Shown here: positions 1 through 64,000 of the stretch, piece by piece
Numbering within the stretch: the first letter of the stretch is position 1
Layout of the letters: each line of letters starts with the position of its first letter
Assembly: GCA_018241725.1 (NCBI GenBank)
Contig: JAFEDI010000045.1
Coordinates: forward strand, 95,894-159,893
DNA from: Pseudomonadota bacterium
Lineage (GTDB): Bacteria > Pseudomonadota > Gammaproteobacteria > Burkholderiales > Rhodocyclaceae
DNA length: 64,000 bases
Direction of reading: 5' to 3'
The notes under the pieces: generated by a model
Told to the model about the DNA's origin: nothing
What the model saw: only the letters and a program-made list of their open reading frames with translations
The model's database searches: none
Translations under genes and position numbers: made by a program

Positions 1-431
1 AACGGCGTGCTCGCCAGGAAGGTCGCCAGCGCCGCCTTCTCCCGCCGCCAGTCGATGCGCAGCGGCAGGTCGCCGCGGGCCAGCAGCAGGTTCTCGGCCA
101 CCGTCATGCCCGGCGCCAACGTGAAGTGCTGGTAGACCATGCCGATGCGCAGGCGCTGGGCGTCCCGTGGACTGCGGATGGCCTGCTCGCGCCCATCCAC
201 CATGAAGCTGCCCTCCTCCGGGGGGTGATAGCCGACCAGGCACTTCACCAGCGTGCTCTTGCCGGCACCGTTCTCGCCGAGCAGGCAGTGGAAGCTGCCT
301 GCCTCGACCTTCATGGAGACATCGTCGAGGGCTGTCAGCGCGCCGAAGCGCTTGGTGACCCGGTAGGCCTCGACGGCCGCGCCGCGGTCCTGCACGTCGG
401 CCGCCAGCAGGGTATGGGTAAGCGCGTCCAT
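1..431 (-). CDS. ABC transporter ATP-binding protein, BMP/nucleoside type (partial, cut by window edge)
   Basis: ATPase that would power the importer formed with the two permeases and BMP-type binding protein upstream. Only about 143 N-terminal codons are in the window; the ORF runs off at base 1. Visible are a Walker A motif (GENGAGKST), the segment GMVYQHFTL that fits the Q-loop, and a start ATG at 431 only 3 bases after the biuret hydrolase stop. BMP-family importers normally use a duplicated ATPase of about 500 residues, so a second nucleotide-binding domain is expected outside the window. Its place as last gene of the biuret operon suggests uptake of biuret or a related ureide; the substrate is inferred from context. 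Confidence 0.85.
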   Translation of the reverse strand, partial: MDALTHTLLAADVQDRGAAVEAYRVTKRFGALTALDDVSMKVEAGSFHCLLGENGAGKSTLVKCLVGYHPPEEGSFMVDGREQAIRSPRDAQRLRIGMVYQHFTLAPGMTVAENLLLARGDLPLRIDWRREKAALATFLASTP

Positions 432-434
432 GGC

Positions 435-1118
435 CTACTCCAGCGCCGCCAGCAAGGTGCTGGAATCCGAAACCGCGCCGAACACCCCGCCCTGCATCTT
501 GATCATCTTCAGCGCCGCCAGGTGGTTGCCGTGGTCGGTGGCGCCACAGCAGTCCGCCAGCAGCAAGCACTCGAAGCCCATGTCGTTGGCGTCGCGCATG
601 GTGGTGTGCACACACACGTCGGTGGTGATGCCGCTCAGGATGATGTTGCGGATGCCGCGGGTGCGCAGAACCAGCTCCAGGTCGGTGGCGTAGAACGAGC
701 CCTTGCCCGGCTTGTCGATGACCACCTCGCCGGGCAGCGGTGCCAGCTCGGGGATGATCTCCCAGCCCGGCTCCCCGCGTACCAGGATGCGCCCGCAGGG
801 CCCGGCGTCGCCGATGCCGGCGCCGATGCGCTGGGAGCGCCAGCGCTTGTTGGGCGGCAGGTCGGCCAGATCCGGGCGGTGCCCCTCGCGGGTGTGGATG
901 ATGAAGAAGCCCAGGCTGCGCAGACGCGCCAGCACCGCCTTGATCGGTTCGATCGGCGCGCGGGTCAGGGACAGGTCGTAGCCCATCTTGTCCACATAGC
1001 CGCCGACGCCGCAGAAGTCGGTCTGCATGTCGATGATGATCAGCGCGGTATTGGCCGGCGTCAGGTCGCCGTTCCAGGGCCAGGGATAGGGATCGGCTTC
1101 GAGGTGGAAAGATGTCAT
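435..1118 (-). CDS. biuH: Biuret hydrolase (isochorismatase-like cysteine hydrolase)
   Basis: Cytosolic cysteine hydrolase that converts biuret to allophanate and ammonia. The 227-residue protein has the isochorismatase-hydrolase fold signature [10 protein letters not shown]. Catalytic triad candidates are D30, K136 and C169, which match the spacing I recall for characterised rhizobial BiuH (D36/K142/C175, constant offset of 6). The segments [28 protein letters not shown] and [10 protein letters not shown] are close to rhizobial biuret hydrolases rather than to RutB or nicotinamidases. A good AGGAG site precedes the start. It lies directly beside the allophanate hydrolase and transporter genes, which supports the assignment. 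Substrate specificity still rests on similarity and context. Confidence 0.9.
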
Positions 1119-1149
1119 GCGGGAAGCTCCTGCCAGGGTTGTCGTGGAT

Positions 1150-2085
1150 TCAGCGCTGGGTGAAGGACAGCTCGCCGGGCGCGCCGGCCAGGGTCTGCCC
1201 CGGCGTCCAGCTGGCCGCCATCAGGGCCAGGGTCAGCACATAGGGCGCCGCGTTGAAGAGGTAGTAGCCGGCCGTGATGCCCTGCGACTGCAGCGCCGGG
1301 CCAAGGGCGCCCGCGGCCCCGAACAGCAGCGCCGCCAGCGCGCAGCGCAAGGGGCTCCAGCGGGCGAAGATGACCAGCGCCACCGCCATCAGCCCCTGCC
1401 CGCTGGACAGCCCCTCGTTCCAGCTACCCGGGTAATACAGGGACAGGAAGGCGCCGCCGACCCCGGCGAGAAAGCCGCCGGCAGCCGTCGCCCCGATACG
1501 GATCGGAACCACCGGATAGCCCAGCGCCCGCGCCGCCGCCGCGTTGTCGCCGACCAGGCGCAGGGCCAGCCCCCAGCGGCTGGACCGGAAGCCCCAGTGC
1601 AGCAGCCCTGCCAGCGCCAGCCCGAGGGGCAGCAGCACGTTGATGCGCAGCGCCGAGCGCAGCTGCTCGCTGTCGCTCCACGCCCCCAGCTCCACGGACG
1701 GGAGCATCGGCGCCTGGGGCTGGATCAATGGCTTGCCGAGGAAGAAGGCCAGCCCGGTGCCGAACAGCATCAGCGCGATGCCCACGGCGATGTCGTTCAC
1801 CTTTGGCAGGGAGCACAGCGCACCGTGCAGCAGGCCCATCAGCACCCCGCACAGCCCGGCGGCCAGCACACCCAACCACGGCGAGCCGGTGAGCAGTGCG
1901 ATGCCGTAGCCGCCCATCGCCCCCAGCACCAGCGTGCCTTCCAGGCCCAGGTTGATGCGGCCGGATTTTTCGGTGATGCACTCCCCGAGGCTGACGAACA
2001 GGAAGGGGGTGCTGACCCGTAAGGCGCCGCCGAGCAGGGCCAGCGCGAGACTGCCAAAGGCCAGGCCGTCAGTGGTTTCAGACAC
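1150..2085 (-). CDS. ABC transporter permease, BMP/nucleoside (NupQ-like) type
   Basis: Inner-membrane permease of a BMP-type importer, about 311 residues with many hydrophobic segments. The conserved family stretch [14 protein letters not shown] near residue 35 is typical of the second permease of nucleoside/ureide importers. I chose the GTG at 2085: it has an AAGGA site and overlaps the stop of the upstream permease by 8 bases, a normal translational coupling in this family. The longer ORF reaching 2361 is an upstream read-through in the other permease. Works with the neighbouring permease, binding protein and ATPase. Confidence 0.88.
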
Positions 2086-3124
2086 GGCGGGTTCCTTTCC
2101 GATTGAGGGTTTCGAAAGCCAGCAAAGCCACGAACAACGTGCCCTGCAACACCAGTACGGCGGCGTCGGGCAGGTCGAGGCGCCGCTGCAGCAGGCTGCC
2201 GGACGCACCGATGCCGCCCACCAGGATGGCCCCGGCGACAATACCCAGCGGGTTGTGGCGGGCGGCGAAGGACACCAGAATGCCGGCGTAGCCGTAACCC
2301 GCCAGCAGCGAGGCATTGGCGCTGCCGTGCACCGCCGCCACCTCCAGCATGCCCGCCACACCGGCCGCGCCGCCGCCGAGGAAGCAGGCCGCGATCAGCA
2401 GCGTGCCGACCGGCAGACCGGCCATCAGCGCCGCCCGAGCATTGCCGCCGACGACGCCGACCGAGAAGCCGAACACCGTACGCCGCAGCAGGAACCACGC
2501 CGCCGCGCAGGCCAGCGCGCCCCAAACGAGGCCCCAATGCACCTCCAGGCCCGGTAGCTGACCGATCAGCACCGCGTCGGGCAGCGGCGGCGTCGAAGGC
2601 TTGTTGAGGCTGGCCGGATCACGCAAGACGCCTTCGACCAGGAAATTGAACAGCGCGATGCCGATGTAGGAGAGCAGCAGGCTGGAGATGGTCTCGTTGA
2701 TACCGCGCACGTGGCGCAGCCAGGCCGACGCGGCGATCCACGCCCCGCCGGCCACGAAGCCCGCCAGCGCCATCAGCAGCTGCACCGGCAGGGCCGGCCA
2801 GCCGGCGGTCAGGGACGGCACCATCGCCGCCGCCAGCGCGCCCAGCGCCAACGCCCCTTCCCCACCGATGATCACCAGCCCGGCGCGGGCCGGCAGGGCC
2901 ACACAGAGCGCGGTGAGCATCAGCGGCGCTGCCCGCGCCAGGGTGTTCTGCCACGCAAAGGCGGAACCGAAGGCGCCCTCCACCACCAGCCCCAGTGCCT
3001 CAGGCGCCTCGAAGCCCTGGGCCGCCAGGAAGGCCGCGAACAGCAGTGCGGCGGCCAGCGCCGCGGCGGTAAAGGGCGCCAGCGGCGCGACGGCGCGCAT
3101 GGCGCGGTTCATGGCGGCGTCCAT
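2078..3124 (-). CDS. ABC transporter permease, BMP/nucleoside (NupP-like) type
   Basis: First permease of the importer, 348 residues, with 8-10 hydrophobic segments. The signature GLVIIGGEGALALGALAAA around residues 80-100 and the NETISSLLLSYI motif near residue 143 are characteristic of the BPD_transp_2 permeases paired with BMP lipoproteins. It begins 3 bases after the binding-protein stop, and its end overlaps the next permease. Substrate inferred as biuret or another small ureide from the enzymes in the operon. Confidence 0.88.
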   Translation of the reverse strand: MDAAMNRAMRAVAPLAPFTAAALAAALLFAAFLAAQGFEAPEALGLVVEGAFGSAFAWQNTLARAAPLMLTALCVALPARAGLVIIGGEGALALGALAAAMVPSLTAGWPALPVQLLMALAGFVAGGAWIAASAWLRHVRGINETISSLLLSYIGIALFNFLVEGVLRDPASLNKPSTPPLPDAVLIGQLPGLEVHWGLVWGALACAAAWFLLRRTVFGFSVGVVGGNARAALMAGLPVGTLLIAACFLGGGAAGVAGMLEVAAVHGSANASLLAGYGYAGILVSFAARHNPLGIVAGAILVGGIGASGSLLQRRLDLPDAAVLVLQGTLFVALLAFETLNRKGTRRV

Positions 3125-3127
3125 GGC

Positions 3128-4252
3128 TCAAACCTGCCCGATCACACCGTCGACCAGATAGTTCATGCTCTCCAGCAAGGGATCCTGCTGGCCGAGCACC
3201 TTGCCGGCGGGGATCACCGTCTTGCCGGTGTTGTCGAGCAACGGCCCCTTGAAGATCGGGAAATCGCCCTTCAACATCGCCGCCTTGACCGCCTCGGACT
3301 TTTTCTTGGCGTCTGCCGACACCGCCGGCCCGAAGGACGACGGCTTGACGAAGCCGTCCTTAAGCCCGCCGCGCAGGAAATTGATCATCGGTTTGCCGTC
3401 GAGGGTCGCCTTGACGATCTGGGTGTAGGGCGTCTGCCAGTCCCACTCCGCGCCGGTCAGGTAGCCCTTCGGCGCCAGCTTGGCCTGGCTGGCGTGGTAA
3501 CCGCAGCTGTACACGCCGCGGCGCTCGGCGGTCTCGACGATGACCTTGGGGCTGTCCACGTGACAGGTCAGCACGTCCACGCCCTGGTCGATGAGGCTGT
3601 TGGCCGCCTCGGCCTCCTTGACCGGCAGCGACCAGTCGCCGGTGAAGATCACCTTCACCGTCGCCTTCGGGTCCACCGAGCGCGCACCGAGCAGGAAGGC
3701 GTTGATGTTGCGCAACACCTGCGGAATCGGCTTTGCGGCGATGAAGCCGAGCTTCTTGCTCTTGCTCGCCGAGGCCGCCGCGATGCCGTCCAGGTACTGG
3801 CATTCGTCGATGTAGCCGAAGAAGCTGCCCACGTTCTTCGGGTGCTTGCCCGCCGTCCACAGGCCGCCGCAGTGGGCGAAGCGCACGTTCGGATATTTCT
3901 CGGCCATCTTCAGCACGTGGGGGTCGAAGTAGCCGAAGGAGGTGGCGAAGATCAAGGTGGCCTTGTCCTGGTTGATCATGGCCTCCATGGTTTTCTGCAC
4001 GGCCACCGTCTCCGGCACCTTCTCTTCCTCCACCACCTTCACGCCGGGCATCTTCTTCAGCACCGCCACCGCCTGGGCCTGGGCCTGGTTGTAGCCGAAG
4101 TCATCCCGCGGGCCGACGTAGATCACGCCGACCACCAGCTTGTCGGCCGCGCCGGCCAGGCCGATGCCAAAGGGCAAGGCACTGGCCGCGGCACCGGTGC
4201 CGAGGATGCGGAGGATGTCGCGACGGCCGGCGGAGAAACGGGTTTGAGCCAT
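3128..4252 (-). CDS. BMP-family periplasmic substrate-binding protein with Tat-type leader
   Basis: Periplasmic receptor for the importer, 374 residues, of the Bmp/PnrA family (typical length 330-380). The N-terminus carries a twin-arginine leader (GRRDILRILGTGAAASALP), unusual for receptors of this class, most of which are lipoproteins, so it may be exported folded. The mature part starts near residue 35 with KLVVGVIYVGPRDDFGYNQA, the typical first beta strand of the family. ATG at 4252 has an AGAGAG-type site; the ORF extends upstream but the extension has no coding character. Lies 3 bases before the first permease, after the allophanate hydrolase gene. Confidence 0.88.
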   Translation of the reverse strand: MAQTRFSAGRRDILRILGTGAAASALPFGIGLAGAADKLVVGVIYVGPRDDFGYNQAQAQAVAVLKKMPGVKVVEEEKVPETVAVQKTMEAMINQDKATLIFATSFGYFDPHVLKMAEKYPNVRFAHCGGLWTAGKHPKNVGSFFGYIDECQYLDGIAAASASKSKKLGFIAAKPIPQVLRNINAFLLGARSVDPKATVKVIFTGDWSLPVKEAEAANSLIDQGVDVLTCHVDSPKVIVETAERRGVYSCGYHASQAKLAPKGYLTGAEWDWQTPYTQIVKATLDGKPMINFLRGGLKDGFVKPSSFGPAVSADAKKKSEAVKAAMLKGDFPIFKGPLLDNTGKTVIPAGKVLGQQDPLLESMNYLVDGVIGQV

Positions 4253-4277
4253 GGTTGTTCTCTCTTTCGTTGGGGGT

Positions 4278-6104
4278 TCAGGACAAGGTCGGGTCGGAAA
4301 GCGGCGCCGCCGCGCGCTGATGCGCGCGCCAGCCACCGCTGGCGGAAATATCCTGGGCGCCGGCCAGGGCGGCACCCTCGCAGATGAAGCCCTTCACCTG
4401 CCGGCCGTCGGCGAGGATCAGCGTGCCGATGCCCAGCGGCGGCGGAATCTCGGCGACGAAGCTGCCGAACAGGCGCAGCGGCATCTCCCACACTTCCACC
4501 TCGATGGCGTACCCCTCGCCGCTCACCCGTTCGAGCCCGGGCTTGGGCGGCACGGTGCCGGGCAAGGCGTGCAGGCGGTAGAGCGGCGCGGTGCGCGTGG
4601 TCTCCACCAGCCGGGCGGCCCGTTCGAGGAGCTGCCAGTTGAGCGGCAGACCGCTCAGGTGGGCGCCGACCACGGCGACCTGCACGGTGGCCTCCCGCAG
4701 CGGCAGGGCCGGCAAGGGCTGCTCCTTGCGCGGCGGCGCCGCTTCGGTCAGGCCCAGTCGCCGATGCAGCACGCTTTCCCAACGGCGCCCGGTTTCTGCC
4801 AGCAAATGATCGGCGCCGGACGGGCCTATCAGGGTGACGCCCGCCGGCAGGCCATCACTGCGGAACGGGCCCGGCAAGGCCAACGCCGACAGGCCGAGGA
4901 GATTGACGAAATTGGTGTAGCGCCCCAGCCAGGCGTTGCGCTCGATGGGCTGCTGGTCGATCTCCCGCCGCGTGTAGTGGGTCGGCGTGGTCGGCACCAG
5001 CAGCACGTCCACCTGCTCGAAGACCTGATGGCAGGCCGGCGCCAGCGCTTCCAGCCGATAGCGACCGCGGAAAGCATCGGCGGCGGACTGGGTATCGGCG
5101 CGGCCGATGATCGACGCCACGATCGGGTCAAGGCTCGCATGTGGTGTGTCGAGAAAATCGCCCAGCGCAGCCCGTCGCTCGGCCACCCACGGCCCGTCGT
5201 AGAGCAGCGCCGCCACTGCGTGGAAAGGTTCCAGATCCACATCCACAAGGCTCACGCCGGGCAGGCCCTGCACCGCAGCAAGGGCCGCCTCGAAGGCCTT
5301 CCGGGCCTGCGCGTCGAGTTCCCCCTGCAGCCCGATTGGCACGCCAACCGCGATGCCGCAGGGCTTGAGCCCATGGGCGGGAACCGCCCCGTCCGCGGTG
5401 ACCGCCAACACCTGCCAGGCATCCGCGACGGTGTGAGCGAAGATCGACACACAGTCCAGGCTGCGACAGGCCGGCACCACGCCGCCGGTACCGATCAGCC
5501 CCGGCGTCGGCTTGAGTCCGACCAGATTGCAGAAGCCCGCCGGCACCCGGCCCGACCCGGCCGTGTCCGTGCCGAGCGCGAAAGCCACGTGCCCGAGCGC
5601 AGTCGCCGCCGCCGAACCGGAGCTCGAACCGCCGGAGATGTAGTCCGGGTGGAATGGATTGCACACTGCACCGTAGGGCGAGCGGGTGCCGACCAGGCCG
5701 GTGGCGAACTGGTCGAGGTTGGTCTTGCCCAGCGCGATGGCACCAGCCTCCTCCAGGCGCCGCACCGCGTCAGCCGAGCGCTCGGCCAGGTAAGCGAATT
5801 CGCGGCAGGCGGCGGTCGTCCTGAAGCCCGCCACGTCGATGTTGTCCTTCACCGCGAAGGGCACGCCGAGCAGCGGCCGGCGGGCCAGGGCGGCCACCGG
5901 GTCGGCCAGCAGGCTGGCATCCATATCCGCCAACCGCTCGCGCAGATCGGCGTGGGACGCCACGCTGATCCACACGGCCGGATCGTCGGCGGCGGCGATC
6001 CGTGCCAGCAGCGCACGAACCAGGCCGCCTGGAAGGAAACGCCCGCTCCGGTAGCCTTCGAGCAGGGAATCGATCGTCAATACACGTGGCAGGCTTGCAT
6101 TCAC
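4278..6104 (-). CDS. atzF: Allophanate hydrolase (AtzF-type amidase)
   Basis: Hydrolyses allophanate to ammonia and CO2, the step after biuret hydrolase. About 608 residues, close to AtzF (605). The N-terminal amidase-signature domain shows the catalytic Ser-cisSer-Lys elements: FAVKDNIDVAG (Lys) and SGGSSSGSAAA (serines). The C-terminal domain (last ~150 residues, including GTLILADGRQVKGFICEG) is that of allophanate hydrolases and separates it from GatA amidotransferases. I prefer the GTG start at 6104; an ATG at 6152 would add 16 hydrophobic residues and put an operator-like inverted repeat inside the gene, and it lacks a ribosome site. First gene of the operon. Confidence 0.9.
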   Translation of the reverse strand: MNASLPRVLTIDSLLEGYRSGRFLPGGLVRALLARIAAADDPAVWISVASHADLRERLADMDASLLADPVAALARRPLLGVPFAVKDNIDVAGFRTTAACREFAYLAERSADAVRRLEEAGAIALGKTNLDQFATGLVGTRSPYGAVCNPFHPDYISGGSSSGSAAATALGHVAFALGTDTAGSGRVPAGFCNLVGLKPTPGLIGTGGVVPACRSLDCVSIFAHTVADAWQVLAVTADGAVPAHGLKPCGIAVGVPIGLQGELDAQARKAFEAALAAVQGLPGVSLVDVDLEPFHAVAALLYDGPWVAERRAALGDFLDTPHASLDPIVASIIGRADTQSAADAFRGRYRLEALAPACHQVFEQVDVLLVPTTPTHYTRREIDQQPIERNAWLGRYTNFVNLLGLSALALPGPFRSDGLPAGVTLIGPSGADHLLAETGRRWESVLHRRLGLTEAAPPRKEQPLPALPLREATVQVAVVGAHLSGLPLNWQLLERAARLVETTRTAPLYRLHALPGTVPPKPGLERVSGEGYAIEVEVWEMPLRLFGSFVAEIPPPLGIGTLILADGRQVKGFICEGAALAGAQDISASGGWRAHQRAAAPLSDPTLS

Positions 6105-6116
6105 GATAAGCACCCA

Positions 6117-6144
6117 AACTTGGATACAAGACAGAATCCAAGTT
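6117..6144. promoter_or_regulatory. Perfect 9-bp inverted repeat, likely operator of the biuret operon
   Basis: Arms AACTTGGAT (6117-6125) and ATCCAAGTT (6136-6144) are perfectly complementary, separated by 10 bases. The repeat lies just upstream of the preferred start of the allophanate hydrolase gene, where a repressor or activator dimer site is expected. No regulator gene for this operon is visible in the window. The function is inferred from position and symmetry. Confidence 0.6.
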
Positions 6145-6245
6145 AGCAGCATGTATGCCAGTTAAATCACGGATCGCCTCCCCATAAAAAACATGAACTT
6201 ACGAGCATGCGTGAAACGACATCTCATGCGGCAGCGCACCATCAA

Positions 6246-6258
6246 CGGGAAATTCCCG
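6246..6258. promoter_or_regulatory. Short palindrome between divergent promoters
   Basis: CGGGAAATTCCCG has 6-bp complementary arms around a central base, in the intergenic region between the biuret operon and the TAXI receptor gene. It may be an operator for either direction. Only the symmetry is observed; a 13-bp palindrome can occur by chance. Confidence 0.25.
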
Positions 6259-6367
6259 GAGCGAGGCACGTTCCCGGTGCATTTCGGCAAACCGCCGGCC
6301 GCCGCAGTGCGCCGGACAGGCGTAACATTCGGCCCCCTGAATCCACCTGCCGCCACAGGAGCTCCCC

Positions 6368-7708
6368 ATGCGCCGCCTGACCGCCACCAGCAGCCGTCGC
6401 GACCTCCTTGTCCTCGCCTTGCCGGCCGTCGCACTGGTCATCGCCGCCTTCGTACTGGCCTGGCAGTTCGTGCGGCCCGCGCCACCGAAGAAGATCGTCA
6501 TCAGCACCGGCGCCGCTGGGGGCGCCTACCAGTTCTTCGGTGAACGCTACAAGGCCAAGCTGGCCCAGGAAGGCATCGAGGTGGAGCTGCGGCCGTCCAC
6601 CGGCGCCGTCGAGAACCTGATGCGCCTGAAGACCGACGACAGCGTAGACGCGGGCTTCGTGCAGGGCGGCATCGCCAATGAACCGGAATCAGAGGATCTG
6701 GCGACTCTCGGCAGCATGTACCTGGAGCCGGTGTGGGTGTTCTACCGGGGCAGGGACGACTACGAGCGACTGACTCAACTGAAGGGCAAGAAGATCGCCG
6801 TCGGCGTGCAGGGCAGCGGCGCCCAGCTCTTCGCGCTGCAACTACTGTCCGCCAACGGCTTCGCCACCCACGACCCGACGCTGGTGGCCATTGGCGGCAT
6901 GGAGGCGGTGGACGCCCTCAAGCGCGGCGACGTGGATGCTTTTTTCGTGGTCGGCGCGCCGCAGGCGCCGGTGGTGGAGGCCTTGCTCCACACGGAGGGC
7001 ATCAAACTGCTCGATTTCGTCCAGGCGGAAGGCTACGTGCGTCACTTCCCGCACCTGCTGACGGTGACGCTGCCCCGCGGCGCCATCGACATTGCCAGCG
7101 ACCGGCCGGCCAGGGACATCCACCTGCTCGCCGCCACCGCCAATCTGGTGGTCAAGGCCGACATCCATCCGGCCATCGTCACCCTGCTCCTCAAGCACGC
7201 CCGCGAGATCCACAGCGCGTCGGGCCTGCTGCAGGCGGCCGGCGCCTTCCCGGCGCCGCAGGATCACGCGCTGCCGCTGCACCCGTCGGCACGCCGTTTC
7301 TACGAGAGCGGCCCGCCCTTCCTGCAGCGCTACCTGCCGTTCTGGCTGGCGGTGCTGATCGACCGCCTGACCGTCATGCTGCTGCCGCTGGTGGCGGTGG
7401 TGATTCCCCTCTCCAAGGTGCTGCCGGGCATCTACAACTGGCGCATCCGCTCCCGCATCTACCGCTGGTACGGCGAGCTGAAATACCTGGAGAACGAACT
7501 CGACCAGGCCCCCACCGCTACCCACAACGCGGACGCCATCGACGCCTTCATCCTGCGTGTCGACCGAATCGAGCAGCACGCGCTGCACCGCAAACTGCCC
7601 CTCGCCTTCAGCACCGAGCTGTACACCCTGCGCGAACACATCGCGCTGGTGCGTGGCCGTCTGCAACGCCTTGCGGAAACTGCCACAGGCTCGGGAAAGT
7701 CCAATTGA
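6368..7708 (+). CDS. TRAP transporter receptor of the TAXI family, membrane-anchored
   Basis: Solute receptor of TAXI type (446 residues). A hydrophobic segment at residues 17-36 is a signal or anchor, followed by the family start KKIVISTGAAGGAYQFFG. A second hydrophobic segment near residues 322-350 (FWLAVLIDRLTVMLLPLVAVV) and a basic C-terminal tail (NWRIRSRIYRWYGELKYLE) are typical of the long, C-terminally anchored TAXI proteins. No TRAP permease (DctQM) gene is adjacent, as is common for this subgroup. The start has an AGGAG site. Ligand unknown; the gene next door (xanthine salvage) offers no firm hint. Confidence 0.82.
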   Translation: MRRLTATSSRRDLLVLALPAVALVIAAFVLAWQFVRPAPPKKIVISTGAAGGAYQFFGERYKAKLAQEGIEVELRPSTGAVENLMRLKTDDSVDAGFVQGGIANEPESEDLATLGSMYLEPVWVFYRGRDDYERLTQLKGKKIAVGVQGSGAQLFALQLLSANGFATHDPTLVAIGGMEAVDALKRGDVDAFFVVGAPQAPVVEALLHTEGIKLLDFVQAEGYVRHFPHLLTVTLPRGAIDIASDRPARDIHLLAATANLVVKADIHPAIVTLLLKHAREIHSASGLLQAAGAFPAPQDHALPLHPSARRFYESGPPFLQRYLPFWLAVLIDRLTVMLLPLVAVVIPLSKVLPGIYNWRIRSRIYRWYGELKYLENELDQAPTATHNADAIDAFILRVDRIEQHALHRKLPLAFSTELYTLREHIALVRGRLQRLAETATGSGKSN

Positions 7709-7753
7709 TAAACTCGTCGTGCAGGCGGCCATCCGACCGCCGACACGACGCAT

Positions 7754-8374
7754 ATGAGCCACACCATGAGTCCCCATCTCGATCTCACCGCCCCCTACGC
7801 CCCGCTGGTCCACCGCATCGAAAAGGAAGCCACCGTCGAGAACGGCCAGATCCTGCGCATCGACCACTTCCTGAACCACCGCATCGAGCCGGCCTTCATC
7901 TTCGAACTGGCCCATGAACTGGCGCGGCGCCTGTCCTTCTTCCAGCCCAATGTGATCCTCACCGCCGAGGCGAGCGGCATTGCGCCGGCGCTGATCGTCG
8001 CCCAGACCCTCAGCGTGCCGCTGGTGTACGCCAAGAAGTATTCGCCGCAGGTGGAAGCGCCGGCGATCTCGCGGATCATCCCGTCGCCGACCAAGGGCGG
8101 CCACACCCGGCTGGTGATCTCCCAGCGCTACATCAAGGCCGGCCAGCGGGTCGTCATCGTGGACGACTTCCTCGCCAACGGCCGCACGGCCACCGCGCTG
8201 ATCGACATGGTGCGGGAAGCCGGCGCCGAGGTGCTGGGCGCCGGTTTCGTGGTGGAGAAGCGCTTCAAGCAGGGCCGCGAGCATATCGAGGCGCTGGGCG
8301 TGCCGGTGTCGACGCTGGCCCAGGTGGAGCGCCTGGAGCACGGTCACGCCGTCCTGACGCAACCGGCAGAGTAA
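7754..8374 (+). CDS. xpt: Xanthine phosphoribosyltransferase
   Basis: Purine salvage enzyme that makes XMP from xanthine and PRPP. The 206-residue protein carries the PRPP-binding motif VVIVDDFLANGRT near residue 135 and the Xpt-specific N-terminal segment ILRIDHFLNHRIEP, followed by AEASGIAPA; all match the Bacillus-type Xpt. A second in-frame ATG at 7769 is a possible start, since neither ATG has a strong ribosome site. The stop lies 6 bases from the convergent tungstate-binding protein gene, so transcription from both sides meets here. Confidence 0.88.
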   Translation: MSHTMSPHLDLTAPYAPLVHRIEKEATVENGQILRIDHFLNHRIEPAFIFELAHELARRLSFFQPNVILTAEASGIAPALIVAQTLSVPLVYAKKYSPQVEAPAISRIIPSPTKGGHTRLVISQRYIKAGQRVVIVDDFLANGRTATALIDMVREAGAEVLGAGFVVEKRFKQGREHIEALGVPVSTLAQVERLEHGHAVLTQPAE

Positions 8375-8380
8375 GTCCCG

Positions 8381-9196
8381 TTACTTGGACAGCGGATAGA
8401 ACAGCTGCTCGTTGCCGATGCGATAGGCCGAGATCGCCCGCCGGCCGTCCGCCGACGTGAGCCAGGCGATGAACTTCTCGCCAGCTGCCTTCCTGACGTG
8501 CGGATGTCTGACGGGGTTCACCAGCATCACGCCATAGGGGTTGTAGAGCTTGGGATCACCCGCATACAGGATGATCAGGTCCTGGCGGTTCTTGAAGCTG
8601 GCCCAGGTGCCCCGGTCGGCCAGCGTGTAGGCGCCCATGCCGGCCGCCATGTTCAGCGTCGGCCCCATGCCGGAGCCAGCCTCCTTGTACCAGCCCTGCC
8701 CCTTCGGGTCGACGCCCGCCGACTGCCAGAAGCGCAGTTCGGCAGAATGGGTGCCGCTGCGGTCGCCGCGGGACACCCACAGACTGCCCTTGCGGGCAAT
8801 GCGCGCGAAGGCGTCCGTCGCATCCTTCGCCCCCTTCACGCCCGCCGCGTCGGCTGCAGGGCCGACCAGCACGAAGTCGTTGTACATCACGTCCTTGCGC
8901 TCGACACCGTAGCCGTCGGCGACGAACCTGTCCTCGGCGGGCCGGTCGTGCACCAGCACCACGTCGGCGTCGCCGCGCCGCCCCACGTCCAGCGCCTGGC
9001 CGGTGCCGAGGGCCACGACCTTCACGGCAATGCCGCTTTCCTTCTCGAAGATCGGCAGGATGAAATTGAACAGCCCCGATTGCTCGGTGGATGTGGTGGA
9101 CGCCACCACGATGGTTTCGCCGGCCTGCGCCGCCGAAACCAGCGCCGCCAGGCCCAGCACAGCAGATCTGAGGAACTTCAAAACGCCATACGCCAT
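8381..9196 (-). CDS. tupA: Tungstate ABC transporter substrate-binding protein
   Basis: Periplasmic oxyanion receptor, 271 residues with a cleavable signal peptide ending near AAQA-GE. The mature start TIVVASTTSTEQSGLF, with the TTST motif, is the hallmark of TupA-type tungstate binders and differs from ModA. The segment VSRGDRSGTHSAELRFW also fits the family. The ATG at 9196 has a GGGAGA site and lies inside the end of the ATPase gene (19-base overlap). Tungstate rather than molybdate is supported by co-location with a tungsten aldehyde oxidoreductase; true selectivity is not shown by sequence alone. Confidence 0.88.
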   Translation of the reverse strand: MAYGVLKFLRSAVLGLAALVSAAQAGETIVVASTTSTEQSGLFNFILPIFEKESGIAVKVVALGTGQALDVGRRGDADVVLVHDRPAEDRFVADGYGVERKDVMYNDFVLVGPAADAAGVKGAKDATDAFARIARKGSLWVSRGDRSGTHSAELRFWQSAGVDPKGQGWYKEAGSGMGPTLNMAAGMGAYTLADRGTWASFKNRQDLIILYAGDPKLYNPYGVMLVNPVRHPHVRKAAGEKFIAWLTSADGRRAISAYRIGNEQLFYPLSK

Positions 9197-9933
9197 GGTA
9201 GTTCTCCCTGGATGTAGAGCCGCGCGGCCTGGGAGGCCGGGCGGGCGAAGAAACGCTGGACCGGCGCGTGCTCGCAGACACGGCCGGCGTCCATGAACAC
9301 CACGTCGTCGGCAAGCCGGGTGGCCTGGCCGAGGTTGTGGGTGGTCATCAGGATGCGCGTGCCCTCGGTACGGATCTCCCGCACGATGCGCTCGATGGCC
9401 TCCACCGAGGACGGATCGAGGCTGGCGGTCGGCTCGTCGAGGAGCAGCAGGCGCGGCCGCGTCACCCAGGCCCGCGCCAGTGCCAGGCGCTGACGCTCTC
9501 CGCCGGACAAGCCACGGGCGCCGTCGTCGGCGCGATGAGCGAGACCGACCCGTTCGAGCACCGCACGGGCCCGTTGCCGCCGCTCCGCCGCCGGCACACG
9601 CTGCGGGCGCAGCGCCAGCTCCACGTTGCCGAGCACCGAATCGCGCAGCATCTTCGGTTGCTGGAAAACCATCGCCACGCCGAACTCGGGACGGGCCCCT
9701 GCACCCCACTCGCCCCATTCAATTTCGCCACTGTCCGCTTCGAGCAGCCCGCACAGGGTGCGCAGCAGCACGCTCTTGCCCGCCCCGTTGGGGCCGAGCA
9801 GGATCGTGATGCCCTCGCCGCCCAGCTCCAGGCTGAGCCCGTCGAGCACCGCCCGGCCACCGGCCTGCCAGCGCAACTCGTGGATGCGCAGTGGAAACAG
9901 GGATGGCGCCACAGTCATCTCGTCCGCCCTCAT
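9178..9933 (-). CDS. tupC: Tungstate ABC transporter ATP-binding protein
   Basis: ATPase of the TupABC importer, 251 residues. Walker A is GPNGAGKSV, the Q-loop lies in VFQQPKML, the signature is LSGGERQRLALARAW, and Walker B is LLLLDEPTAS. The ATG at 9933 overlaps the permease stop by 4 bases (ATGA), so it is preferred over the ATG at 9954. Located between permease and binding-protein genes. Confidence 0.88.
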   Translation of the reverse strand: MRADEMTVAPSLFPLRIHELRWQAGGRAVLDGLSLELGGEGITILLGPNGAGKSVLLRTLCGLLEADSGEIEWGEWGAGARPEFGVAMVFQQPKMLRDSVLGNVELALRPQRVPAAERRQRARAVLERVGLAHRADDGARGLSGGERQRLALARAWVTRPRLLLLDEPTASLDPSSVEAIERIVREIRTEGTRILMTTHNLGQATRLADDVVFMDAGRVCEHAPVQRFFARPASQAARLYIQGELPWRMAF

Positions 9934-10634
9934 GCGTAACGCCTCAGCGCCCATTGCCGCAGCCCGTGGGCGAGACCGTTGAGCAACAGGATCACCGACA
10001 GCAGCACCAGGCCCAGCGCGATGGCCAGTGGCAGGTCGCCCTTGCTGGTCTCCAGCGCAATCGCGGTGGTCATCGTGCGGGTGGAGCGGTCGATGTTGCC
10101 GCCGACGATCATCACCGCGCCCACCTCGGACATCGCCCGACCCAGCCCGGCTAGCACCGCCACCAGCAGGGAATGGCGGCAGTCGTGGAGCAGCACGCGC
10201 ACGCTGTCGAACCAGCCGAAACGCATCGCCGTCAGCTCCTCCTCGTATTCCCGCCAGGCGTCCTCGACGACCTGGCGGGCGATGGCCGCCATCAGCGGCA
10301 CCACGAGCAGGCTCTGGGCGACGACCATCGCCGTCGGCGAATACAGCAGCCCCAGTTCGCCCAGCGGCCCGGAGCGCGACAGCGCCAGATAGACCACCAC
10401 GCCCACCACCACCGACGGCAGGCCCATGCAGCCGTTGAGGATCACCACCAGCGCCGTCCGGCCGGGAAAGCGCCCGACACCCAGGCAGGCACCCAGCGGC
10501 AGCCCGAACAGCATGCCGAACAATACCGCCAGCCCGCTGACCCGCAGGGACAGCAGCACGATCCCGGCAACCCGCTGGTCGAAACCGGCAAGCAAGGCGA
10601 AGGCATCGGCAAAGGCCTGCGTGAGTCCGTTCAT
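9930..10634 (-). CDS. tupB: Tungstate ABC transporter permease
   Basis: Inner-membrane permease, 234 residues with about 5-6 hydrophobic segments and the cytoplasmic-loop sequence EELTAMRFGWFDSVRVLLHD, which corresponds to the EAA-type loop that docks to the ATPase. The stretch GRAMSEVGAVMIVGGNI is typical of TupB/ModB-like permeases. First gene of the tup cluster, 18 bases after the unknown small gene that ends the aor set; the whole run is on one strand and may be co-transcribed. Confidence 0.87.
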   Translation of the reverse strand: MNGLTQAFADAFALLAGFDQRVAGIVLLSLRVSGLAVLFGMLFGLPLGACLGVGRFPGRTALVVILNGCMGLPSVVVGVVVYLALSRSGPLGELGLLYSPTAMVVAQSLLVVPLMAAIARQVVEDAWREYEEELTAMRFGWFDSVRVLLHDCRHSLLVAVLAGLGRAMSEVGAVMIVGGNIDRSTRTMTTAIALETSKGDLPLAIALGLVLLSVILLLNGLAHGLRQWALRRYA

Positions 10635-10652
10635 GCGCAGAAAGATACCGGC

Positions 10653-10964
10653 TCAGCCGCCGCCGCGCTGCATCGCGAGATCGATGCGGGCGAGCAGCGC
10701 CGCGCGCGCGGCGGGGTCGCCCGCCGTGAAGCGCAGGCGCGCATGCAGCACTGGCAGGCGGAACAGGCCGATGCAGCGCTCCGGCATCTCGCTGAGTTCC
10801 ACCTCCAGCACCGCGCGGCCGTCGTCGGCCCGCAGCCGGCCCGGCTCCGGCGCACTGACACCGTCCGGCAACGCCAGCCGAAGGCCCCGTTCAAACTCCG
10901 CCGGCGTCGCGCCGACCTCCCGCACGAAGCCCTCCGGCGCGCACACATCCTCCCCCCGCAGCAA
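10653..10964 (-). CDS. Uncharacterised small protein in the aor cluster
   Basis: A 103-residue acidic protein I do not recognise. It lacks a signal peptide and membrane segments and has two cysteines near residues 8 and 63. It sits between the MoaD-like gene and tupB, overlapping neither by much. The frame has no ATG: the start is TTG at 10964 or an internal GTG a few codons later. Position suggests a role in cofactor maturation or assembly of the aldehyde oxidoreductase, but nothing in the sequence proves it. An overlapping frame starting at ATG 10968 reads as low-complexity and was not chosen. Confidence 0.6.
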   Translation of the reverse strand: MLRGEDVCAPEGFVREVGATPAEFERGLRLALPDGVSAPEPGRLRADDGRAVLEVELSEMPERCIGLFRLPVLHARLRFTAGDPAARAALLARIDLAMQRGGG

Positions 10965-10967
10965 GCA

Positions 10968-11219
10968 TCAGCCTCCGGCAATCGGCGGCCAGACGGCGAG
11001 TTCGTCGCCCTCCTGCAGCGCGTGTTCGGGGCGCCCGGCGGGCGCGATGTAATGGCCGTTCACCAGCACCAGATGCGCGCTCTTCTCAGGCAGTTGATAA
11101 CGCGCGATCAGGTCGCCGACCGTCGTGCCGGACGGCACGTCGAGCTCGATGCGGTTGCCGCGTCGCTCGGCCGGCAGGTAGTCGGACAGCGACGCGAACA
11201 GCTTGAAGACGACTCTCAT
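10968..11219 (-). CDS. MoaD/ThiS-like sulfur carrier protein
   Basis: Small beta-grasp protein of 83 residues ending in the required di-glycine (PPIAGG), whose C-terminus is adenylated and thiocarboxylated to donate sulfur to the pterin cofactor. N-terminal MRVVFKLFASLSDYLP and VNGHYI are typical of MoaD relatives. Its ATG overlaps the aorC stop by 4 bases (ATGA). Its placement within the aor operon suggests a dedicated carrier for the tungsten cofactor (tungstopterin) of AorB, as in related Aromatoleum-type clusters; this specialisation is inferred. Confidence 0.85.
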   Translation of the reverse strand: MRVVFKLFASLSDYLPAERRGNRIELDVPSGTTVGDLIARYQLPEKSAHLVLVNGHYIAPAGRPEHALQEGDELAVWPPIAGG

Positions 11220-12502
11220 GCGAAGGCGGCCACCGGGTGATGTCGGGCCACCGAGTCCGGCTGGGTTGCCGCCAGGTAGGCCTCGAAGAAGCGTTGCGGC
11301 GCGTGCAGCAGCACGTCCTTCCACGGGCCTAGCTTGAGCTTGCCCTGGATCAGCCCCCGCAGCGCACCCACGTGCTGGGTCATGCCGATGGAAGTGGCGC
11401 CAATCAGCACGTCGTCCTTGAATTGCAGGCTGAGGTAGCGGTATGCCGCCTCGTCCACATGCTCGACGCCCTGCCCGTCCGGCTCGCCCCACCATTGCCC
11501 GAAGGACGTGGAGATCAGCCCCAGGGTGTCGAGCACGTTGATCGCCAGCACGCCCGGCATGCGCGCATTGCCGCCGGCCATGTTGACCGCCGCCACCCGG
11601 GCCTGGTCGGCCGCATTGGGCTGGATAGCCGACACCAGGTGGGCACCGGTGAACAGGTCCGGCGCCTCGGCCACGTCGCCGGCAGCGAAGATGCCCGGCA
11701 CCGAGGTCTCCATGCGCGCATCCACCAGCACGCCCTTGGCCACATGCACCGGCGTCGTGTCGAGGAAGGCGATGTTGGGCGCCACGCCGGCCGCCACGAT
11801 CAGCAAGTCGCAGGGCAGCAGGTCGCCGGTGGACAGCTTGACCGTCAGCGGCGCACCGCCGGCATCGCCACGCTCGATGCGCTCAACCCCCGCCGACGTG
11901 ACGACGCGGATACCCTTCTCCTGCACCCAGCGCTTGATCATGCCGCCGGCTTTGGGCGTCATCATGCGCGGCACCATGCGGTCGCCCATCTCGACGACGG
12001 TCAGCTCCACGCCGCGCTTGGCCAGCGCCTCCATGATGATGCAGCCGATGAAACCGGCACCGAGCTGGATCACCCGCGCGCCGGGCTTGGCATGGGCGGC
12101 GATGGCCCGCGCGTCGGCCAGCGTCCAGCAGGTCTGCACCTCCGGCAAATCCACGCCGGGAATCGGCGGGCGCACCGGGTGGGAGCCGGTCGCCACCAGC
12201 AGGCGGTCGTAGCTCTCGAAGTGCCCGTCGGCGAACAGCACCCGCTGCTGCGCGGTATCCAGCGCCACCGCCCGCGCGTTCAGCTGGCGCACGCCGAGCT
12301 TGTCGAAGTGGTCCGGCGTCTTGCGCAGCCAGGTGCCGGATTCGTCGATGTTGCCTTCCAGCAGATAGGGAATCGCCATCCGCGAATAGGACGGCTCGCT
12401 CTCGCTGCCGACCATCACGATCTCGTCGCGCGGCGCGGCGCGGCGCAGGGTTTCAACGGCCACCACGCCCGCCGGCCCGTTGCCCAGGATCAGGTGTTTC
12501 AT
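11216..12502 (-). CDS. aorC: Aldehyde oxidoreductase FAD-dependent NAD-reducing subunit
   Basis: 428-residue flavoprotein of the pyridine nucleotide-disulfide oxidoreductase family. It opens with the FAD-binding motif LILGNGPAGVVAVETL and has a second nucleotide-binding site near residue 148 (VIQLGAGFIGCIIMEAL) and the FAD motif GIFAAGDVAEA. In the AorABC enzymes known from Aromatoleum this subunit passes electrons from AorA to NAD. The gene follows aorB after a 111-base gap containing a hairpin, and is coupled to the MoaD gene downstream. Confidence 0.85.
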   Translation of the reverse strand: MKHLILGNGPAGVVAVETLRRAAPRDEIVMVGSESEPSYSRMAIPYLLEGNIDESGTWLRKTPDHFDKLGVRQLNARAVALDTAQQRVLFADGHFESYDRLLVATGSHPVRPPIPGVDLPEVQTCWTLADARAIAAHAKPGARVIQLGAGFIGCIIMEALAKRGVELTVVEMGDRMVPRMMTPKAGGMIKRWVQEKGIRVVTSAGVERIERGDAGGAPLTVKLSTGDLLPCDLLIVAAGVAPNIAFLDTTPVHVAKGVLVDARMETSVPGIFAAGDVAEAPDLFTGAHLVSAIQPNAADQARVAAVNMAGGNARMPGVLAINVLDTLGLISTSFGQWWGEPDGQGVEHVDEAAYRYLSLQFKDDVLIGATSIGMTQHVGALRGLIQGKLKLGPWKDVLLHAPQRFFEAYLAATQPDSVARHHPVAAFA

Positions 12503-12580
12503 CGGGAAGTCCTCGGATCAGGATCGCGCCGACGCGTGCCGCGAGGCGGCGTCGGTGCGGGAAACAGGAAGGGACAGAAA

Positions 12581-12606
12581 GATGGCGGGACGCCTGCCCC
12601 GCCATC
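12581..12606 (-). terminator. Intercistronic hairpin between aorB and aorC
   Basis: GATGGCGGG and CCCGCCATC (9 bp each) form a stem with an 8-base loop in the 111-base gap after the aorB stop. In the transcribed direction it is followed by a short pyrimidine-rich stretch (TTTCTGTCCC), so it is a weak terminator or an mRNA-stabilising element that could give more AorB than AorC. A second GC-rich inverted repeat (CCGACGC/GCGTCGG) follows closer to aorC. Confidence 0.5.
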
Positions 12607-12613
12607 CCGCTCG

Positions 12614-14461
12614 TCAGAGCCCCAGGCGCTCCAGGGTTTCGGCGGTCGGCACCCCGTCCGGCGTCCACCCGCGCAGCTTGTAGTACTCCGGCAGCATCGT
12701 CGCGAGGCCGTTCACCAGGCCCTTGGCCGGCCCGGTCTTGGCCGGTTCGGTGGTCAGGCGCGGCGGCAGGTTGTCGTCCTTGCTGGTCAGGCCCGCCGCG
12801 TTGTTGAAGAGGCGCTCCATATTCCAGATCCGCTCGCCCATCGCGTTGAGCTTTTCCATCGACCAGTCGCCTTCGCAGGCCGCTTCGATCTGCGGCTGCA
12901 CGTCGGCCACCGTCCACGCGAAGGACGTGAACACGCAGATCCCTGCCGCATCGAAGACCGCCGTCGCGTCCTGGAAGGCCTTCACCAGCTCCGGCTTGCC
13001 GTCGGTGGTGAGCGGATCGGTCTTGACCGGGATACCCAGCACTTCCGACGCCACCGTGTAGCCGCGCAAATGGCAGGCGCCCCGGTTGGACGTGGCGTAG
13101 GCCAGGCCCATGCCCTGGATGCCGCAGGCGTCGTAGGCCGGGAATTCCTGGCCCTTGACGGTCATCGACAGTTCCGGATGGCCGTACTTCGCGCACAGGC
13201 GCCGGGAGCCCTGGCCGATTTCCTTGCCGAAACCCTCGCCGCGGGCGGTCATCTCGGCCAGGCGGGCCAGTGCCTCGGCGGAGCCGAAAGGCGCCTCGGT
13301 GCAGAGCTGCTCCTTGGTCAGCACGCCCATCTCGTAGAGCTCCATCACCGCGCCGATGGTGGCGCCGAAGGAGATCGGGTCCATGCCCTGCTCGTTGCAC
13401 AGCAGGTTGGCGTACTGCAGCGCCTCCAGGTCGCCGACGCCGTTGGCGGCGCCGAGCGCCCAGGCCGCTTCGTACTCCAGGCCACCGGAAGCCCCCCAAT
13501 ACTTGGGATTGTTCACCACCGTGAAGTGGCCCTTGTCGATCTCGGCAATGCGCCCGCAGGCGATGGTGCAGCCGAAGCAGGCGGCATTGGTGACCAGCTG
13601 CGGCTTGCCGTCGGTAGGCCGCTTCTCGTGCATGGCCTCGGCGGAGATCTTGCCCGCGTCCTCGAACTGCACGTCCTTGTGGTTGCGGGTCGGCAGCGCG
13701 CCGATTTCGTTGATGACGTTCATCAGCACCTGGGTGCCGTACTTGGGCAGGCCCTGGCCAGTCACCGCATTGTCGGCGAGGATCTTCTTCTTCTCGGTGG
13801 TGATCTTCATGAAGGCCTTCATGTCCTTGATGCCGGACACGCCCTTGGTGCCGCGCAGGGCCACCGCCTTCAGGTTCTTCGAGCCCATCACCGCGCCGAC
13901 GCCGGAACGCCCGGCGGCCCGGTGCAGGTCATTGACGATGCAGGCGAACAACACCTGGTTCTCACCGGCCAGGCCGATCGACGACACGCGGATCAGCGGG
14001 TCCTGGTGGTGATGCTTGATCGCCTCTTCGGTCTCCCAGCAGCTCTTGCCCCACAGGTCCGCAGCGTCGATCAGTTCGGCCTTGTCGTTCTCGACATACA
14101 GATACACCGGCTTCGGCGAACGGCCCTCGAAGATGATCATGTCCCAGCCGGCAAACTTCATCTCGGCGCCGAAGAAGCCGCCAGAGTTGGAGCACGCCAC
14201 GGCGCCCGTCAGCGGCCCCTTGGTGACCACCGTGTAGCGCCCGCCGGTGGAGGCCATCGTGCCGGTCAACGGCCCGGTGGACATGATCATCTTGTTGTCC
14301 GGCGACAACGGATCGACCTTCGGATCGATCTCCGACACCAGGTACTTGGTGGCCAAGCCACGGGAACCGAGGTATTCGTCGGCCCATTCCATGTTGAGCG
14401 GTTCTTCCTTGCAGGTGCCGGCGCTGAGGTCGACACGCAGCACTTTCCTGTTCCAGCCCAT
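12614..14461 (-). CDS. aorB: Tungsten-containing aldehyde:ferredoxin oxidoreductase catalytic subunit
   Basis: 615-residue catalytic subunit that oxidises aldehydes to acids with a tungsten bis-pterin cofactor and one [4Fe-4S] cluster. The N-terminus (GWNRKVLRVDLSAGTC) and the segments STGPLTGT and GGFFGAEMKFAGWD are family hallmarks. Cluster ligands are seen in CFGCTIAC in the middle of the protein, with a further cysteine (GICVFTS) towards the C-terminus. The pterin-binding stretch HRAAGRSGVGAVMGSKNLKA is present. Start at 14461 has a strong AAGGAGG site; the longer ORF to 14926 is a shadow of aorA. Lies between aorA and aorC, with tungstate uptake genes downstream. Confidence 0.93.
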   Translation of the reverse strand: MGWNRKVLRVDLSAGTCKEEPLNMEWADEYLGSRGLATKYLVSEIDPKVDPLSPDNKMIMSTGPLTGTMASTGGRYTVVTKGPLTGAVACSNSGGFFGAEMKFAGWDMIIFEGRSPKPVYLYVENDKAELIDAADLWGKSCWETEEAIKHHHQDPLIRVSSIGLAGENQVLFACIVNDLHRAAGRSGVGAVMGSKNLKAVALRGTKGVSGIKDMKAFMKITTEKKKILADNAVTGQGLPKYGTQVLMNVINEIGALPTRNHKDVQFEDAGKISAEAMHEKRPTDGKPQLVTNAACFGCTIACGRIAEIDKGHFTVVNNPKYWGASGGLEYEAAWALGAANGVGDLEALQYANLLCNEQGMDPISFGATIGAVMELYEMGVLTKEQLCTEAPFGSAEALARLAEMTARGEGFGKEIGQGSRRLCAKYGHPELSMTVKGQEFPAYDACGIQGMGLAYATSNRGACHLRGYTVASEVLGIPVKTDPLTTDGKPELVKAFQDATAVFDAAGICVFTSFAWTVADVQPQIEAACEGDWSMEKLNAMGERIWNMERLFNNAAGLTSKDDNLPPRLTTEPAKTGPAKGLVNGLATMLPEYYKLRGWTPDGVPTAETLERLGL

Positions 14462-14471
14462 GGTCGCCTCC

Positions 14472-14945
14472 TTATTCCGTGACGGCCGTGTTGGCCTTGG
14501 CAGCCCACGCCCGCATGCGGTCGAGGCCGGTCCAGTCCGCGTCGATATAGGTGATCGCGCCGGTCGGGCACGCCGTCGCACAGGCCGGATCACCACCGCA
14601 CAGGTCGCATTTCTGGACCTTGCCGGTGTCCTGGTTGTAATTGACAGTGCCGAAGGGGCACGCGATGGTGCACACCTTGCAGCCCACGCAGACATCGTCG
14701 AAGACCTGCTTGGCGCCCGTCGCCGCATCGACGCGGATCGCGTCCACCGGACAGGCATTGAGGCACCACGCCTCGGTGCACTGGGTACAGGTGTAAGGCA
14801 CCTTGCGCCCCTCGGTCTCGAAGCTGAAGACCTTGATGCGCGACTTGGAAGGATTGATGACCCCGGTGTGCTCCACGGAACATGCCATCTCGCATTGCAG
14901 GCAGCCGGTGCACTTCTTGGGATCAATGTGCAGAGATTTCCACAT
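14472..14945 (-). CDS. aorA: Aldehyde oxidoreductase iron-sulfur electron-transfer subunit
   Basis: 157-residue polyferredoxin. Sixteen cysteines lie in four groups (CTGCLQCEMAC, CTQCTEAWCLNAC, CVGCKVCTIAC and CDLCGGDPACATAC), enough for four [4Fe-4S] clusters. It would shuttle electrons from AorB to the FAD subunit AorC. The ATG at 14945 has an AGGAGG site and starts at MWKSLHIDPKKC; the ORF upstream to 14993 is not needed. First gene of the aor operon. Confidence 0.9.
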   Translation of the reverse strand: MWKSLHIDPKKCTGCLQCEMACSVEHTGVINPSKSRIKVFSFETEGRKVPYTCTQCTEAWCLNACPVDAIRVDAATGAKQVFDDVCVGCKVCTIACPFGTVNYNQDTGKVQKCDLCGGDPACATACPTGAITYIDADWTGLDRMRAWAAKANTAVTE

Positions 14946-15264
14946 CGAACGATTCCTCCTCCTGATGGATCGTGAACCGGCCGGTGCGGCCACTGCTGGG
15001 CCGAAGGTTCGCTCCGTGGAGCGCCTCGAACATCCGCCGGGCTCTATCTCCCGCCAAGGCCCACCCGAAATGGGCCAGTGTGTTTTTTGAGAATACGCCG
15101 CAGCGGCGTGAAGTCAATGCGCGGCGCGGCAAGACTGCAGCGGACGGTCGAAAGCCTGTTTCCAACAGTCGTCACCGGTCCACCGCGTTTCCCGGAAGCT
15201 GCCATCGGCGCCAACGCGGCGATATCATCCCGGGCACTGACCTCGTCGCCCGCCATGAGAAGAG
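14946..15264. promoter_or_regulatory. Divergent promoter region between aorA and an MFS gene
   Basis: About 320 bases without a gene. It must hold the promoter for the minus-strand aor operon and one for the plus-strand MFS gene. An AT-rich patch (GTGTTTTTTGAGAATAC near 15078-15094) followed by a GC-rich inverted repeat (CGCCGCAGCGGCG, near 15095) is the only striking structure. No convincing -35/-10 pair was identified. Confidence 0.4.
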
Positions 15265-16581
15265 ATGGACCCGGAAAGCCAGGAGAAAAATGCCGAAGAA
15301 TCCGGGTACGCTCGCCAGTCCCGTGTCAGGGCGATTTTGCGGGTAACCAGCGGTAACTTCCTCGAGCAGTTTGATTTCTTCCTTTTCGGCTTCTTCGCCG
15401 TCAATATTTCCCGGACCTTTTTCCCGTCAGGCAGCGAGTTCGCCTCCCTGATGCTAACTCTGAGCGTTTTCGGTGCCGGATTCCTGATGCGTCCCCTCGG
15501 GGCCGTCGTGCTGGGTGGCTATATCGATGAAGTCGGGCGGCGCCGTGGATTGATCGTGACGCTGTCCATCATGGCCTGCGGCACCGGTCTCATCGCCCTC
15601 GTGCCCTCCTACGCAAACCTTGGCGTTCTGGCCCCGATACTCGTCGTCGTCGGCCGTCTGTTGCAGGGATTTTCGGCCGGGGCGGAAATGGGCGGGGTGT
15701 CCGTCTATCTAGCGGAGATGTCTCCCCCTGGACGCCGGGGCCTGTACACGGCATGGCAATCGGCAAGCCAGCAGGTTTCTATCGTCCTTGCCGCCGCTCT
15801 CGGCTATGGGCTGCACCACTGGCTTTCCCCCCAGGAGATTGACGAATGGGGCTGGCGCATTCCCTTCTTGATCGGCTGTTCCATCATTCCCTGCATCTTC
15901 ATGCTGCGAAGAAACCTGGAAGAGACAACCGCGTTTCATGCCTGCAAACACCCGCCGGATACCCGGGAGCTGTTCGCGACCCTGCGTGCCCACTGGACGA
16001 CGGTGTTTTACGGAATGCTGCTGGGGGCGATGACGACGGTCACGTTCAACTTGATCACGGTCTACACCCCAACCTTCGGACGCACCGTTCTCAATCTGTC
16101 AGCCACTGACAGTCTGTTGGTCACGCTTTGCATCGGAGTCTCGAATTTTCTCTGGCTGCCGATCGGCGGTGCGCTTTCCGACCGGATCGGCCGGCAGGCG
16201 GTCCTGATGACGGTAGCCACCCTCGCGCTGGCGAGCGCCTATCCCGCGTTCGCCTGGCTGGCTGACAGCCCGAGCCTGCCCCGCCTGCTGGGCGTGCAAC
16301 TTCTCTTCTCCGTCTACTACGGCCTCTATAACGGCGCCATGATCCCGGCGCTCATCGAGCTCATTCCATCCAGGATTCGGGTCACGGGGTTCTCGCTGGC
16401 CTTCAGCCTGGCCGCAGCCCTGTTCGGGGGCGTGACCCTGGCGATGTCCACCTTCCTCATCAATGAGACCGGTGACAGGGCCGCTCCGGGCTACTGGATG
16501 AGCTTCGCCGCCGGCTGCGGCCTCGTTGCCACGCTGATGCTTTACCGCAAGAAATCATCGGCACATGCCCTCACGACTTAG
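15265..16581 (+). CDS. MFS transporter, metabolite:H+ symporter (citrate/tricarballylate-like)
   Basis: 438-residue inner-membrane symporter with 12 predicted membrane segments. Family motifs include [14 protein letters not shown] at the first helix, [24 protein letters not shown] (loop 2-3) and [15 protein letters not shown] (helix 4), all typical of the MHS group that takes up citrate, tricarballylate or alpha-ketoglutarate. It is strongly similar along its length to the second MFS protein at 18398-19711, so the two are paralogues flanking a LysR gene and a binding-protein gene. The exact start is uncertain; the first ATG gives an N-terminus about 20 residues longer than the paralogue. Confidence 0.85.
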
Positions 16582-16591
16582 CGCGGGCAGC

Positions 16592-17491
16592 TCATAAGGC
16601 CCGGACGGCCTGTTCCAGAAGTTCAGACAGCGCCTGCGCCGCCGGCTGAAGCCTTCCGCCCTTGCGGGTGATCAGTCCCAGAGTCCGGGTGATGTCCGGA
16701 TCCGTCAGGGGGATGCTCACCAGATTGGGATACACATTGTCGCCGAGCGCCAGCCCTGGCAAGACGGCCACACCGAGCCCGGCGGCCACCATGCTGATGG
16801 CGCCAGTCACATGGTTGATCTCGTACTGGATGCTGGGCCGTCTTGCGACCTTGGCCAGGGCGTTATCGATCAGCATCCGATTGCCGCTGCTTTGTGAGAC
16901 GGATACGAGCTTTTCACCGGCCAGGTCCTCCCACACCACCGTTTTCTCCCCCGCCAGGCGATGGTCCTTGCGTGCCATCAGGACATAGTGCTCGGTATAA
17001 ATGGCCTTGAAATCGATGTCGGCTTCCTGGGTGCCGATGAAATTCACGCCGAAATCCGCCTGTCCGGCCACCACGCAATCCAGGACATCCCGTGCACTCT
17101 CGTCAATGACCTTGACCCGGACGCCCAGGTGGGTTGAGGCAAATTCCTTCAGTACCGTCGGCAGCAGGTAATTTGCCACCGAGGGCACACAGGCAATCGT
17201 AAGACTCTCCCGGCGTAGCACCGTCCGTTCCGCCATGCCCTGCATGGCCATCTCCAGCTCTTCGATCACCGCCTCGGCGTGGCCCAGAAACTGCCGGCCT
17301 TCATCCGTCAGGGAGACGCGCCGCGTCGTCCGCTCCAGCAAACGAATCTGCAGGCTGGCCTCCAGTTTCTCTATACGCCGGCTCAATGCGGGCTGGGAAA
17401 TGAACAGGCTCTCGGCCGCCGCCTTGAAGCTTGATTTCTCCGCCACGGCAATGAAGGCCTGGAGTTCGCCGATCTCGAAGTTGATGCGCAC
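16592..17491 (-). CDS. LysR-family transcriptional regulator
   Basis: 299 residues, normal for the family. The N-terminal winged helix-turn-helix covers about residues 5-65 (FIAVAEKSSFKAAAESLFISQPALSRRIEKLE), followed by the effector-binding domain. It is convergent with the first MFS gene and divergent from the binding-protein gene at 17582, so it most likely controls the latter operon in response to an organic acid. The 90-base gap to 17582 is AT-rich and would hold its operator. Confidence 0.88.
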   Translation of the reverse strand: MRINFEIGELQAFIAVAEKSSFKAAAESLFISQPALSRRIEKLEASLQIRLLERTTRRVSLTDEGRQFLGHAEAVIEELEMAMQGMAERTVLRRESLTIACVPSVANYLLPTVLKEFASTHLGVRVKVIDESARDVLDCVVAGQADFGVNFIGTQEADIDFKAIYTEHYVLMARKDHRLAGEKTVVWEDLAGEKLVSVSQSSGNRMLIDNALAKVARRPSIQYEINHVTGAISMVAAGLGVAVLPGLALGDNVYPNLVSIPLTDPDITRTLGLITRKGGRLQPAAQALSELLEQAVRAL

Positions 17492-17581
17492 GGCTCATTA
17501 ATCCATGAAATAAATGCAATTAATCTTTTAATCCGCGGGATGCATTATTGCAGTGGCTCACCATAAACACAAAGGAGACAA

Positions 17582-18382
17582 ATGATGACGTGCTGGACGC
17601 TAGGCCGGAGCATGTTGCGGGGAATCATCGCCGCATGCCTTGGCCTCATGGTTTCAATCGCCGCTGCCGATGACATCCACGTCGTCAGTTCCGGCGGCTT
17701 TGCCGCCGCCTACCGGGCGCTGGCGCCCGGCTTCGAAAAGCAAACCGGCCACCATCTGGTGATCGGTTGGGGACCTTCCATGGGAGAGACTCCGCAAGCG
17801 ATTCCGAATCGCCTGGCCCGGGGAGAAGAGATCGATGTCGTCATCATGGTCGGCACTTCCCTGGATGAACTGATCAGCCGTGGCAAGGTGCTGGACGCCC
17901 AGCACCAGCTTTTGGCCCGCTCCAGGATCGGTCTGGCGGTCAAGGCCGGAGCGGCCCGGCCGGATATCTCAACCATGGAGGGCCTGAAGAAAGCCCTGCT
18001 GGCAGCCAAGAGCATTGCCTACTCGGACAGCGCCAGTGGCGTCTTCCTGTCGACGGTGCTCATCCCGCGCATGGGCATTGCCGAGCAGATCAAGAGCAAG
18101 AGCCGGATGATTCCCGCGGAGCCGGTGGGACAGGTAGTCGCCCGGGGGGAGGCGGAAATCGGGTTACAGCAGATCAGCGAGTTGTTACCGATCCCTGGCA
18201 TCGATCTTGTCGGCGCCTTGCCTGACGCCGCCCAACAGATCACGCCTTTCTCCGCCGGCATCGTCGCAGACAGCAAGGGCCCGGAAGCGGCCAAGGCGCT
18301 AATCAGCTACCTCGCCTCCCCCACCGCTGCCCCGCTGATCCGGCAGACCGGGCTCGATCCGGTCAACGACAACGCTCACTAG
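17582..18382 (+). CDS. Periplasmic solute-binding protein, ModA-like fold
   Basis: 266 residues with a signal peptide ending at AAA-DD. The mature start DIHVVSSGGFAAAYRALAP and the stretch WGPSMGETPQAIPNRLARGEEIDVVIM place it in the extracellular binding proteins of the molybdate-binding-like fold, but it lacks a cognate permease or ATPase nearby. Such proteins are found beside tricarboxylate-like MFS genes in betaproteobacteria; it could deliver or sense the MFS substrate. Its RBS is AAAGGAG and it is followed after 15 bases by the MFS gene. Ligand unknown. Confidence 0.78.
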   Translation: MMTCWTLGRSMLRGIIAACLGLMVSIAAADDIHVVSSGGFAAAYRALAPGFEKQTGHHLVIGWGPSMGETPQAIPNRLARGEEIDVVIMVGTSLDELISRGKVLDAQHQLLARSRIGLAVKAGAARPDISTMEGLKKALLAAKSIAYSDSASGVFLSTVLIPRMGIAEQIKSKSRMIPAEPVGQVVARGEAEIGLQQISELLPIPGIDLVGALPDAAQQITPFSAGIVADSKGPEAAKALISYLASPTAAPLIRQTGLDPVNDNAH

Positions 18383-18397
18383 CCTTTGGAGCCCACC

Positions 18398-19711
18398 ATG
18401 AAACAAACCAAAGCAGCCCGCGCCTCGAAGATCTCCACGGTCTTGCGCGTTACCAGCGGCAACTTCCTGGAGATGTTCGATTTCTTTCTGTACGGTTTCT
18501 ACGCCACGTACATTTCCAAGACGTTTTTCCCGAGCGACAACGAATACGCATCGCTGATCCTGACCTTTGCCACGTTCGGCGCTGGCTTCCTGATGCGTCC
18601 CTTGGGGGCGGTCCTCCTGGGCAGCTATATCGACCGCATCGGTCGCCGCCAGGGGCTGATCGTGACGCTGGGCATCATGGCCTTCGGCACCATCCTCATT
18701 GCCTTCGTGCCGGGTTACGCCACCATCGGCATTGCCGCGCCCATCCTCGTCCTGCTCGGCCGCCTGCTGCAGGGCTTCTCGGCGGGGGTGGAACTGGGCG
18801 GAGTGTCGGTTTACCTGTCTGAAATGGCGACGCCCGGCCACAAGGGCTTTTACGTCAGTTGGCAGTCGGCCAGCCAGCAGGTGGCCATCATGGCGTCGTC
18901 GGTCATCGGCTATCTGCTCAGCCAATGGCTGCTCCCGGAAGAGATCAATGCATGGGGATGGCGCATTCCCTTCTTCATCGGTTGCATGATCATCCCGGCG
19001 ATCTTCATGATCCGCCGCTCGCTGCAGGAAACCGAGGAATTCCTGGCGCGCAAGCACCACCCCACCTTCAAGGAGATCGTCAGCTCCATCGCGCACAACT
19101 GGCGCATCGTGATCGCCGGCATGATGATGGTCGTCATGACGACGGTGTCCTTCTACCTGATCACCGTCTACACGCCGACCTTCGGCAAGAGCGTACTCAA
19201 CCTGAGTTCCGCGGACAGCCTGCTGACCACGTTCTGCGTCGGCATGTCCAACTTCTTCTGGCTACCCGTCATGGGTGCGGCATCCGACCGATTCGGACGC
19301 CGGCCGGTATTGCTGACCTTCACGGTCCTGCCGATTCTCACCGCCTATCCGATCCTGTCCTGGCTGGTAGCGAACATCAGCTTCGAGAACCTGCTGGTGA
19401 CCGAACTCTGGCTGTCCTTCATGTACGCCAGTTACAACGGCGCGGCTGTGGTGGCCCTGACGGAAGTGATGCCCAAGCATGTCCGCACGGTTGGTTTCTC
19501 GCTGGCCTATAGCCTGGCGACCGCGGTTTTCGGCGGATTCACGCCGATGATTTCGACCTGGCTCATCGAAACCTGCGGCGACAAGGCGGCCCCGGGATAC
19601 TGGATGACGTTCGCGGCAGTCTGCGGCCTGATCTCCACCGTGATCCTGTACCACCGGTGCGGGATCGCCGAGCGTGGCGCTCCCGCGCTGGCGCCGCAGG
19701 GACAAGCCTAG
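18398..19711 (+). CDS. MFS transporter, metabolite:H+ symporter (citrate/tricarballylate-like), paralogue
   Basis: 437-residue symporter, paralogue of the protein at 15265-16581, with the same motifs ([50 protein letters not shown]). Start at [11 protein letters not shown] with a GGAG site; 4 codons of ORF upstream are ignored. It lies in an operon with the binding protein before it and the AbrB-like gene after it. Substrate probably a tri- or dicarboxylate. Confidence 0.87.
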
Positions 19712-19726
19712 TCCTGGAGTCGCGCA

Positions 19727-20809
19727 GTGACGAAAAAAGCCTCCGAACCGGCTACCGCGCGTGCTGACTTCCTGCGTCAGCTTACAGCAATGGCGGGCAG
19801 CATCGTGGTCGCTGGAGCGGGGGCCCTTTTGTGGCGATTCGGCAAGCTGCCGCTGCCGTGGCTGGTGGGGTCCCTGTACGCCATAGCACTGGCACGCATC
19901 GCCGGCCTGCCCTTGCTCGCGCCTCCCTGGGCCAGGCAAGGGGGGCAGTGGATCATCGGCAGCAACATGGGCTTGTATTTCACCTCGGCCGTTCTGGTGG
20001 AACTGGTCTCCCACGCCCCTCTGATCGTCGGGATGGCGTTTTTTTCCATGGCGATGGGCGTGGCCGGCGCCATGCTGATCGTCCGCTGGCGCGTGGCCGA
20101 CCGACCCACCGCATTTTTTTCGTCCATGCCTGGCGGGGCCTCGGAGATGGCTAATCTTTCCGACCTGTGGAACGCCTCCGTGGACCAGGTGGCAGCAGCC
20201 CACGCAACCCGGGTCATGTTGGTCGTGCTGATCGTGCCGCTCGCCTTGACACTGTTTGGCCGCCACGGAGACAGCAACGCATTGCTCCATTCCAGAAGCG
20301 TCCAGTGGCAGTACTTTCCTCTGATGATGGCCGCAAGCCTGGGGGGCATCGGCTTTTTCAAACTGTTGCGCCTGCCCAATTCCTGGGTGCTTGGCACGCT
20401 TTTGGCCGTCGCCGCACTGTCGGTCCTCGGCTTCCCCCTGTCCGGGCTGCCGGACTGGCTGACGGCCGGTGGGCAAATGCTGATCGGCATTTCCCTGGGC
20501 TGCCGATTCGGCCCCGGATTTCTGCGCAAGGCACCGGCATTCATCGCGTGCGTCGTTGCTGTCAGCCTGGTGTTTCTGGCCGTGACGGCCTCCCTGGCGT
20601 TCCTGCTGGCTGCGCCAATGGGCCTGGCCTTCCCCGGCCTCGTGCTCAGTTTCGCCCCAGGGGGCATTGCCGAGATGTCGATCACCGCGAGCCACCTGAA
20701 CCTCGGTGTGCCACTGGTGGTCGCGTCGCACGTCGTCCGCACGGCCATCCTGACGCTTCTGGCCCCCGTCGCCTTCCGTATCTTCTGTCGGCTGAATGGA
20801 GGCGGCTGA
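19727..20809 (+). CDS. AbrB-family (putative ammonia monooxygenase-like) membrane protein
   Basis: 360 residues, about 10 hydrophobic segments arranged as two similar halves. Each half contains a PLPWLVGSLYAIAL- or LPNSWVLGTLLAVAAL-like stretch and a FSSMPGGASEM or SFAPGGIAEMS motif, which define the AbrB (TIGR03082) family. The name ammonia monooxygenase is historical; the real function is unknown, but the family is often next to tricarboxylate transport genes. Starts at GTG 19727 with a GGAG site. Confidence 0.82.
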   Translation: MTKKASEPATARADFLRQLTAMAGSIVVAGAGALLWRFGKLPLPWLVGSLYAIALARIAGLPLLAPPWARQGGQWIIGSNMGLYFTSAVLVELVSHAPLIVGMAFFSMAMGVAGAMLIVRWRVADRPTAFFSSMPGGASEMANLSDLWNASVDQVAAAHATRVMLVVLIVPLALTLFGRHGDSNALLHSRSVQWQYFPLMMAASLGGIGFFKLLRLPNSWVLGTLLAVAALSVLGFPLSGLPDWLTAGGQMLIGISLGCRFGPGFLRKAPAFIACVVAVSLVFLAVTASLAFLLAAPMGLAFPGLVLSFAPGGIAEMSITASHLNLGVPLVVASHVVRTAILTLLAPVAFRIFCRLNGGG

Positions 20810-20827
20810 GAAGCACGCACAGGCCAT

Positions 20828-20854
20828 CGGGTAGCTTCCCGGGCGAAACTACCC
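20828..20854. terminator. Inverted repeat after the AbrB gene
   Basis: CGGGTAG and CTACCCG form a 7-bp stem about 20 bases after the stop of the AbrB-family gene. There is no clear T-tract, so this is a weak candidate terminator. It also marks the boundary to the lower-GC cassette region. Confidence 0.35.
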
Positions 20855-20899
20855 GTCGATACCAATTATGCCAATGCGGCACAAGCAATTGCGAATACC

Positions 20900-21259
20900 G
20901 TGCAGGCGCTCACGCCGATTGCCCTCGGCATAATTTCATGGGTTTATTTCAAGCTCTATAAAGAATCAAAGCTCAACCAAGGGGACGCCGCCAGCATAGT
21001 GAAACCCGTTTTTGGGACCCTTGGAGATAAATACAAGATTCTTGCCGTCCACAAATACGAAGCGTCCAATGAAGCTTCTGGATATACGCACATATCGCAA
21101 AACAGTCGGCCGGATCAGTGGCGGCTTCTTATTGAAATCCGAAGGTCTTTTCTCGGTATGAGGCATGAGGTCGTACCAAGGAACAACGACGACATTCTTG
21201 ACGTCATCATTAGTCGCGACGGAACAGAAAAGTGGAAGGTAATTCCATTCAACAAGTAG
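20900..21259 (+). CDS. Hypothetical protein, probable integron-cassette ORF
   Basis: About 119 residues from a GTG. A hydrophobic N-terminal stretch (LTPIALGIISWVYFKLY) suggests a membrane anchor, followed by a soluble charged domain. I recognise no family. The frame stays open back to base 20812 without an ATG, so the true N-terminus may be missing. Its composition is more AT-rich than the flanking chromosome, and the stop lies next to a likely attC half-site (ATTCAAC at 21247), the arrangement expected of a gene cassette. Confidence 0.5.
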   Translation: MQALTPIALGIISWVYFKLYKESKLNQGDAASIVKPVFGTLGDKYKILAVHKYEASNEASGYTHISQNSRPDQWRLLIEIRRSFLGMRHEVVPRNNDDILDVIISRDGTEKWKVIPFNK

Positions 21260-21330
21260 CTGTTCACCCGATGCCCGACCCGGCAGTCGAGCGGACCTGC
21301 GCGAAAACCGCACAGTCCGCTCACTTAATG
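21247..21330 (+). repeat. Left part of an attC site, split by an IS1111-type element
   Basis: ATTCAAC (21247) fits the RYYYAAC core of an attC site. It is followed by an inverted repeat GAGCGGAC (around 21289) / GTCCGCTC (21315-21322) with a loop of about 18 bases, as in attC central arms, and then CACTTAA at the insertion point. The matching right end TCAAACGTTAGAG continues at 22197-22209 on the other side of the insertion element. Joining the two restores an attC-like site of about 95 bases. Confidence 0.65.
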
Positions 21331-21411
21331 AAATGGACTCCCCCACCCCGTAGCGTGACAGACACTGAGGCCCAAGTAACCATGGGGCTGAGATCACCAG
21401 GAGGAAGTGCC

Positions 21412-21921
21412 ATGAAACAGATTGTCCGCATCGGTCTCGACATTGCCAAACCCGTCTTCCAGCTCCACGGTGTAGATAGCCACGGCAAACCGGTCTGCAA
21501 AAAGACCTTATCCCGCGGCGAAGTCCTGACCTTCTTCGTCAGCCCCTACCGCAAGAGCGGCAAGAACGACGCCAACGATGCCGAAGCGATCTGCGAAGCC
21601 GTGGGCCGGCCCAACATGCTGAACGGGCGGCAGTTTGCCGCCTGGTTGGGGCTCACGCCCCGGCAAAGCTCCAGCGGCGGCAAGACCCGGCTTGGCGCCA
21701 TCAGCAAGCGAGGGGATGCGGTGCCGCGGACCTTGCTGATTCACGGCACGAGATCAACCTTGCGCCTGACGGCCGGCAAGGAGGACAGGAAAAGCCGCTG
21801 GGCCGAGGCCCTGAAATCGAGAGCATGCAACAATGTGGCTGCTGTTGCCTTGGCGGCCAGGAATGCCCGGATCATCTGGGCGATGCTGGCTCGGGGAACC
21901 GAGTACCGAGTGGCCGCCTGA
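21412..21921 (+). pseudogene. IS1111-type transposase with a large in-frame internal deletion
   Basis: 169 codons remain of about 340. The N-terminal catalytic start IGLDIAKPVFQLHGVD (DEDD domain) runs to a shortened segment YRKSGKNDANDAEAICEAVGRPNM and then jumps directly to the C-terminal Tnp20 part FAAWLGLTPRQSSSGGKTRLG. The reading frame is preserved, but much of the catalytic and coiled-coil regions is missing, so it is almost surely inactive. A GGAGG site precedes the ATG. Confidence 0.82.
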
Positions 21922-22181
21922 ACCATACAGGCTGTCGATCTTCAACCGCAGTACCAGTGATGTCCCACCGTAGGTTTGCGAGCGAAAGTGTTGATGGGAT
22001 GACGGATCAAACCGACACGGAAAGAGCCTGATAACGTTGTTGGCCGCGCAAGGCCGTTTAATTAATGAGGCTTCCGTGGTGCGGATGTCATCAGGGCCGG
22101 CGCCGACGGGTGCCATAGTAGGCCGGATAGATTCCTGCAGGCTTGTCCATCAAACCAACAGCACATTCATCTTGCAAAATC
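21922..22181 (+). ncRNA. Putative guide (seek) RNA region of the IS1111-type element
   Basis: 260 non-coding bases between transposase stop and right inverted repeat. IS1111 elements are known to encode a small targeting RNA here. Two short strings match the target: AACGTT (22033-22038) matches the right attC flank and TTAATGA (22062-22068) matches the left junction, on either side of a GGCC/GGCC hairpin (22041-22054). Short matches can arise by chance; the RNA itself is inferred. Confidence 0.4.
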
Positions 22182-22193
22182 GGGGGAGTCCAT

Positions 22194-22209
22194 AGATCAA
22201 ACGTTAGAG
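22194..22209 (+). repeat. Right end of the split attC site
   Basis: AGATCAAACGTTAGAG contains the GTTAG core of an attC site, 14 bases before the ATG of the next cassette ORF. It completes the left part at 21247-21330. Confidence 0.65.
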
Positions 22210-22220
22210 GCCTTATCGTC

Positions 22221-22532
22221 ATGGCATGCACCAAGTGCAACGACCTTTGCGTGCGTTTCGCAATACGGCAGCCTTATGAGTTGCGTCGCGCAATAGACAT
22301 CGCAAAACAGAATGTCGAGGATGGAACGATTTCCGAAATTCCAAGTAGTAATCCGCTTTCGCAGGCGACCTTTTCCCAACTAGCGGCAGGGGAGCCGTGG
22401 GACGATATCGTCGGTTGTCGTTTTCGGTGTAATTCGTGCGGCGAGATATTCTCTCTACATGCCGAGACATATCACGGTAGTGGTGGTTATTGGGAACCCG
22501 AGAACAAAAGGTCTATCCGTGAAAACCTCTAA
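22221..22532 (+). CDS. Hypothetical protein, integron-cassette ORF with zinc-ribbon-like cysteines
   Basis: 103 residues from the ATG that follows the GTTAG core by 14 bases; the longer ORF to 22143 starts inside the insertion element. Two CxxC pairs (CTKCNDLC near the N-terminus and CRFRCNSCGEIFSLH near residue 68) suggest a metal-binding protein. The stop TAA overlaps a CTCTAAC motif resembling an attC core, the usual arrangement in cassettes. Function unknown. Confidence 0.7.
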   Translation: MACTKCNDLCVRFAIRQPYELRRAIDIAKQNVEDGTISEIPSSNPLSQATFSQLAAGEPWDDIVGCRFRCNSCGEIFSLHAETYHGSGGYWEPENKRSIRENL

Positions 22533-22560
22533 CATGGCTCTAAGGACTTCCCCGTCAAGC
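22527..22560 (+). repeat. Truncated attC-like site after the cassette ORF
   Basis: CTCTAAC (22527-22533) matches 6 of 7 positions of the RYYYAAC core, and the stop codon lies inside it. The complementary right half is not found; a terminator hairpin and a degraded IS110 element follow instead, so the site has lost its 3' half. Confidence 0.45.
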
Positions 22561-22574
22561 ACCATTTTTCAATG

Positions 22575-22600
22575 ACCGGCCGCCAGGCCGGTTTTCCTTT
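22575..22600 (+). terminator. Rho-independent terminator
   Basis: ACCGGCC and GGCCGGT form a perfect 7-bp stem with a GCCA loop, followed by TTTCCTTT. It lies 42 bases after the cassette ORF stop. From 22600 to about 22860 I see no gene; this stretch probably includes the end of the neighbouring IS110 element. Confidence 0.6.
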
Positions 22601-22867
22601 CCTGCCTACCGCTTTTCCTTCCCTGGCACTGCACGCAGTCGACGGCTCGGACAGACAGACTGCCTCTCTCTAATCGGCCTTGATCGGGTCTCGCCCGGGG
22701 CCATGCGACTAACCGCACCAGCAGGCCTCAATCGTTCATCGGCGGAATCAGGGAAACAGGGATCAGCCGTTTCTCTTTTTGATCCGCCATCAGGTTAGCC
22801 AGGCTCTCTGCTGGTCGGTCTGACCTGTTCGTCTATCGCTGATGTGCAGTTGCCATTGCTCGGTGAC

Positions 22868-23475
22868 TCAGGCCTGCTGCCAGGCCTGTGGGTTGTAGGA
22901 CTCGCCCTTGGCCAGCACCGCCCACAGTTGCCGGGCGTGCTTGTTGGCGATGGCGACCAAGGTCTTGTGGTAGCCGATCCGTCCGTTGAGCACGACGATC
23001 CACTGTTGCAGACGCGTCAGCTTTTCAGGGGATTCACGCCGCTGTTTTCGGAGCGTCGCCGCCAAGACGCTACGCGCACCTTGCACAAGCAGGGTGCGCA
23101 AGTAGTCGTCCCCTCACCGCGTGATCCGACCAAGCTTCGTCTTGCCCCCGCTGCCCGACTGACTGGGCGTGAGACCGAGCCACGCTCAGCATCAGCTCTG
23201 TCGTTCTTGACCGACTGGCGCTTGCGATAGGGGCGGGCGAACTCCGCAGCCATCAGGCGCGGTGCCAGGCCCAGACGCTGTGCCGTGCGGCCCCAATGGT
23301 GGGCGCTGCCACACGCTTCCATACCGATCACTGTGCCCGTCGGCAGCGTACTGAGCCACGTCAGAAAGCCCGATCGGTTGAACTCCCGCCGCTCCACGAT
23401 CCGACCGGTGCAGTCTGCCACGCAGGCCACGAAGACGTTCTTTGCCAGATCCACACCAACAGTCGTAGTATCCAT
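22868..23475 (-). pseudogene. IS110-family transposase, deleted and frameshifted
   Basis: The N-terminal part (MDTTTVGVDLAKNVFVACVAD to about KRQSVKNDRADAE) is the catalytic DEDD domain of an IS110-type transposase. It then joins, in the wrong frame, sequence from the C-terminal domain; the correct frame resumes as MRTLLVQGARSVLAATLRKQ and ends at NPQAWQQA. A large central part is missing. It is on the minus strand and lies between two cassette ORFs. Confidence 0.82.
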
Positions 23476-23628
23476 TTTGACTTCCCCCCTCGCCGTTTCA
23501 GATTGAGCTTAAGCAATTCAATCTTGGCACTTGGATGCCGGGTGGCAAGCCCACCAGGTGGGTGGGGGAACCTTTTGTAGTCAGTCGAGGCGCGGCTTCG
23601 CCGCTGGGCAACTTAGGAGAAAATCACT

Positions 23629-23853
23629 ATGAATAAATCTGTAACCGATCTAAGAGGAATCGCTTCATCTGGTGGCGGCATGATTCTTGATGCCAGCCAG
23701 TTTTCTGTTACTGACCTTCGTGCAATAGCATCATCAGCAAGCGGTTCTGGAGCGCGAATAACACTTCGTCACGTTGGAGCAATATCCACCACCGATCTTA
23801 GGGCAATTGCTGCATCGGGTAGCGGGTGTGTCGTTTTCGATTTTTTAGGTTAA
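23629..23853 (+). CDS. Small tandem-repeat protein, probable integron-cassette ORF
   Basis: 74 residues made almost entirely of three imperfect repeats beginning SVTDLRGIASSG, SVTDLRAIASSA and STTDLRAIAASG, each followed by a variable 9-15 residue stretch. A ribosome site (AGGAGA) precedes the ATG. No signal peptide or cysteine-rich motif. The repeat and size suggest a small solenoid or binding surface; I do not know the function. An intact attC site follows 26 bases after the stop, and a core-like TTAGGA lies just before the start, so it is best seen as a gene cassette. Confidence 0.72.
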   Translation: MNKSVTDLRGIASSGGGMILDASQFSVTDLRAIASSASGSGARITLRHVGAISTTDLRAIAASGSGCVVFDFLG

Positions 23854-23879
23854 AAAGTCAGTCCACATTAGGCACCCAT

Positions 23880-23951
23880 GCCCAACAATCCGCTCCAGCC
23901 GACCGTCAAAAAGCTACGCTTTTTGCCGTCGGCTGAGCTTTCACGTTAGCC
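23880..23951 (+). repeat. attC recombination site (intact)
   Basis: Left core GCCCAAC (23880-23886) fits RYYYAAC and right core GTTAGCC (23945-23951) fits GTTRRRY in 6 of 7 positions. Between them GCTCCAGCCGAC pairs with GTCGGCTGAGC, leaving one unpaired base on one strand, the extrahelical base expected of attC. The tip is a second stem, CAAAAAGC/GCTTTTTG. A cassette ORF starts 7 bases after the right core. Confidence 0.85.
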
Positions 23952-23957
23952 ATTACC

Positions 23958-24359
23958 ATGAACCGTTTTCCAGATGCTGAAGTGATACTACGGCTTATCG
24001 CTACTACTCAAGGTGGCAAGGGCCGCGCTATCCGTTCTGGTTATCGACCAAATTACGCGGTGAAAACTGACTATCTAACTTCGGTGCATCACGAACTTAT
24101 CGGCTCCTCAGAAATACCACCAGGTAGCGAAGGCATGGCGAATGTTTGGTTCCTGACTCCTGAGGTCTATCCGCATACACTGTGGCCGGGACGCGAAATT
24201 TCTGTTTCGGAAGGCCCCTTAGTAGTCGGCTCAGCTGTTGTAGTGTCGGTCTTTAACCCAATTTTGCAGGGTGCCAATGGCCGCTTCCGTCATCTGCGCA
24301 GGACGGCACCATCACCTATTCCGGATGGCTCCGGCAAGGGCAGTCGGCTGTTGAGATAG
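23958..24359 (+). CDS. EF-Tu C-terminal-domain-like protein, truncated integron cassette
   Basis: 133 codons. Residues 1-100 resemble the C-terminal beta-barrel of elongation factor Tu: EVILRLIATTQGGKGRAIRSGYRPNY is followed by VWFLTPEVYPHTLWPGREISVSEGPLVVGSAVVVSVFNP. Stand-alone proteins of this type occur in integron cassettes. The last ~30 residues (from about NGRFRHLRR) are translated from GC-rich sequence and overlap the end of the convergent transglutaminase-like gene, so the original 3' end and attC were probably lost at a junction near 24270. Confidence 0.65.
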   Translation: MNRFPDAEVILRLIATTQGGKGRAIRSGYRPNYAVKTDYLTSVHHELIGSSEIPPGSEGMANVWFLTPEVYPHTLWPGREISVSEGPLVVGSAVVVSVFNPILQGANGRFRHLRRTAPSPIPDGSGKGSRLLR

Positions 24360-25006
24360 CCCTCGGCAAAACGATGCAACCCCTGCGGCACCAGCGAAAG
24401 CCAGCGATTGAAATGAATGCCGAGCAGGCGGTTGTTGCCGGCCCGGGCGGCCAATGCTTCGGCCAGCGTGGCAAAGACCGGGTTGCTGTCGTCAAGGTCG
24501 CCGGCATTTGCCTGGGAAAAACTGTCCTGCCGGGCATTCCAGTCGCCGCTGGCGGCGGCTGTCAGGCCGAAACCGACGGCCAACCCCGATTCGGCCAGAC
24601 GCTGTTTTTGAAGATGCAGCATTGCCGGCTGAAAGAGATAGCTGTCGGTATGCCACCAACGCCCGGCCACCCGCACCTGGCTGACGGCGTGAAACAGTCT
24701 CGCCGGTAGACAGTAGTAGACCGGCAACGGTACGGCACCGAACAGCACACGCTTGTCGAGCGCCACGAAGCGCAGCCTGGCCGGAATGCCGGCGGCGTGC
24801 AGCAAGGCACAGAACAGGTCGCCCTGGGCATTGCAGTGACCGCGCCGAAGCGCCAAGGTGTGCTCGGGCGTTACGCCTTCAAAGCCGGCAGTAAAGCCGA
24901 AGGCGATTTCATCGCGCACGAAATCGTGGATGGCGACACAGGCCGCCTCTTCCGAACGAAAGGCGCCCTGCCCCTGCAAGGTCTCAAGGACATCCGGGAT
25001 GCGCAT
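24290..25006 (-). CDS. Transglutaminase-like domain protein
   Basis: 238 residues. The centre has the transglutaminase/cysteine-protease core: GHCNAQGDLFCALLHAAGIPARLRFVAL (Cys), later WWHTDSYLF (His, Asp). No signal peptide. Last gene of a minus-strand cluster with tetR, an ABC1-type kinase and a small membrane protein. Its C-terminal end meets the cassette region, and the final residues may be affected by that junction. Substrate unknown. Confidence 0.8.
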   Translation of the reverse strand: MRIPDVLETLQGQGAFRSEEAACVAIHDFVRDEIAFGFTAGFEGVTPEHTLALRRGHCNAQGDLFCALLHAAGIPARLRFVALDKRVLFGAVPLPVYYCLPARLFHAVSQVRVAGRWWHTDSYLFQPAMLHLQKQRLAESGLAVGFGLTAAASGDWNARQDSFSQANAGDLDDSNPVFATLAEALAARAGNNRLLGIHFNRWLSLVPQGLHRFAEGYLNSRLPLPEPSGIGDGAVLRR

Positions 25007-25050
25007 TCAACCCACCGCCACCCAAGGCGCGCGACGGATGGCGAGCCGAT

Positions 25051-25473
25051 TCACAACCGCGTCCATACCTGGGCGACGCCGATTAGATGCACGATGCCGT
25101 AGCCAAGGCAGATAAGCGAACTCCACACCAGAAATGGCGTCGCCTGCTGGCTGGCAAAAACCAGCAAGGGCAGGATGGCGAGGCCGCGCATCAGATAGAT
25201 GGCGGTAATCGCCACCAGCGCCGCTTTCTGCCTGGGCAGCGCCGTTAGAACGCCAGCTCCGGCCAGAGCATAGGCCGCCCAGGCACTTAGCACCAGAGCG
25301 ATGCAGAGCGTGACGACAGCCGGATAAAGCTGGCCGGCCGCTGCGGCGCTGGCCATGTCCTCGCCGGCCCCGAAAAAGCGATACCAGGGGGCTCCGCCCC
25401 AGACGATGAGGACATGCAGCAGCGCGGCAATAGCACTGAGAGCGGCACCGCCGATCAGCCAGATGTTGTACAT
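25051..25473 (-). CDS. Small four-helix membrane protein
   Basis: 140 residues, four hydrophobic segments (near residues 5-24, 51-70, 82-98 and 110-132). I do not recognise the family. The ATG at 25473 begins MYNIWLIGGAALSAIAALLHV; the ORF upstream overlaps the kinase gene and is not used. Its start lies just inside the end of the preceding gene's frame region, so the two are likely co-transcribed. Confidence 0.75.
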   Translation of the reverse strand: MYNIWLIGGAALSAIAALLHVLIVWGGAPWYRFFGAGEDMASAAAAGQLYPAVVTLCIALVLSAWAAYALAGAGVLTALPRQKAALVAITAIYLMRGLAILPLLVFASQQATPFLVWSSLICLGYGIVHLIGVAQVWTRL

Positions 25474-25486
25474 GGCAAAACCCTCG

Positions 25487-26806
25487 CTAAACAACCGCGG
25501 ACGCTGCAAGCGCCCCGCTCTCCCCGGCAAACCAGTGATGGCGCATGCGCACGCGAGCGCCAAGGCGCTCGAACAGCTTGCACAGGCCGTAAAAGGTGCG
25601 GTCGAAATAGATGAATTCGTCGGCCAGCCGGTCCAGGCCCTTGAGGCCGCTCATTTTGTGCATGAGCTGTTGGCCGCGCCAGGTGTAGTCGGCATGGGTG
25701 GCGAAGTCGTAGCTCTCGGCCTGCATCGGTTCGAGCAGCCAGGTGCCGAAGGGGCGCAGGATGTCGCGATAGACCTGATCATGATCGCCGCGGTGTTCCA
25801 TACCCAACCGGCGATAGGTGGCGAACAGCGCCGTGGAATCGTCGTTGGCATAGGCCTGCAGCAGTTGAGGCAGGGCTTCGGCGAACACGGGCGAAATCTC
25901 GCGCACGCAACCGAAATCGATGACGGTCACGCTACCATTGGGGTGAAACAGGTAATTGCCGGGATTGGGGTCAGCGTGCAGACGGTGCAGACACCGGGTG
26001 GAATCGACGAAGAAGTCGTAGAGCTGTTGCCCGGCGCGGTCTCGCGCCGCCTGCGACGGTTGGCCGGCCAGCCAGGCATCGAGGTGCAGTCCGTCGGCCA
26101 TTTCCGTGGTCAGCACGCGTTCGCCGCATAGTTCCGGGACCGGCGACACCAGCGCAATGCCGTCGCCGGCCGCGCGTTCGGCGAACCACGCCGTCTGCGC
26201 CGCTTCCGCCCGGTAATCGACTTCCTCGCGCAGGCGGGCGTGGATTTCTTCCAGCGACTGCTGGATCAGTGCGGCATTGGGCAAGCCGCGCGCCAACTGG
26301 CGCAACAGGGTCATGTCGCTGTCGATGGCGACGTGGATGCCGGGATACTGGATCTTCACCGCCACCGCCCGGCCGTCGTGCAGCCGGGCGCGATGCACCT
26401 GCCCGAGACTGGCGGCGGCAAAAGCCTCGCTCTCGAACTGGGCGAAAAGCGCTTCCGGGGCCTGTCCAAACGCCTGCTGCAAGGCCTTGCGCACCAGCAC
26501 GCGGTTGAGCGGCGGCACCTGGTGGCAGGATTTTTCCAGTTCGCGGCGGTAAGCCTCCGGCAGCAATTCCACCTCCATGGCCAGCATCTGCGCCGCCTTC
26601 AAGGCCGTGCCGCGCAACTGGGTCAGCGCCTCGAACAGCACGCGGGCATGCCGCTCGTCGAGCGCAGTGCGCTCCTCCGCCTGCTGCGCCGGCGACAGGA
26701 AAGGCCGCTTCAGACCATGGCCGAGGTGGCCCAGGCCGACCTTTACCGCCGCCTTGCCGGCCACCCCGGCGCGCGCCAGGCGCCCCTCAGGCAGGGCGGG
26801 TTTCAT
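25487..26806 (-). CDS. ABC1/AarF (UbiB)-family atypical kinase
   Basis: 439 residues. The ABC1 domain shows the nucleotide-binding lysine in RAVAVKIQYPGIHVAI, the catalytic-loop-like HADPNPGNYLF and the metal-binding VIDFGCVREI. UbiB relatives act in ubiquinone biosynthesis, but this protein lacks the C-terminal membrane helices of UbiB and belongs to the soluble branch. The start at 26806 overlaps the TetR stop by 20 bases; the longer frame to 26863 is less likely. Partner genes suggest a regulated lipid- or envelope-related function; this is inference. Confidence 0.82.
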   Translation of the reverse strand: MKPALPEGRLARAGVAGKAAVKVGLGHLGHGLKRPFLSPAQQAEERTALDERHARVLFEALTQLRGTALKAAQMLAMEVELLPEAYRRELEKSCHQVPPLNRVLVRKALQQAFGQAPEALFAQFESEAFAAASLGQVHRARLHDGRAVAVKIQYPGIHVAIDSDMTLLRQLARGLPNAALIQQSLEEIHARLREEVDYRAEAAQTAWFAERAAGDGIALVSPVPELCGERVLTTEMADGLHLDAWLAGQPSQAARDRAGQQLYDFFVDSTRCLHRLHADPNPGNYLFHPNGSVTVIDFGCVREISPVFAEALPQLLQAYANDDSTALFATYRRLGMEHRGDHDQVYRDILRPFGTWLLEPMQAESYDFATHADYTWRGQQLMHKMSGLKGLDRLADEFIYFDRTFYGLCKLFERLGARVRMRHHWFAGESGALAASAVV

Positions 26807-27536
26807 CGCTGCCGGCCATGAAGCGCCGTTTCGTCGCCATTGCCGCCTGACGCAGGCTGGCAAAGCTCTCCAGATGGCTCAGCACATGGCTGCGGAAAAG
26901 GAAGGAGACGAGATCGAAGGCTTTGCCGATCAGCCCCAGATGCAGGATGCCGCCGACAATTTCCATGCTGCGATCGAGCAGTTGCGTGGTGTTGGCGAAG
27001 CCTTCCGAATCGTCCTTCAGCCAGTAGGCAAGGATGCCGGTCTGAAAATCCCAGAACAGGCGCGGCAGCAATTCGCTGTAGGGCTGCGCCGGAATCTCGC
27101 CGGCCTCGATGGCGGCGTCGAGCAGGTCGACGACCATGCGCTGGTTGAGTTGGCGGCTTACCGCCAGCAGCTCGTGGGCAGCACCCGGCGCCTGAAAACT
27201 GAGCTCGAACACCTCGCGCAGGAATTCGCGCGCCGGCAGCCAGGTTTGCAGTTCCAGATCGACCAGCTGCTGCAACTGCTCGACCAGCGAGTATTCGTGG
27301 AAATCGGCAATCCCCTGCAAGCCGGCCATCACTCGCCGCTGCACCTGCTCGCAGTAGCCATAGACCAGTTTTTCCTTGCTAGGGAAATAATTGTAGATGG
27401 TGGCATCGCCCACCCCGGCCCGCTGCGCGATCTCGCGCATCGACGCCGCGCGGAAGCCCTTGGCGCTAACCACATCGACCGCCGCCTCCAGGATCCGCTC
27501 CCGGGTTCGTTCCTTTTCCTGCTCATTGATCTTCAT
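26787..27536 (-). CDS. TetR-family transcriptional regulator
   Basis: 249 residues. N-terminal helix-turn-helix spans residues 15-60 (ILEAAVDVVSAKGFRAASMREIAQRAGVGDATIYNYF). The C-terminal ligand domain is longer than usual and lacks a recognised class. Start ATG at 27536 is preferred over GTG at 27545 because its spacing from AGAG is better. It is first in the cluster and faces a promoter with two inverted repeats, so it likely regulates its own operon. Confidence 0.85.
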   Translation of the reverse strand: MKINEQEKERTRERILEAAVDVVSAKGFRAASMREIAQRAGVGDATIYNYFPSKEKLVYGYCEQVQRRVMAGLQGIADFHEYSLVEQLQQLVDLELQTWLPAREFLREVFELSFQAPGAAHELLAVSRQLNQRMVVDLLDAAIEAGEIPAQPYSELLPRLFWDFQTGILAYWLKDDSEGFANTTQLLDRSMEIVGGILHLGLIGKAFDLVSFLFRSHVLSHLESFASLRQAAMATKRRFMAGSDETRPA

Positions 27537-27547
27537 CACGGCCACTC

Positions 27548-27612
27548 TAAAGTGAAATTACTATTCGTAAACTAACATCAAATACGAATTTGTAAACTGC
27601 ATTTTCACTTTA
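27548..27612. promoter_or_regulatory. Two nested inverted repeats upstream of tetR
   Basis: The outer arms TAAAGTGAAA (27548-27557) and TTTCACTTTA (27603-27612) are perfectly complementary. Inside lie ATTCGTA (27563-27569) and TACGAAT (27583-27589), also perfect. The two repeats are not exactly concentric (centres about 4 bases apart), so they may be two separate operators, for example for the adjacent TetR protein and a second factor. Confidence 0.6.
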
Positions 27613-28201
27613 ACGAGTCTCCCGGTTCCCGAAAAGCTAGGCTGGATCGAAATAACAGGCAAACGGAAAACGGCGAAGGAAGGTCTGCCATCGGTTCTCC
27701 CTGCCTCTACAGCCGGCGGGGCATCTGGCCCAATCAATATCGCCGCATGCCCTTGCGCGTCCGGGGCTGTCCTGACGACCGCCCACGCAGCTTGTACCTC
27801 GTGAAAAGAACATTCTCCGACGCCACGGAATGATTCAGTGGTGCCAAATATTCATTTTTTCCCGTGAAAATCCTGATTTTTCATACGAAAAATCGAAATT
27901 TTTCCATGGCAGAAGCCATTCTTCACTCCACAGAATCCTCCAGCGGCACGGAATAATGGTTTTTTCACGCCGCCAGACGATTCCGTTACGAAGAAAAATC
28001 AATCAAGCGGCGGCGCTCGGGCATTTCGTCATATGACAAAGCTCTCCAGTGACGCCACCCGATCATTTTTTCGCCTGAAAAATCGATTTTTTCAACCGAC
28101 AGAAAATTTTTTTCATATGAAAAAATCCTTGCGCGACGCCGCATGGTCACGCAGCCATCCGATGTGCTATTAATTTCACCTCCCCAAGCAGGAGACGCGC
28201 G
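27613..28201. promoter_or_regulatory. Gene-free region with a cluster of TTTTTC-N4-GAAAAA palindromes upstream of moeA
   Basis: About 590 bases without a convincing gene. Three strong palindromes with a 4-base spacer occur: GATTTTTC/GAAAAATC (27875-27894), ATTTTTTC/GAAAAATC (28065-28084) and ATTTTTTTC/GAAAAAATC (28106-28127). Weaker copies lie at 27856-27871 and 28085-28106. The repeated motif next to a cofactor gene looks like a multi-site operator for one DNA-binding protein. Identity of the protein is unknown. Confidence 0.55.
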
Positions 28202-29455
28202 ATGGACATGGACCCGGGCTGCAGCGGCTCCGACAGCCGCAAGTCGATCACCGCCGCCGAGGCGCGGCGCATCATCCTCGGACGCGTCCAGCCGCTGGCC
28301 GGCTGGGAGCGCGTGGCAATCCGCGCCGCCCTCGGGCGCATCCTGGCCGAAGACGTGGTGGCGCCGTGCAATGTGCCGGCCCACGACAATTCGGCGATGG
28401 ACGGCTATGCGGTACGCGCCGACGACTTGCAAGCCGACGGCGACGTGACGCTGCAGGTGGTTGGCACCGCGCTGGCCGGGCGCGGCTTCTCCGGCCTCGT
28501 CGGCGCCGGCCAGGCGGTGCGCATCATGACCGGCGGGGTAATGCCCCTCGGCGCCGACACCATCGTCGTGCAGGAGGTGGCGCGCCGGGACGGCAACGCG
28601 ATCGTCGTGCCGCCCGGCATCCGCCGCGGCCAGAACGTGCGGCGGGCCGGCGAAGACCTCGCCGAGGGCGCCGTCGCCCTGCCCCGCGGCAAGCTCGTCG
28701 GCCCGGCCGAGCTGGGGCTGGTGGCCTCCCTCGGGCTGGCCGAGGTCAGCGTCCATCGGCGCCTGCGGGTGGCCTTCTTCTCCACCGGCGACGAGCTGGC
28801 CAGCATCGGCCGGCCGCTGGCGCCGGGCGAAGTCTACGACTCCAACCGCTACACCCTGTACGGCGCCCTCGCCAAGCTGGGTTGCGACATCGTGGACATG
28901 GGCGTCGTCCCGGACCAGCCGGAGGCCCTCGAAACCGCTTTCCGCAACGCGGCCGCCTGTGCCGACGTGGTGCTGACCACCGGCGGCGTGTCGGTCGGCG
29001 AGGCGGACTTCATCCGTGGGCTGATGCAGCGCCTCGGCGAGGTGAGCTTCTGGAAAATCGACATCAAGCCCGGCCGGCCGATGGCCTTCGGACGCATCGG
29101 CGAGACCTGGATGTTCGGCCTGCCGGGCAACCCGGTGGCGGTGATGGTCACCTACTACCAGTTCGTCGTCGATGCGCTGCTGAAGATCGCCGGCCTCGAT
29201 CCGCTGCCGGAACGCCCGCTGACCCGCGTGATCTGCAGCGAGGCGATCCGCAAGCTGGCGAACCGTCGGGAGTTCCTGCGCGGCCGCCTGTTCGAGGAGG
29301 CCGGCGAGTGGAAGGTGCGCCCCGCCGGCAAACAGGGCTCGGGCATCCTGCGCTCCATGTCGGAGGCCAACTGTTTCATCGTGCTGGAAGAGAACCAGGG
29401 CGACGTGGCGGCCGGCGACGCGGTCTACGTCCAGCTGTTCGACGGGCTGGTTTAA
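28202..29455 (+). CDS. moeA: Molybdopterin molybdotransferase MoeA
   Basis: 417 residues. Inserts the metal (Mo or W) into the dithiolene of adenylylated molybdopterin. N-terminal VPAHDNSAMDGYAVRADD and the MoeA domain IRIMTGGVMPLGADTIV-like stretch are hallmarks, followed by the MPT-binding core STGDEL and TTGGVSVGEADF and the C-terminal LPGNPVAVMV. A GGAG site precedes the ATG. Because the window holds a tungsten enzyme with its uptake system, this copy may serve tungsten insertion; the sequence does not decide between Mo and W. Confidence 0.92.
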   Translation: MDMDPGCSGSDSRKSITAAEARRIILGRVQPLAGWERVAIRAALGRILAEDVVAPCNVPAHDNSAMDGYAVRADDLQADGDVTLQVVGTALAGRGFSGLVGAGQAVRIMTGGVMPLGADTIVVQEVARRDGNAIVVPPGIRRGQNVRRAGEDLAEGAVALPRGKLVGPAELGLVASLGLAEVSVHRRLRVAFFSTGDELASIGRPLAPGEVYDSNRYTLYGALAKLGCDIVDMGVVPDQPEALETAFRNAAACADVVLTTGGVSVGEADFIRGLMQRLGEVSFWKIDIKPGRPMAFGRIGETWMFGLPGNPVAVMVTYYQFVVDALLKIAGLDPLPERPLTRVICSEAIRKLANRREFLRGRLFEEAGEWKVRPAGKQGSGILRSMSEANCFIVLEENQGDVAAGDAVYVQLFDGLV

Positions 29456-30447
29456 GGTTTCACGGCCAGTTCGGCGCCGCCGCGACACTGGCGCACGCGC
29501 GGGTCGCCCCGTGAACCGCAAGGCGTCGGCGCGTCGGGTGCCAGCGTGGGCAGGCCCTCGCCGTCCATGTGCGCCTCCACCGTATGCCAGCGCCGCACGC
29601 CGTGGCGGTCGACCGAGAACTGCAGCAGCCAGCCGGTCTGGGCTTCCGGGAAATCGAAGCCGTCGAAGACGAAGTTGCCGAGGCTGTAGATGATCGGCCG
29701 CCCCTTGTAGATCTCCGCCCCCTGCGTGACGTGGGGATGGCCGCCGACCACGGCCGCCGCGCCGGCGTCGATCATCCGCCGCGCCAGGCTACGTTGCCGC
29801 TTGCCGGGTTCCGGTTCGTACTCCCAGCCCCAGTGCATGAAGGGGATCACCAGATCCGCGCCGGCCCGCTTGGCGGCACGGATGTCCGAGATCACCTCGC
29901 TGTCCTCGCTCCACGCGATGCCGGGCGTGGCGGCGCCGGCCTCGAAGGAGCGCGGCTTGAATTCGTTGTAGGCGAGGATCGCGATGCGCAGGCCCTTGGC
30001 CTCGATCCACAGGGGTTTGTGCGCCTCGACGAGATTGCGGCCGCCGCCGACCACTTTGATACCTGCCGCCGCGACGTGATCCATCGTTTCGACGAAGGCC
30101 GCCTTGCCGAAATCGCCGGCGTGGTTGTTGGCCACCGCCACCGCGTCGAAGCGCCCTTTCAGCACCTTCACGGCATCCGGCTCGGCGCGGAAGACGTAGG
30201 GCTTGTTGGCCATCGGCACGCCCTCCTTGGCCACCGCGCACTCCAGGTTGCCGATGCGATAGTCCGCACCGGCCAGCAGCAGTGCCACCGCGGCGAGCGG
30301 ATCGCGCCCCGCGGCAATGGCCTTGCCGGGTCCGTCGGCGAGCATGATGTCGCCGGCAAACAGGATGCGCAGTTCTTCCGCCTGCACGCGCTGCCCCGCG
30401 CCGCACAGGCCCGCCAGTACGGCGGCGGATGCCAGCCACTTTTTCAT
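29452..30447 (-). CDS. CapA-family protein (poly-gamma-glutamate synthesis-like phosphoesterase fold)
   Basis: 331 residues with an N-terminal signal peptide (residues 1-23, ending VQA-EE). The metallophosphatase-like fold shows LRILFAGDIMLADG, YRIGNLECAV, AVANNHAGDFG and GGHPHVTQG, the conserved motifs of CapA. Start at MKKWLASAA has a GGAGGG site and overlaps the preceding gene by 4 bases. The last ~35 residues, rich in cysteine and arginine, are unusual. Stop overlaps that of moeA (convergent, 4 bases). Confidence 0.85.
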   Translation of the reverse strand: MKKWLASAAVLAGLCGAGQRVQAEELRILFAGDIMLADGPGKAIAAGRDPLAAVALLLAGADYRIGNLECAVAKEGVPMANKPYVFRAEPDAVKVLKGRFDAVAVANNHAGDFGKAAFVETMDHVAAAGIKVVGGGRNLVEAHKPLWIEAKGLRIAILAYNEFKPRSFEAGAATPGIAWSEDSEVISDIRAAKRAGADLVIPFMHWGWEYEPEPGKRQRSLARRMIDAGAAAVVGGHPHVTQGAEIYKGRPIIYSLGNFVFDGFDFPEAQTGWLLQFSVDRHGVRRWHTVEAHMDGEGLPTLAPDAPTPCGSRGDPRVRQCRGGAELAVKP

Positions 30448-30839
30448 CGCGTGCCCTCCTTCGTCACTTCGCACCAATAGCTCAGTTCGCCATCACGGTA
30501 CGGTTCGTAGATACGCTGCAGCCCGGTGAAACCGTAGCGCTGCCCCACCGGCCGTGGCGGCCACGGATAGCGAGCCTCCTGGATCATCACCGGCTCGCCC
30601 TTGCGGTTCCAGAACACCTGGATTCGCACGCCGGCCAGATCGGCGGGCTTGTCGCGCAGGACCACGCGCAGCTGGAAATCGTCGTAGATCGGACGCGGCG
30701 CCACGGTGTAGGGCGTGCTCGCCGCCTCGAATGACACGTCCTGGGGGGTGCCGTCGTAATCGGTATGGCAGACGATGCGTGGCGCGGCAATGGCCAGCTG
30801 CGGCACGACGGCGAACATCAGGATGAACGGAAAACGCAT
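30444..30839 (-). CDS. Hypothetical periplasmic protein
   Basis: 131 residues with a signal peptide (RFPFILMFAVVPQLAIAA). The mature part has two cysteines (IVCHTDYDG and SYWCEV) that could form a disulfide, and no motif I recognise. It overlaps the capA-like start by 4 bases, so the two are probably translated together. It follows the terminator of prpE. Confidence 0.7.
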   Translation of the reverse strand: MRFPFILMFAVVPQLAIAAPRIVCHTDYDGTPQDVSFEAASTPYTVAPRPIYDDFQLRVVLRDKPADLAGVRIQVFWNRKGEPVMIQEARYPWPPRPVGQRYGFTGLQRIYEPYRDGELSYWCEVTKEGTR

Positions 30840-30851
30840 GGGGCACCCGTG

Positions 30852-30886
30852 AATAAAAAAGCCGACCGGCTGATGACCGGTCGGCT
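30852..30886 (-). terminator. Rho-independent terminator of prpE
   Basis: GCCGACCGG (30861-30869) and CCGGTCGGC (30877-30885) form a 9-bp stem with a 7-base loop; in the minus-strand direction it is followed by TTTTTTATT. It lies 25 bases after the prpE stop. Confidence 0.85.
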
Positions 30887-30910
30887 CCATGGATCAACTG
30901 CAGGCCAGGC

Positions 30911-32806
30911 TTACTTCGCGCCCAGGGCCGCCTTGATCTGTTCGAGGGTCGAAGGATCCTCGATGGTGGTCAGATCGCCCGGATCGCGGCCTTCCGCCAG
31001 CGCCTGGATGGAACGGCGCAGCATCTTGCCGGAGCGGGTCTTGGGAAGACCGGAGATGAAGTGCACACGGGCCGGACGGGCGATGGCGCCGAGGCTGCCG
31101 TCGACGATCTTCATCACGGCCTTCTCGAGCTCGGCAACCTTTTCCGGGGTGTCGATGGTGGCCGGGTCCTTGACGACGGCGAAGGCCATCGGCATCTGGC
31201 CCTTGAGCTGGTCGGCCACACCGACCACCGCCACTTCGGCGATGGCGGGATGGGACTGCACCGCTTCCTCGATCTCGCGGGTGCCCAGGCGGTGGCCGGC
31301 GACGTTGATCACGTCATCGGTACGGCCGAGGATCTTGTAGTAGCCGGCGTCGTCCTTGATGCCCCAGTCGAAGCTGGAGTAGACCAGCGGCTCCTGGAAC
31401 AGCGTGAAGTAGGTGGACACGAAGCGCTTGTCGTCGCCCCACACGGTGGACAGGCAGCCGGGCGGCAGCGGCGGCACGACGCCGACGATGCCCTTTTCGT
31501 TGGGGCCGCACTCGGAACCGTCATCGCGGAACAGGCGCACGTCGTAGCCATACACCGGGAAGCCGGGGGAACCGAGCTGCACTTCGTGGTGCTCGACGCC
31601 GGGCATCAGGGACAGCATCGCCCAGCCGGTTTCGGTCTGCCAGTAGTGGTCGATGACCTGGATGCCCAGCTCGTCCATCATCCACTGGTGGGAGGTCTCG
31701 TCCATCGGCTCGCCGGCGCAGTACAGGGTGCGCAGCTTGGAGAGGTCGTACTTCTTGAGGAAGGCCGGGTCCTGCTTCTTGAGCACGCGGATCGCGGTCG
31801 GCGCGCTGAACATCACGGTGACTTCGTGGTCCTGGCAGATTTTCCACCAGATGCCGGCGTCGGGACGCAGCGGCGTGCCTTCGTACATCACGGTGGCCAT
31901 GCCGGCGATCAGCGGGCCGTAGATGATGTAGCTGTGGCCGACCACCCAGCCGATGTCGGAGGTGGAGAAGAAGGTCTCGCCCGCGTTGCCGCAGTAGATG
32001 TGCTTCATGGACGCGGCCAGCGCCACGGCGTAGCCGCCGGTGTCACGCTGCACGCCCTTCGGCTTGCCGGTGGTGCCGGAGGTGTACAGGATGTAGCTGG
32101 GCTCGGAGGATTCGAGCCAGGTCACCGGAACCTCGGCATTGAGGTGCTGCTCGCGCAGGGTGGCGTAGTCGACGTCACGACCTTCGACGATGGCCATGTC
32201 CTTGTCGAGGCCACGGTTGACCATCAGCACGCTGGCGGGCTTGTGCTCGGCCAGGCTGATGGCTTCGTCGAGCAGGTGCTTGTAGGGGACCGGGCGGCCG
32301 CCGCGCATGCCGGCGTCGGCGGACACGATGACGGTCGGCTTGGCATCGTCGATACGGGTTGCCAGGGAGTGGGAGGCGAAACCGCCGAACACCACCGAGT
32401 GGATCGCGCCGATACGCGCACACGCCAGCATCGCGAAGCAGGCTTCGGCGATCATCGGCATGTAGATCAGCACGCGGTCGCCCTTCTTGACGCCGAGGCT
32501 CTGGTAGATCGCCGCCATGCGCATGACTTCGGTGCGCAGCTCGGAGAAGGTGTAGACCTTTTCCTGGTCGGTCTCGGTGGAGATGAAGACCAGCGCCTTG
32601 CGATCCGGATGGGTCTCGGCGTGACGGTCTACCGCGTTGTAGCAGAGGTTGGTCTCACCGCCGACGAACCACTTGACGAACGGCGGGTTGGAAAAGTCGT
32701 AGATCTGGCTGGGCTGCTTGTTCCAGTGCACCAGCTCGGCCTGCTCGCCCCAGAAGCCATTGCGGTCTTCGATCGAGCGCTTGTGAAATTCCTTGTATGT
32801 AGCCAT
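30911..32806 (-). CDS. prpE: Propionyl-CoA synthetase
   Basis: 631 residues; activates propionate to propionyl-CoA through an acyl-adenylate. The AMP-binding core YTSGTTGKPKGVQRDTGGYAV, FSAPTAIRVLKK and YWQTETGWAM and the C-terminal catalytic lysine in TRSGKMLRRS are clear. The N-terminus (YKEFHKRSIED) and HRLGTREIEE-type segments follow Salmonella-type PrpE more closely than Acs. RBS GGAGAG before the ATG. Next to acuI, so propionate or acrylate metabolism is likely. Confidence 0.9.
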   Translation of the reverse strand: MATYKEFHKRSIEDRNGFWGEQAELVHWNKQPSQIYDFSNPPFVKWFVGGETNLCYNAVDRHAETHPDRKALVFISTETDQEKVYTFSELRTEVMRMAAIYQSLGVKKGDRVLIYMPMIAEACFAMLACARIGAIHSVVFGGFASHSLATRIDDAKPTVIVSADAGMRGGRPVPYKHLLDEAISLAEHKPASVLMVNRGLDKDMAIVEGRDVDYATLREQHLNAEVPVTWLESSEPSYILYTSGTTGKPKGVQRDTGGYAVALAASMKHIYCGNAGETFFSTSDIGWVVGHSYIIYGPLIAGMATVMYEGTPLRPDAGIWWKICQDHEVTVMFSAPTAIRVLKKQDPAFLKKYDLSKLRTLYCAGEPMDETSHQWMMDELGIQVIDHYWQTETGWAMLSLMPGVEHHEVQLGSPGFPVYGYDVRLFRDDGSECGPNEKGIVGVVPPLPPGCLSTVWGDDKRFVSTYFTLFQEPLVYSSFDWGIKDDAGYYKILGRTDDVINVAGHRLGTREIEEAVQSHPAIAEVAVVGVADQLKGQMPMAFAVVKDPATIDTPEKVAELEKAVMKIVDGSLGAIARPARVHFISGLPKTRSGKMLRRSIQALAEGRDPGDLTTIEDPSTLEQIKAALGAK

Positions 32807-32890
32807 CGGATCCTCTCCCTATTCTTGAATAGTCCAAACCATTTTCATATTTGTGGGAGCAGTACGTCCGCCCGTTGCAGCGTCTGTCCC

Positions 32891-34072
32891 TTAGTCGTTT
32901 TTCTGTTCCATCTTCGATCCGGTTTCTGCGGCGCGGGCGAGGGCTGCCAGCGGCAGGCCGGAAGGAAGCTCGGATTCTATCAATTCCAGCAGCGGTAAGA
33001 GCGTCCGTATGGCATCGGGAAGTTGTTTGCGCAGGCTTGCGTCCAATCCGGTGGTGCGCAGGCGTGCCAGGATCTGGTCGATGCTGACCTGTGCACGCAC
33101 GGGCTGTTCGACGACCATGTCCTGCGTGACTTCGCCGTCGGCACCGACCACCCGGTTGCCGCCGGCGGCACGCCCGCTGGCAATGCGCTCCATCGCCACG
33201 CCGATCAGGTGGCTGACGGTCTGCACGGCGCCGGGGGTCGTCGCGGCCAGACCGATGGTGATCTGGATGCGGATGCGCTCCTCCCGGTAGGTCATCACGA
33301 TATGGTCGAAGGCCGTCCGCAGGCGCATTGCAAACGCGCAGGCCCCGTCCATGTTGGTGCTCGGCGACACCACCGCGAAGCGCGCCGGTGCGAGTTCGGC
33401 GACGGTGTCTTCCTGGCGCAGCTTGGTGGCGAGAATCTTCGACAGCTTGCGGTTGACCAGCTGTGCCACGTGGGCGCCGTAACGGGCCACCAGCGCGTCG
33501 AAATGGTCGATCTCGATGACCATGACCGATACATCGGCGTGGCGGCGCTGGGCCAGGGAGAGTTCCTGCGCCGCGTGGTAATGGAGGTAGGACGGCGTGG
33601 CCAGGCCGGAGCTGGGATCCACCGGGCTCGCACTGGCCAGCGCCGCCCTGCTCTCTTCCAGGTCCCGCTGGGTGCGGGCGAGCTGGGTCAGCGCCTCCAG
33701 GCGGGCCAGCAACTCCACGTTGCCGATGCTCTTGGAGATGAAGTCGGTGGCGCCCGCGCTCTTGGCGCGGACGCGCACGTCGGGCTCGTCGTCGCCGGAG
33801 ATCACCACCACCGGCAAGGTGTTGATGCGCGAGATGCGCGAGCCGCGGATGCGCTCCAGCAGACCGTAGCCGTCCAGGTTGGGCATGCCGATGTCGGTGA
33901 TGACGGCCTGGATGGTCGGATCGACCATCAGGGTCTGCCAGCCGGCTTCACCGTCAACCTCCTCGCGCACCTCGAAGCGGTCCCTTATGTGCCGGATGAT
34001 GGAAGCCCGCACCATCCGGGAATCGTCGATGATCAAGACCCGTGGCAGGGTCTGCTCGCTGTCGTCGCTCAT
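32891..34072 (-). CDS. Response regulator with degenerate GGDEF domain
   Basis: 393 residues. N-terminal receiver (residues 11-130) has the acidic pair IIDDS, the phosphoacceptor in AVITDIGMP and the lysine in DFISKSIG. A GGDEF-fold domain follows (about residues 165-300), but the active-site signature is replaced by ELAPARFAV where GGDEF is expected, so diguanylate cyclase activity is unlikely. The C-terminal ~90 residues are of unknown fold. It may act through protein contacts or nucleotide binding. Lies between prpE and acuI genes; a sensor kinase partner is not adjacent. Confidence 0.85.
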   Translation of the reverse strand: MSDDSEQTLPRVLIIDDSRMVRASIIRHIRDRFEVREEVDGEAGWQTLMVDPTIQAVITDIGMPNLDGYGLLERIRGSRISRINTLPVVVISGDDEPDVRVRAKSAGATDFISKSIGNVELLARLEALTQLARTQRDLEESRAALASASPVDPSSGLATPSYLHYHAAQELSLAQRRHADVSVMVIEIDHFDALVARYGAHVAQLVNRKLSKILATKLRQEDTVAELAPARFAVVSPSTNMDGACAFAMRLRTAFDHIVMTYREERIRIQITIGLAATTPGAVQTVSHLIGVAMERIASGRAAGGNRVVGADGEVTQDMVVEQPVRAQVSIDQILARLRTTGLDASLRKQLPDAIRTLLPLLELIESELPSGLPLAALARAAETGSKMEQKND

Positions 34073-34099
34073 GCTGGGACTCGCTGGATGAATGAATCT

Positions 34100-35107
34100 T
34101 TAAGGGTTAACGGCAATCACCGTGCGCCCCTTGACCCTGCCGGCGATGAAGTCGTCGAAGACGCCGGGCAGATCCGCAAACGGCACCGTCCGGGTCATCT
34201 CGTGAAGGTGGCGCGGCTTGAGGTCGGACGCCAGGCGCTGCCAGACATTGCTGCGGGTCGGGAAGCCGATGTAGCCGGAATCCACGCCGAGCAGGCTGAC
34301 CCCGCGCAGGATGAACGGAAACACCGTGGCGTTGAGGGCGATGCTCTGGGCGTTGCCGATGCTCGCCACCGTGCCGGCCTGTTTCATCGTAGACAACACC
34401 CAGGTCAGGATGTCACCGCCCACGTTGTCCACCGCACCGGCCCACAGGCCGGCGTCGAGGGGGCGCGTCTTGGCCGGGTCGATGGTGTCGCGCAGGCGGA
34501 TCTCGGCGGCCCCGAGGTCCTTGAGGTAGGCCTCTTCATGCGCCTTGCCTGTCAGCGCGACCACGTGGTAGCCGAGCCCGGCCAGCATGTCGATGGCCAG
34601 GCCACCGACGCCGCCGCTGGCGCCGGTGACGATCACCGGGCCGTTCTCGGGACGCAGGCCGTTGTCCTCCATGCGCACGATCCCCAGCGCGGCAGTGAAG
34701 CCGGCGGTGCCGAGGGCCATCGCATCGAAGAGGCTCAAGCCGGCAGGCAACGGCACAACCCAGCCTGCCGAGATCCGCGCATATTCCGCGTAACCGCCGT
34801 GATGGGCCACGCCGATGTCGAAACTGGTCGCGATGACCTCGTCACCCGCCTTGAAGCGCGGATCGCTGCTTTCCACCACCGTACCCGACAGGTCGATGCC
34901 GCCGATGCAAGGGAAGCGGCGGATGATCTTGCCGGCGCCCGTCGCGGCCAATGCGTCCTTGTAGTTCACGCTGGAATAGGCCACCTTGATTAAAACCTCA
35001 CCGGCATCGAGGGCATCGGCGGCGAGGGTTTCCATCGCGGCGGAAACCTTGCGGTTCTCGTCCTGGCGGATCACGTAGGCCTTGAAGGGGGAAAGGGTGA
35101 CGGTCAT
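34100..35107 (-). CDS. acuI: Acryloyl-CoA reductase-like MDR oxidoreductase
   Basis: 335 residues, NADPH-dependent medium-chain reductase of the AcuI/YhdH group, which reduces acryloyl-CoA to propionyl-CoA. Seen are the N-terminal VAYSSVNYKDALAATG, the Rossmann GASGGVGGLAIDMLAGLG and the end of the cofactor domain NVWQRLASDLKP. No zinc-binding cysteines, as expected. ATG at 35107 with GAGGAG. Proximity to prpE fits propionyl-CoA metabolism. Confidence 0.87.
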   Translation of the reverse strand: MTVTLSPFKAYVIRQDENRKVSAAMETLAADALDAGEVLIKVAYSSVNYKDALAATGAGKIIRRFPCIGGIDLSGTVVESSDPRFKAGDEVIATSFDIGVAHHGGYAEYARISAGWVVPLPAGLSLFDAMALGTAGFTAALGIVRMEDNGLRPENGPVIVTGASGGVGGLAIDMLAGLGYHVVALTGKAHEEAYLKDLGAAEIRLRDTIDPAKTRPLDAGLWAGAVDNVGGDILTWVLSTMKQAGTVASIGNAQSIALNATVFPFILRGVSLLGVDSGYIGFPTRSNVWQRLASDLKPRHLHEMTRTVPFADLPGVFDDFIAGRVKGRTVIAVNP

Positions 35108-35257
35108 GCGTTTCTCCTCGTTGCCGGACACCGGAATGGCGCCTCATGTTGGTTATCGGCCGATTATAGCCCTGCCAACTTGACGCCCAGCCGCGCCACG
35201 CCTCAATACCGCATGCAAAATGCCGTAAATGGATTCATCGCCCGCAGGAGCACCGAC

Positions 35258-36145
35258 ATGGCCCTGATCAACGTTCCCTTCGAGACCCTGGACGCCTACA
35301 TTGCGTTCTTCAGCCAACAGCCCCTGCCTGTCCTCAAGCACACGGTCAAGGAACTGCAGACGATGCGTAGCCGGGAGGATCACATCAACGGCCGCACGGT
35401 CGCCGCGCTGGTGCTGAGCGATCCAATGATGACGCTGCGCGTGCTGATCCACCTCGAGGAAAACCGACGCTCCCGGCAGAATCACGACATCACCACCGTC
35501 GAGCGGGCGATCATGATGATGGGCATCTCGCCCTTCCTGCGTCAGTTCTCCGATCTGCCGACAATTGAAGACCAGCTCGCTGCGTATCCGAAGGCTCTTG
35601 TCGGCGTGCTCAAGGTGATCAGTCGGGCCCGCCGGGCCGCCCGCTACGCGCGCGACTGGGCCATCGTGCGCCATGACCTGGACGTGGATGAGATCACCGT
35701 CGCCGCGCTGCTCGCCGAGGGCACCGAGATCCTGTGCTGGTGTCTGGCACCAAAGCTGACCTATCAGGTGTACGAGATGCAGCACATCGACCGGAGCCTG
35801 CGCTCCTCATCCGCCCAGAAGTCGATCTTCAACTTCTCGGCGCGGGAGCTGCAGCTGGCCCTGGTCCATCACTGGCGGCTACCGGAACTGCTGGTGTCCA
35901 TGCTGGACGAGCGGCAGATCGAGAATCCGCGCGTGCGTACCGTTCAACTGGCCAACAGCCTGGCCCGCCACACGGCGCAGGGGTGGGACGATCCGGCCAT
36001 TCCCGACGACCTCAGCGCGATCACCGAGCTGTTGCACATCAATCGGGAGACACTGCTCAGCCGGCTGTCCGTGCCGCACGAAGCCGTGGAGCCCCTGCTC
36101 GCGGCGGGCGGCGATCCGCTCGGGGCGATGCCGCCGCCCCTCTGA
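35258..36145 (+). CDS. HDOD-domain protein
   Basis: 295 residues. The segment from about residue 15 to 215 resembles HDOD output domains (TMRSREDHINGRTVAALVLSDPMMTLRVL and ERAIMMMGISPFLRQF). Metal-binding HD residues are not evident, as usual for HDOD. Start at MALINVPFETL with GGAG; the ORF upstream is not needed. Probably part of a signalling pathway; partner unknown. Confidence 0.75.
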   Translation: MALINVPFETLDAYIAFFSQQPLPVLKHTVKELQTMRSREDHINGRTVAALVLSDPMMTLRVLIHLEENRRSRQNHDITTVERAIMMMGISPFLRQFSDLPTIEDQLAAYPKALVGVLKVISRARRAARYARDWAIVRHDLDVDEITVAALLAEGTEILCWCLAPKLTYQVYEMQHIDRSLRSSSAQKSIFNFSARELQLALVHHWRLPELLVSMLDERQIENPRVRTVQLANSLARHTAQGWDDPAIPDDLSAITELLHINRETLLSRLSVPHEAVEPLLAAGGDPLGAMPPPL

Positions 36146-36151
36146 GCGCGC

Positions 36152-38059
36152 TCACTTGCCGGCGCCGCGGGACTCCAGTTCTTCCCAGCGCAGCATGGCA
36201 GCCTCGATCTCACCCTCCAGCACCTGCAGACGGGTATTGAGGGCCGGCACCTCCTGCGGGGCGTCCCGGTAGGTGGCCGGATCGTTGAGGCGGGCCTGGA
36301 TGGTGCCCTGCTCCTCCTCCAGCGCCGCGATGCGGTCCGGCAAGGCTTCCAGTTCCCGCTGTTCCTTCCAACTCAATTTGGCCGGCTTCGCTGCCTGCGG
36401 CTTGGGTTCCTCCTTCTTCGGCTGCACCGGCTTGGATGCGGCAGCCGGTTTGGCGACTTCGGGCGCGGGACGCACGCGCAGCCAGTCCTCGTAACCGCCG
36501 GCGTATTCCTTCCAGTTGCCGTTGCCCTCCGCGGCGATCACCTGTGTCACCACGTTGTCGAGGAAGGCCCGGTCGTGGCTGACCAGGAACACGGTGCCGT
36601 CGTACTGGGCCAGCAGGTCTTCGAGCAGGTCGAGGGTTTCGATGTCCAGGTCGTTGGTCGGCTCGTCAAGCACCAGCACATTGGCCGGACGGGCAAACAG
36701 GCGGGCCAGCAGCAGGCGGTTGCGTTCACCACCCGACAGGGATTTGACCGGCGAACGGGCCCGTTGCGGCGAGAACAGGAAATCCTCCAGGTAGCCGATG
36801 ACGTGGGTGCGGTGGCCGGCGATTTCCACGTAGTCGGAGCCCGGGCTGATGACTTCTGTCAGCGGCGCCTCGGGGTCGAGCTGCGCGCGCAGCTGGTCGA
36901 AGTAGGCTACCGTCTGGCGCGTGCCCCTCTTGATCGTACCGTCATCCGCTTCGAGCTCACCGAGGATCAGCTTCAACAGCGTGGTTTTGCCCGCGCCGTT
37001 GGGGCCGATCAGGCCGATGCGGTCGCCGCGCAGGATGCGCGTGGAGAAATCGCGGACAATCTGCCGCTCGCCGAAGCGCTTGTTCACATGGGTCAGCTCG
37101 GCCACCAGCTGGCCGCTGCTCTCGCCGCGGTCCAGCGCCAGCTTGACGTTGCCGAAACGGTCACGGCGGGCGCTGCGCTCGCGGCGCAGCGCCTCCAGGC
37201 GCCGCACGCGGCCTTCGTTGCGGGTCCGCCGCGCTTCGACGCCCTTGCGAATCCACACCTCTTCCTGCGCCAGCAGCTTGTCGAAGCGGGCATTGGCCTT
37301 GTCTTCCGCATCCAGCTGATCGGCCTTGCGCGTCTGGTAGTCGCTGAAGCGGCCGGGAAAGCTGCTCAGGATGCCGCGATCCAGCTCGACGATGCGCGTC
37401 GCCACGTGGTTCAGGAAGACCCGGTCGTGGGTAATGACCACCACCGCGCCCGGAAAATCGCGGATCAGTTCTTCGAGCCACAGGATGCCGTCGATGTCCA
37501 GGTGGTTGGTCGGCTCGTCGAGCAACAGCATTTCCGGCTCGCCGACCAGCGCCCGGGCCAGTGCCACGCGCTTGATACCGCCGCCGGACAGGCTGCCGAC
37601 GATCGCCTCGCCCGACAATTTGAGCTGGGCCAGAATCTGTTCGACACGCTGCTCCAGGCGCCAGGCCTGGGCGTCCTCGACGCGGTGCTGCAGTTGTTCG
37701 AGCCGCGCCAGGTTGGCCGCGCTGGCATCGTCAGCCACAGCCAGCATGGCCTCGTGATAATCCACCAGCAGGCGGGCCACGTCCCCCAGGCCATCGGCCA
37801 CGGTCTCGAACACCGTACGCTCCAGCGGGAAGTCCGCCTCCTGGGGCACATAGGCGATACGCGCGCCCGGCTGCCGCCACAGGCGCCCGTCGTCGAGCAT
37901 GGCCTGCCCGGCCAAGGCCTTCAACAGGCTTGATTTGCCGCTGCCATTACGGCCGATCAGTGCAACCCGCTCGCCGGGGTCGAGCTGGAAACTGGCCTTG
38001 TCGAGCAAGGCAACGTGGCCGAAGGCGAGGCAGGCATCGTCAAGGGTGATCAGCGGCAT
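36152..38059 (-). CDS. uup: ABC-F family ATPase Uup
   Basis: 635 residues, soluble. Two ATPase domains with Walker A sites GRNGSGKSS and GPNGAGKTT, signatures LSGGGIKRVALARAL and LSGGERNRLLLARLF, and both Walker B sequences LLDEPTNHLD and LDEPTNDLD. A charged linker and a C-terminal coiled coil (from about residue 540, rich in KPAKLSWKEQRELEALP) mark Uup. Binds ribosomes or DNA structures; protects replication and translation in other species. Confidence 0.9.
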   Translation of the reverse strand: MPLITLDDACLAFGHVALLDKASFQLDPGERVALIGRNGSGKSSLLKALAGQAMLDDGRLWRQPGARIAYVPQEADFPLERTVFETVADGLGDVARLLVDYHEAMLAVADDASAANLARLEQLQHRVEDAQAWRLEQRVEQILAQLKLSGEAIVGSLSGGGIKRVALARALVGEPEMLLLDEPTNHLDIDGILWLEELIRDFPGAVVVITHDRVFLNHVATRIVELDRGILSSFPGRFSDYQTRKADQLDAEDKANARFDKLLAQEEVWIRKGVEARRTRNEGRVRRLEALRRERSARRDRFGNVKLALDRGESSGQLVAELTHVNKRFGERQIVRDFSTRILRGDRIGLIGPNGAGKTTLLKLILGELEADDGTIKRGTRQTVAYFDQLRAQLDPEAPLTEVISPGSDYVEIAGHRTHVIGYLEDFLFSPQRARSPVKSLSGGERNRLLLARLFARPANVLVLDEPTNDLDIETLDLLEDLLAQYDGTVFLVSHDRAFLDNVVTQVIAAEGNGNWKEYAGGYEDWLRVRPAPEVAKPAAASKPVQPKKEEPKPQAAKPAKLSWKEQRELEALPDRIAALEEEQGTIQARLNDPATYRDAPQEVPALNTRLQVLEGEIEAAMLRWEELESRGAGK

Positions 38060-38218
38060 GGTGCAAATAAGTAATCAAGACTGCGGAAGGGGCTGGATTC
38101 TACCCTGCCACTGCCCTCCACCGCCGAAACGACCGGCTCCGACAGCACGGAAACCCTATGGTCGCTGTTCGCGATGCGACGCAGAAACCGCGTAATGCAG
38201 ATTTTCTTCACAAGCCTG

Positions 38219-38269
38219 TTGACGAAAACGATTCTCAGATATTTAATAGGAACCGTTCTCATTAGCATT
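38219..38269 (+). promoter_or_regulatory. hemP promoter with Fur-like operator
   Basis: -35 TTGACG (38219-38224) and -10 TTTAAT (38242-38247) are 17 bases apart, a near-consensus sigma-70 promoter. Overlapping and just downstream lies GTTCTCATTAGCATT (38255-38269), whose AATGNTAATGAGAA reverse strand resembles Fur boxes. Iron control fits the hemP gene that follows. Confidence 0.7.
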
Positions 38270-38278
38270 CATGTCCAA

Positions 38279-38470
38279 GTGGAAAATCTTAACGCTCCGG
38301 CCCAGCACCCGTCTTGCGACGCAGCCCTCGAAGCCGATGTAGGCCAGTTCGAGGTGCCGATCCGGAGCAAGGATCTCTTCAACGACCGCAACTGCGTGTT
38401 CATCGAGCATGAAGGCATGATTTATGCACTTCGAGCCACACGTGCCGGCAAACTGATACTGACGAAATGA
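38279..38470 (+). CDS. hemP: Hemin uptake protein HemP
   Basis: 63 residues from a GTG start. The C-terminal half SKDLFNDRNCVFIEHEGMIYALRATRAGKLILTK is a clear HemP domain (typical end RLTRNGKLILTK). HemP proteins help regulate or stabilise heme uptake; no TonB receptor gene is near. A Fur-like site precedes it. Start is uncertain; the ORF is open far upstream. Confidence 0.8.
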   Translation: MENLNAPAQHPSCDAALEADVGQFEVPIRSKDLFNDRNCVFIEHEGMIYALRATRAGKLILTK

Positions 38471-38637
38471 CGACATCCGCCCGACTCCGCCACCACGATG
38501 GTCTTCCCGGCCACTGGACCGAACCCACCGGCCAGCGCCCGCTGTCTGCCACCGGCCTTGCAGCCCTCTTGTGCGTTGGGCTTGCGGGGTGTGTTGCGGC
38601 AGCCAGCCTCGTGTTGCGCCTTTATCCGATCGTCTGA
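38467..38637 (+). CDS. Small membrane protein in the hemP locus
   Basis: 56 residues whose ATG overlaps the hemP stop (ATGA). It has a polar N-terminal half and one hydrophobic helix (ATGLAALLCVGLAGCVAAASLVL). No known family. The coupling to hemP and similar composition make it likely real; it may be a small accessory membrane protein of iron uptake. Confidence 0.5.
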   Translation: MTTSARLRHHDGLPGHWTEPTGQRPLSATGLAALLCVGLAGCVAAASLVLRLYPIV

Positions 38638-38672
38638 GCAACCCGCAATCCGGGTGTGAAGGAAACAAGACA

Positions 38673-38903
38673 ATGTACGTTTGCATCTGTCGTGCCGTAA
38701 CTGAAAAGCACATCGAAACCGCCGTTCAGGGCGGAGCGCGGCGTCTGCGCGACCTGCGGCAGCAGCTTGGCGTGACCGAGGAATGTGGACGTTGCGCCCA
38801 GTGCGCCAAGCAGTGTCTCGACGGCGCCGTGGAACAGGCCTGTGCCTCCGCGTGCAGCAGCGTTGCCGATTCCGCCTACTCGCAGTTGCTGATCGCCGCC
38901 TGA
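38673..38903 (+). CDS. bfd: Bacterioferritin-associated ferredoxin-like protein
   Basis: 76 residues with the BFD [2Fe-2S] pattern: CxC (MYVCICRAVTE) and later ECGRCAQCA plus CxxxC. In other bacteria Bfd releases iron from bacterioferritin under iron starvation. AAGGAAA site precedes the ATG. Follows the hemP genes, consistent with joint iron control. Confidence 0.88.
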   Translation: MYVCICRAVTEKHIETAVQGGARRLRDLRQQLGVTEECGRCAQCAKQCLDGAVEQACASACSSVADSAYSQLLIAA

Positions 38904-39080
38904 GTCCGGCTTCGCCGCGCCGCTTGGCTCATCCGGGCGGACGCACAAATCAGCCTTCAAGGCGTCTCGACGCATCTGACGACCAAAAAGTTTTTAAGCG
39001 GATCGCATAAACCCCGTAGCCGCCGAGGGGTATATCGGTTATCTTTATGGGCCCATCAAATTTCATCCGGGCCCAGCGAC

Positions 39081-39740
39081 ATGCCCACCGGCAACACACC
39101 CAGTAACGACACTGGCGCCAGCCATCCGCGCAAGCGCCTCACCCCCGCCACCCGAATCCCCCTGATCCTCGACGCAGCCCTGGCAGAATTTTCGGCCCAC
39201 GGCTACAGCGCCACGCGCGTTGACGACATCGCCAACCGGGCCGGCCTTTCGAAGGGAGGCTTCTACGCTCACTTCTCCGGCAAGGATGCAGTCTTCGAAG
39301 CGCTGCTGCGCCGCTCGTTGACGGCCCCGACGCTGGACGTGGACGCGCTGCTGGAATCCGCCACCGATATCCGCAGCTTGGTCGAACAGCTGGTTGACCA
39401 GTTGCACACCCACCTGGGTGACGCCACCCTGCGCGCCACCGCCCGCTTGCTGCTGACCGAAGGCCACCGCCTGCCCGACATCGTGACCCTGTGGCGGCAG
39501 AACACCGTGGACAACCTGCACGTGCAGCTGGGCAGCCTGCTGCGCCGCTGCGTGGAGCGCGGCCTGTGCCGGGACAGCACCGTAGTCCATCACCCCTGGC
39601 TGATCCTGTCGCCGGTCATTCATCAACTGTTTCAGCAACTCTCGTCAGCCGCCGTCGTGCCGATCCAATCGCGCGAGGCACGCAGCACCCATGTAGACAT
39701 GCTGTGCGAACTACTCACGCCACATCCACAAGCAGCCTGA
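39081..39740 (+). CDS. TetR/AcrR-family transcriptional regulator
   Basis: 219 residues. Helix-turn-helix at about residues 27-70 (ILDAALAEFSAHGYSATRVDDIANRAGLSKGGFYAHF). The ligand-binding part is not recognised. Divergent neighbours are bfd and convergent is the glcC-like gene; its target is unknown. Confidence 0.85.
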   Translation: MPTGNTPSNDTGASHPRKRLTPATRIPLILDAALAEFSAHGYSATRVDDIANRAGLSKGGFYAHFSGKDAVFEALLRRSLTAPTLDVDALLESATDIRSLVEQLVDQLHTHLGDATLRATARLLLTEGHRLPDIVTLWRQNTVDNLHVQLGSLLRRCVERGLCRDSTVVHHPWLILSPVIHQLFQQLSSAAVVPIQSREARSTHVDMLCELLTPHPQAA

Positions 39741-39777
39741 CCAGTCGGCGCTGACCGCCCGACGGCGGGTCAGCGCC

Positions 39778-40593
39778 CTAGCAATCCACCCCGAGTCGCA
39801 TTGAAGCGCGCACCAACCGCTGTTCTTCCTGCTCGATCTCAAGGAAGGTATCGCGCAGGCTGTTGATGTGTTCGCAGGCCACTCGGCCGGCCTTTTCCGA
39901 ATCCCTGTCCATCACCGCCCGATAGATCCGCTCATGGTGGCGGTCAAGCACGCGCTTGTGAGCCGGGCGGTGGTACAGATTGCTCACCGATGCCAGCACG
40001 CTGCTGAGCATCAGATCCGACAGGGACTGCAGCGTATGCACAAGCACCGGGTTGTGTGACGCATCGTTGATCGCCCGGTGAAAGGCATGGTCGGCGCGGG
40101 CATGCTCTTCCAGCGTCACGCCCTCGCCTTGCACCTGCAGGCTCTGTAGCTCCTCGTAACGCCGTCGGATCAGCAGAAAGTCCACCGGCGTCCCACGCTG
40201 TGCCGCCAAACGCGCCGCCTCGCTCTCCAGAATCGCCCGTACCTCCAGCAGATCGTACAAGGTCCGCGGCTGGGAATTGAACAGATGCATCAGCGGCGTC
40301 ATGTCCCGATCGGCGGACAGGCGCGCCACATAGGACCCACGCCCGTGCTGGGTATCGATGATGCCCAGTCCGCGCAGCACGCGCAGCCCCTCCCGCAGGG
40401 CCGTCCGCGACGTGCCCAGCTTTTCGCACAGGCGCCGCTCCGACGGCAGCGACTCCCCCACCTTCAGGATGCCGTCGATGATCAGCCGCTCGATCCGCTC
40501 GGCAACCAAATCGGCCACCTGCTTGCGTTCTGCGACCTCAAAAGGGTCGCCGGCGACGTTTTTCAAAGTGGTCGTACCAGTTGATTCAGGCAC
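39778..40593 (-). CDS. glcC: GntR-family regulator of the glycolate operon (FadR/LldR-like)
   Basis: About 271 residues. N-terminal winged helix near residues 25-90 (VGESLPSERRLCEKLGTSRTALREGLRVLRGLG) and an FCD ligand domain with DHAFHRAINDASHNPVL. Divergent from glcDEF, which makes it the likely regulator (GlcC/LldR). I chose GTG 40593, 9 bases after GGGAGA; TTG at 40620 is the alternative. One of the two operator copies lies at the very start of this coding region. Confidence 0.82.
   Translation of the reverse strand: MPESTGTTTLKNVAGDPFEVAERKQVADLVAERIERLIIDGILKVGESLPSERRLCEKLGTSRTALREGLRVLRGLGIIDTQHGRGSYVARLSADRDMTPLMHLFNSQPRTLYDLLEVRAILESEAARLAAQRGTPVDFLLIRRRYEELQSLQVQGEGVTLEEHARADHAFHRAINDASHNPVLVHTLQSLSDLMLSSVLASVSNLYHRPAHKRVLDRHHERIYRAVMDRDSEKAGRVACEHINSLRDTFLEIEQEEQRLVRASMRLGVDC
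40561..40582. promoter_or_regulatory. Glycolate operon operator copy 1 (inverted)
   Basis: 22-base sequence containing the GntR-type core TGGTACGACCA, here on the minus strand inside the first codons of glcC. An identical copy in opposite orientation lies at 40676-40697. Confidence 0.75.
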
Positions 40594-40675
40594 TGCAACA
40601 TGTCTCCCCTGACTACTCAATCACATTGAATTCAAAGGACTTATCTTTCAATAAGGGAAATCATGTACTCAAAAA

Positions 40676-40697
40676 AACTGGTACGACCACTTTGAAA
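40676..40697. promoter_or_regulatory. Glycolate operon operator copy 2
   Basis: Perfect inverted copy of the 40561-40582 sequence (core TGGT-ACG-ACCA plus flank CTTTGAAA). It lies about 120 bases before glcD and 115 bases from copy 1, a spacing (about 11 helical turns) that would allow looping between the divergent genes. Confidence 0.75.
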
Positions 40698-40814
40698 GTG
40701 CTTTGTTTTCAGTGTCTTCCAAACCTAGTATCGCCCATCCCGAGCACTCAACCGAGCCATGCAGCCCCCCGAGATGAGCGCAAAACCGAACCGGAACCTT
40801 CAAGGCCACCTGCC

Positions 40815-42314
40815 ATGAACATCCTCTACGACGAAAAGATCGACGGCGAACTCCACCACGTGGACCGCGCCGAACTGGTGGCTGCAATGCGCACCGCCAT
40901 GCCCGATCTGGAAATCCTGCACACCCACGAAGACCTCAAGCCCTTCGAGTGCGACGGCCTGTCTGCGTATCGCACCACGCCGCTGTTGGTCGTGCTGCCC
41001 GAGCGCCTGGACCAGGTGGAAACTCTGCTCAAGCTGTGCCACCGCATGCACGTGCCGGTGGTTGCCCGCGGCGCGGGCACCGGCCTGTCCGGCGGTGCTC
41101 TGCCGCTCGAACAGGGCGTGCTGCTGGTGATGGCGCGCTTCAACCGCATCCTGGAAGTGAATCCGGAAGGCCGCTTCGCCCGCGTCCAGCCCGGCGTGCG
41201 CAACCTGGCCATCTCCCAGGCCGCCGAACCCTTCGGCCTCTACTACGCACCGGATCCGTCATCGCAGATCGCCTGCTCCATCGGCGGCAACGTGGCCGAG
41301 AACGCCGGCGGCGTGCACTGCCTCAAGTACGGCCTGACCGTGCACAACCTGCTGAAGGTGGAAGTGCTGACCATCGAAGGCGAACACGTCACCTTCGGCA
41401 GCGATGCACTGGACGCCGCCGGCTTCGACCTGCTGGCCCTGTTCACCGGCTCCGAAGGCCTGCTCGGCGTGGTCACCGAAGTCACCGTCAAGCTGCTGCC
41501 CAAGCCCCAGGTGGCGCGCGTGCTGCTGGCCAGCTTCGACTCCGTCGAAAAAGCCGGAAAGGCGGTGGCCGACATCATCTCTGCCGGCATCATCCCCGGC
41601 GGTCTAGAGATGATGGACAAGCTGGCGATCCAGGCCGCCGAAGACTTCATCCACGCCGGCTACCCGGTGGAGGCCGAGGCCATCCTGCTGTGCGAACTCG
41701 ATGGCGTTGACGCCGACGTACAGGACGACATCGAGCGCGTGCGGACGGTGCTCGCCACTGCCGGCGCCACCGACGTGCAGCTGGCGCGGGACGAGGCCGA
41801 GCGCATCAAGTTCTGGGCCGGTCGCAAGAACGCCTTCCCGGCCGTCGGCCGCATGTCGCCGGACTACTACTGCATGGACGGCACCATCCCGCGCAAGCAG
41901 CTGCCGGCAGTGCTGAAGGGCACCGCCGAGCTGTCGGTCGAATACGGCCTGCGGGTCGCCAACGTGTTCCATGCCGGCGACGGCAACATGCACCCGCTGA
42001 TCCTCTTCGATGCCAACCAGCCCGGCGAATTCGAGCGAGCCGAAGCGCTCGGCGGCAAGATCCTCGAACTGTGTGTAGCGGTGGGCGGCACCATCACCGG
42101 CGAACACGGCGTCGGCCGCGAGAAGATCAACCAGATGTGCGTGCAGTTCAACAGTGACGAGCTGACCTTCTTCCACGCCGTGAAGGCCGCCTTCGATCCT
42201 GCCGGCCTCCTCAACCCCGGCAAGAACATCCCGACCCTGCACCGCTGCGCCGAGTTCGGTGCGATGCACGTCCACCACGGCCACCTGCCCTTCCCCGAAC
42301 TGGAGCGTTTCTGA
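40815..42314 (+). CDS. glcD: Glycolate oxidase subunit GlcD
   Basis: 499 residues, the same length as Escherichia coli GlcD. FAD-linked oxidase domain shows VPVVARGAGTGLSGGALPLEQG and the PDPSSQIACSIGGNVAENAGG stretch; the C-terminal half has VFHAGDGNMHPLI and EHGVGREK. Oxidises glycolate to glyoxylate together with GlcE and GlcF. ATG at 40815 follows the promoter with the operator copies. Confidence 0.92.
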   Translation: MNILYDEKIDGELHHVDRAELVAAMRTAMPDLEILHTHEDLKPFECDGLSAYRTTPLLVVLPERLDQVETLLKLCHRMHVPVVARGAGTGLSGGALPLEQGVLLVMARFNRILEVNPEGRFARVQPGVRNLAISQAAEPFGLYYAPDPSSQIACSIGGNVAENAGGVHCLKYGLTVHNLLKVEVLTIEGEHVTFGSDALDAAGFDLLALFTGSEGLLGVVTEVTVKLLPKPQVARVLLASFDSVEKAGKAVADIISAGIIPGGLEMMDKLAIQAAEDFIHAGYPVEAEAILLCELDGVDADVQDDIERVRTVLATAGATDVQLARDEAERIKFWAGRKNAFPAVGRMSPDYYCMDGTIPRKQLPAVLKGTAELSVEYGLRVANVFHAGDGNMHPLILFDANQPGEFERAEALGGKILELCVAVGGTITGEHGVGREKINQMCVQFNSDELTFFHAVKAAFDPAGLLNPGKNIPTLHRCAEFGAMHVHHGHLPFPELERF

Positions 42315-43381
42315 TGAGCGAGCCCGCCCACGACGCCGACCAGGCCGAAGCCCTGCTGACCCAGGTCCAGGCCGCCCTGGCGGCCGGTACGCCACTCTCC
42401 ATCACCGGTGGCGACAGCAAGGCCTTCTACGGCCGCCCGGTGACCGGCACACCACTGGACGTCCGCGGCCACCGGGGCATCGTCAGCTACGATCCGGCCG
42501 AACTGGTCATCACCGCCCGCGCCGGCACGCCGCTGGCCGAGCTAAACGCAGCCCTCGACGCCGGCGGCCAGATGCTGCCCTGCGAGGCGCCCGACTTCAC
42601 CGGCAGCGCCACCGTCGGCGGCATGGTCGCAGCCGGCCTGTCCGGCCCGCGCCGCCCATGGGTTGGCTCGGTGCGCGACTTCGTGCTCGGCTGCCGCATC
42701 ATCACTGGCCACGGCAAGCATCTGCGCTTCGGCGGCGAGGTCATCAAGAACGTGGCCGGCTACGACGTCTCCCGCCTGATGACCGGCACCCTCGGCTGCC
42801 TCGGCCTGATCACCGAAGTGTCCTTCAAGGTCCTGCCCAAGCCCCGTGCCAGCCTTACGCTGCGTCTCGAGATGGATCGCCCGCGGGCGCTGCGCAAGTT
42901 CGCCGAATGGGGCCAGCAGTCCCTGCCGATCAGCGGTGCCTGCCAGGACGGCGGCACCACGCTGCTACGCCTGGAGGGCGGCGAAAGCTCCGTGAAGGCG
43001 GCGCGCGAACTCCTTGGTGGCGAAGAAGTGCCGCCGGTCTTCTGGGACGCGCTGCGCAACCATCGCCTGGACTTCTTCAAGGATCCGCGCCCCCTTTGGC
43101 GCCTAGCCGTGGGCAACAACCGCACGCCGGCAGAACTACCCGGCGATGCCCTAATCGACTGGGGTGGCGCCCAAGTCTGGCTGAAGACCACCGCCGACAC
43201 CGCCCAACTGCGTGCCCTGGCCGCCCAGGCCGGCGGCCATGCCGACTGCTACACGCCCGGCGTCACCGACGGCCCGCTGCCGCCGCTGCCCGACGCGCTG
43301 ATGCGCTACCACCGCCAGCTCAAGGCCCAGCTCGATCCGCAGGGCATCTTCAACCCCGGCCGCATGTACGCTGGGCTGTAA
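42314..43381 (+). CDS. glcE: Glycolate oxidase subunit GlcE
   Basis: 355 residues, FAD-binding subunit with PLSITGGDSKAFYG, PCEAPDFTGSATVGGMVAAGLSG and GGEVIKNVAGYDVSRL, typical of GlcE. Start overlaps the glcD stop by one base in a TGATG junction, so translation is coupled. Confidence 0.92.
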   Translation: MSEPAHDADQAEALLTQVQAALAAGTPLSITGGDSKAFYGRPVTGTPLDVRGHRGIVSYDPAELVITARAGTPLAELNAALDAGGQMLPCEAPDFTGSATVGGMVAAGLSGPRRPWVGSVRDFVLGCRIITGHGKHLRFGGEVIKNVAGYDVSRLMTGTLGCLGLITEVSFKVLPKPRASLTLRLEMDRPRALRKFAEWGQQSLPISGACQDGGTTLLRLEGGESSVKAARELLGGEEVPPVFWDALRNHRLDFFKDPRPLWRLAVGNNRTPAELPGDALIDWGGAQVWLKTTADTAQLRALAAQAGGHADCYTPGVTDGPLPPLPDALMRYHRQLKAQLDPQGIFNPGRMYAGL

Positions 43382-43419
43382 GCACCACCGCGCCTTCCCA
43401 TTTCCGGACCAGATACGCC

Positions 43420-44637
43420 ATGCAAACCAACCTGAGCGAAGCGGCCCGTCACCGCTACGGGGCCGAAGTGGCCGAGAGCGTGCTGCGGAGCTGCGTGCAC
43501 TGCGGCTTCTGCAATGCCACCTGCCCCACCTACCAGCTCCTCGGCAACGAGCTCGACGGGCCCCGTGGCCGCATCTACCTGATGAAGCAGATGTTCGAGA
43601 CCGGCGAGGTCAGCGAGAGCACCCGCACCCACCTGGACCGCTGCCTCACCTGCCGCAACTGCGAAACCACCTGCCCGTCCGGCGTGCAGTACCACAAGCT
43701 GCTCGACATCGGCCGCGCCACCGTCGAGGAACTGGTGCCGCGCGGCACCGGCGAGCGCCTGCGCAACCTGGCGTTGCGCGCAATCGTTCCCAACCCGGGG
43801 CGCGTCAAGGCCGCCCTCGGCATCGGCTCGGCGCTGCGCGCCTTCCTGCCGGCCTCGGTGGCCGACAAGCTACCGCGCCACCAGTACGCCCCCAAACCCC
43901 GCCCCACGGCGCGCCAGAGCCGTGTCGTACTGATGCTGGAAGGCTGCGTACAACCCGGCGTATCGCCCAATACCAATGCCGCCGCTGCGCGCATCCTCGA
44001 CCGCCTGGGCATTTCCATCCAACCGGCGCCGGAGGCCGGCTGCTGCGGCGCCGTGGATTACCACCTCAATGCCCAGGACGCAGGCCTGGAGCGGGCTCGC
44101 CGCAACATCGATGCCTGGTGGCCAGCCATCGAGGCCGGTGCCGAAGCCATCGTGCAGACCGCCAGCGGCTGCGGCGCCTTCGTCAAGGAATACGGTTTCC
44201 TGCTGCGCGACGACCCGGTCTATCGGGACAAAGCCGCACGCGTCAGCGCCCTGGCCAAGGATCTCGTCGAAGTACTCGCCCGCGAGCCGCTGGAGAAGCT
44301 CGGCGTACGCGCCGACAAGCGCCTCGCCTTCCACTGCCCCTGCACCCTGCAGCACGCCCAGAAGCTCGGCGGCGTTGTGGAAGGCGTACTGCGCCGCGTT
44401 GGCTTCACGCTCACGGCTGTACCCGACGGCCACCTGTGCTGCGGCTCAGCCGGCACCTACTCAATCACCCAGCCCGAGCTGTCCCAACAGTTGCGCGACC
44501 GCAAGATGGACGCGCTGGAGAGCGGCAAACCACAACTGATCGCCACCGCCAACATCGGCTGCCAGATGCATCTGGATGGCGCCGGACGCACCGAGGTCCG
44601 CCACTGGATCGAGATCGTCGAGGACGCCCTCTCCTGA
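43420..44637 (+). CDS. glcF: Glycolate oxidase iron-sulfur subunit GlcF
   Basis: 405 residues. N-terminal ferredoxin domain has two CxxCxxxC motifs (CVHCGFCNATC and CLTCRNCETTC). The rest holds two CCG domains (AGCCGAVDYH and LCCGSAGTYS) that bind heterodisulfide-type clusters. Passes electrons from GlcDE to the quinone pool. ATG at 43420 follows glcE by 38 bases. Confidence 0.92.
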   Translation: MQTNLSEAARHRYGAEVAESVLRSCVHCGFCNATCPTYQLLGNELDGPRGRIYLMKQMFETGEVSESTRTHLDRCLTCRNCETTCPSGVQYHKLLDIGRATVEELVPRGTGERLRNLALRAIVPNPGRVKAALGIGSALRAFLPASVADKLPRHQYAPKPRPTARQSRVVLMLEGCVQPGVSPNTNAAAARILDRLGISIQPAPEAGCCGAVDYHLNAQDAGLERARRNIDAWWPAIEAGAEAIVQTASGCGAFVKEYGFLLRDDPVYRDKAARVSALAKDLVEVLAREPLEKLGVRADKRLAFHCPCTLQHAQKLGGVVEGVLRRVGFTLTAVPDGHLCCGSAGTYSITQPELSQQLRDRKMDALESGKPQLIATANIGCQMHLDGAGRTEVRHWIEIVEDALS

Positions 44638-44717
44638 ATCCAAACCCGGCGCCGCCGCCGGAGTCCGGCCGGACTTGCAGCACCCGCAGTACCACACCAA
44701 AAAGAGGAGACAAAACC

Positions 44718-46379
44718 ATGGTTTGGCAACAGACATACGACCCGCTCGGCAGCATGCTGCTGAGTACGCTGGTCGCTGCAATCCCGGTAGCGGTCATGCT
44801 GATTGGCCTCGGCTTCTTGCACCTGAAGGCCCACATTGCAGCGGCAGCCGGCCTGGCCAGCGCGCTGCTGATCGCTATCTTTGCGTACGGCATGCCGGCG
44901 GAAATGGCCGGCAAGGCGGCCTTCTTGGGCGGCCTCACCGGCCTGCTGCCGATCGGCTGGATCGTGCTCAACATCATCTTCCTGCATCAGCTCACCGAGC
45001 AGAACGGATCATTCAAGATTCTGCAGGACTCCATCGCCGGCATCACCGAAGACCGGCGCCTGCAACTGCTGCTGATCGCCTTCGCCTTCGGCGCCTTCTT
45101 CGAAGGTGCGGCCGGCTTCGGCACGCCGGTAGCCGTAACCGCGGCGATCCTCATCGGCCTCGGTTTCTCGCCGCTGGCCGCCTCCGGCCTGTCCCTGATC
45201 GCCAATACCGCTCCGGTGGCCTATGGCGCGCTCGGCACGCCGATCATTACGCTGGCCAAGGTCCACAACTATGATGTGATGGCCGTGTCGGCGATGGTCG
45301 GCCGCCAGCTGCCGTTCTTCTCGGTGCTGGTGCCCTTCTGGCTGATCTGGGCCTTCGCCGGGCGCAAGGGAATGCTGCAGATCTGGCCCGCCATCCTGGT
45401 CGCGGGCGTCACCTTCGCGATCCCGCAGTTCATCGTCTCCAACTTCTTCGGCCCGGAGCTGGTGGACGTCATCGCCGCGATGTGCTCGATGATCTGCCTG
45501 GTGCTGTTCATGAAGGTCTGGCAGCCCGCCGAGATCTGGCGCTCCACCTCCCTGCGCGGCCACGAGGAAGATGGCGGCAAGGCCGCCCCCCTCACGGCGA
45601 TCGCCCGTCACGCCAGCGGCGACGTGGTGCGCGCCTGGATGCCCTGGTTCATCCTGACGGTGTTCGTCTTCATCTGGGGCCTGCCAGCGGTGAAGGCCTA
45701 CTTCAACGGCATCTACGCCCCCAAGTTCCCGATCGAAGGCCTGCACAAGCTGGTCGAGAAGGTACCGCCGGTCGTTGCCACACCGACCAAGGAAGGCGCG
45801 GAATATGTCTTCGGGTTGCTGTCCGCCACTGGCACCGGCATCTTCGTGGCAGCCATCGTCGGTGGCCTGGCAATGAAGTACAACCCGCTGACCCTTCTGC
45901 GCACCTACGGCAAGACGATCTGGCTGGTCCGCTACTCGCTGATCACCATCGTGCTGATGCTGGCTCTCGGCACGCTGACCCGTTATTCCGGCCTCGACAC
46001 GACGCTGGGCCTGGCCTTCGCCTCCACCGGCGTGCTGTATCCCTTCTTCGGGACCTTGATGGGCTGGCTCGGCGTCGCGCTGACTGGCTCCGACACAGCC
46101 TCCAACGTGCTCTTCGGCGGCATGCAGAAGGTTGCGGCGGAACAGCTCGGCCTCAGCCCCAATCTGATGGGGGCGGCCAACAGTGCCGGCGGCGTGATGG
46201 GCAAGATGGTGGATGCCCAGTCCATCGTGGTGGCTTCGACGGCAACGCGCTGGTTCAACCACGAAGGTGACATCCTGCGCTACGTGTTCTTCCACTCCAT
46301 CGCCCTCGCCTGCCTGGTGGGTATCTTCGTGACGCTGCAGGCCTACGTCTGGCCATTCAGCGCCCTCGTCATCAAGTGA
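44718..46379 (+). CDS. Lactate/glycolate permease (LctP family)
   Basis: 553 residues, 12 or more hydrophobic segments, no signal peptide. Family motifs GAFFEGAAGFGTPVAVTAAILIGLGF, NTAPVAYGALGTPI and GVALTGSDTASNVLFG place it with LctP/GlcA, 2-hydroxy-acid:H+ symporters. Follows glcF after 80 bases and has an AGAGGAG site. Substrate likely glycolate given the operon. Confidence 0.9.
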   Translation: MVWQQTYDPLGSMLLSTLVAAIPVAVMLIGLGFLHLKAHIAAAAGLASALLIAIFAYGMPAEMAGKAAFLGGLTGLLPIGWIVLNIIFLHQLTEQNGSFKILQDSIAGITEDRRLQLLLIAFAFGAFFEGAAGFGTPVAVTAAILIGLGFSPLAASGLSLIANTAPVAYGALGTPIITLAKVHNYDVMAVSAMVGRQLPFFSVLVPFWLIWAFAGRKGMLQIWPAILVAGVTFAIPQFIVSNFFGPELVDVIAAMCSMICLVLFMKVWQPAEIWRSTSLRGHEEDGGKAAPLTAIARHASGDVVRAWMPWFILTVFVFIWGLPAVKAYFNGIYAPKFPIEGLHKLVEKVPPVVATPTKEGAEYVFGLLSATGTGIFVAAIVGGLAMKYNPLTLLRTYGKTIWLVRYSLITIVLMLALGTLTRYSGLDTTLGLAFASTGVLYPFFGTLMGWLGVALTGSDTASNVLFGGMQKVAAEQLGLSPNLMGAANSAGGVMGKMVDAQSIVVASTATRWFNHEGDILRYVFFHSIALACLVGIFVTLQAYVWPFSALVIK

Positions 46380-46393
46380 TCGGGAGAGTCCTC

Positions 46394-46840
46394 ATGTACA
46401 AGCGCATTCTGGTTGCCATCGACAGCAGCAACACCGCCCGCAAGGCCCTCGACGAAGCCGTGCAGCTGGCCAGTCTGTCCGGCGCCACCCTGTGCGTGGC
46501 CCACGCCCTCGACGAGGCGCCGCTGGTACAGCACGCGATGGGCATCGGCACCTTTATCGACGCCGACAAGATCAAGGACGAGATGCGCCAGGTCGCCCTC
46601 CCGGTGCTCGACGAAGCGGTGGCCAGGGCCAGCGCCGAGGGCGTCGCGGCCGAGCGGCTGCTGATCGAATCGGACAACAAGCGCACCGCCGAGCAGATCG
46701 TTGACGCGGCCCAGAACTGGGGCGCGGACCTGATCGTCGCTGGCACCCATGGCCGCCACGGCATGGACCGCCTGCTGGTCGGCAGCGTCGCCGAGAACCT
46801 GACCCGGCTGGCGAAAACCTCGCTGCTGCTGGTGCGCTGA
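46394..46840 (+). CDS. Universal stress protein (UspA family)
   Basis: 148 residues. Conserved start YKRILVAIDSSNTARKAL and the ATP-binding GTHGRHGMDRLLVGSVAENLTRLAKTSLLLVR near the C-terminus. Follows the permease gene by 14 bases, so it is probably the last gene of the glycolate operon. Confidence 0.88.
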   Translation: MYKRILVAIDSSNTARKALDEAVQLASLSGATLCVAHALDEAPLVQHAMGIGTFIDADKIKDEMRQVALPVLDEAVARASAEGVAAERLLIESDNKRTAEQIVDAAQNWGADLIVAGTHGRHGMDRLLVGSVAENLTRLAKTSLLLVR

Positions 46841-46864
46841 GACCAAAAGCATTTGTTTCGGCAA

Positions 46865-46899
46865 GAAAAATGGCGGGCCGTAAGGCCCGCCATTTTTTC
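46865..46899. terminator. Bidirectional terminator between usp and htpG
   Basis: ATGGCGGGCC and GGCCCGCCAT form a 10-bp stem with a GTAA loop. It is flanked by AAAAA on the left and TTTTTT on the right, so it can end transcription of the glycolate operon and of the htpG mRNA from the other side. Confidence 0.85.
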
Positions 46900-46994
46900 G
46901 ATGAAGCAGTCGGAGACTGTCGCCGTGGGAGCGAATTCACTCGCCCGTCACGCGTTCAGCAAGCTCCGTGGGCGAAACGATTCCGCCCCACTCA

Positions 46995-48911
<1,917 letters not shown>

Positions 48912-48986
48912 AAAGCTTGCTCCATAAGAACCGTTAACGATCCCCATATGGGTATGCCCCGCTGACTTTCAAGTCCCTGCCAACGG

Positions 48987-50798
48987 ATGGAACACTCCCG
49001 ATTGCCCACCTCAGCGCTTTTATCGTCGCAGCCCGCAGCGTCCCGGGCAGATCCCCCCGTCGCGGCAAGTTCGCTGCGCTGGCTGCGACTGGCCATCTGG
49101 ATCGCCTTCGCGCTGCTCGCAGCCCTCATCGTCGGCGTCACTACTTCGCTCATCCGTTATGACCACGACCAGGTGCTGCGACGCTCGGAGTCCGAGCTGC
49201 TGAGCCTGACCCGCGTGCTCGAGGAACACATCGCGCGCACCTTTGGCGAGGCGGAGGGCGCCATCAACGAAATTGCCGGCCTGGTTGCACTGCGCGGCGG
49301 CATCGACGCCTTCGGCCAGGGGGAGCTGCAGGCCTTGCTGCAGCAACGCGCGCCCCACCTGCCGGAAGCCGAGACCCTGTTCGTCGAGCGCGAGGATGGA
49401 CGCCTTGCCGCCGATGCCCTCGAGCCGAGCCCCACTGAACAGGATGGTGCGGCACCGGACAAGCCGAGCATACCGCCCGTCCTGAAGGACGGCTTCGATA
49501 TCGGCAGCCCCGGACATCACCAGATCGGCAGCCGCGTCAGCACCCCGCTGACCCGCCAGATCTTCGATGCGGCCGGCAAATACCTCGGAACCGCCGGCGC
49601 GGCAATCAGCCATGCCTATTTCGGGGCCGTATACCGGGAGTTGGGGCTGTCCGACCGGGACACGATCCTCGTTATCCACGCCAGCCGGAAGGTCGTGCTG
49701 ATCCATCACCCTCAAAACGATGCACTGATCGGCACCACGGCCACGTGGCCATCAGTACCTGGCACGGCCGCCGACGCCCGCAGCCTCGTACTGACCGGCG
49801 CCAGCGACACGGACCCGGTAGACAGCATCCGTGCCTACCGCCGCCTGGCCGACCGACCTCTGATCATCGCAGCAAGCCGGCCGGTCGAAGTCGCACTGAC
49901 CGACTTCTACGTCCATCGGCGCTACATCGTGGCCGCGGCCAGCCTGATGCTAACCCTCCTCGGTGCGCTGGCCTTCAGCCTGCACCGCGTCGCCAGCCTG
50001 CGCGACGCCGAACGCGAGGCCCTTGCCGAACTGAATGCATCGCTGGAGGAACGGGTGCGCCAGCGCACCGAAGAACTGGAGCAGTCCAACCGGGAGCTGC
50101 TGAGCTTCAGCTATTCAATCTCCCATGACCTGCGTGCGCCGCTGCGCGCGATCAACGGCTTTGCCCATGCGCTGGCCGAGGATTACGGCGAACGCCTCGA
50201 TGCAACTGGACGCGACTACATCGCCCGCCTCGCCAAGGCCAGCCTACGGATGGGGGAACTCATCGACGCCCTGCTGAAACTCGCCAGCGTGTCGCGGCAA
50301 GCGCTGAAGATCGCACCGACCGACGTGAGCGCCATTGCGCGGGAGATTCTCGATGAACTGGCCACCACCACACCGGAGCGCCCGGTGCAGTTTCACGTTC
50401 AAGACGCGCTCAGCATCGACGCCGATCCGACGCTGATCCGCAATGCCTTGCAGAACCTGCTCGGCAACGCCTGGAAGTTCTCCCGCGACAGCCACCCGGC
50501 GATCATCCAGGTCGGCGGCCGCCCCCACGGGGAGGAACAACTCTTCTACGTGACCGACAATGGGATCGGCTTCGACATGGCCCATGCCGGCAAGCTCTTC
50601 GAGCCCTTCCAGCAACTGCATGCACGGGGCGGCTTCGAAGGTTCGGGTATCGGCCTGGCCAGCGTACGCCGCATCATCGAACGCCACGGCGGGACGATCT
50701 GGGTCGAGTCGGCGCCGGGCGCCGGCACGACGGTCTTCTTCACACTCCCGCGCAGCCCGGCCATTGTCCGCCGCCCGCGCATCAAGCAGATGGGATAA
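48987..50798 (+). CDS. Membrane sensor histidine kinase
   Basis: 603 residues. Membrane helices near residues 30-52 and 311-331 frame a periplasmic sensor domain of dCache type. A short coiled coil (residues 340-370) leads to the HisKA phosphoacceptor SYSISHDLRAPLRAING and an HATPase domain with NLLGNAWKFS, VTDNGIGFDM and GSGIGLASV. No response regulator gene adjoins it. Divergent from htpG. Confidence 0.88.
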   Translation: MEHSRLPTSALLSSQPAASRADPPVAASSLRWLRLAIWIAFALLAALIVGVTTSLIRYDHDQVLRRSESELLSLTRVLEEHIARTFGEAEGAINEIAGLVALRGGIDAFGQGELQALLQQRAPHLPEAETLFVEREDGRLAADALEPSPTEQDGAAPDKPSIPPVLKDGFDIGSPGHHQIGSRVSTPLTRQIFDAAGKYLGTAGAAISHAYFGAVYRELGLSDRDTILVIHASRKVVLIHHPQNDALIGTTATWPSVPGTAADARSLVLTGASDTDPVDSIRAYRRLADRPLIIAASRPVEVALTDFYVHRRYIVAAASLMLTLLGALAFSLHRVASLRDAEREALAELNASLEERVRQRTEELEQSNRELLSFSYSISHDLRAPLRAINGFAHALAEDYGERLDATGRDYIARLAKASLRMGELIDALLKLASVSRQALKIAPTDVSAIAREILDELATTTPERPVQFHVQDALSIDADPTLIRNALQNLLGNAWKFSRDSHPAIIQVGGRPHGEEQLFYVTDNGIGFDMAHAGKLFEPFQQLHARGGFEGSGIGLASVRRIIERHGGTIWVESAPGAGTTVFFTLPRSPAIVRRPRIKQMG

Positions 50799-50830
50799 GC
50801 ACCACTACCGCCATCGCCTTCACATAGATC

Positions 50831-50849
50831 GAGGCTGCCCCAGCCTCAC
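50831..50849. terminator. Hairpin between convergent sensor kinase and greB genes
   Basis: GAGGCTG and CAGCCTC form a 7-bp stem with a very short loop at the meeting point of two convergent genes, overlapping the greB stop. There is no T-tract; a weak candidate. Confidence 0.3.
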
Positions 50850-51400
50850 TCGTAGCGGATTTCCACGACTTCGATTTCGCGAACACCCGCCGGGCTGGCG
50901 AAGCGCACCACATCCCCTTCCCGGGCCTTCAGCAAGGCGCGGGATAGCGGCGCAATCCAGCTGATTCGGCCTTCGGAGGCATTCGCCTCGTCCACACCGA
51001 CAATCTGGTAGGTCTTCTCGTCGTCACCGTCCACATCACAGACAGTGACCGTCGCACCGAAGAAAATCTGCTCGGTATTCTCCTGCTCGGACGGTGTGAC
51101 CACCGTGGCGCCTTCCAGACGCTTTATCAAAAAACGGATACGACGGTCGATCTCCCGCAGGCGCTTCTTGCCGTAGATGTAGTCGCCGTTCTCCGAACGG
51201 TCGCCGTTGGACGCGGCCCAGCGCACCGTCTCGACCAGCTTGGGGCGCTCATCGCGAACGAGTTCATCGAGCTCGGCCTTGAGCCGCTCGAAACCGTTGC
51301 GGGTCATGTAGTTGCGGGTACCGGGCGGCAGGCTGGGCACACCGGGAGCGGACTCGTCGTCCTCGTCCTGGTCGCTTTCCTTGACGAAGGCCTTATTCAC
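50846..51400 (-). CDS. greB: Transcription elongation factor GreB
   Basis: 184 residues. GreA/GreB coiled coil NYMTRNGFERLKAELDELV, with the tip residues in SNGDRSENGDYIYGKKRL, and the C-terminal domain with ISWIAPLSRALLKAREGD. Stimulates transcript cleavage by stalled RNA polymerase. Acidic N-terminal extension of ~30 residues. GTG at 51400 with a GGAG site is preferred to the longer ORF. Confidence 0.88.
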   Translation of the reverse strand: MNKAFVKESDQDEDDESAPGVPSLPPGTRNYMTRNGFERLKAELDELVRDERPKLVETVRWAASNGDRSENGDYIYGKKRLREIDRRIRFLIKRLEGATVVTPSEQENTEQIFFGATVTVCDVDGDDEKTYQIVGVDEANASEGRISWIAPLSRALLKAREGDVVRFASPAGVREIEVVEIRYE

Positions 51401-51497
51401 CCTGAAACACTCCGGAAACAAAACGGTGGGCAATAGTAGGAGCCGCCTGCCTTACTGGCAAGCGACTCCTCCCGACCCACCCTGCATCAGGAACGCG

Positions 51498-51731
51498 TCA
51501 GTGGTAAATCGCCGGCTGGTTCATCAGCGAACCGTAGTCAGCGATCCAGACTTCGAAATCGTCCATTTCGGTGGCCGACGACGCCACGTCGCGCAGTTCC
51601 CGACGGAAGCGCTGGGCCGCCTCGTCGCGGAACAAGGCACCGAGGCCACGCCGCTTGTCTATCACCTCGACCGCATCGAGGTTGGGGTAATCGACTACAT
51701 ACAGGACAGGATTGTTGAGCACCACGTTCAT
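51498..51731 (-). CDS. DUF3567-family protein
   Basis: 77 residues with NPVLYVVDYPNLDAVEVIDKRRGLGALFRDEAAQRF and the C-terminal DYGSLMNQPAIYH, a pattern of the betaproteobacterial DUF3567 family. Function unknown. GGGAGG site before ATG 51731. Confidence 0.8.
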   Translation of the reverse strand: MNVVLNNPVLYVVDYPNLDAVEVIDKRRGLGALFRDEAAQRFRRELRDVASSATEMDDFEVWIADYGSLMNQPAIYH

Positions 51732-51899
51732 GACAGGCCTCCCGATAGCTAGGTTTTGCCTTTTGGGCATCGTGCTACTGAAGATGGGAACACATTCCGG
51801 CACTTCAAGTTCCCCAACGCCGTTGTAATTCCCGCCCCCCGAGCCTAAGATTCCATCGAAACCGCTCGCAGCCGTGCGCTTACCTCATTCAGACAAGGC

Positions 51900-52124
51900 A
51901 TGAACGACAGCAACGAACCCAGCGCCGACGTCACCAGCCTCGCATCCCGGCTGGCGACCCTGACCACAGAGCATCGAGACCTCGACGCGGTCATCTCCCA
52001 GATCTCGTCGGCCCCCCCGCCGGGCGACGAATTGCTGCTGCGTCGCCTCAAGAAACGCAAACTGCTGGTCAAGGACCGGATTGCCATCATCCAGCGCCTC
52101 ATCGACCCGGACGAACCGGCCTGA
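51900..52124 (+). CDS. YdcH-family (DUF465) small protein
   Basis: 74 residues, mostly helical. LASRLATLTTEHRDLDAVIS followed by LLLRRLKKRKLLVKDRI is the YdcH pattern. Function unknown. It precedes metY by 32 bases. Confidence 0.78.
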   Translation: MNDSNEPSADVTSLASRLATLTTEHRDLDAVISQISSAPPPGDELLLRRLKKRKLLVKDRIAIIQRLIDPDEPA

Positions 52125-52156
52125 GACCAGCCCTCCCATCCCAGAATAGATACCGC

Positions 52157-53461
52157 ATGTCCATCCACCGCAATGCCGGGGCCGACACACTGGCCCTGCA
52201 CGCTGGCCAGACGCCCGACCCCGTTCATCATTCCCGGGCCACCCCGATCCACTTCACCACCAGCTACGTTTTCGAGGACAGTGAGCACGCCGCATCGCTG
52301 TTCAACCAGGAACGGGCCGGGCATGTCTATTCGCGTATCTCCAATCCCACCAATGCGGTGCTGGAGGAGCGCATCGCCGCCCTCGATGGAGGCATCGGCG
52401 CGATTGCCTGCGCGAGTGGTCAGGCAGCGTTGCTGCTGGCCATCACAACGCTGATGGGCAGCGGTGGCCACATCGTTGCGTCCCGCGCGCTGTATGGTGG
52501 CTCCAACAACCTGCTTGCCTACACGCTGCCCCGCTTCGGCATTGAAACCACCTTCGTCGCCCCCGGCGATCACCAGGGCTGGCGGGCGGCCATCCGTCCG
52601 GAAACCCGCCTGCTGTTTGGCGAAGCGATCGGCAACCCGGGCCTGGAAGTGCTCGACATCCCTGAACTGGCACAGATCGCCCGTGACGCGCGTATTCCCC
52701 TGTTGGTGGATGCCACGCTGGTCACTCCGATGCTGCAGTGTCCGCTGGATCTCGGCGCCAACCTGGTCGTGCATTCCGCCACCAAATTCCTAGGCGGCCA
52801 CGGGGTTGCGATTGGCGGCCTACTGGTCGATGGCGGCAACTTCAACTGGGAGGCCTCCGGCGGCCATTTCCCGACGCTCACCGAACCCTATGAAGGCTTC
52901 CATGGCATGGACTTCGCTGAGGAGTCCCCCGTTGCCGCCTTCCTGCTGCGCGCACGACGGGAAGGCCTGCGCGACTTCGGCGCCTGCCTGTCGCCGATGA
53001 ATGCCTTCCAGATCCTGCAGGGCATGGAAACCCTGGGTTTGCGGATGGAGCGCCACGTGGCCAACGCGCGGGCGCTGGTCTCCCATCTCGTAGCCCAGCC
53101 GCTGGTGGAATCCGTCTCCTGGCCCGAGCTCGATAGCCATCCCGACCATCAACTGGCGGCACAACTGCTGCCGAAGGGCTGTGGTGGCGTGTTCAGCTTC
53201 AGCCTCAAGGGCGGGCGCAAGGCAGGCGCAGCGTTCATCGAGACACTCAGGGTATTTTCCCACCTGGCCAATGTCGGCGACGCAAAATCACTTGCCATTC
53301 ACCCGGCCAGCACCACGCATTTCCGCATGTCGCGCAATGCACTGCTGTCAGCGGGCATCACGGAAGGAACGATCCGCCTCTCCGTCGGTCTCGAAAGTGT
53401 GTCCGACCTGATCGAAGATGTGGACCGTGCGCTGTACGCCGTCCAGAAAGTCCTGGCCTGA
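52157..53461 (+). CDS. metY: O-acetylhomoserine/O-succinylhomoserine sulfhydrylase
   Basis: 434 residues, a Cys/Met-metabolism PLP enzyme. Pyridoxal lysine is in [38 protein letters not shown] and [13 protein letters not shown] are characteristic. Makes homocysteine directly from acylated homoserine and sulfide. Length and features fit MetY rather than MetB/MetC. Confidence 0.9.
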
Positions 53462-53475
53462 TTCCGGAAGCACCC

Positions 53476-54318
53476 ATGAGACTCAACCTGTCCGGTCATC
53501 TGACCGACCACATCACCTTCTGCTACACCGGCGGCCAGCGCCTGGAGCGCGACCGCCCCACAGCCCTGTTCATCCATGGCGCCGGGCACGACCACAGCGT
53601 ATGGACGCTGCAGACCCGCTATTTTGCCCACCACGGCTGGAATGTCATTGCCCCGGACCTGCCCGGCCATGGCCGCACCAACGGCCCCGCGCTGGAGAGC
53701 ATTGAAGGCCTGGCCCAGTGGATCCTTGCCCTGGCGCACAAGCTCGGTACTGAGCATCCCGTCGTAATCGGTCACAGCATGGGGGCATTGATCGCGCTGC
53801 AGGTAGCCGCCACGGCTCCCGTACTGGTAAGCCGACTGGCTCTTGTCGGCGCCGTTGCCCCGATGCCGGTAGCCCCCGCCCTGCTGGATGCCACACTGTC
53901 GAACCGGGACAAGGCCCATGCGCTGATCAACCAATGGTCCTTCGCGCCACACAGCCAGACTGGTGCCAGCAGCATTCCCGGCATGAACCTCACCGCACTC
54001 AATGAGCGCCTGATGCAGCGCCAGGCGCCGGGCGTGCTGCATACCGACATGGCTGCGTGCAATGCCTATGCTGCGGGCTTCGACGCCGCCGCACGGGTTC
54101 GCTGTCCAACCCTGCTGCTGAGTTCGGCTCAGGACCGGATGACGCCTCCCAAGGCCATCGCACCGCTCGCCGCGGCCTTCGACAAGGATATCCCGCTCAC
54201 TAGGGTCGTGCTGCCGGACGCCGGCCACGCGATGATGTCCGAAGCCCCCAGCCAAGTGCTCGATGCCTTGTGGGCCTTTGTCAATTCTTCCCACGCAACC
54301 GGACAGCCCCCGACATGA
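53476..54318 (+). CDS. Alpha/beta hydrolase
   Basis: 280 residues. Oxyanion region FIHGAGHDHSVW, nucleophile elbow VIGHSMGAL, acid in SAQDRMTPP and histidine in PDAGHAMM complete a triad. No signal peptide. 14 bases after metY, so likely co-transcribed. Substrate unknown. Confidence 0.85.
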   Translation: MRLNLSGHLTDHITFCYTGGQRLERDRPTALFIHGAGHDHSVWTLQTRYFAHHGWNVIAPDLPGHGRTNGPALESIEGLAQWILALAHKLGTEHPVVIGHSMGALIALQVAATAPVLVSRLALVGAVAPMPVAPALLDATLSNRDKAHALINQWSFAPHSQTGASSIPGMNLTALNERLMQRQAPGVLHTDMAACNAYAAGFDAAARVRCPTLLLSSAQDRMTPPKAIAPLAAAFDKDIPLTRVVLPDAGHAMMSEAPSQVLDALWAFVNSSHATGQPPT

Positions 54319-54373
54319 ACTGATCCGTTTGCTGCAGGCCATTGAGTTCCAATAACCATAACGGAGACAAAGC

Positions 54374-55174
54374 ATGGCTCAGCATGACATCCCCCCGGAC
54401 GACGAACAGGCCGCCGCTGCGCTGCCCTTTCCGACCTTACGCACAATCAGTGCAGGTGCGCCGTTCCAGTGGATAGCGCAGGGCTTCGGAGATCTGAAGG
54501 CCTGCCCTGTCGCCAGCCTGTTCTACGGATTCTGCTTTGCAGCCATGGGCTTGCTGCTGACCTTCGTCTTCGAGCACGCCTACCAATACACCTCCGCGGT
54601 CTCCACCGGCTTCCTGCTCCTCGCCCCGTTCTTTGCAATGGGGCTCTATGAACTCTCTCGACGCCGGGAGCTCGGTGAGCGATGCGCGCTGACCCCGACC
54701 CTGATGGTGTGGCGCCGCAATGCCGGCAACCTGGCTGTCTTTGCCGCTGTGCTGACCGTCATCTTCCTGATCTGGGCACGCGCATCCCTTGTAATCTTCG
54801 CCATCTTCTATACTCAGGAGCTCCCGAATCTGTCCGGCTTTCTCGGGCAGGTGCTGTCCTTCGAGAACCTTGACTTCTTGCTGGTCTATTTCGGCGTCGG
54901 CTCCATCTTTGCGTTGCTCGTGTTTGCGGTCAGCGTGGTGTCCATTCCGCTGATGCTCGACCGCAACCAGGACGCGGTCACATCGATGATCGCCAGCATC
55001 CGGGCCTTGGCCCTCAATCCGCTTCCGCTACTCATCTGGGCTGCGCTGATCGTCAGCCTGACCATCCTGGGTTTTCTGAGTTTTCACCTTGGCCTCGTCG
55101 TACTGATGCCCATCGTCGGGCATGCCACGTGGCACGCCTACCGACAACTGGTGGCGCCGCTACCGACCAACTGA
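54374..55174 (+). CDS. DUF2189-family membrane protein
   Basis: 266 residues with about six hydrophobic helices (near residues 50-70, 80-95, 120-140, 172-195, 205-225 and 235-250). The segment AQGFGDLKACPVASLFYGFCFAAMG and the LALNPLPLLIWAALI stretch match DUF2189. Function unknown. GGAG site before the ATG. Confidence 0.82.
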   Translation: MAQHDIPPDDEQAAAALPFPTLRTISAGAPFQWIAQGFGDLKACPVASLFYGFCFAAMGLLLTFVFEHAYQYTSAVSTGFLLLAPFFAMGLYELSRRRELGERCALTPTLMVWRRNAGNLAVFAAVLTVIFLIWARASLVIFAIFYTQELPNLSGFLGQVLSFENLDFLLVYFGVGSIFALLVFAVSVVSIPLMLDRNQDAVTSMIASIRALALNPLPLLIWAALIVSLTILGFLSFHLGLVVLMPIVGHATWHAYRQLVAPLPTN

Positions 55175-55312
55175 CACCGGGCCCTGTGCTTTTCAGCGAC
55201 ACTCCGCGTCGCAGGCAGCGTTGAACAAGCACATGGGCTTTGCCAATTGCTCCGGCCTGTGGCGAAATAGGCGGGATTTCATACCATCTAATCATGGCCG
55301 GAGAATATTCCC

Positions 55313-56020
55313 GTGCGCATAGCCTATTTCCTTTCTGCAGGCCTCGCCCTATTCCTGACTGCTGCTACGACGCACGCAGCTGAAGGAGCGACACCCCCCG
55401 CATTTCCGACGGCAGATATCTCGGTCGAGGCGAGCCGCCCTGCCCCCAACGACCAGTTCCGGGCCCAGGTCTATTACGAAACCACTGAAACCAGCCCCGC
55501 CGAGCTGGCCCGCAAGGTGAACTCGGTCGTCGCGCAAGCCTTACAGACGTCCCACAGTTACCCGGCGGTGAAAGTTCGCACCGGCGGTAACATGACCTAC
55601 CCCGTCTATGGCAAGAACGTGCGCAATATCGAGGCCTGGAGGATGCGGTCAACGCTGCTTCTCGAGGCCAATGACTCCGCAGCCCTGTCGGAACTGCTCG
55701 GCAAGCTCCAACAGAGCATGGTCATCGGTGGGCTGAACGCCGCCCCCTCGGCCGAAACATGGAAAAAAATTGAAGAGCAGGCCATCGTGGATGCCCTCAC
55801 TGCATTCGAGGCCCGCGCAAAGCTGGTCGCCGCCAGCCTCCACAAGAAGTGGAAGATCAAACACGTCTCGGTCAACACCGGCGGCATCCAGCAGAAGTCC
55901 ATCATGCCGCTTGCCCGCAGCGCCAGCATGATGGCCGCCGAAGCCGTGCCCGCGCCCATCGAGGCCGGCGATAGCGCTGTCAGCGTGTCCGTCAACGGGC
56001 AGATCGAACTTCTGGAATGA
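55313..56020 (+). CDS. SIMPL-domain (DUF541) periplasmic protein
   Basis: 235 residues with a signal peptide (residues 1-23) from a GTG start preceded by GGAGA. The mature part resembles SIMPL proteins: [35 protein letters not shown] at the start and [19 protein letters not shown] later. Function poorly known. Its end overlaps dtd by 4 bases. Confidence 0.8.
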
Positions 56021-56454
56021 TCGCGCTGATTCAACGCGTTCTCGAAGCCCACGTGACCGTGGAGGAGCGTACCGTGGGGACGATCGGTCCGGGGCTGCTC
56101 GCCCTGGTCGCAGTGGAAAAGGCCGATACGTCGGCCAACGCCGATCGGATGGTGGAACGCCTGCTGGGCTATCGCGTCTTTCCCGACGACGACGGACGGA
56201 TGAACCGCTCCCTGGTGGACTCCGGAGGCGGCCTGCTTCTCGTATCCCAATTCACGCTGGCGGCCGACACGGCCAAAGGAACCCGCCCGAGCTTCACGCC
56301 CGCCGCCGCACCCGACGTCGCCGAAGAACTTTTCAATGCAGTCGTAACCCTGGCCCGCAGCCGCCATGCCTGCGTGGAAACCGGCGAGTTCGGGGCAGAC
56401 ATGCGCGTATCCCTCATCAACAATGGCCCGGTTACCTTTCGCCTCACCGCCTGA
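56017..56454 (+). CDS. dtd: D-aminoacyl-tRNA deacylase
   Basis: 145 residues, normal length. [21 protein letters not shown] at the start, [23 protein letters not shown] in the middle (catalytic SQFTL) and the C-terminal INNGPVTF complete the DTD pattern. Removes D-amino acids from tRNA. Confidence 0.93.
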
Positions 56455-56977
56455 GGGGGCATACCCCGCCCTGCTCCTCGCGCTGGCCATGCTCGCAGGC
56501 TGCAGCCAGGCGCCGCAGCGGCCGCAGGACTCATCCTCATCTTACTCCCGGCCATCGTCAGCCAATCGCAACTGGATCACCCTTTCCCAGTCCGCGGATG
56601 CCCAGGAGGTCGTGCTCTACGCACTGGGGCTGCTCGACACCGGCTACCGTTTCGGGGGCAAGAACCCGTCCGCCGGGCTCGACTGCAGCGGCATGGTCAG
56701 CTACATCGTCGAACAGGTCAGCGGACGCAGGCTGCCTTACAACGCGGCCGGTATCGCCGAACGTACGCGCCCCATTTCATCCGGCGCAATCCAGCCAGGC
56801 GACCTGGTGTTCTTCAACACCCTTGGCCGCTCTTATTCCCACATGGGCATCTATCTCGGCGACGGCAAGTTCATCCATGCCCCCAGCAGCAAGGGAAAGG
56901 TCCGCGTCGACCGTCTCGACAACCGCTACTTCGCGGAACGCTTCGAAGGCGCCCGAACCCTGATGCCCGGGAGCTAA
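56423..56977 (+). CDS. NlpC/P60-family lipoprotein (cell wall peptidase)
   Basis: 184 residues. Lipobox LAGC near residue 28, so outer-membrane lipoprotein. The NlpC/P60 domain has [14 protein letters not shown] (catalytic Cys), [24 protein letters not shown] (His) and the typical end. Cleaves peptidoglycan stem peptides. Starts inside dtd (32-base overlap). Confidence 0.85.
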
Positions 56978-56997
56978 CGCCCTCCGGGCACCGGCAC

Positions 56998-58023
<1,026 letters not shown>

Positions 58024-58082
58024 TTACATCCAGAAACGAAATGCCGCAGGAACTTTCTCCCCCGGCCTCTACACTAATAAAC

Positions 58083-58186
58083 AGATGGTGCTGAACCGTC
58101 TCCCGCTATACCTCCCTGAGCGGGTGCCTTGAGCAAGCAAGGCATTTTTCGACCCCCGGCGCTCCCCTTGCCGGGGGTTTTTTATT
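58083..58186 (+). ncRNA. Candidate small RNA with an anti-Shine-Dalgarno loop
   Basis: Three consecutive hairpins: CCCGCT/AGCGGG (58101-58106, 58118-58123) with loop containing CCTCCC (58110-58115); TGCCTTG/CAAGGCA (58124-58130, 58137-58143); and a terminator. No ORF of its own. Compare with bacterial cuckoo-type sRNAs, which display CCUCC loops. The 5' end is only estimated from a TACACT -10-like sequence. Confidence 0.55.
58152..58186 (+). terminator. Strong rho-independent terminator
   Basis: CCCCCGGC and GCCGGGGG form an 8-bp stem (58152-58159, 58169-58176) followed by TTTTTTATTT on the plus strand. No protein gene is transcribed into it, so it most likely ends the candidate small RNA. 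Confidence 0.85.
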
Positions 58187-58425
58187 TCGCCACGCACCCA
58201 GATTCTGCCTTGAGGCGCGGCTCCGCGTGAACGAACAGAATTTTAAGCCGAAGCCCAACCGCTGACATATCTTCTCGCTCACCAACACAGCTACAACATC
58301 ACTTAAGAACATATCTAGTCGCCCCTGATATATTCCATCTGGCAACCTGCCTGGCGGGCTGGAACGCTCGCCGCTGACCACCCGCCCAAGCATCTCGCAC
58401 AGAATCCAAAGCTCCAAAGGGGCCT

Positions 58426-58600
58426 TCAGCCCCACAAGCGGACCACCGCCCGCATCAGCCAGCGCAGGTTGTACCTGGCAGCACACAGTACCGGGTGCAG
58501 CAGATCGCCTTCCGATCCCTTGAGCCAGTTCCGCCCTAGTCCGCAGTCATCCTTCAGGCACCCGATCACGGGTTCCATAGCCTGGCGGCATTTGAGCAGT
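58426..58600 (-). pseudogene. IS5-family transposase C-terminal fragment
   Basis: About 51 codons from EPVIGCLKDDCGLGRNWLKG to LRWLMRAVVRLWG and stop, the typical C-terminus of IS5-type transposases. The rest is missing; the left side joins sequence of another element near 58600. From 58187 to 58425 I see no gene. Confidence 0.75.
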
Positions 58601-58604
58601 CGGG

Positions 58605-58740
58605 AGCAGTCGGCGCGCCTTGGCGCTCAGGCTCTTGATCTCGTCTATGCCGACGAGACGGTGATCCAGGTGCTCAAGGAGGCTGGACGAGCGGTGCAGA
58701 CGAAGAGCTACCTCTGGATGCAGGCCAGCGGGACGGGACC
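58605..58740 (+). pseudogene. IS66 TnpC transposase fragment
   Basis: VYADETVIQVLKEAGR and VQTKSYLWMQASGTGPP match the catalytic centre of IS66 transposases. Only about 45 codons remain between an IS5 and an IS3 fragment. Confidence 0.7.
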
Positions 58741-59017
58741 ACCGATGCGATCTGGAAGCCGCCCGATCCTGGGCCAGCGGTTTCGTGCAGTGGTACAACG
58801 TCGAGCATCGCCACAGCGGCATCCGCTACGTGAGCCCCCATGCGGGAGAGGATCAGGCGATCCTGGCGGCGCGTCACGCACTCTATGCCCAGGCCCGAGC
58901 ACGTCATCCTGCGCGCTGGACGGGCAACACCCGGGACTGGTCACCCATCACCGCACCCTCAATCCCGAGCGAGACGTAGTCGTTGCCATGGGGAATAAAC
59001 AGCAAAGAGCTGCATGA
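58741..59017 (+). pseudogene. IS3-family transposase C-terminal fragment (frameshifted)
   Basis: FVQWYNVEHRHSGIRYVSPH and ILAARHALYAQARARHPARW are the end of an IS3-type integrase domain. A frameshift near 58945 separates it from the terminal TLNPERDVVVAMGN and stop at 59017. Confidence 0.75.
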
Positions 59018-59079
59018 ATCAGGCGACAACTAGCTTGACGCGCGCCGCAGGCCCTAATTGCTTGCTTCGGCTCGCGGGG

Positions 59080-59395
59080 ATGTGTGCATGCGCCGTTCCT
59101 GCTGCGCTCGGACAACGACCTGCTCTTCACCGCAGCTACACAGCACTGGTAAAAGCTATGGCCTGAAGCAGAGGAGTTCCTACCCCCTCCTTACACCCCG
59201 CAGCAGAACGGGCTGGTGGCGCGGATCATCCGCCCCCTCAAGGAGTAGTGCATCCATCGGCACCACTTTGAAACCCTACAACACGCCAGCTCCGTGATCG
59301 GCGGTTGGATCCTGTTCTACAACCACCAGCGGCCCACCAGGCTCTGAATATGAAGACACCCGCTAAGGCATTCGCTTTAGCGGCATGACCTGTGC
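59080..59395 (+). pseudogene. Second IS3-family transposase fragment with several stops
   Basis: Broken stretches LLRSDNDLLFT, PPYTPQQNGLVARIIRPLKE, HRHHFETLQHASSVIGGWI and FYNHQRPTRL, followed by MKTPAKAFAL, belong to an IS3 integrase core. In-frame stops and frameshifts show decay. It differs from the fragment before it. Nothing else is seen from 59396 to the tRNA. Confidence 0.72.
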
Positions 59396-59515
59396 TGGAT
59401 TTGCCGGGTCTACACAAATAAAGAGAATGCCTTCGTCACGACAATCGCATGCGATCAGCGCGCTTGAATTTCAAGCCCCAACCCGTCCCCAGGTTGGGGT
59501 AACTTCGCTCCCAAT

Positions 59516-59600
59516 TGGTGCGGGGCAAGGGACTCGAACCCTCACGCCTTACGGCGCTGGAACCTAAATCCAGTGCGTCTACCAATTCCGCCAACCCCGC
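59516..59600 (-). tRNA. tRNA-Leu (anticodon UAG)
   Basis: Complete tRNA with CCA encoded. Acceptor stem GCGGGGT pairs with GCCCCGC (G-U at the last pair), the D-arm is GGCGGAATTGGTAGACGC, anticodon stem CTGGA/TCCAG carries loop TTTAGGT with anticodon TAG, a long variable arm (class II, typical of Leu) is present, and the T-arm contains GGTTCGAGTCC. Flanked by mobile-element debris on both sides. Confidence 0.95.
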
Positions 59601-59639
59601 AATTCAGGGCCGGGAGTGTATCCGAAGGTATTCGTAAGT

Positions 59640-60480
59640 GCAAACGCCAACTTTGTGGGTTGGTAGTTATCGGAATCAATGGAATGGGCGCCTGCATCCG
59701 ATACTGCATTGCTGTACCAGAGTGGCAGCGCGTATCACCGAGCGCGCAAGTTTGAGGGCTTCGGGCATATCGCCAAACCGATGTTGCCACAATTCATGAG
59801 GGCACACGTGAAGAGCAACAAGAACGATGCGGCAGATGCCAAGGCAATCTGCGAAGCGGTCGCCAGGCCGAACATGCGCTTTGTCCCTATCAAAAGCGTC
59901 GAGCAGCAGGCAGTGCTTTCGCTCCGTCGGGTTCGCCAGGGCTTCGTTGTCGCACGCACCGCCTCAGCCAACCAGATCCAGGGATTGCTCGTGGAGTTCG
60001 ATCTGGTGCTTCCAACAGGACTCTGCGCGTTACACAAACAGCTACTGGTGTTTCTGGACGGCGTCGGTGATCAAGTGTCAAAAGTGTTCCGGCGCCTGCT
60101 CGAACATCTGGTGGAACTGGACCGACAAGTTGGCGAACTCGAGGTGCAGATCATGCAATGGCACCGCAGCTGGATCCAGAGTCTGCGCTTGGAGGAGATC
60201 CCAGGTGTCGGGCCGCTGACCGCCACTGCGCTGATAACCTCGATTGCGGATGCCCCAAGCCAACATTCCTGCGGCGGTAAGGTGACACTGCTGGGCATCA
60301 GCAAGCGCGGCGATGTGTAGATCCACGGTACCCAGGCCGCTCTGTCGGCTGCAAAGTGACACGCAAAGTTGAATTCCTGGCTCGGCAAGTTAGTTGTTTG
60401 AGCGACGAAATCCGAATGTGGCCGCCGTCGCCCTGGTGAACGAGAATGCGAGAACCTTGTGGGCCTTGCTTGCCCATGGC
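59640..60480 (+). pseudogene. IS1111-type (IS110 family) transposase remnant, N-terminus missing
   Basis: Frame open from about 59640: SAYHRARKFEGFGHIAKPML, VKSNKNDAADAKAICEAVARPNMRFVPIKS and LEEIPGVGPLTATALI are typical. A stop (TAG) at 60318 breaks the C-terminal TLLGISKRGDV-IHGTQAALS, and further stops follow up to about 60480 (NVAAVALVNENARTLWALLAHGWEFQ). The N-terminal DEDD start is absent. Confidence 0.78.
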
Positions 60481-60539
60481 TGGGAGTTTCAGGTCGATTA
60501 CACGCCGAGACTAACGACCGTATGTCACCGACAACGAGC

Positions 60540-60838
60540 GGACAGGTACGTCACCGATTGCTCTGGCAATCACGTAGCGATGACGAAACAGGTAAGCCCC
60601 GGGTTGTTTGGCCAAACCTACGGGCCGGAACATCGCCCGCGTGAAAGCGAGCCGACCTCCGCGAGGTCTTCCATGGCAAGAGGGACTGAGAAACCGCGAT
60701 CAGGAGGAATGCAGACGACGGCATTTACGACACAGGCGCGAGCCCATGCCGAAGGTGCTGGTGCGCCCCCAGCCGATGGGGTGGCTTGGGTGCAGATCAA
60801 CTGGGAACAGGTCACCGAAGAAGTCACGCGGCTATAGG
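60540..60838 (+). mobile_element. Group II intron remnant, 5' part
   Basis: Non-coding intron-like sequence (for example CATCGCCCGCGTGAAAGCGA near 60630) leads to the start of the intron-encoded protein at 60709. The element continues after an inserted IS4-family element at 62134. The 5' boundary is not clear. Confidence 0.6.
60830..60838. repeat. Left copy of 9-bp target duplication
   Basis: GGCTATAGG, identical to 62134-62142, flanks the IS4-family element. Confidence 0.85.
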
Positions 60839-62133
60839 CATTGCGTTGTACACAACTCTTCGAGCCCTCATAAACTCCCGTTTTGAGTGATTTTTCGGAC
60901 AAGCGATGATGTGGGCGGAAGAGGAGTTTGGCGGTGCGGAGTTGGGCGACAAACGCTTGAACAAGCGACTGGTGCTGCTGGCCGATCGGCTCGGGGAGCA
61001 GCCTTCGGCGAGTATTCCGGAGGCCTGTCGAGGTTCGGCGGAAATGCATGCGGCGTATCGTTTCCTGGGCCGCGAGGCGGTGGACTGGCGCGAACTCATG
61101 CAACCGCACTGGGACGCGAGTGCGCGGCGCATGCAGGCGCATCCGGTGGTGCTGTGCATCCAGGACACGACCGAACTGGATTTCGAGGGCGTGGATGTGG
61201 GCGCGGGCATTCAAGCAGGGTGAGGCGCCGCGGGAGGGAATTCCCGAGAGCCTGCGCTGGCTCGAAGGCTACGCCCGGGTGGCCGAGCAGGCGCAAACCC
61301 TGCCCGAGACGCGACTGGTGTATGTGGCGGACCGGGAAGCGGATATCGTGGAGTTGATGCGCCGGGCACGCGACCTGGGCACGCCGGCCGACTGGCTGAT
61401 CCGCTCGCAGCATGACCGCTCGCTGGGCAAGGGCGTGCCGAAACTGAGCGCGGCACTGGCCGCGGCGCCCGTGCTGGGCGAAGTGCAGTTCCAGATGGCC
61501 TCGCGCCAGGGCCACGCTGCGCGCACGGTACGGCAGGAAATCCGCGTGCTGCGCCAGGCGCTGCCCGATGGCGGGGGCGGAACGGTGAGCGTGGTGCTGG
61601 GGAGCGAGGTCGGTGCGCCGAGCGGTATAAAACCCGTCCAGTGGCGGCTCCTGAGCAATCGCGAGGTGACCACGCTCGACGAGGCGATCATGCTGATCGA
61701 TTGGTATCGGGCGAGGTGGGAAGTAGAACTTCTCTTCCACACCTTGAAAAACGGTTGTCGCGTCGAGGCGCTGCAACTCGACACCTACGCGAAACTGGAA
61801 CGTGCCATCGCGCTGTATCTGGTCGTGGCCTGGCGGATCGGCCACCTGATGCGCCTCGGACGCACCCATCCGGAACTGGATGCCGGCATCGCGTTCGAGC
61901 CCGACGAAATCCGCGTCGCTTACGCGCTGCACGGCAAACGTCCGCCGCCCAAACCCAAGGTCAATCAGATCCTGCGCCTGATCGCCATGCTCGGCGGCTT
62001 CATCGGGCGCAAGGGCGACGGCGAGCCCGGCGTAAAGAGTATCTGGATCGGGCTGCAGAAGATTCGAACGGTAATTCAAGCACTACCCCTCATCGAGGTT
62101 GGGAATGCAGGGCGAGATGTGTAGAACGCAATG
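60839..62133 (+). mobile_element. IS4-family element inserted in the group II intron gene
   Basis: 1295 bases. Terminal inverted repeats start CATTGCGTTGTACACA (left) and, on the opposite strand, CATTGCGTTCTACACA (right), followed by weaker similarity. Flanked by a perfect 9-bp target duplication GGCTATAGG, so it arrived by transposition after the intron was already present. Its transposase gene is damaged. Confidence 0.85.
60906..62124 (+). pseudogene. IS4-family transposase with deletion and frameshift
   Basis: First part MMWAEEEFGGAELGDKRLNK to QDTTELDFEG (DDE first Asp) ends at a stop near 61223. The remaining frame resumes around QGEAPREGIPESLRWLEGYARVAEQ and contains LVYVADREADI, LLSNREVTTLDEA and YRARWEVELLFHTLKNGCRVE (catalytic Glu). 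About 50 residues are missing at the junction near 61200. Most of the DDE domain is otherwise preserved. Confidence 0.8.
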
Positions 62134-62142
62134 GGCTATAGG
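62134..62142. repeat. Right copy of 9-bp target duplication
   Basis: GGCTATAGG, identical to 60830-60838. Confidence 0.85.
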
Positions 62143-62704
62143 GGCATATTGCCAAGGCGACACAGGCTGGCAGGTGGAACAAGGTGCGTGAAGTGCTGGG
62201 AAAGAACAAGGCTCCCACGCAGGCGCAGGTGATCATGTCGCCCAATCCGATCCTTCGGGGCTGGGTGATGTACCACCGGTACATCGTGGCTGCAGCGACC
62301 TTCTCAGGGATCGATCATCTCGTGTGGACCAAGCTGTGGGTGTGGGCTAAACGCCGCCACCCTCGTAAGCCCATTCGCTGGATCAAGGCGCGGAACTTCG
62401 AGCGCCACGGTCTGCGCGATTGGGTCTTCGCATGCACCAATCGGCCGCCGGAATTGGCCTTCAGACCGATGCTGTTCCGGCTGGCTGGGCTGCCCATCAA
62501 GCGCCACACGAAGGTTCGCGGCGATGCCAACCCGTTCGACCCGACGCGGACGGCATACCTCCTGCGTCCCACCAATGTTCTCTGACTCCGTTGTGATGCA
62601 CCCGGTTCGATTTCGGGCTGCAGGAAGGCTTGAGCTGTGTGCGGGGAAACTCGCATGTACGGTTCTTAGGAGAGAGCACGCCGGCAACGGCGTGCTCTTA
62701 CCCG
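62134..62704 (+). mobile_element. Group II intron remnant, 3' part with domains V and VI
   Basis: After the reverse-transcriptase remnant, domain V is seen at 62632-62665 (AGCTGTGTGCGGGGAAACTC followed by GCATGTACGGTTC), the catalytic hairpin of group II introns. Domain VI follows as AGAGCACGCCG/CGGCGTGCTCT with a GCAA loop (62673-62698) and a presumed 3' end near TACCCGAC. The intron lies at the edge of an IS66 transposase gene on the other strand. Confidence 0.75.
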
Positions 62705-63200
62705 ACGGTAAAGCGCGCCAGTCCTACGAATTCGGGGTGAAGGTGGGCATTGCCACCACCACTGTAGTCGAGCTTCTGCGCTACGTCCTCGCCGATGCGT
62801 TTCATCTGGCAGCCACAGGTGCAGAAGGTGGCGTCCGGTTCGTGATGGATCTCGGTGCTAGGCAGTTCGGGCGGCGGCGGCTTGCGCTTGGCTTGGCCCT
62901 TGGGCTCCGACGGTTTGCCGGAGAGCTGCTCGAGCTCTTCGGTCATCGCGGCGAGGTCCGCTTCGACCGTCTCCTCGAACAGTTGGGCCTGCTCCGCTGG
63001 CAGACGCTCGGTCTTGACTCCGAAGCGCCAGCGTTTGTGAAGTGCCAGTTCGTGAGTGAGCTGGTCGATCTTGCTCTGGCGCGAGGTGAGCTCCTGATCC
63101 TGCGCGATGAGCGGGCTGCGCAGGGCGTCGGGTCCAGTTCGTGGAGATTGGTGGGGAGAGCGATGCGCAGATCACGCCGCCGGTGCAGCGCCACAGCCAT
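62698..63200 (-). pseudogene. IS66 TnpC transposase, N-terminal part, frameshifted
   Basis: LRIALPTNLHELDPTP is followed by a frameshift near 63120, then LIAQDQELTSRQSKIDQLTH, RWRFGVKTERLPAEQAQLFE, MTEELEQLSGKPSEPKGQ and the zinc-ribbon ATFCTCGCQMKRIGEDVAQK. The protein breaks off at the group II intron end near 62700, so the catalytic domain is missing. Confidence 0.78.
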
Positions 63201-63247
63201 TGGGGCAACTCCGGATGGTGGACCGTCAAATCATCCGGATCGCACCG

Positions 63248-63544
63248 TCATCCCCGAGCTGCTGCCAGGGCAGACCGAGCACCAGGGCGTCGAACCGGGC
63301 CTGGGATAGGGTTAGGGAACCCTTTCCCTCCATCCCCCTGATTGAGCCGACGACAGGCGAGCCAGATCCCCTGGCCATCGTGGATCAGCACCTTCATCCG
63401 GGTACCCCGTCGGTTGGCGAAGAGGTAGGCGTGATGCGGGCGCGCTTCGCCGAAGACCTGTACCACCTGCGCGAGAATCGTGTCCATGCCGGCCCGCATG
63501 TCGAGCGGAGCCACCGACAGCCACAGGGCTTCGACCCGGATCAC
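63248..63544 (-). pseudogene. IS66 TnpB protein with altered C-terminus
   Basis: VIRVEALWLSVAPLDMRAGMD and RPHHAYLFANRRGTRMKVL are typical of IS66 Orf2, then after CRRLNQG the usual C-terminal part is replaced by out-of-frame sequence. The GTG start overlaps the tnpA stop by 4 bases. Confidence 0.7.
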
Positions 63545-63893
63545 CCGAGCCACTCGCGCAGCCAGGCCCCACAGGCGGCGGCCGAGGACGCGGGCCACTC
63601 CACCGTGATCACTGCGGCGCCTTTGCGTAGTTCCAGGCGGATGGGGGCATCGAGGCTTGGGGAAAGTGGCACCGGGACAAAGCCGCCCATCGGCTCGGAT
63701 GCCGCCATCCGTAACGGCAGACAGGACAACTCAGGCGGCGCGATGCCCCGCTCGCGCATCCAGCGGCGCAGCCCCCGTTCGCCAGCGCCACCCCGGCGAC
63801 CGACGCGCCCGGCTCGCCGCGGGCTTCGATCAATGATCGCTTGAACGCCTCGGAGTGGGTGCGACGGATACGGCGAGGCTTCGTGACGTTCAT
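63541..63893 (-). pseudogene. IS66 TnpA protein, frameshifted
   Basis: N-terminal helix-turn-helix part RRTHSEAFKRSLIEARGEPG reads in one frame to about 63765, and the C-terminal part MRERGIAPPELSCLPLRMAA to LREWLG in another. About 13-16 bases seem to be missing at the join. Confidence 0.72.
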
Positions 63894-64000
63894 GTAAGTG
63901 TCCGCTTCTATTGGCTAGTGGACACTATGTTTAGCGAGCTAAGGGGCTAGGGGAAGATGGGATTGCCGGGCGCCTACGGGTTTTGCGCGGAGCCTGGAGA
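63894..64000. other. Terminal region of the IS66 element and unassigned end of window
   Basis: GTAAGTGTCCGCTTCTATTG follows the tnpA start and resembles IS66 ends; TGTCC and GGACA form a short inverted repeat around 63899-63924. No gene is seen in the last bases. Confidence 0.35.

Follow-up and report, generated by a model that had tools for sequence, protein, structure and literature searches.

The window, the whole 64-kb stretch analysed here, lies on contig C91 and holds a cassette cluster flanked by AbrB and transglutaminase genes. Its features are as follows.

20814..24274, + strand: the cassette cluster of 3,461 bp, with a backbone block on either side
20900..21259, + strand: orfA, an orphan probably without its own start, the frame being open back to 20810
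21273..21325, + strand: left part of attC1 (R'', L'', loop, L')
21326..22196, + strand: IS#1, an IS1111-type remnant of 871 bp with a shortened transposase
22197..22209, + strand: right part of attC1, core GTTAGAG
22221..22532, + strand: orfB, a conserved cassette gene
22526..22538, + strand: left core side of attC2
22539..23581, - strand: IS#2, an IS1111-type remnant with a broken transposase
23582..23619, + strand: degenerate right part of attC2
23629..23853, + strand: orfC, encoding 74 aa with three helix-strand repeats (phrog_27431)
23880..23951, + strand: attC3, intact
23958..24359, + strand: orfD, an EF-Tu domain III homologue to about 24270, then fused to the antisense of the flanking gene

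The cluster limits are set by the alignment with the closest relative (G014), whose left block (G014 contig C19) ends at 20813 and whose right block (G014 contig C63) stops at 24275, and they coincide with synteny breaks against that genome, in which the two flanking blocks are on different contigs. Neither edge is a complete cassette end: the frame of orfA is open to the left edge, and no attC was recognised downstream of orfD.

attC sites and the insertion elements within them

We searched the window with a covariance model (R1) trained on 14 attC sites, the window's own sites being left out. The site at 23880-23951, attC3, scored 41.2 bits (E 3.3e-8, 64 kb searched) against 22.1 bits for the opposite strand, and therefore its orientation agrees with that of the ORFs; the motif-and-fold scan also picked it up, together with three weaker hairpins elsewhere in the window. 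The initial annotation had called a well-formed attC here, and both methods bear it out. The array on contig C6, the genome's own prfC-side array, opens with an attC that shares 93% identity with attC3. attC1 (21273-21338) scored 31.9 bits (E 8.9e-6) even though its final bases belong to IS#1, and when its halves were rejoined by script they folded into a 66-nt attC-like hairpin. The earlier placing of an attC split by an insertion element at 21247/22209 was thus right as to the split, but the start of the left half has to be moved from 21247 to 21273. The third site had been taken as truncated; a degenerate attC is indeed present, but it is best matched by 22526-22538 joined to 23582-23619, which makes it an IS-split site with a degenerate right core, and R1 did not detect it. 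No further convincing attC was found by R1 in the 64 kb, the best match outside attC1 and attC3 having E 0.91.

Where a single insertion element had been noted, there are two, both IS1111-type and each within an attC. The IS#1 transposase matches NF033542 at E 1.5e-38, and the pieces of the IS#2 transposase match it at E 5e-23 and 3.9e-9; both fall below the whole-protein cut-off of that model because the transposases are shortened. IS#1 has 12-bp exact subterminal repeats at 21333 and 22182. IS#2 has a 95% identical copy on contig C6, with 12-bp exact subterminal inverted repeats of which the right one is altered in the window copy, and longer relatives on two plasmids. IS#1 and the C6 copy of IS#2 are both inserted at a fixed place in an attC, while an Azospira copy of IS#2 adjoins only a left core and a copy on an Acidovorax plasmid lies outside any attC.

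These features resemble those given for the IS1111-attC elements such as ISKpn4 and ISPst6 in the account of PMC11187229, namely a transposase (here a remnant) of IS110/IS1111 type, subterminal repeats whose 12 bp fall within the 11-13 bp range of the group, and, at least for IS#1 and the C6 copy of IS#2, a position in attC between the L and R boxes. The likeness is one of features, and unlike ISKpn4 and ISPst6 the elements here have broken transposases; one IS#2 relative, again unlike the group, is also found outside attC. We also looked for guide-RNA-like pairing, scoring two 6-base stretches of the non-coding region downstream that match the target core and lie 50-120 nt from each other. 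Such pairs occur for three of the four element/target combinations (C6 IS#2, Azospira IS#2 and IS#1), for which 13 to 20 shuffles in 1000 also gave one; the target of IS#2 in the window has none. The C6 and Azospira combinations are homologous to each other, the spacing was chosen post hoc, and the pairing of elements with their targets is suggestive only.

Cassette genes

The four small ORFs have G+C contents of 0.472, 0.503, 0.467 and 0.502 (orfA to orfD) against 0.644 for the window, in agreement with the low GC first ascribed to them, and when about 1,200 stretches of equal length were taken outside the cluster, no more than 0.7% had values as low. The comparison with relatives that had been proposed as a check places kin of orfB, orfC and orfD in other attC arrays (G055, G147). 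orfA has no relatives in the other 198 genomes of the family or in plasmids.

orfB has relatives in G004 (77%), in the G055 array (61%) and in 33 plasmid records; R1 finds no attC at the locus of the G004 relative (L104) or in L103. The orfC relative in G147 (58%) is followed by an attC, and in L083 the attC adjoining an orfC relative is weak (R1 19.3 bits, E 0.0099), with stronger ones elsewhere in the locus. R1 finds no attC beside the relatives in L077, L078 and L079, or in L081, L082, L084 and L085. The proteins of orfB and orfC both look conserved. The structure model of orfC (pLDDT 92.9) has a helix-strand fold. We considered a relationship of orfC to TALE repeats, since a profile of five relatives reaches TALE chains at a whole-sequence E of 2.2e-14, and do not claim it: no chain has more than one single stretch that passes, and TALE repeats are helix-helix. 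We read the match as a short common motif summed across many repeats.

The oddest part of the cluster is orfD, which by sequence is a free-standing homologue of EF-Tu domain III. The single sequence reaches the PDB at E 0.0018 and has no Pfam match at E<=1; a five-member profile gives a best chain at E 1.8e-11 over residues 7-98. About 90 residues thus align across the third domain of EF-Tu, but unlike EF-Tu orfD has neither a G domain nor a domain II, and its matches to long EF-Tu-like frames reach only 24-27% identity. Its relative in G055 is followed by an attC, unlike EF-Tu itself, and an Aeromonas plasmid has another relative, placed within a class 1 integron in its variable region. In L080 an attC match lies between aac(6')-Ib and a LysE gene, and R1 gives nothing convincing 3' of the orfD relative (best 10.3 bits, E 0.12). 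A scan of viral contigs with orfD returned no relative. It is conceivable, though we consider it improbable, that free-standing EF-Tu domain III proteins form a family carried by integrons, and that they might serve EF-Tu as decoys or modulators, for instance through binding to toxins that grip it; a limited literature search found no description of EF-Tu domain III as integron cargo.

Integrase content of the genome and the genus

The absence of intI noted for the window holds for the contig, with no TIGR02249 match at E<=0.001 on C91, a threshold at which all 14 control genomes give matches. The search recommended for the rest of the draft genome likewise gave no integrase above the TIGR02249 cut-off; what is left of intI is a stub of 59 N-terminal codons beside prfC on C6, 94.9% identical to the IntI of G007. 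A match on C136 (E 5.2e-20) was set aside as a tyrosine recombinase adjoining an IS91-type transposase on a 4.1-kb contig, a call made from ORF reading, and C31 and C57 gave matches (E 8.6e-9 to 2.6e-5) that we likewise assigned to other tyrosine recombinases. The attC search, which had been proposed for window and genome alike, gave 12 attC matches on six contigs of this genome; some of them are on short contigs or close to contig ends (C137, C140). Across the genus, attC at E<=1e-3 is found in 19 of 23 genomes and an IntI match at E<=1e-40 in 8 of 23, so integron relics seem commoner than platforms.

Origin of the cluster

IntegronFinder 2, as described in PMC9024848, reports a CALIN where two or more attC sites occur and no integrase accompanies them. 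Here R1 calls one intact and one IS-split attC about 2.5 kb apart, with no integron integrase nearby, which supports the first description of the locus as a CALIN-like cluster; a complete integron, which needs an intI gene with adjacent attI, is not present, the contig having no intI. Like CALINs, the cluster has attC sites and cassette genes without an adjoining integrase, but unlike a typical one it has a single intact attC besides one IS-split and one degenerate site, and its edges are not cassette ends. Its attC sites are similar to those of the prfC-side sedentary integron of the genus (G007, G004, G019, G016), from which it differs in being without an integrase and on another contig.

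We think it probable that 20814-24274 was once part of an integron's cassette array and is now a decayed CALIN. The cassettes orfA+attC1, orfB+attC2, orfC+attC3 and orfD would once have been captured by an integron integrase using folded attC sites, probably the IntI of the genus' prfC-side integron. A piece of the array would later have split off its platform, most likely when a rearrangement or deletion cut into cassette A and took away the attC belonging to cassette D. The two IS1111-type elements would have entered attC1 and attC2, in each case between the L and R boxes, and then decayed, and the genome's own intI would have been deleted down to its N-terminal stub, no longer able to move cassettes; attC3 might still serve an integrase supplied in trans. 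The order of these events, and arrival by rearrangement, are inferred. Counting against this account, the assembly is in draft form with 151 contigs, so an intI could sit in a gap; R1 misses attC2, the Acidovorax relative of IS#2 lies outside any attC, and G014 has the array of its own described below.

Instead, an IntI supplied in trans could have inserted the cassettes between the AbrB gene and the transglutaminase gene, using a secondary site, and they could have decayed in place. Such off-target capture is one of three routes to CALINs in the account of PMC8618304, and attC matches on six contigs would suit it, but the cluster ends off cassette boundaries and its flanks are not adjacent in G014, and we regard this course as unlikely. 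Slightly less likely still is a separate integron that once had its own intI at this locus. G014 bears its own attC array adjoining the same transglutaminase gene, so cassettes may have been sited here for long, and either lineage could be the rearranged one; against a separate integron, no intI remnant was found on C91, and the stub is beside prfC on C6. That the sites are chance hairpins by small foreign ORFs is hardly credible: the motif-and-fold scan alone does yield weak hairpins, but R1 separates attC3 and attC1 from the next site by orders of magnitude in E, and three of the four ORFs have relatives in other arrays.

A decayed CALIN is of an already known kind, and the cluster is real but ordinary apart from its orfD cargo. 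The initial annotation saw a source of new small genes; the cargo is of cassette type, but a decayed relic fits better than an active source, since both edges fall short of a complete cassette end and only 59 codons are left of the intI of this genome. orfB, orfC and orfD are small, testable proteins, and the cluster illustrates how a sedentary integron can come to its end, the integrase reduced to a stub, six contigs bearing attC sites and insertion elements lodged within attC.

attC sites and insertion elements of the cluster

The cluster (orfA-attC1-orfB-attC2-orfC-attC3-orfD) is a decayed CALIN, an attC cluster lacking an integrase, of a kind already known, in which two broken insertion elements sit in attC sites. 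We searched the 64-kb window using an attC covariance model (R1) trained on 14 sites: five other species of the genus supplied 12 from their arrays, and contig C6 of the same genome supplied two; the window's own attC sites were left out of the training. The well-formed and the split site of the initial annotation were both recovered. The well-formed attC at 23880-23951 (attC3) is real and lies in the same orientation as the ORFs, since it was matched on the plus strand at 41.2 bits (E 3.3e-8) versus 22.1 bits on the opposite strand. The split attC (attC1; 21273-21338, plus strand, 31.9 bits, E 8.9e-6) also exists, with its left edge at 21273 rather than at the annotated start of 21247. Beyond these two, the next match in the window had an E value of 0.91, and rescanning 20000-25400 without filters gave no further match better than E 0.45.

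Insertion elements in attC sites of the cluster
21326-22196: element 1, 871 bp, in attC1; its inverted repeats of 12 bp lie at 21333 and 22182
22539-23581, minus strand: element 2, in the degenerate attC2; contig C6 of this genome carries a 95% copy

The transposase frames of both elements are shortened or broken. Rejoining the flanks after removal of element 1, together with 7 bp beyond its left repeat and 3 bp beyond the right one, the latter of which we take to be part of the element, produced a 66-nt attC-like hairpin. An uninterrupted relative of attC1 in G014, the closest relative (locus L073, 17070-17130), is 79% identical over 61 nt and scores 25 bits with R1. The C6 copy of element 2 sits within a fuller attC, and the left end of this element recurs on its own in G014 and where the C6 array ends, always behind a CTAAC core. 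Longer relatives of element 2 occur in Azospira sp. I09 (90.8%, 1,055 query bases) and Acidovorax temperans (87.1%, 1,045 query bases), in both cases on plasmids, where the matched bases are spread across about 1.5 kb. The Azospira copy is preceded by a CTAAC core and shows no clear attC arm to its right; the Acidovorax copy has neither core nor arm at its edges.

Integrase and attC sites in the genome and genus

A genome-wide search found no integrase over the family cut-off. On contig C6, 59 codons of intI are left as a stub beside prfC; the stub shares 94.9% identity with the intact IntI of the congener G007. The gene prfC was present in the fetched stretch at four of the ten congener intI loci examined (G007; G019 contig C11; G004 contig C96; and G016, where IntI is partial), while some of the other loci ended at contig ends, where prfC is not visible. 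The IntI proteins of G019, G004 and G016 share 92-97% identity with the G007 protein. In a smaller search, R1 matched the C6 array five times on the array's strand, and two of these matches are training sites; the first attC of the array and attC3 share 93% identity. Among the proteins encoded by the cassette-like ORFs of this array (locus L017, 9881-15809) are one with an FRG domain and a DUF4844 protein.

The whole genome has 12 attC matches at E<=1e-3 on six contigs, two training sites included. Such matches occur in at least 19 of the 23 genomes of the genus, a lower bound with 150 candidates scored per genome and obtained using a model trained on the same genus. IntI was matched at E<=1e-40 in 8/23 genomes, seven over the family cut-off. 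On contig C136 of the window's genome (locus L016), a tyrosine recombinase adjoins, by reading of ORFs, an IS91-type transposase, and there is a weak attC match of 25.1 bits.

Position and origin of the cluster

Window positions 12963-20813 align to contig C19 of G014 and 24275-27668 to its contig C63, and both alignments end at the cluster edges. Behind AbrB, the left neighbour, G014 has about 1 kb of different sequence and then a contig end. Beside the transglutaminase gene, the right neighbour, it has a stretch of its own, which contains two R1 matches with E below 1e-3, two weak matches and other cargo, and whose direction relative to the gene is opposite to that of the window's cluster. 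The transglutaminase gene is found at E<=1e-30 in two of the 23 genomes of the genus, the window's genome counted, and G014 alone has a close relative of AbrB (94%).

According to PMC8618304, CALINs can arise in three ways: by insertion off target, by loss of intI, or by rearrangement. Placement of this cluster by site-specific insertion is less favoured because neither cluster edge is a complete cassette end, and for the same reason we favour, with modest confidence, rearrangement or deletion.

Elsewhere in the window, two similar transporter-like genes (15337-16546 and 18443-19652; about 67% DNA identity, cross-matched through G014) enclose, by reading of ORFs, a LysR-type and a substrate-binding-type ORF. 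Rfam matches were obtained to anti-hemB sRNA (58099-58185, 68.7 bits) and to a group II intron (62630-62706, 48.1 bits).

Cassette genes and their relatives

For orfA, neither plasmids nor the 198 further genomes in the family sample yielded a relative. The reading frame of orfA stays open upstream as far as 20810, and the start may therefore be missing. Relatives of orfB occur in two of these 198 genomes (G004, 77%; G055, 61%) and in 33 plasmid records. The G055 contig also carries an orfD relative and five R1 matches, all on one strand; no R1 attC was found near the G004 relative. Differences between orfB and the latter are mostly synonymous (pN 0.153, pS 0.725, with synonymous sites near saturation).

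Two of the 198 genomes likewise contain orfC relatives (G147, 58%; G117, 46%), directly followed by an attC of 60.4 bits in G147 and having no attC match in G117. The single genome_contigs match to orfC is probably the same as the G117 contig. Further relatives are in one plasmid record, one phage record (39%) and three IMG/VR contigs, with attC matches in one of these three. Two relatives on IMG/VR contigs (L082 519-743 and L084 3995-4216) adjoin ORFs that read as terminase-like, and R1 gave no attC match there. Compared with G147, orfC differs mostly at synonymous positions (pN 0.331, pS 0.889, synonymous sites again near saturation). The protein matches phrog_27431, a family of unknown function (E 2.3e-22), and its structure model has three helix-strand repeats (pLDDT 92.9). 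A short IAS-x-GGG motif is common to orfC and TALE repeats, which we judged to be motif resemblance and not kinship.

From about 24270 the orfD frame continues into the antisense of the transglutaminase gene. The family search gave one small-protein match to orfD (G055, 37%). Five more genomes give matches with E close to 1e-3: four of these have a frame of about 400 aa that resembles EF-Tu itself, and the fifth, G170, has one of 131 aa. Relatives are found in six plasmid records. One of three inspected plasmid loci is a class 1 integron region of an Aeromonas plasmid, and no convincing attC follows the orfD relative at any of the three. A five-member orfD profile matches EF-Tu domain III at E 1.8e-11. 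Searches of an open-licence library, which covers few subscription journals, showed no description of EF-Tu domain III cargo. Within this cluster, orfD is the lead most worth following.
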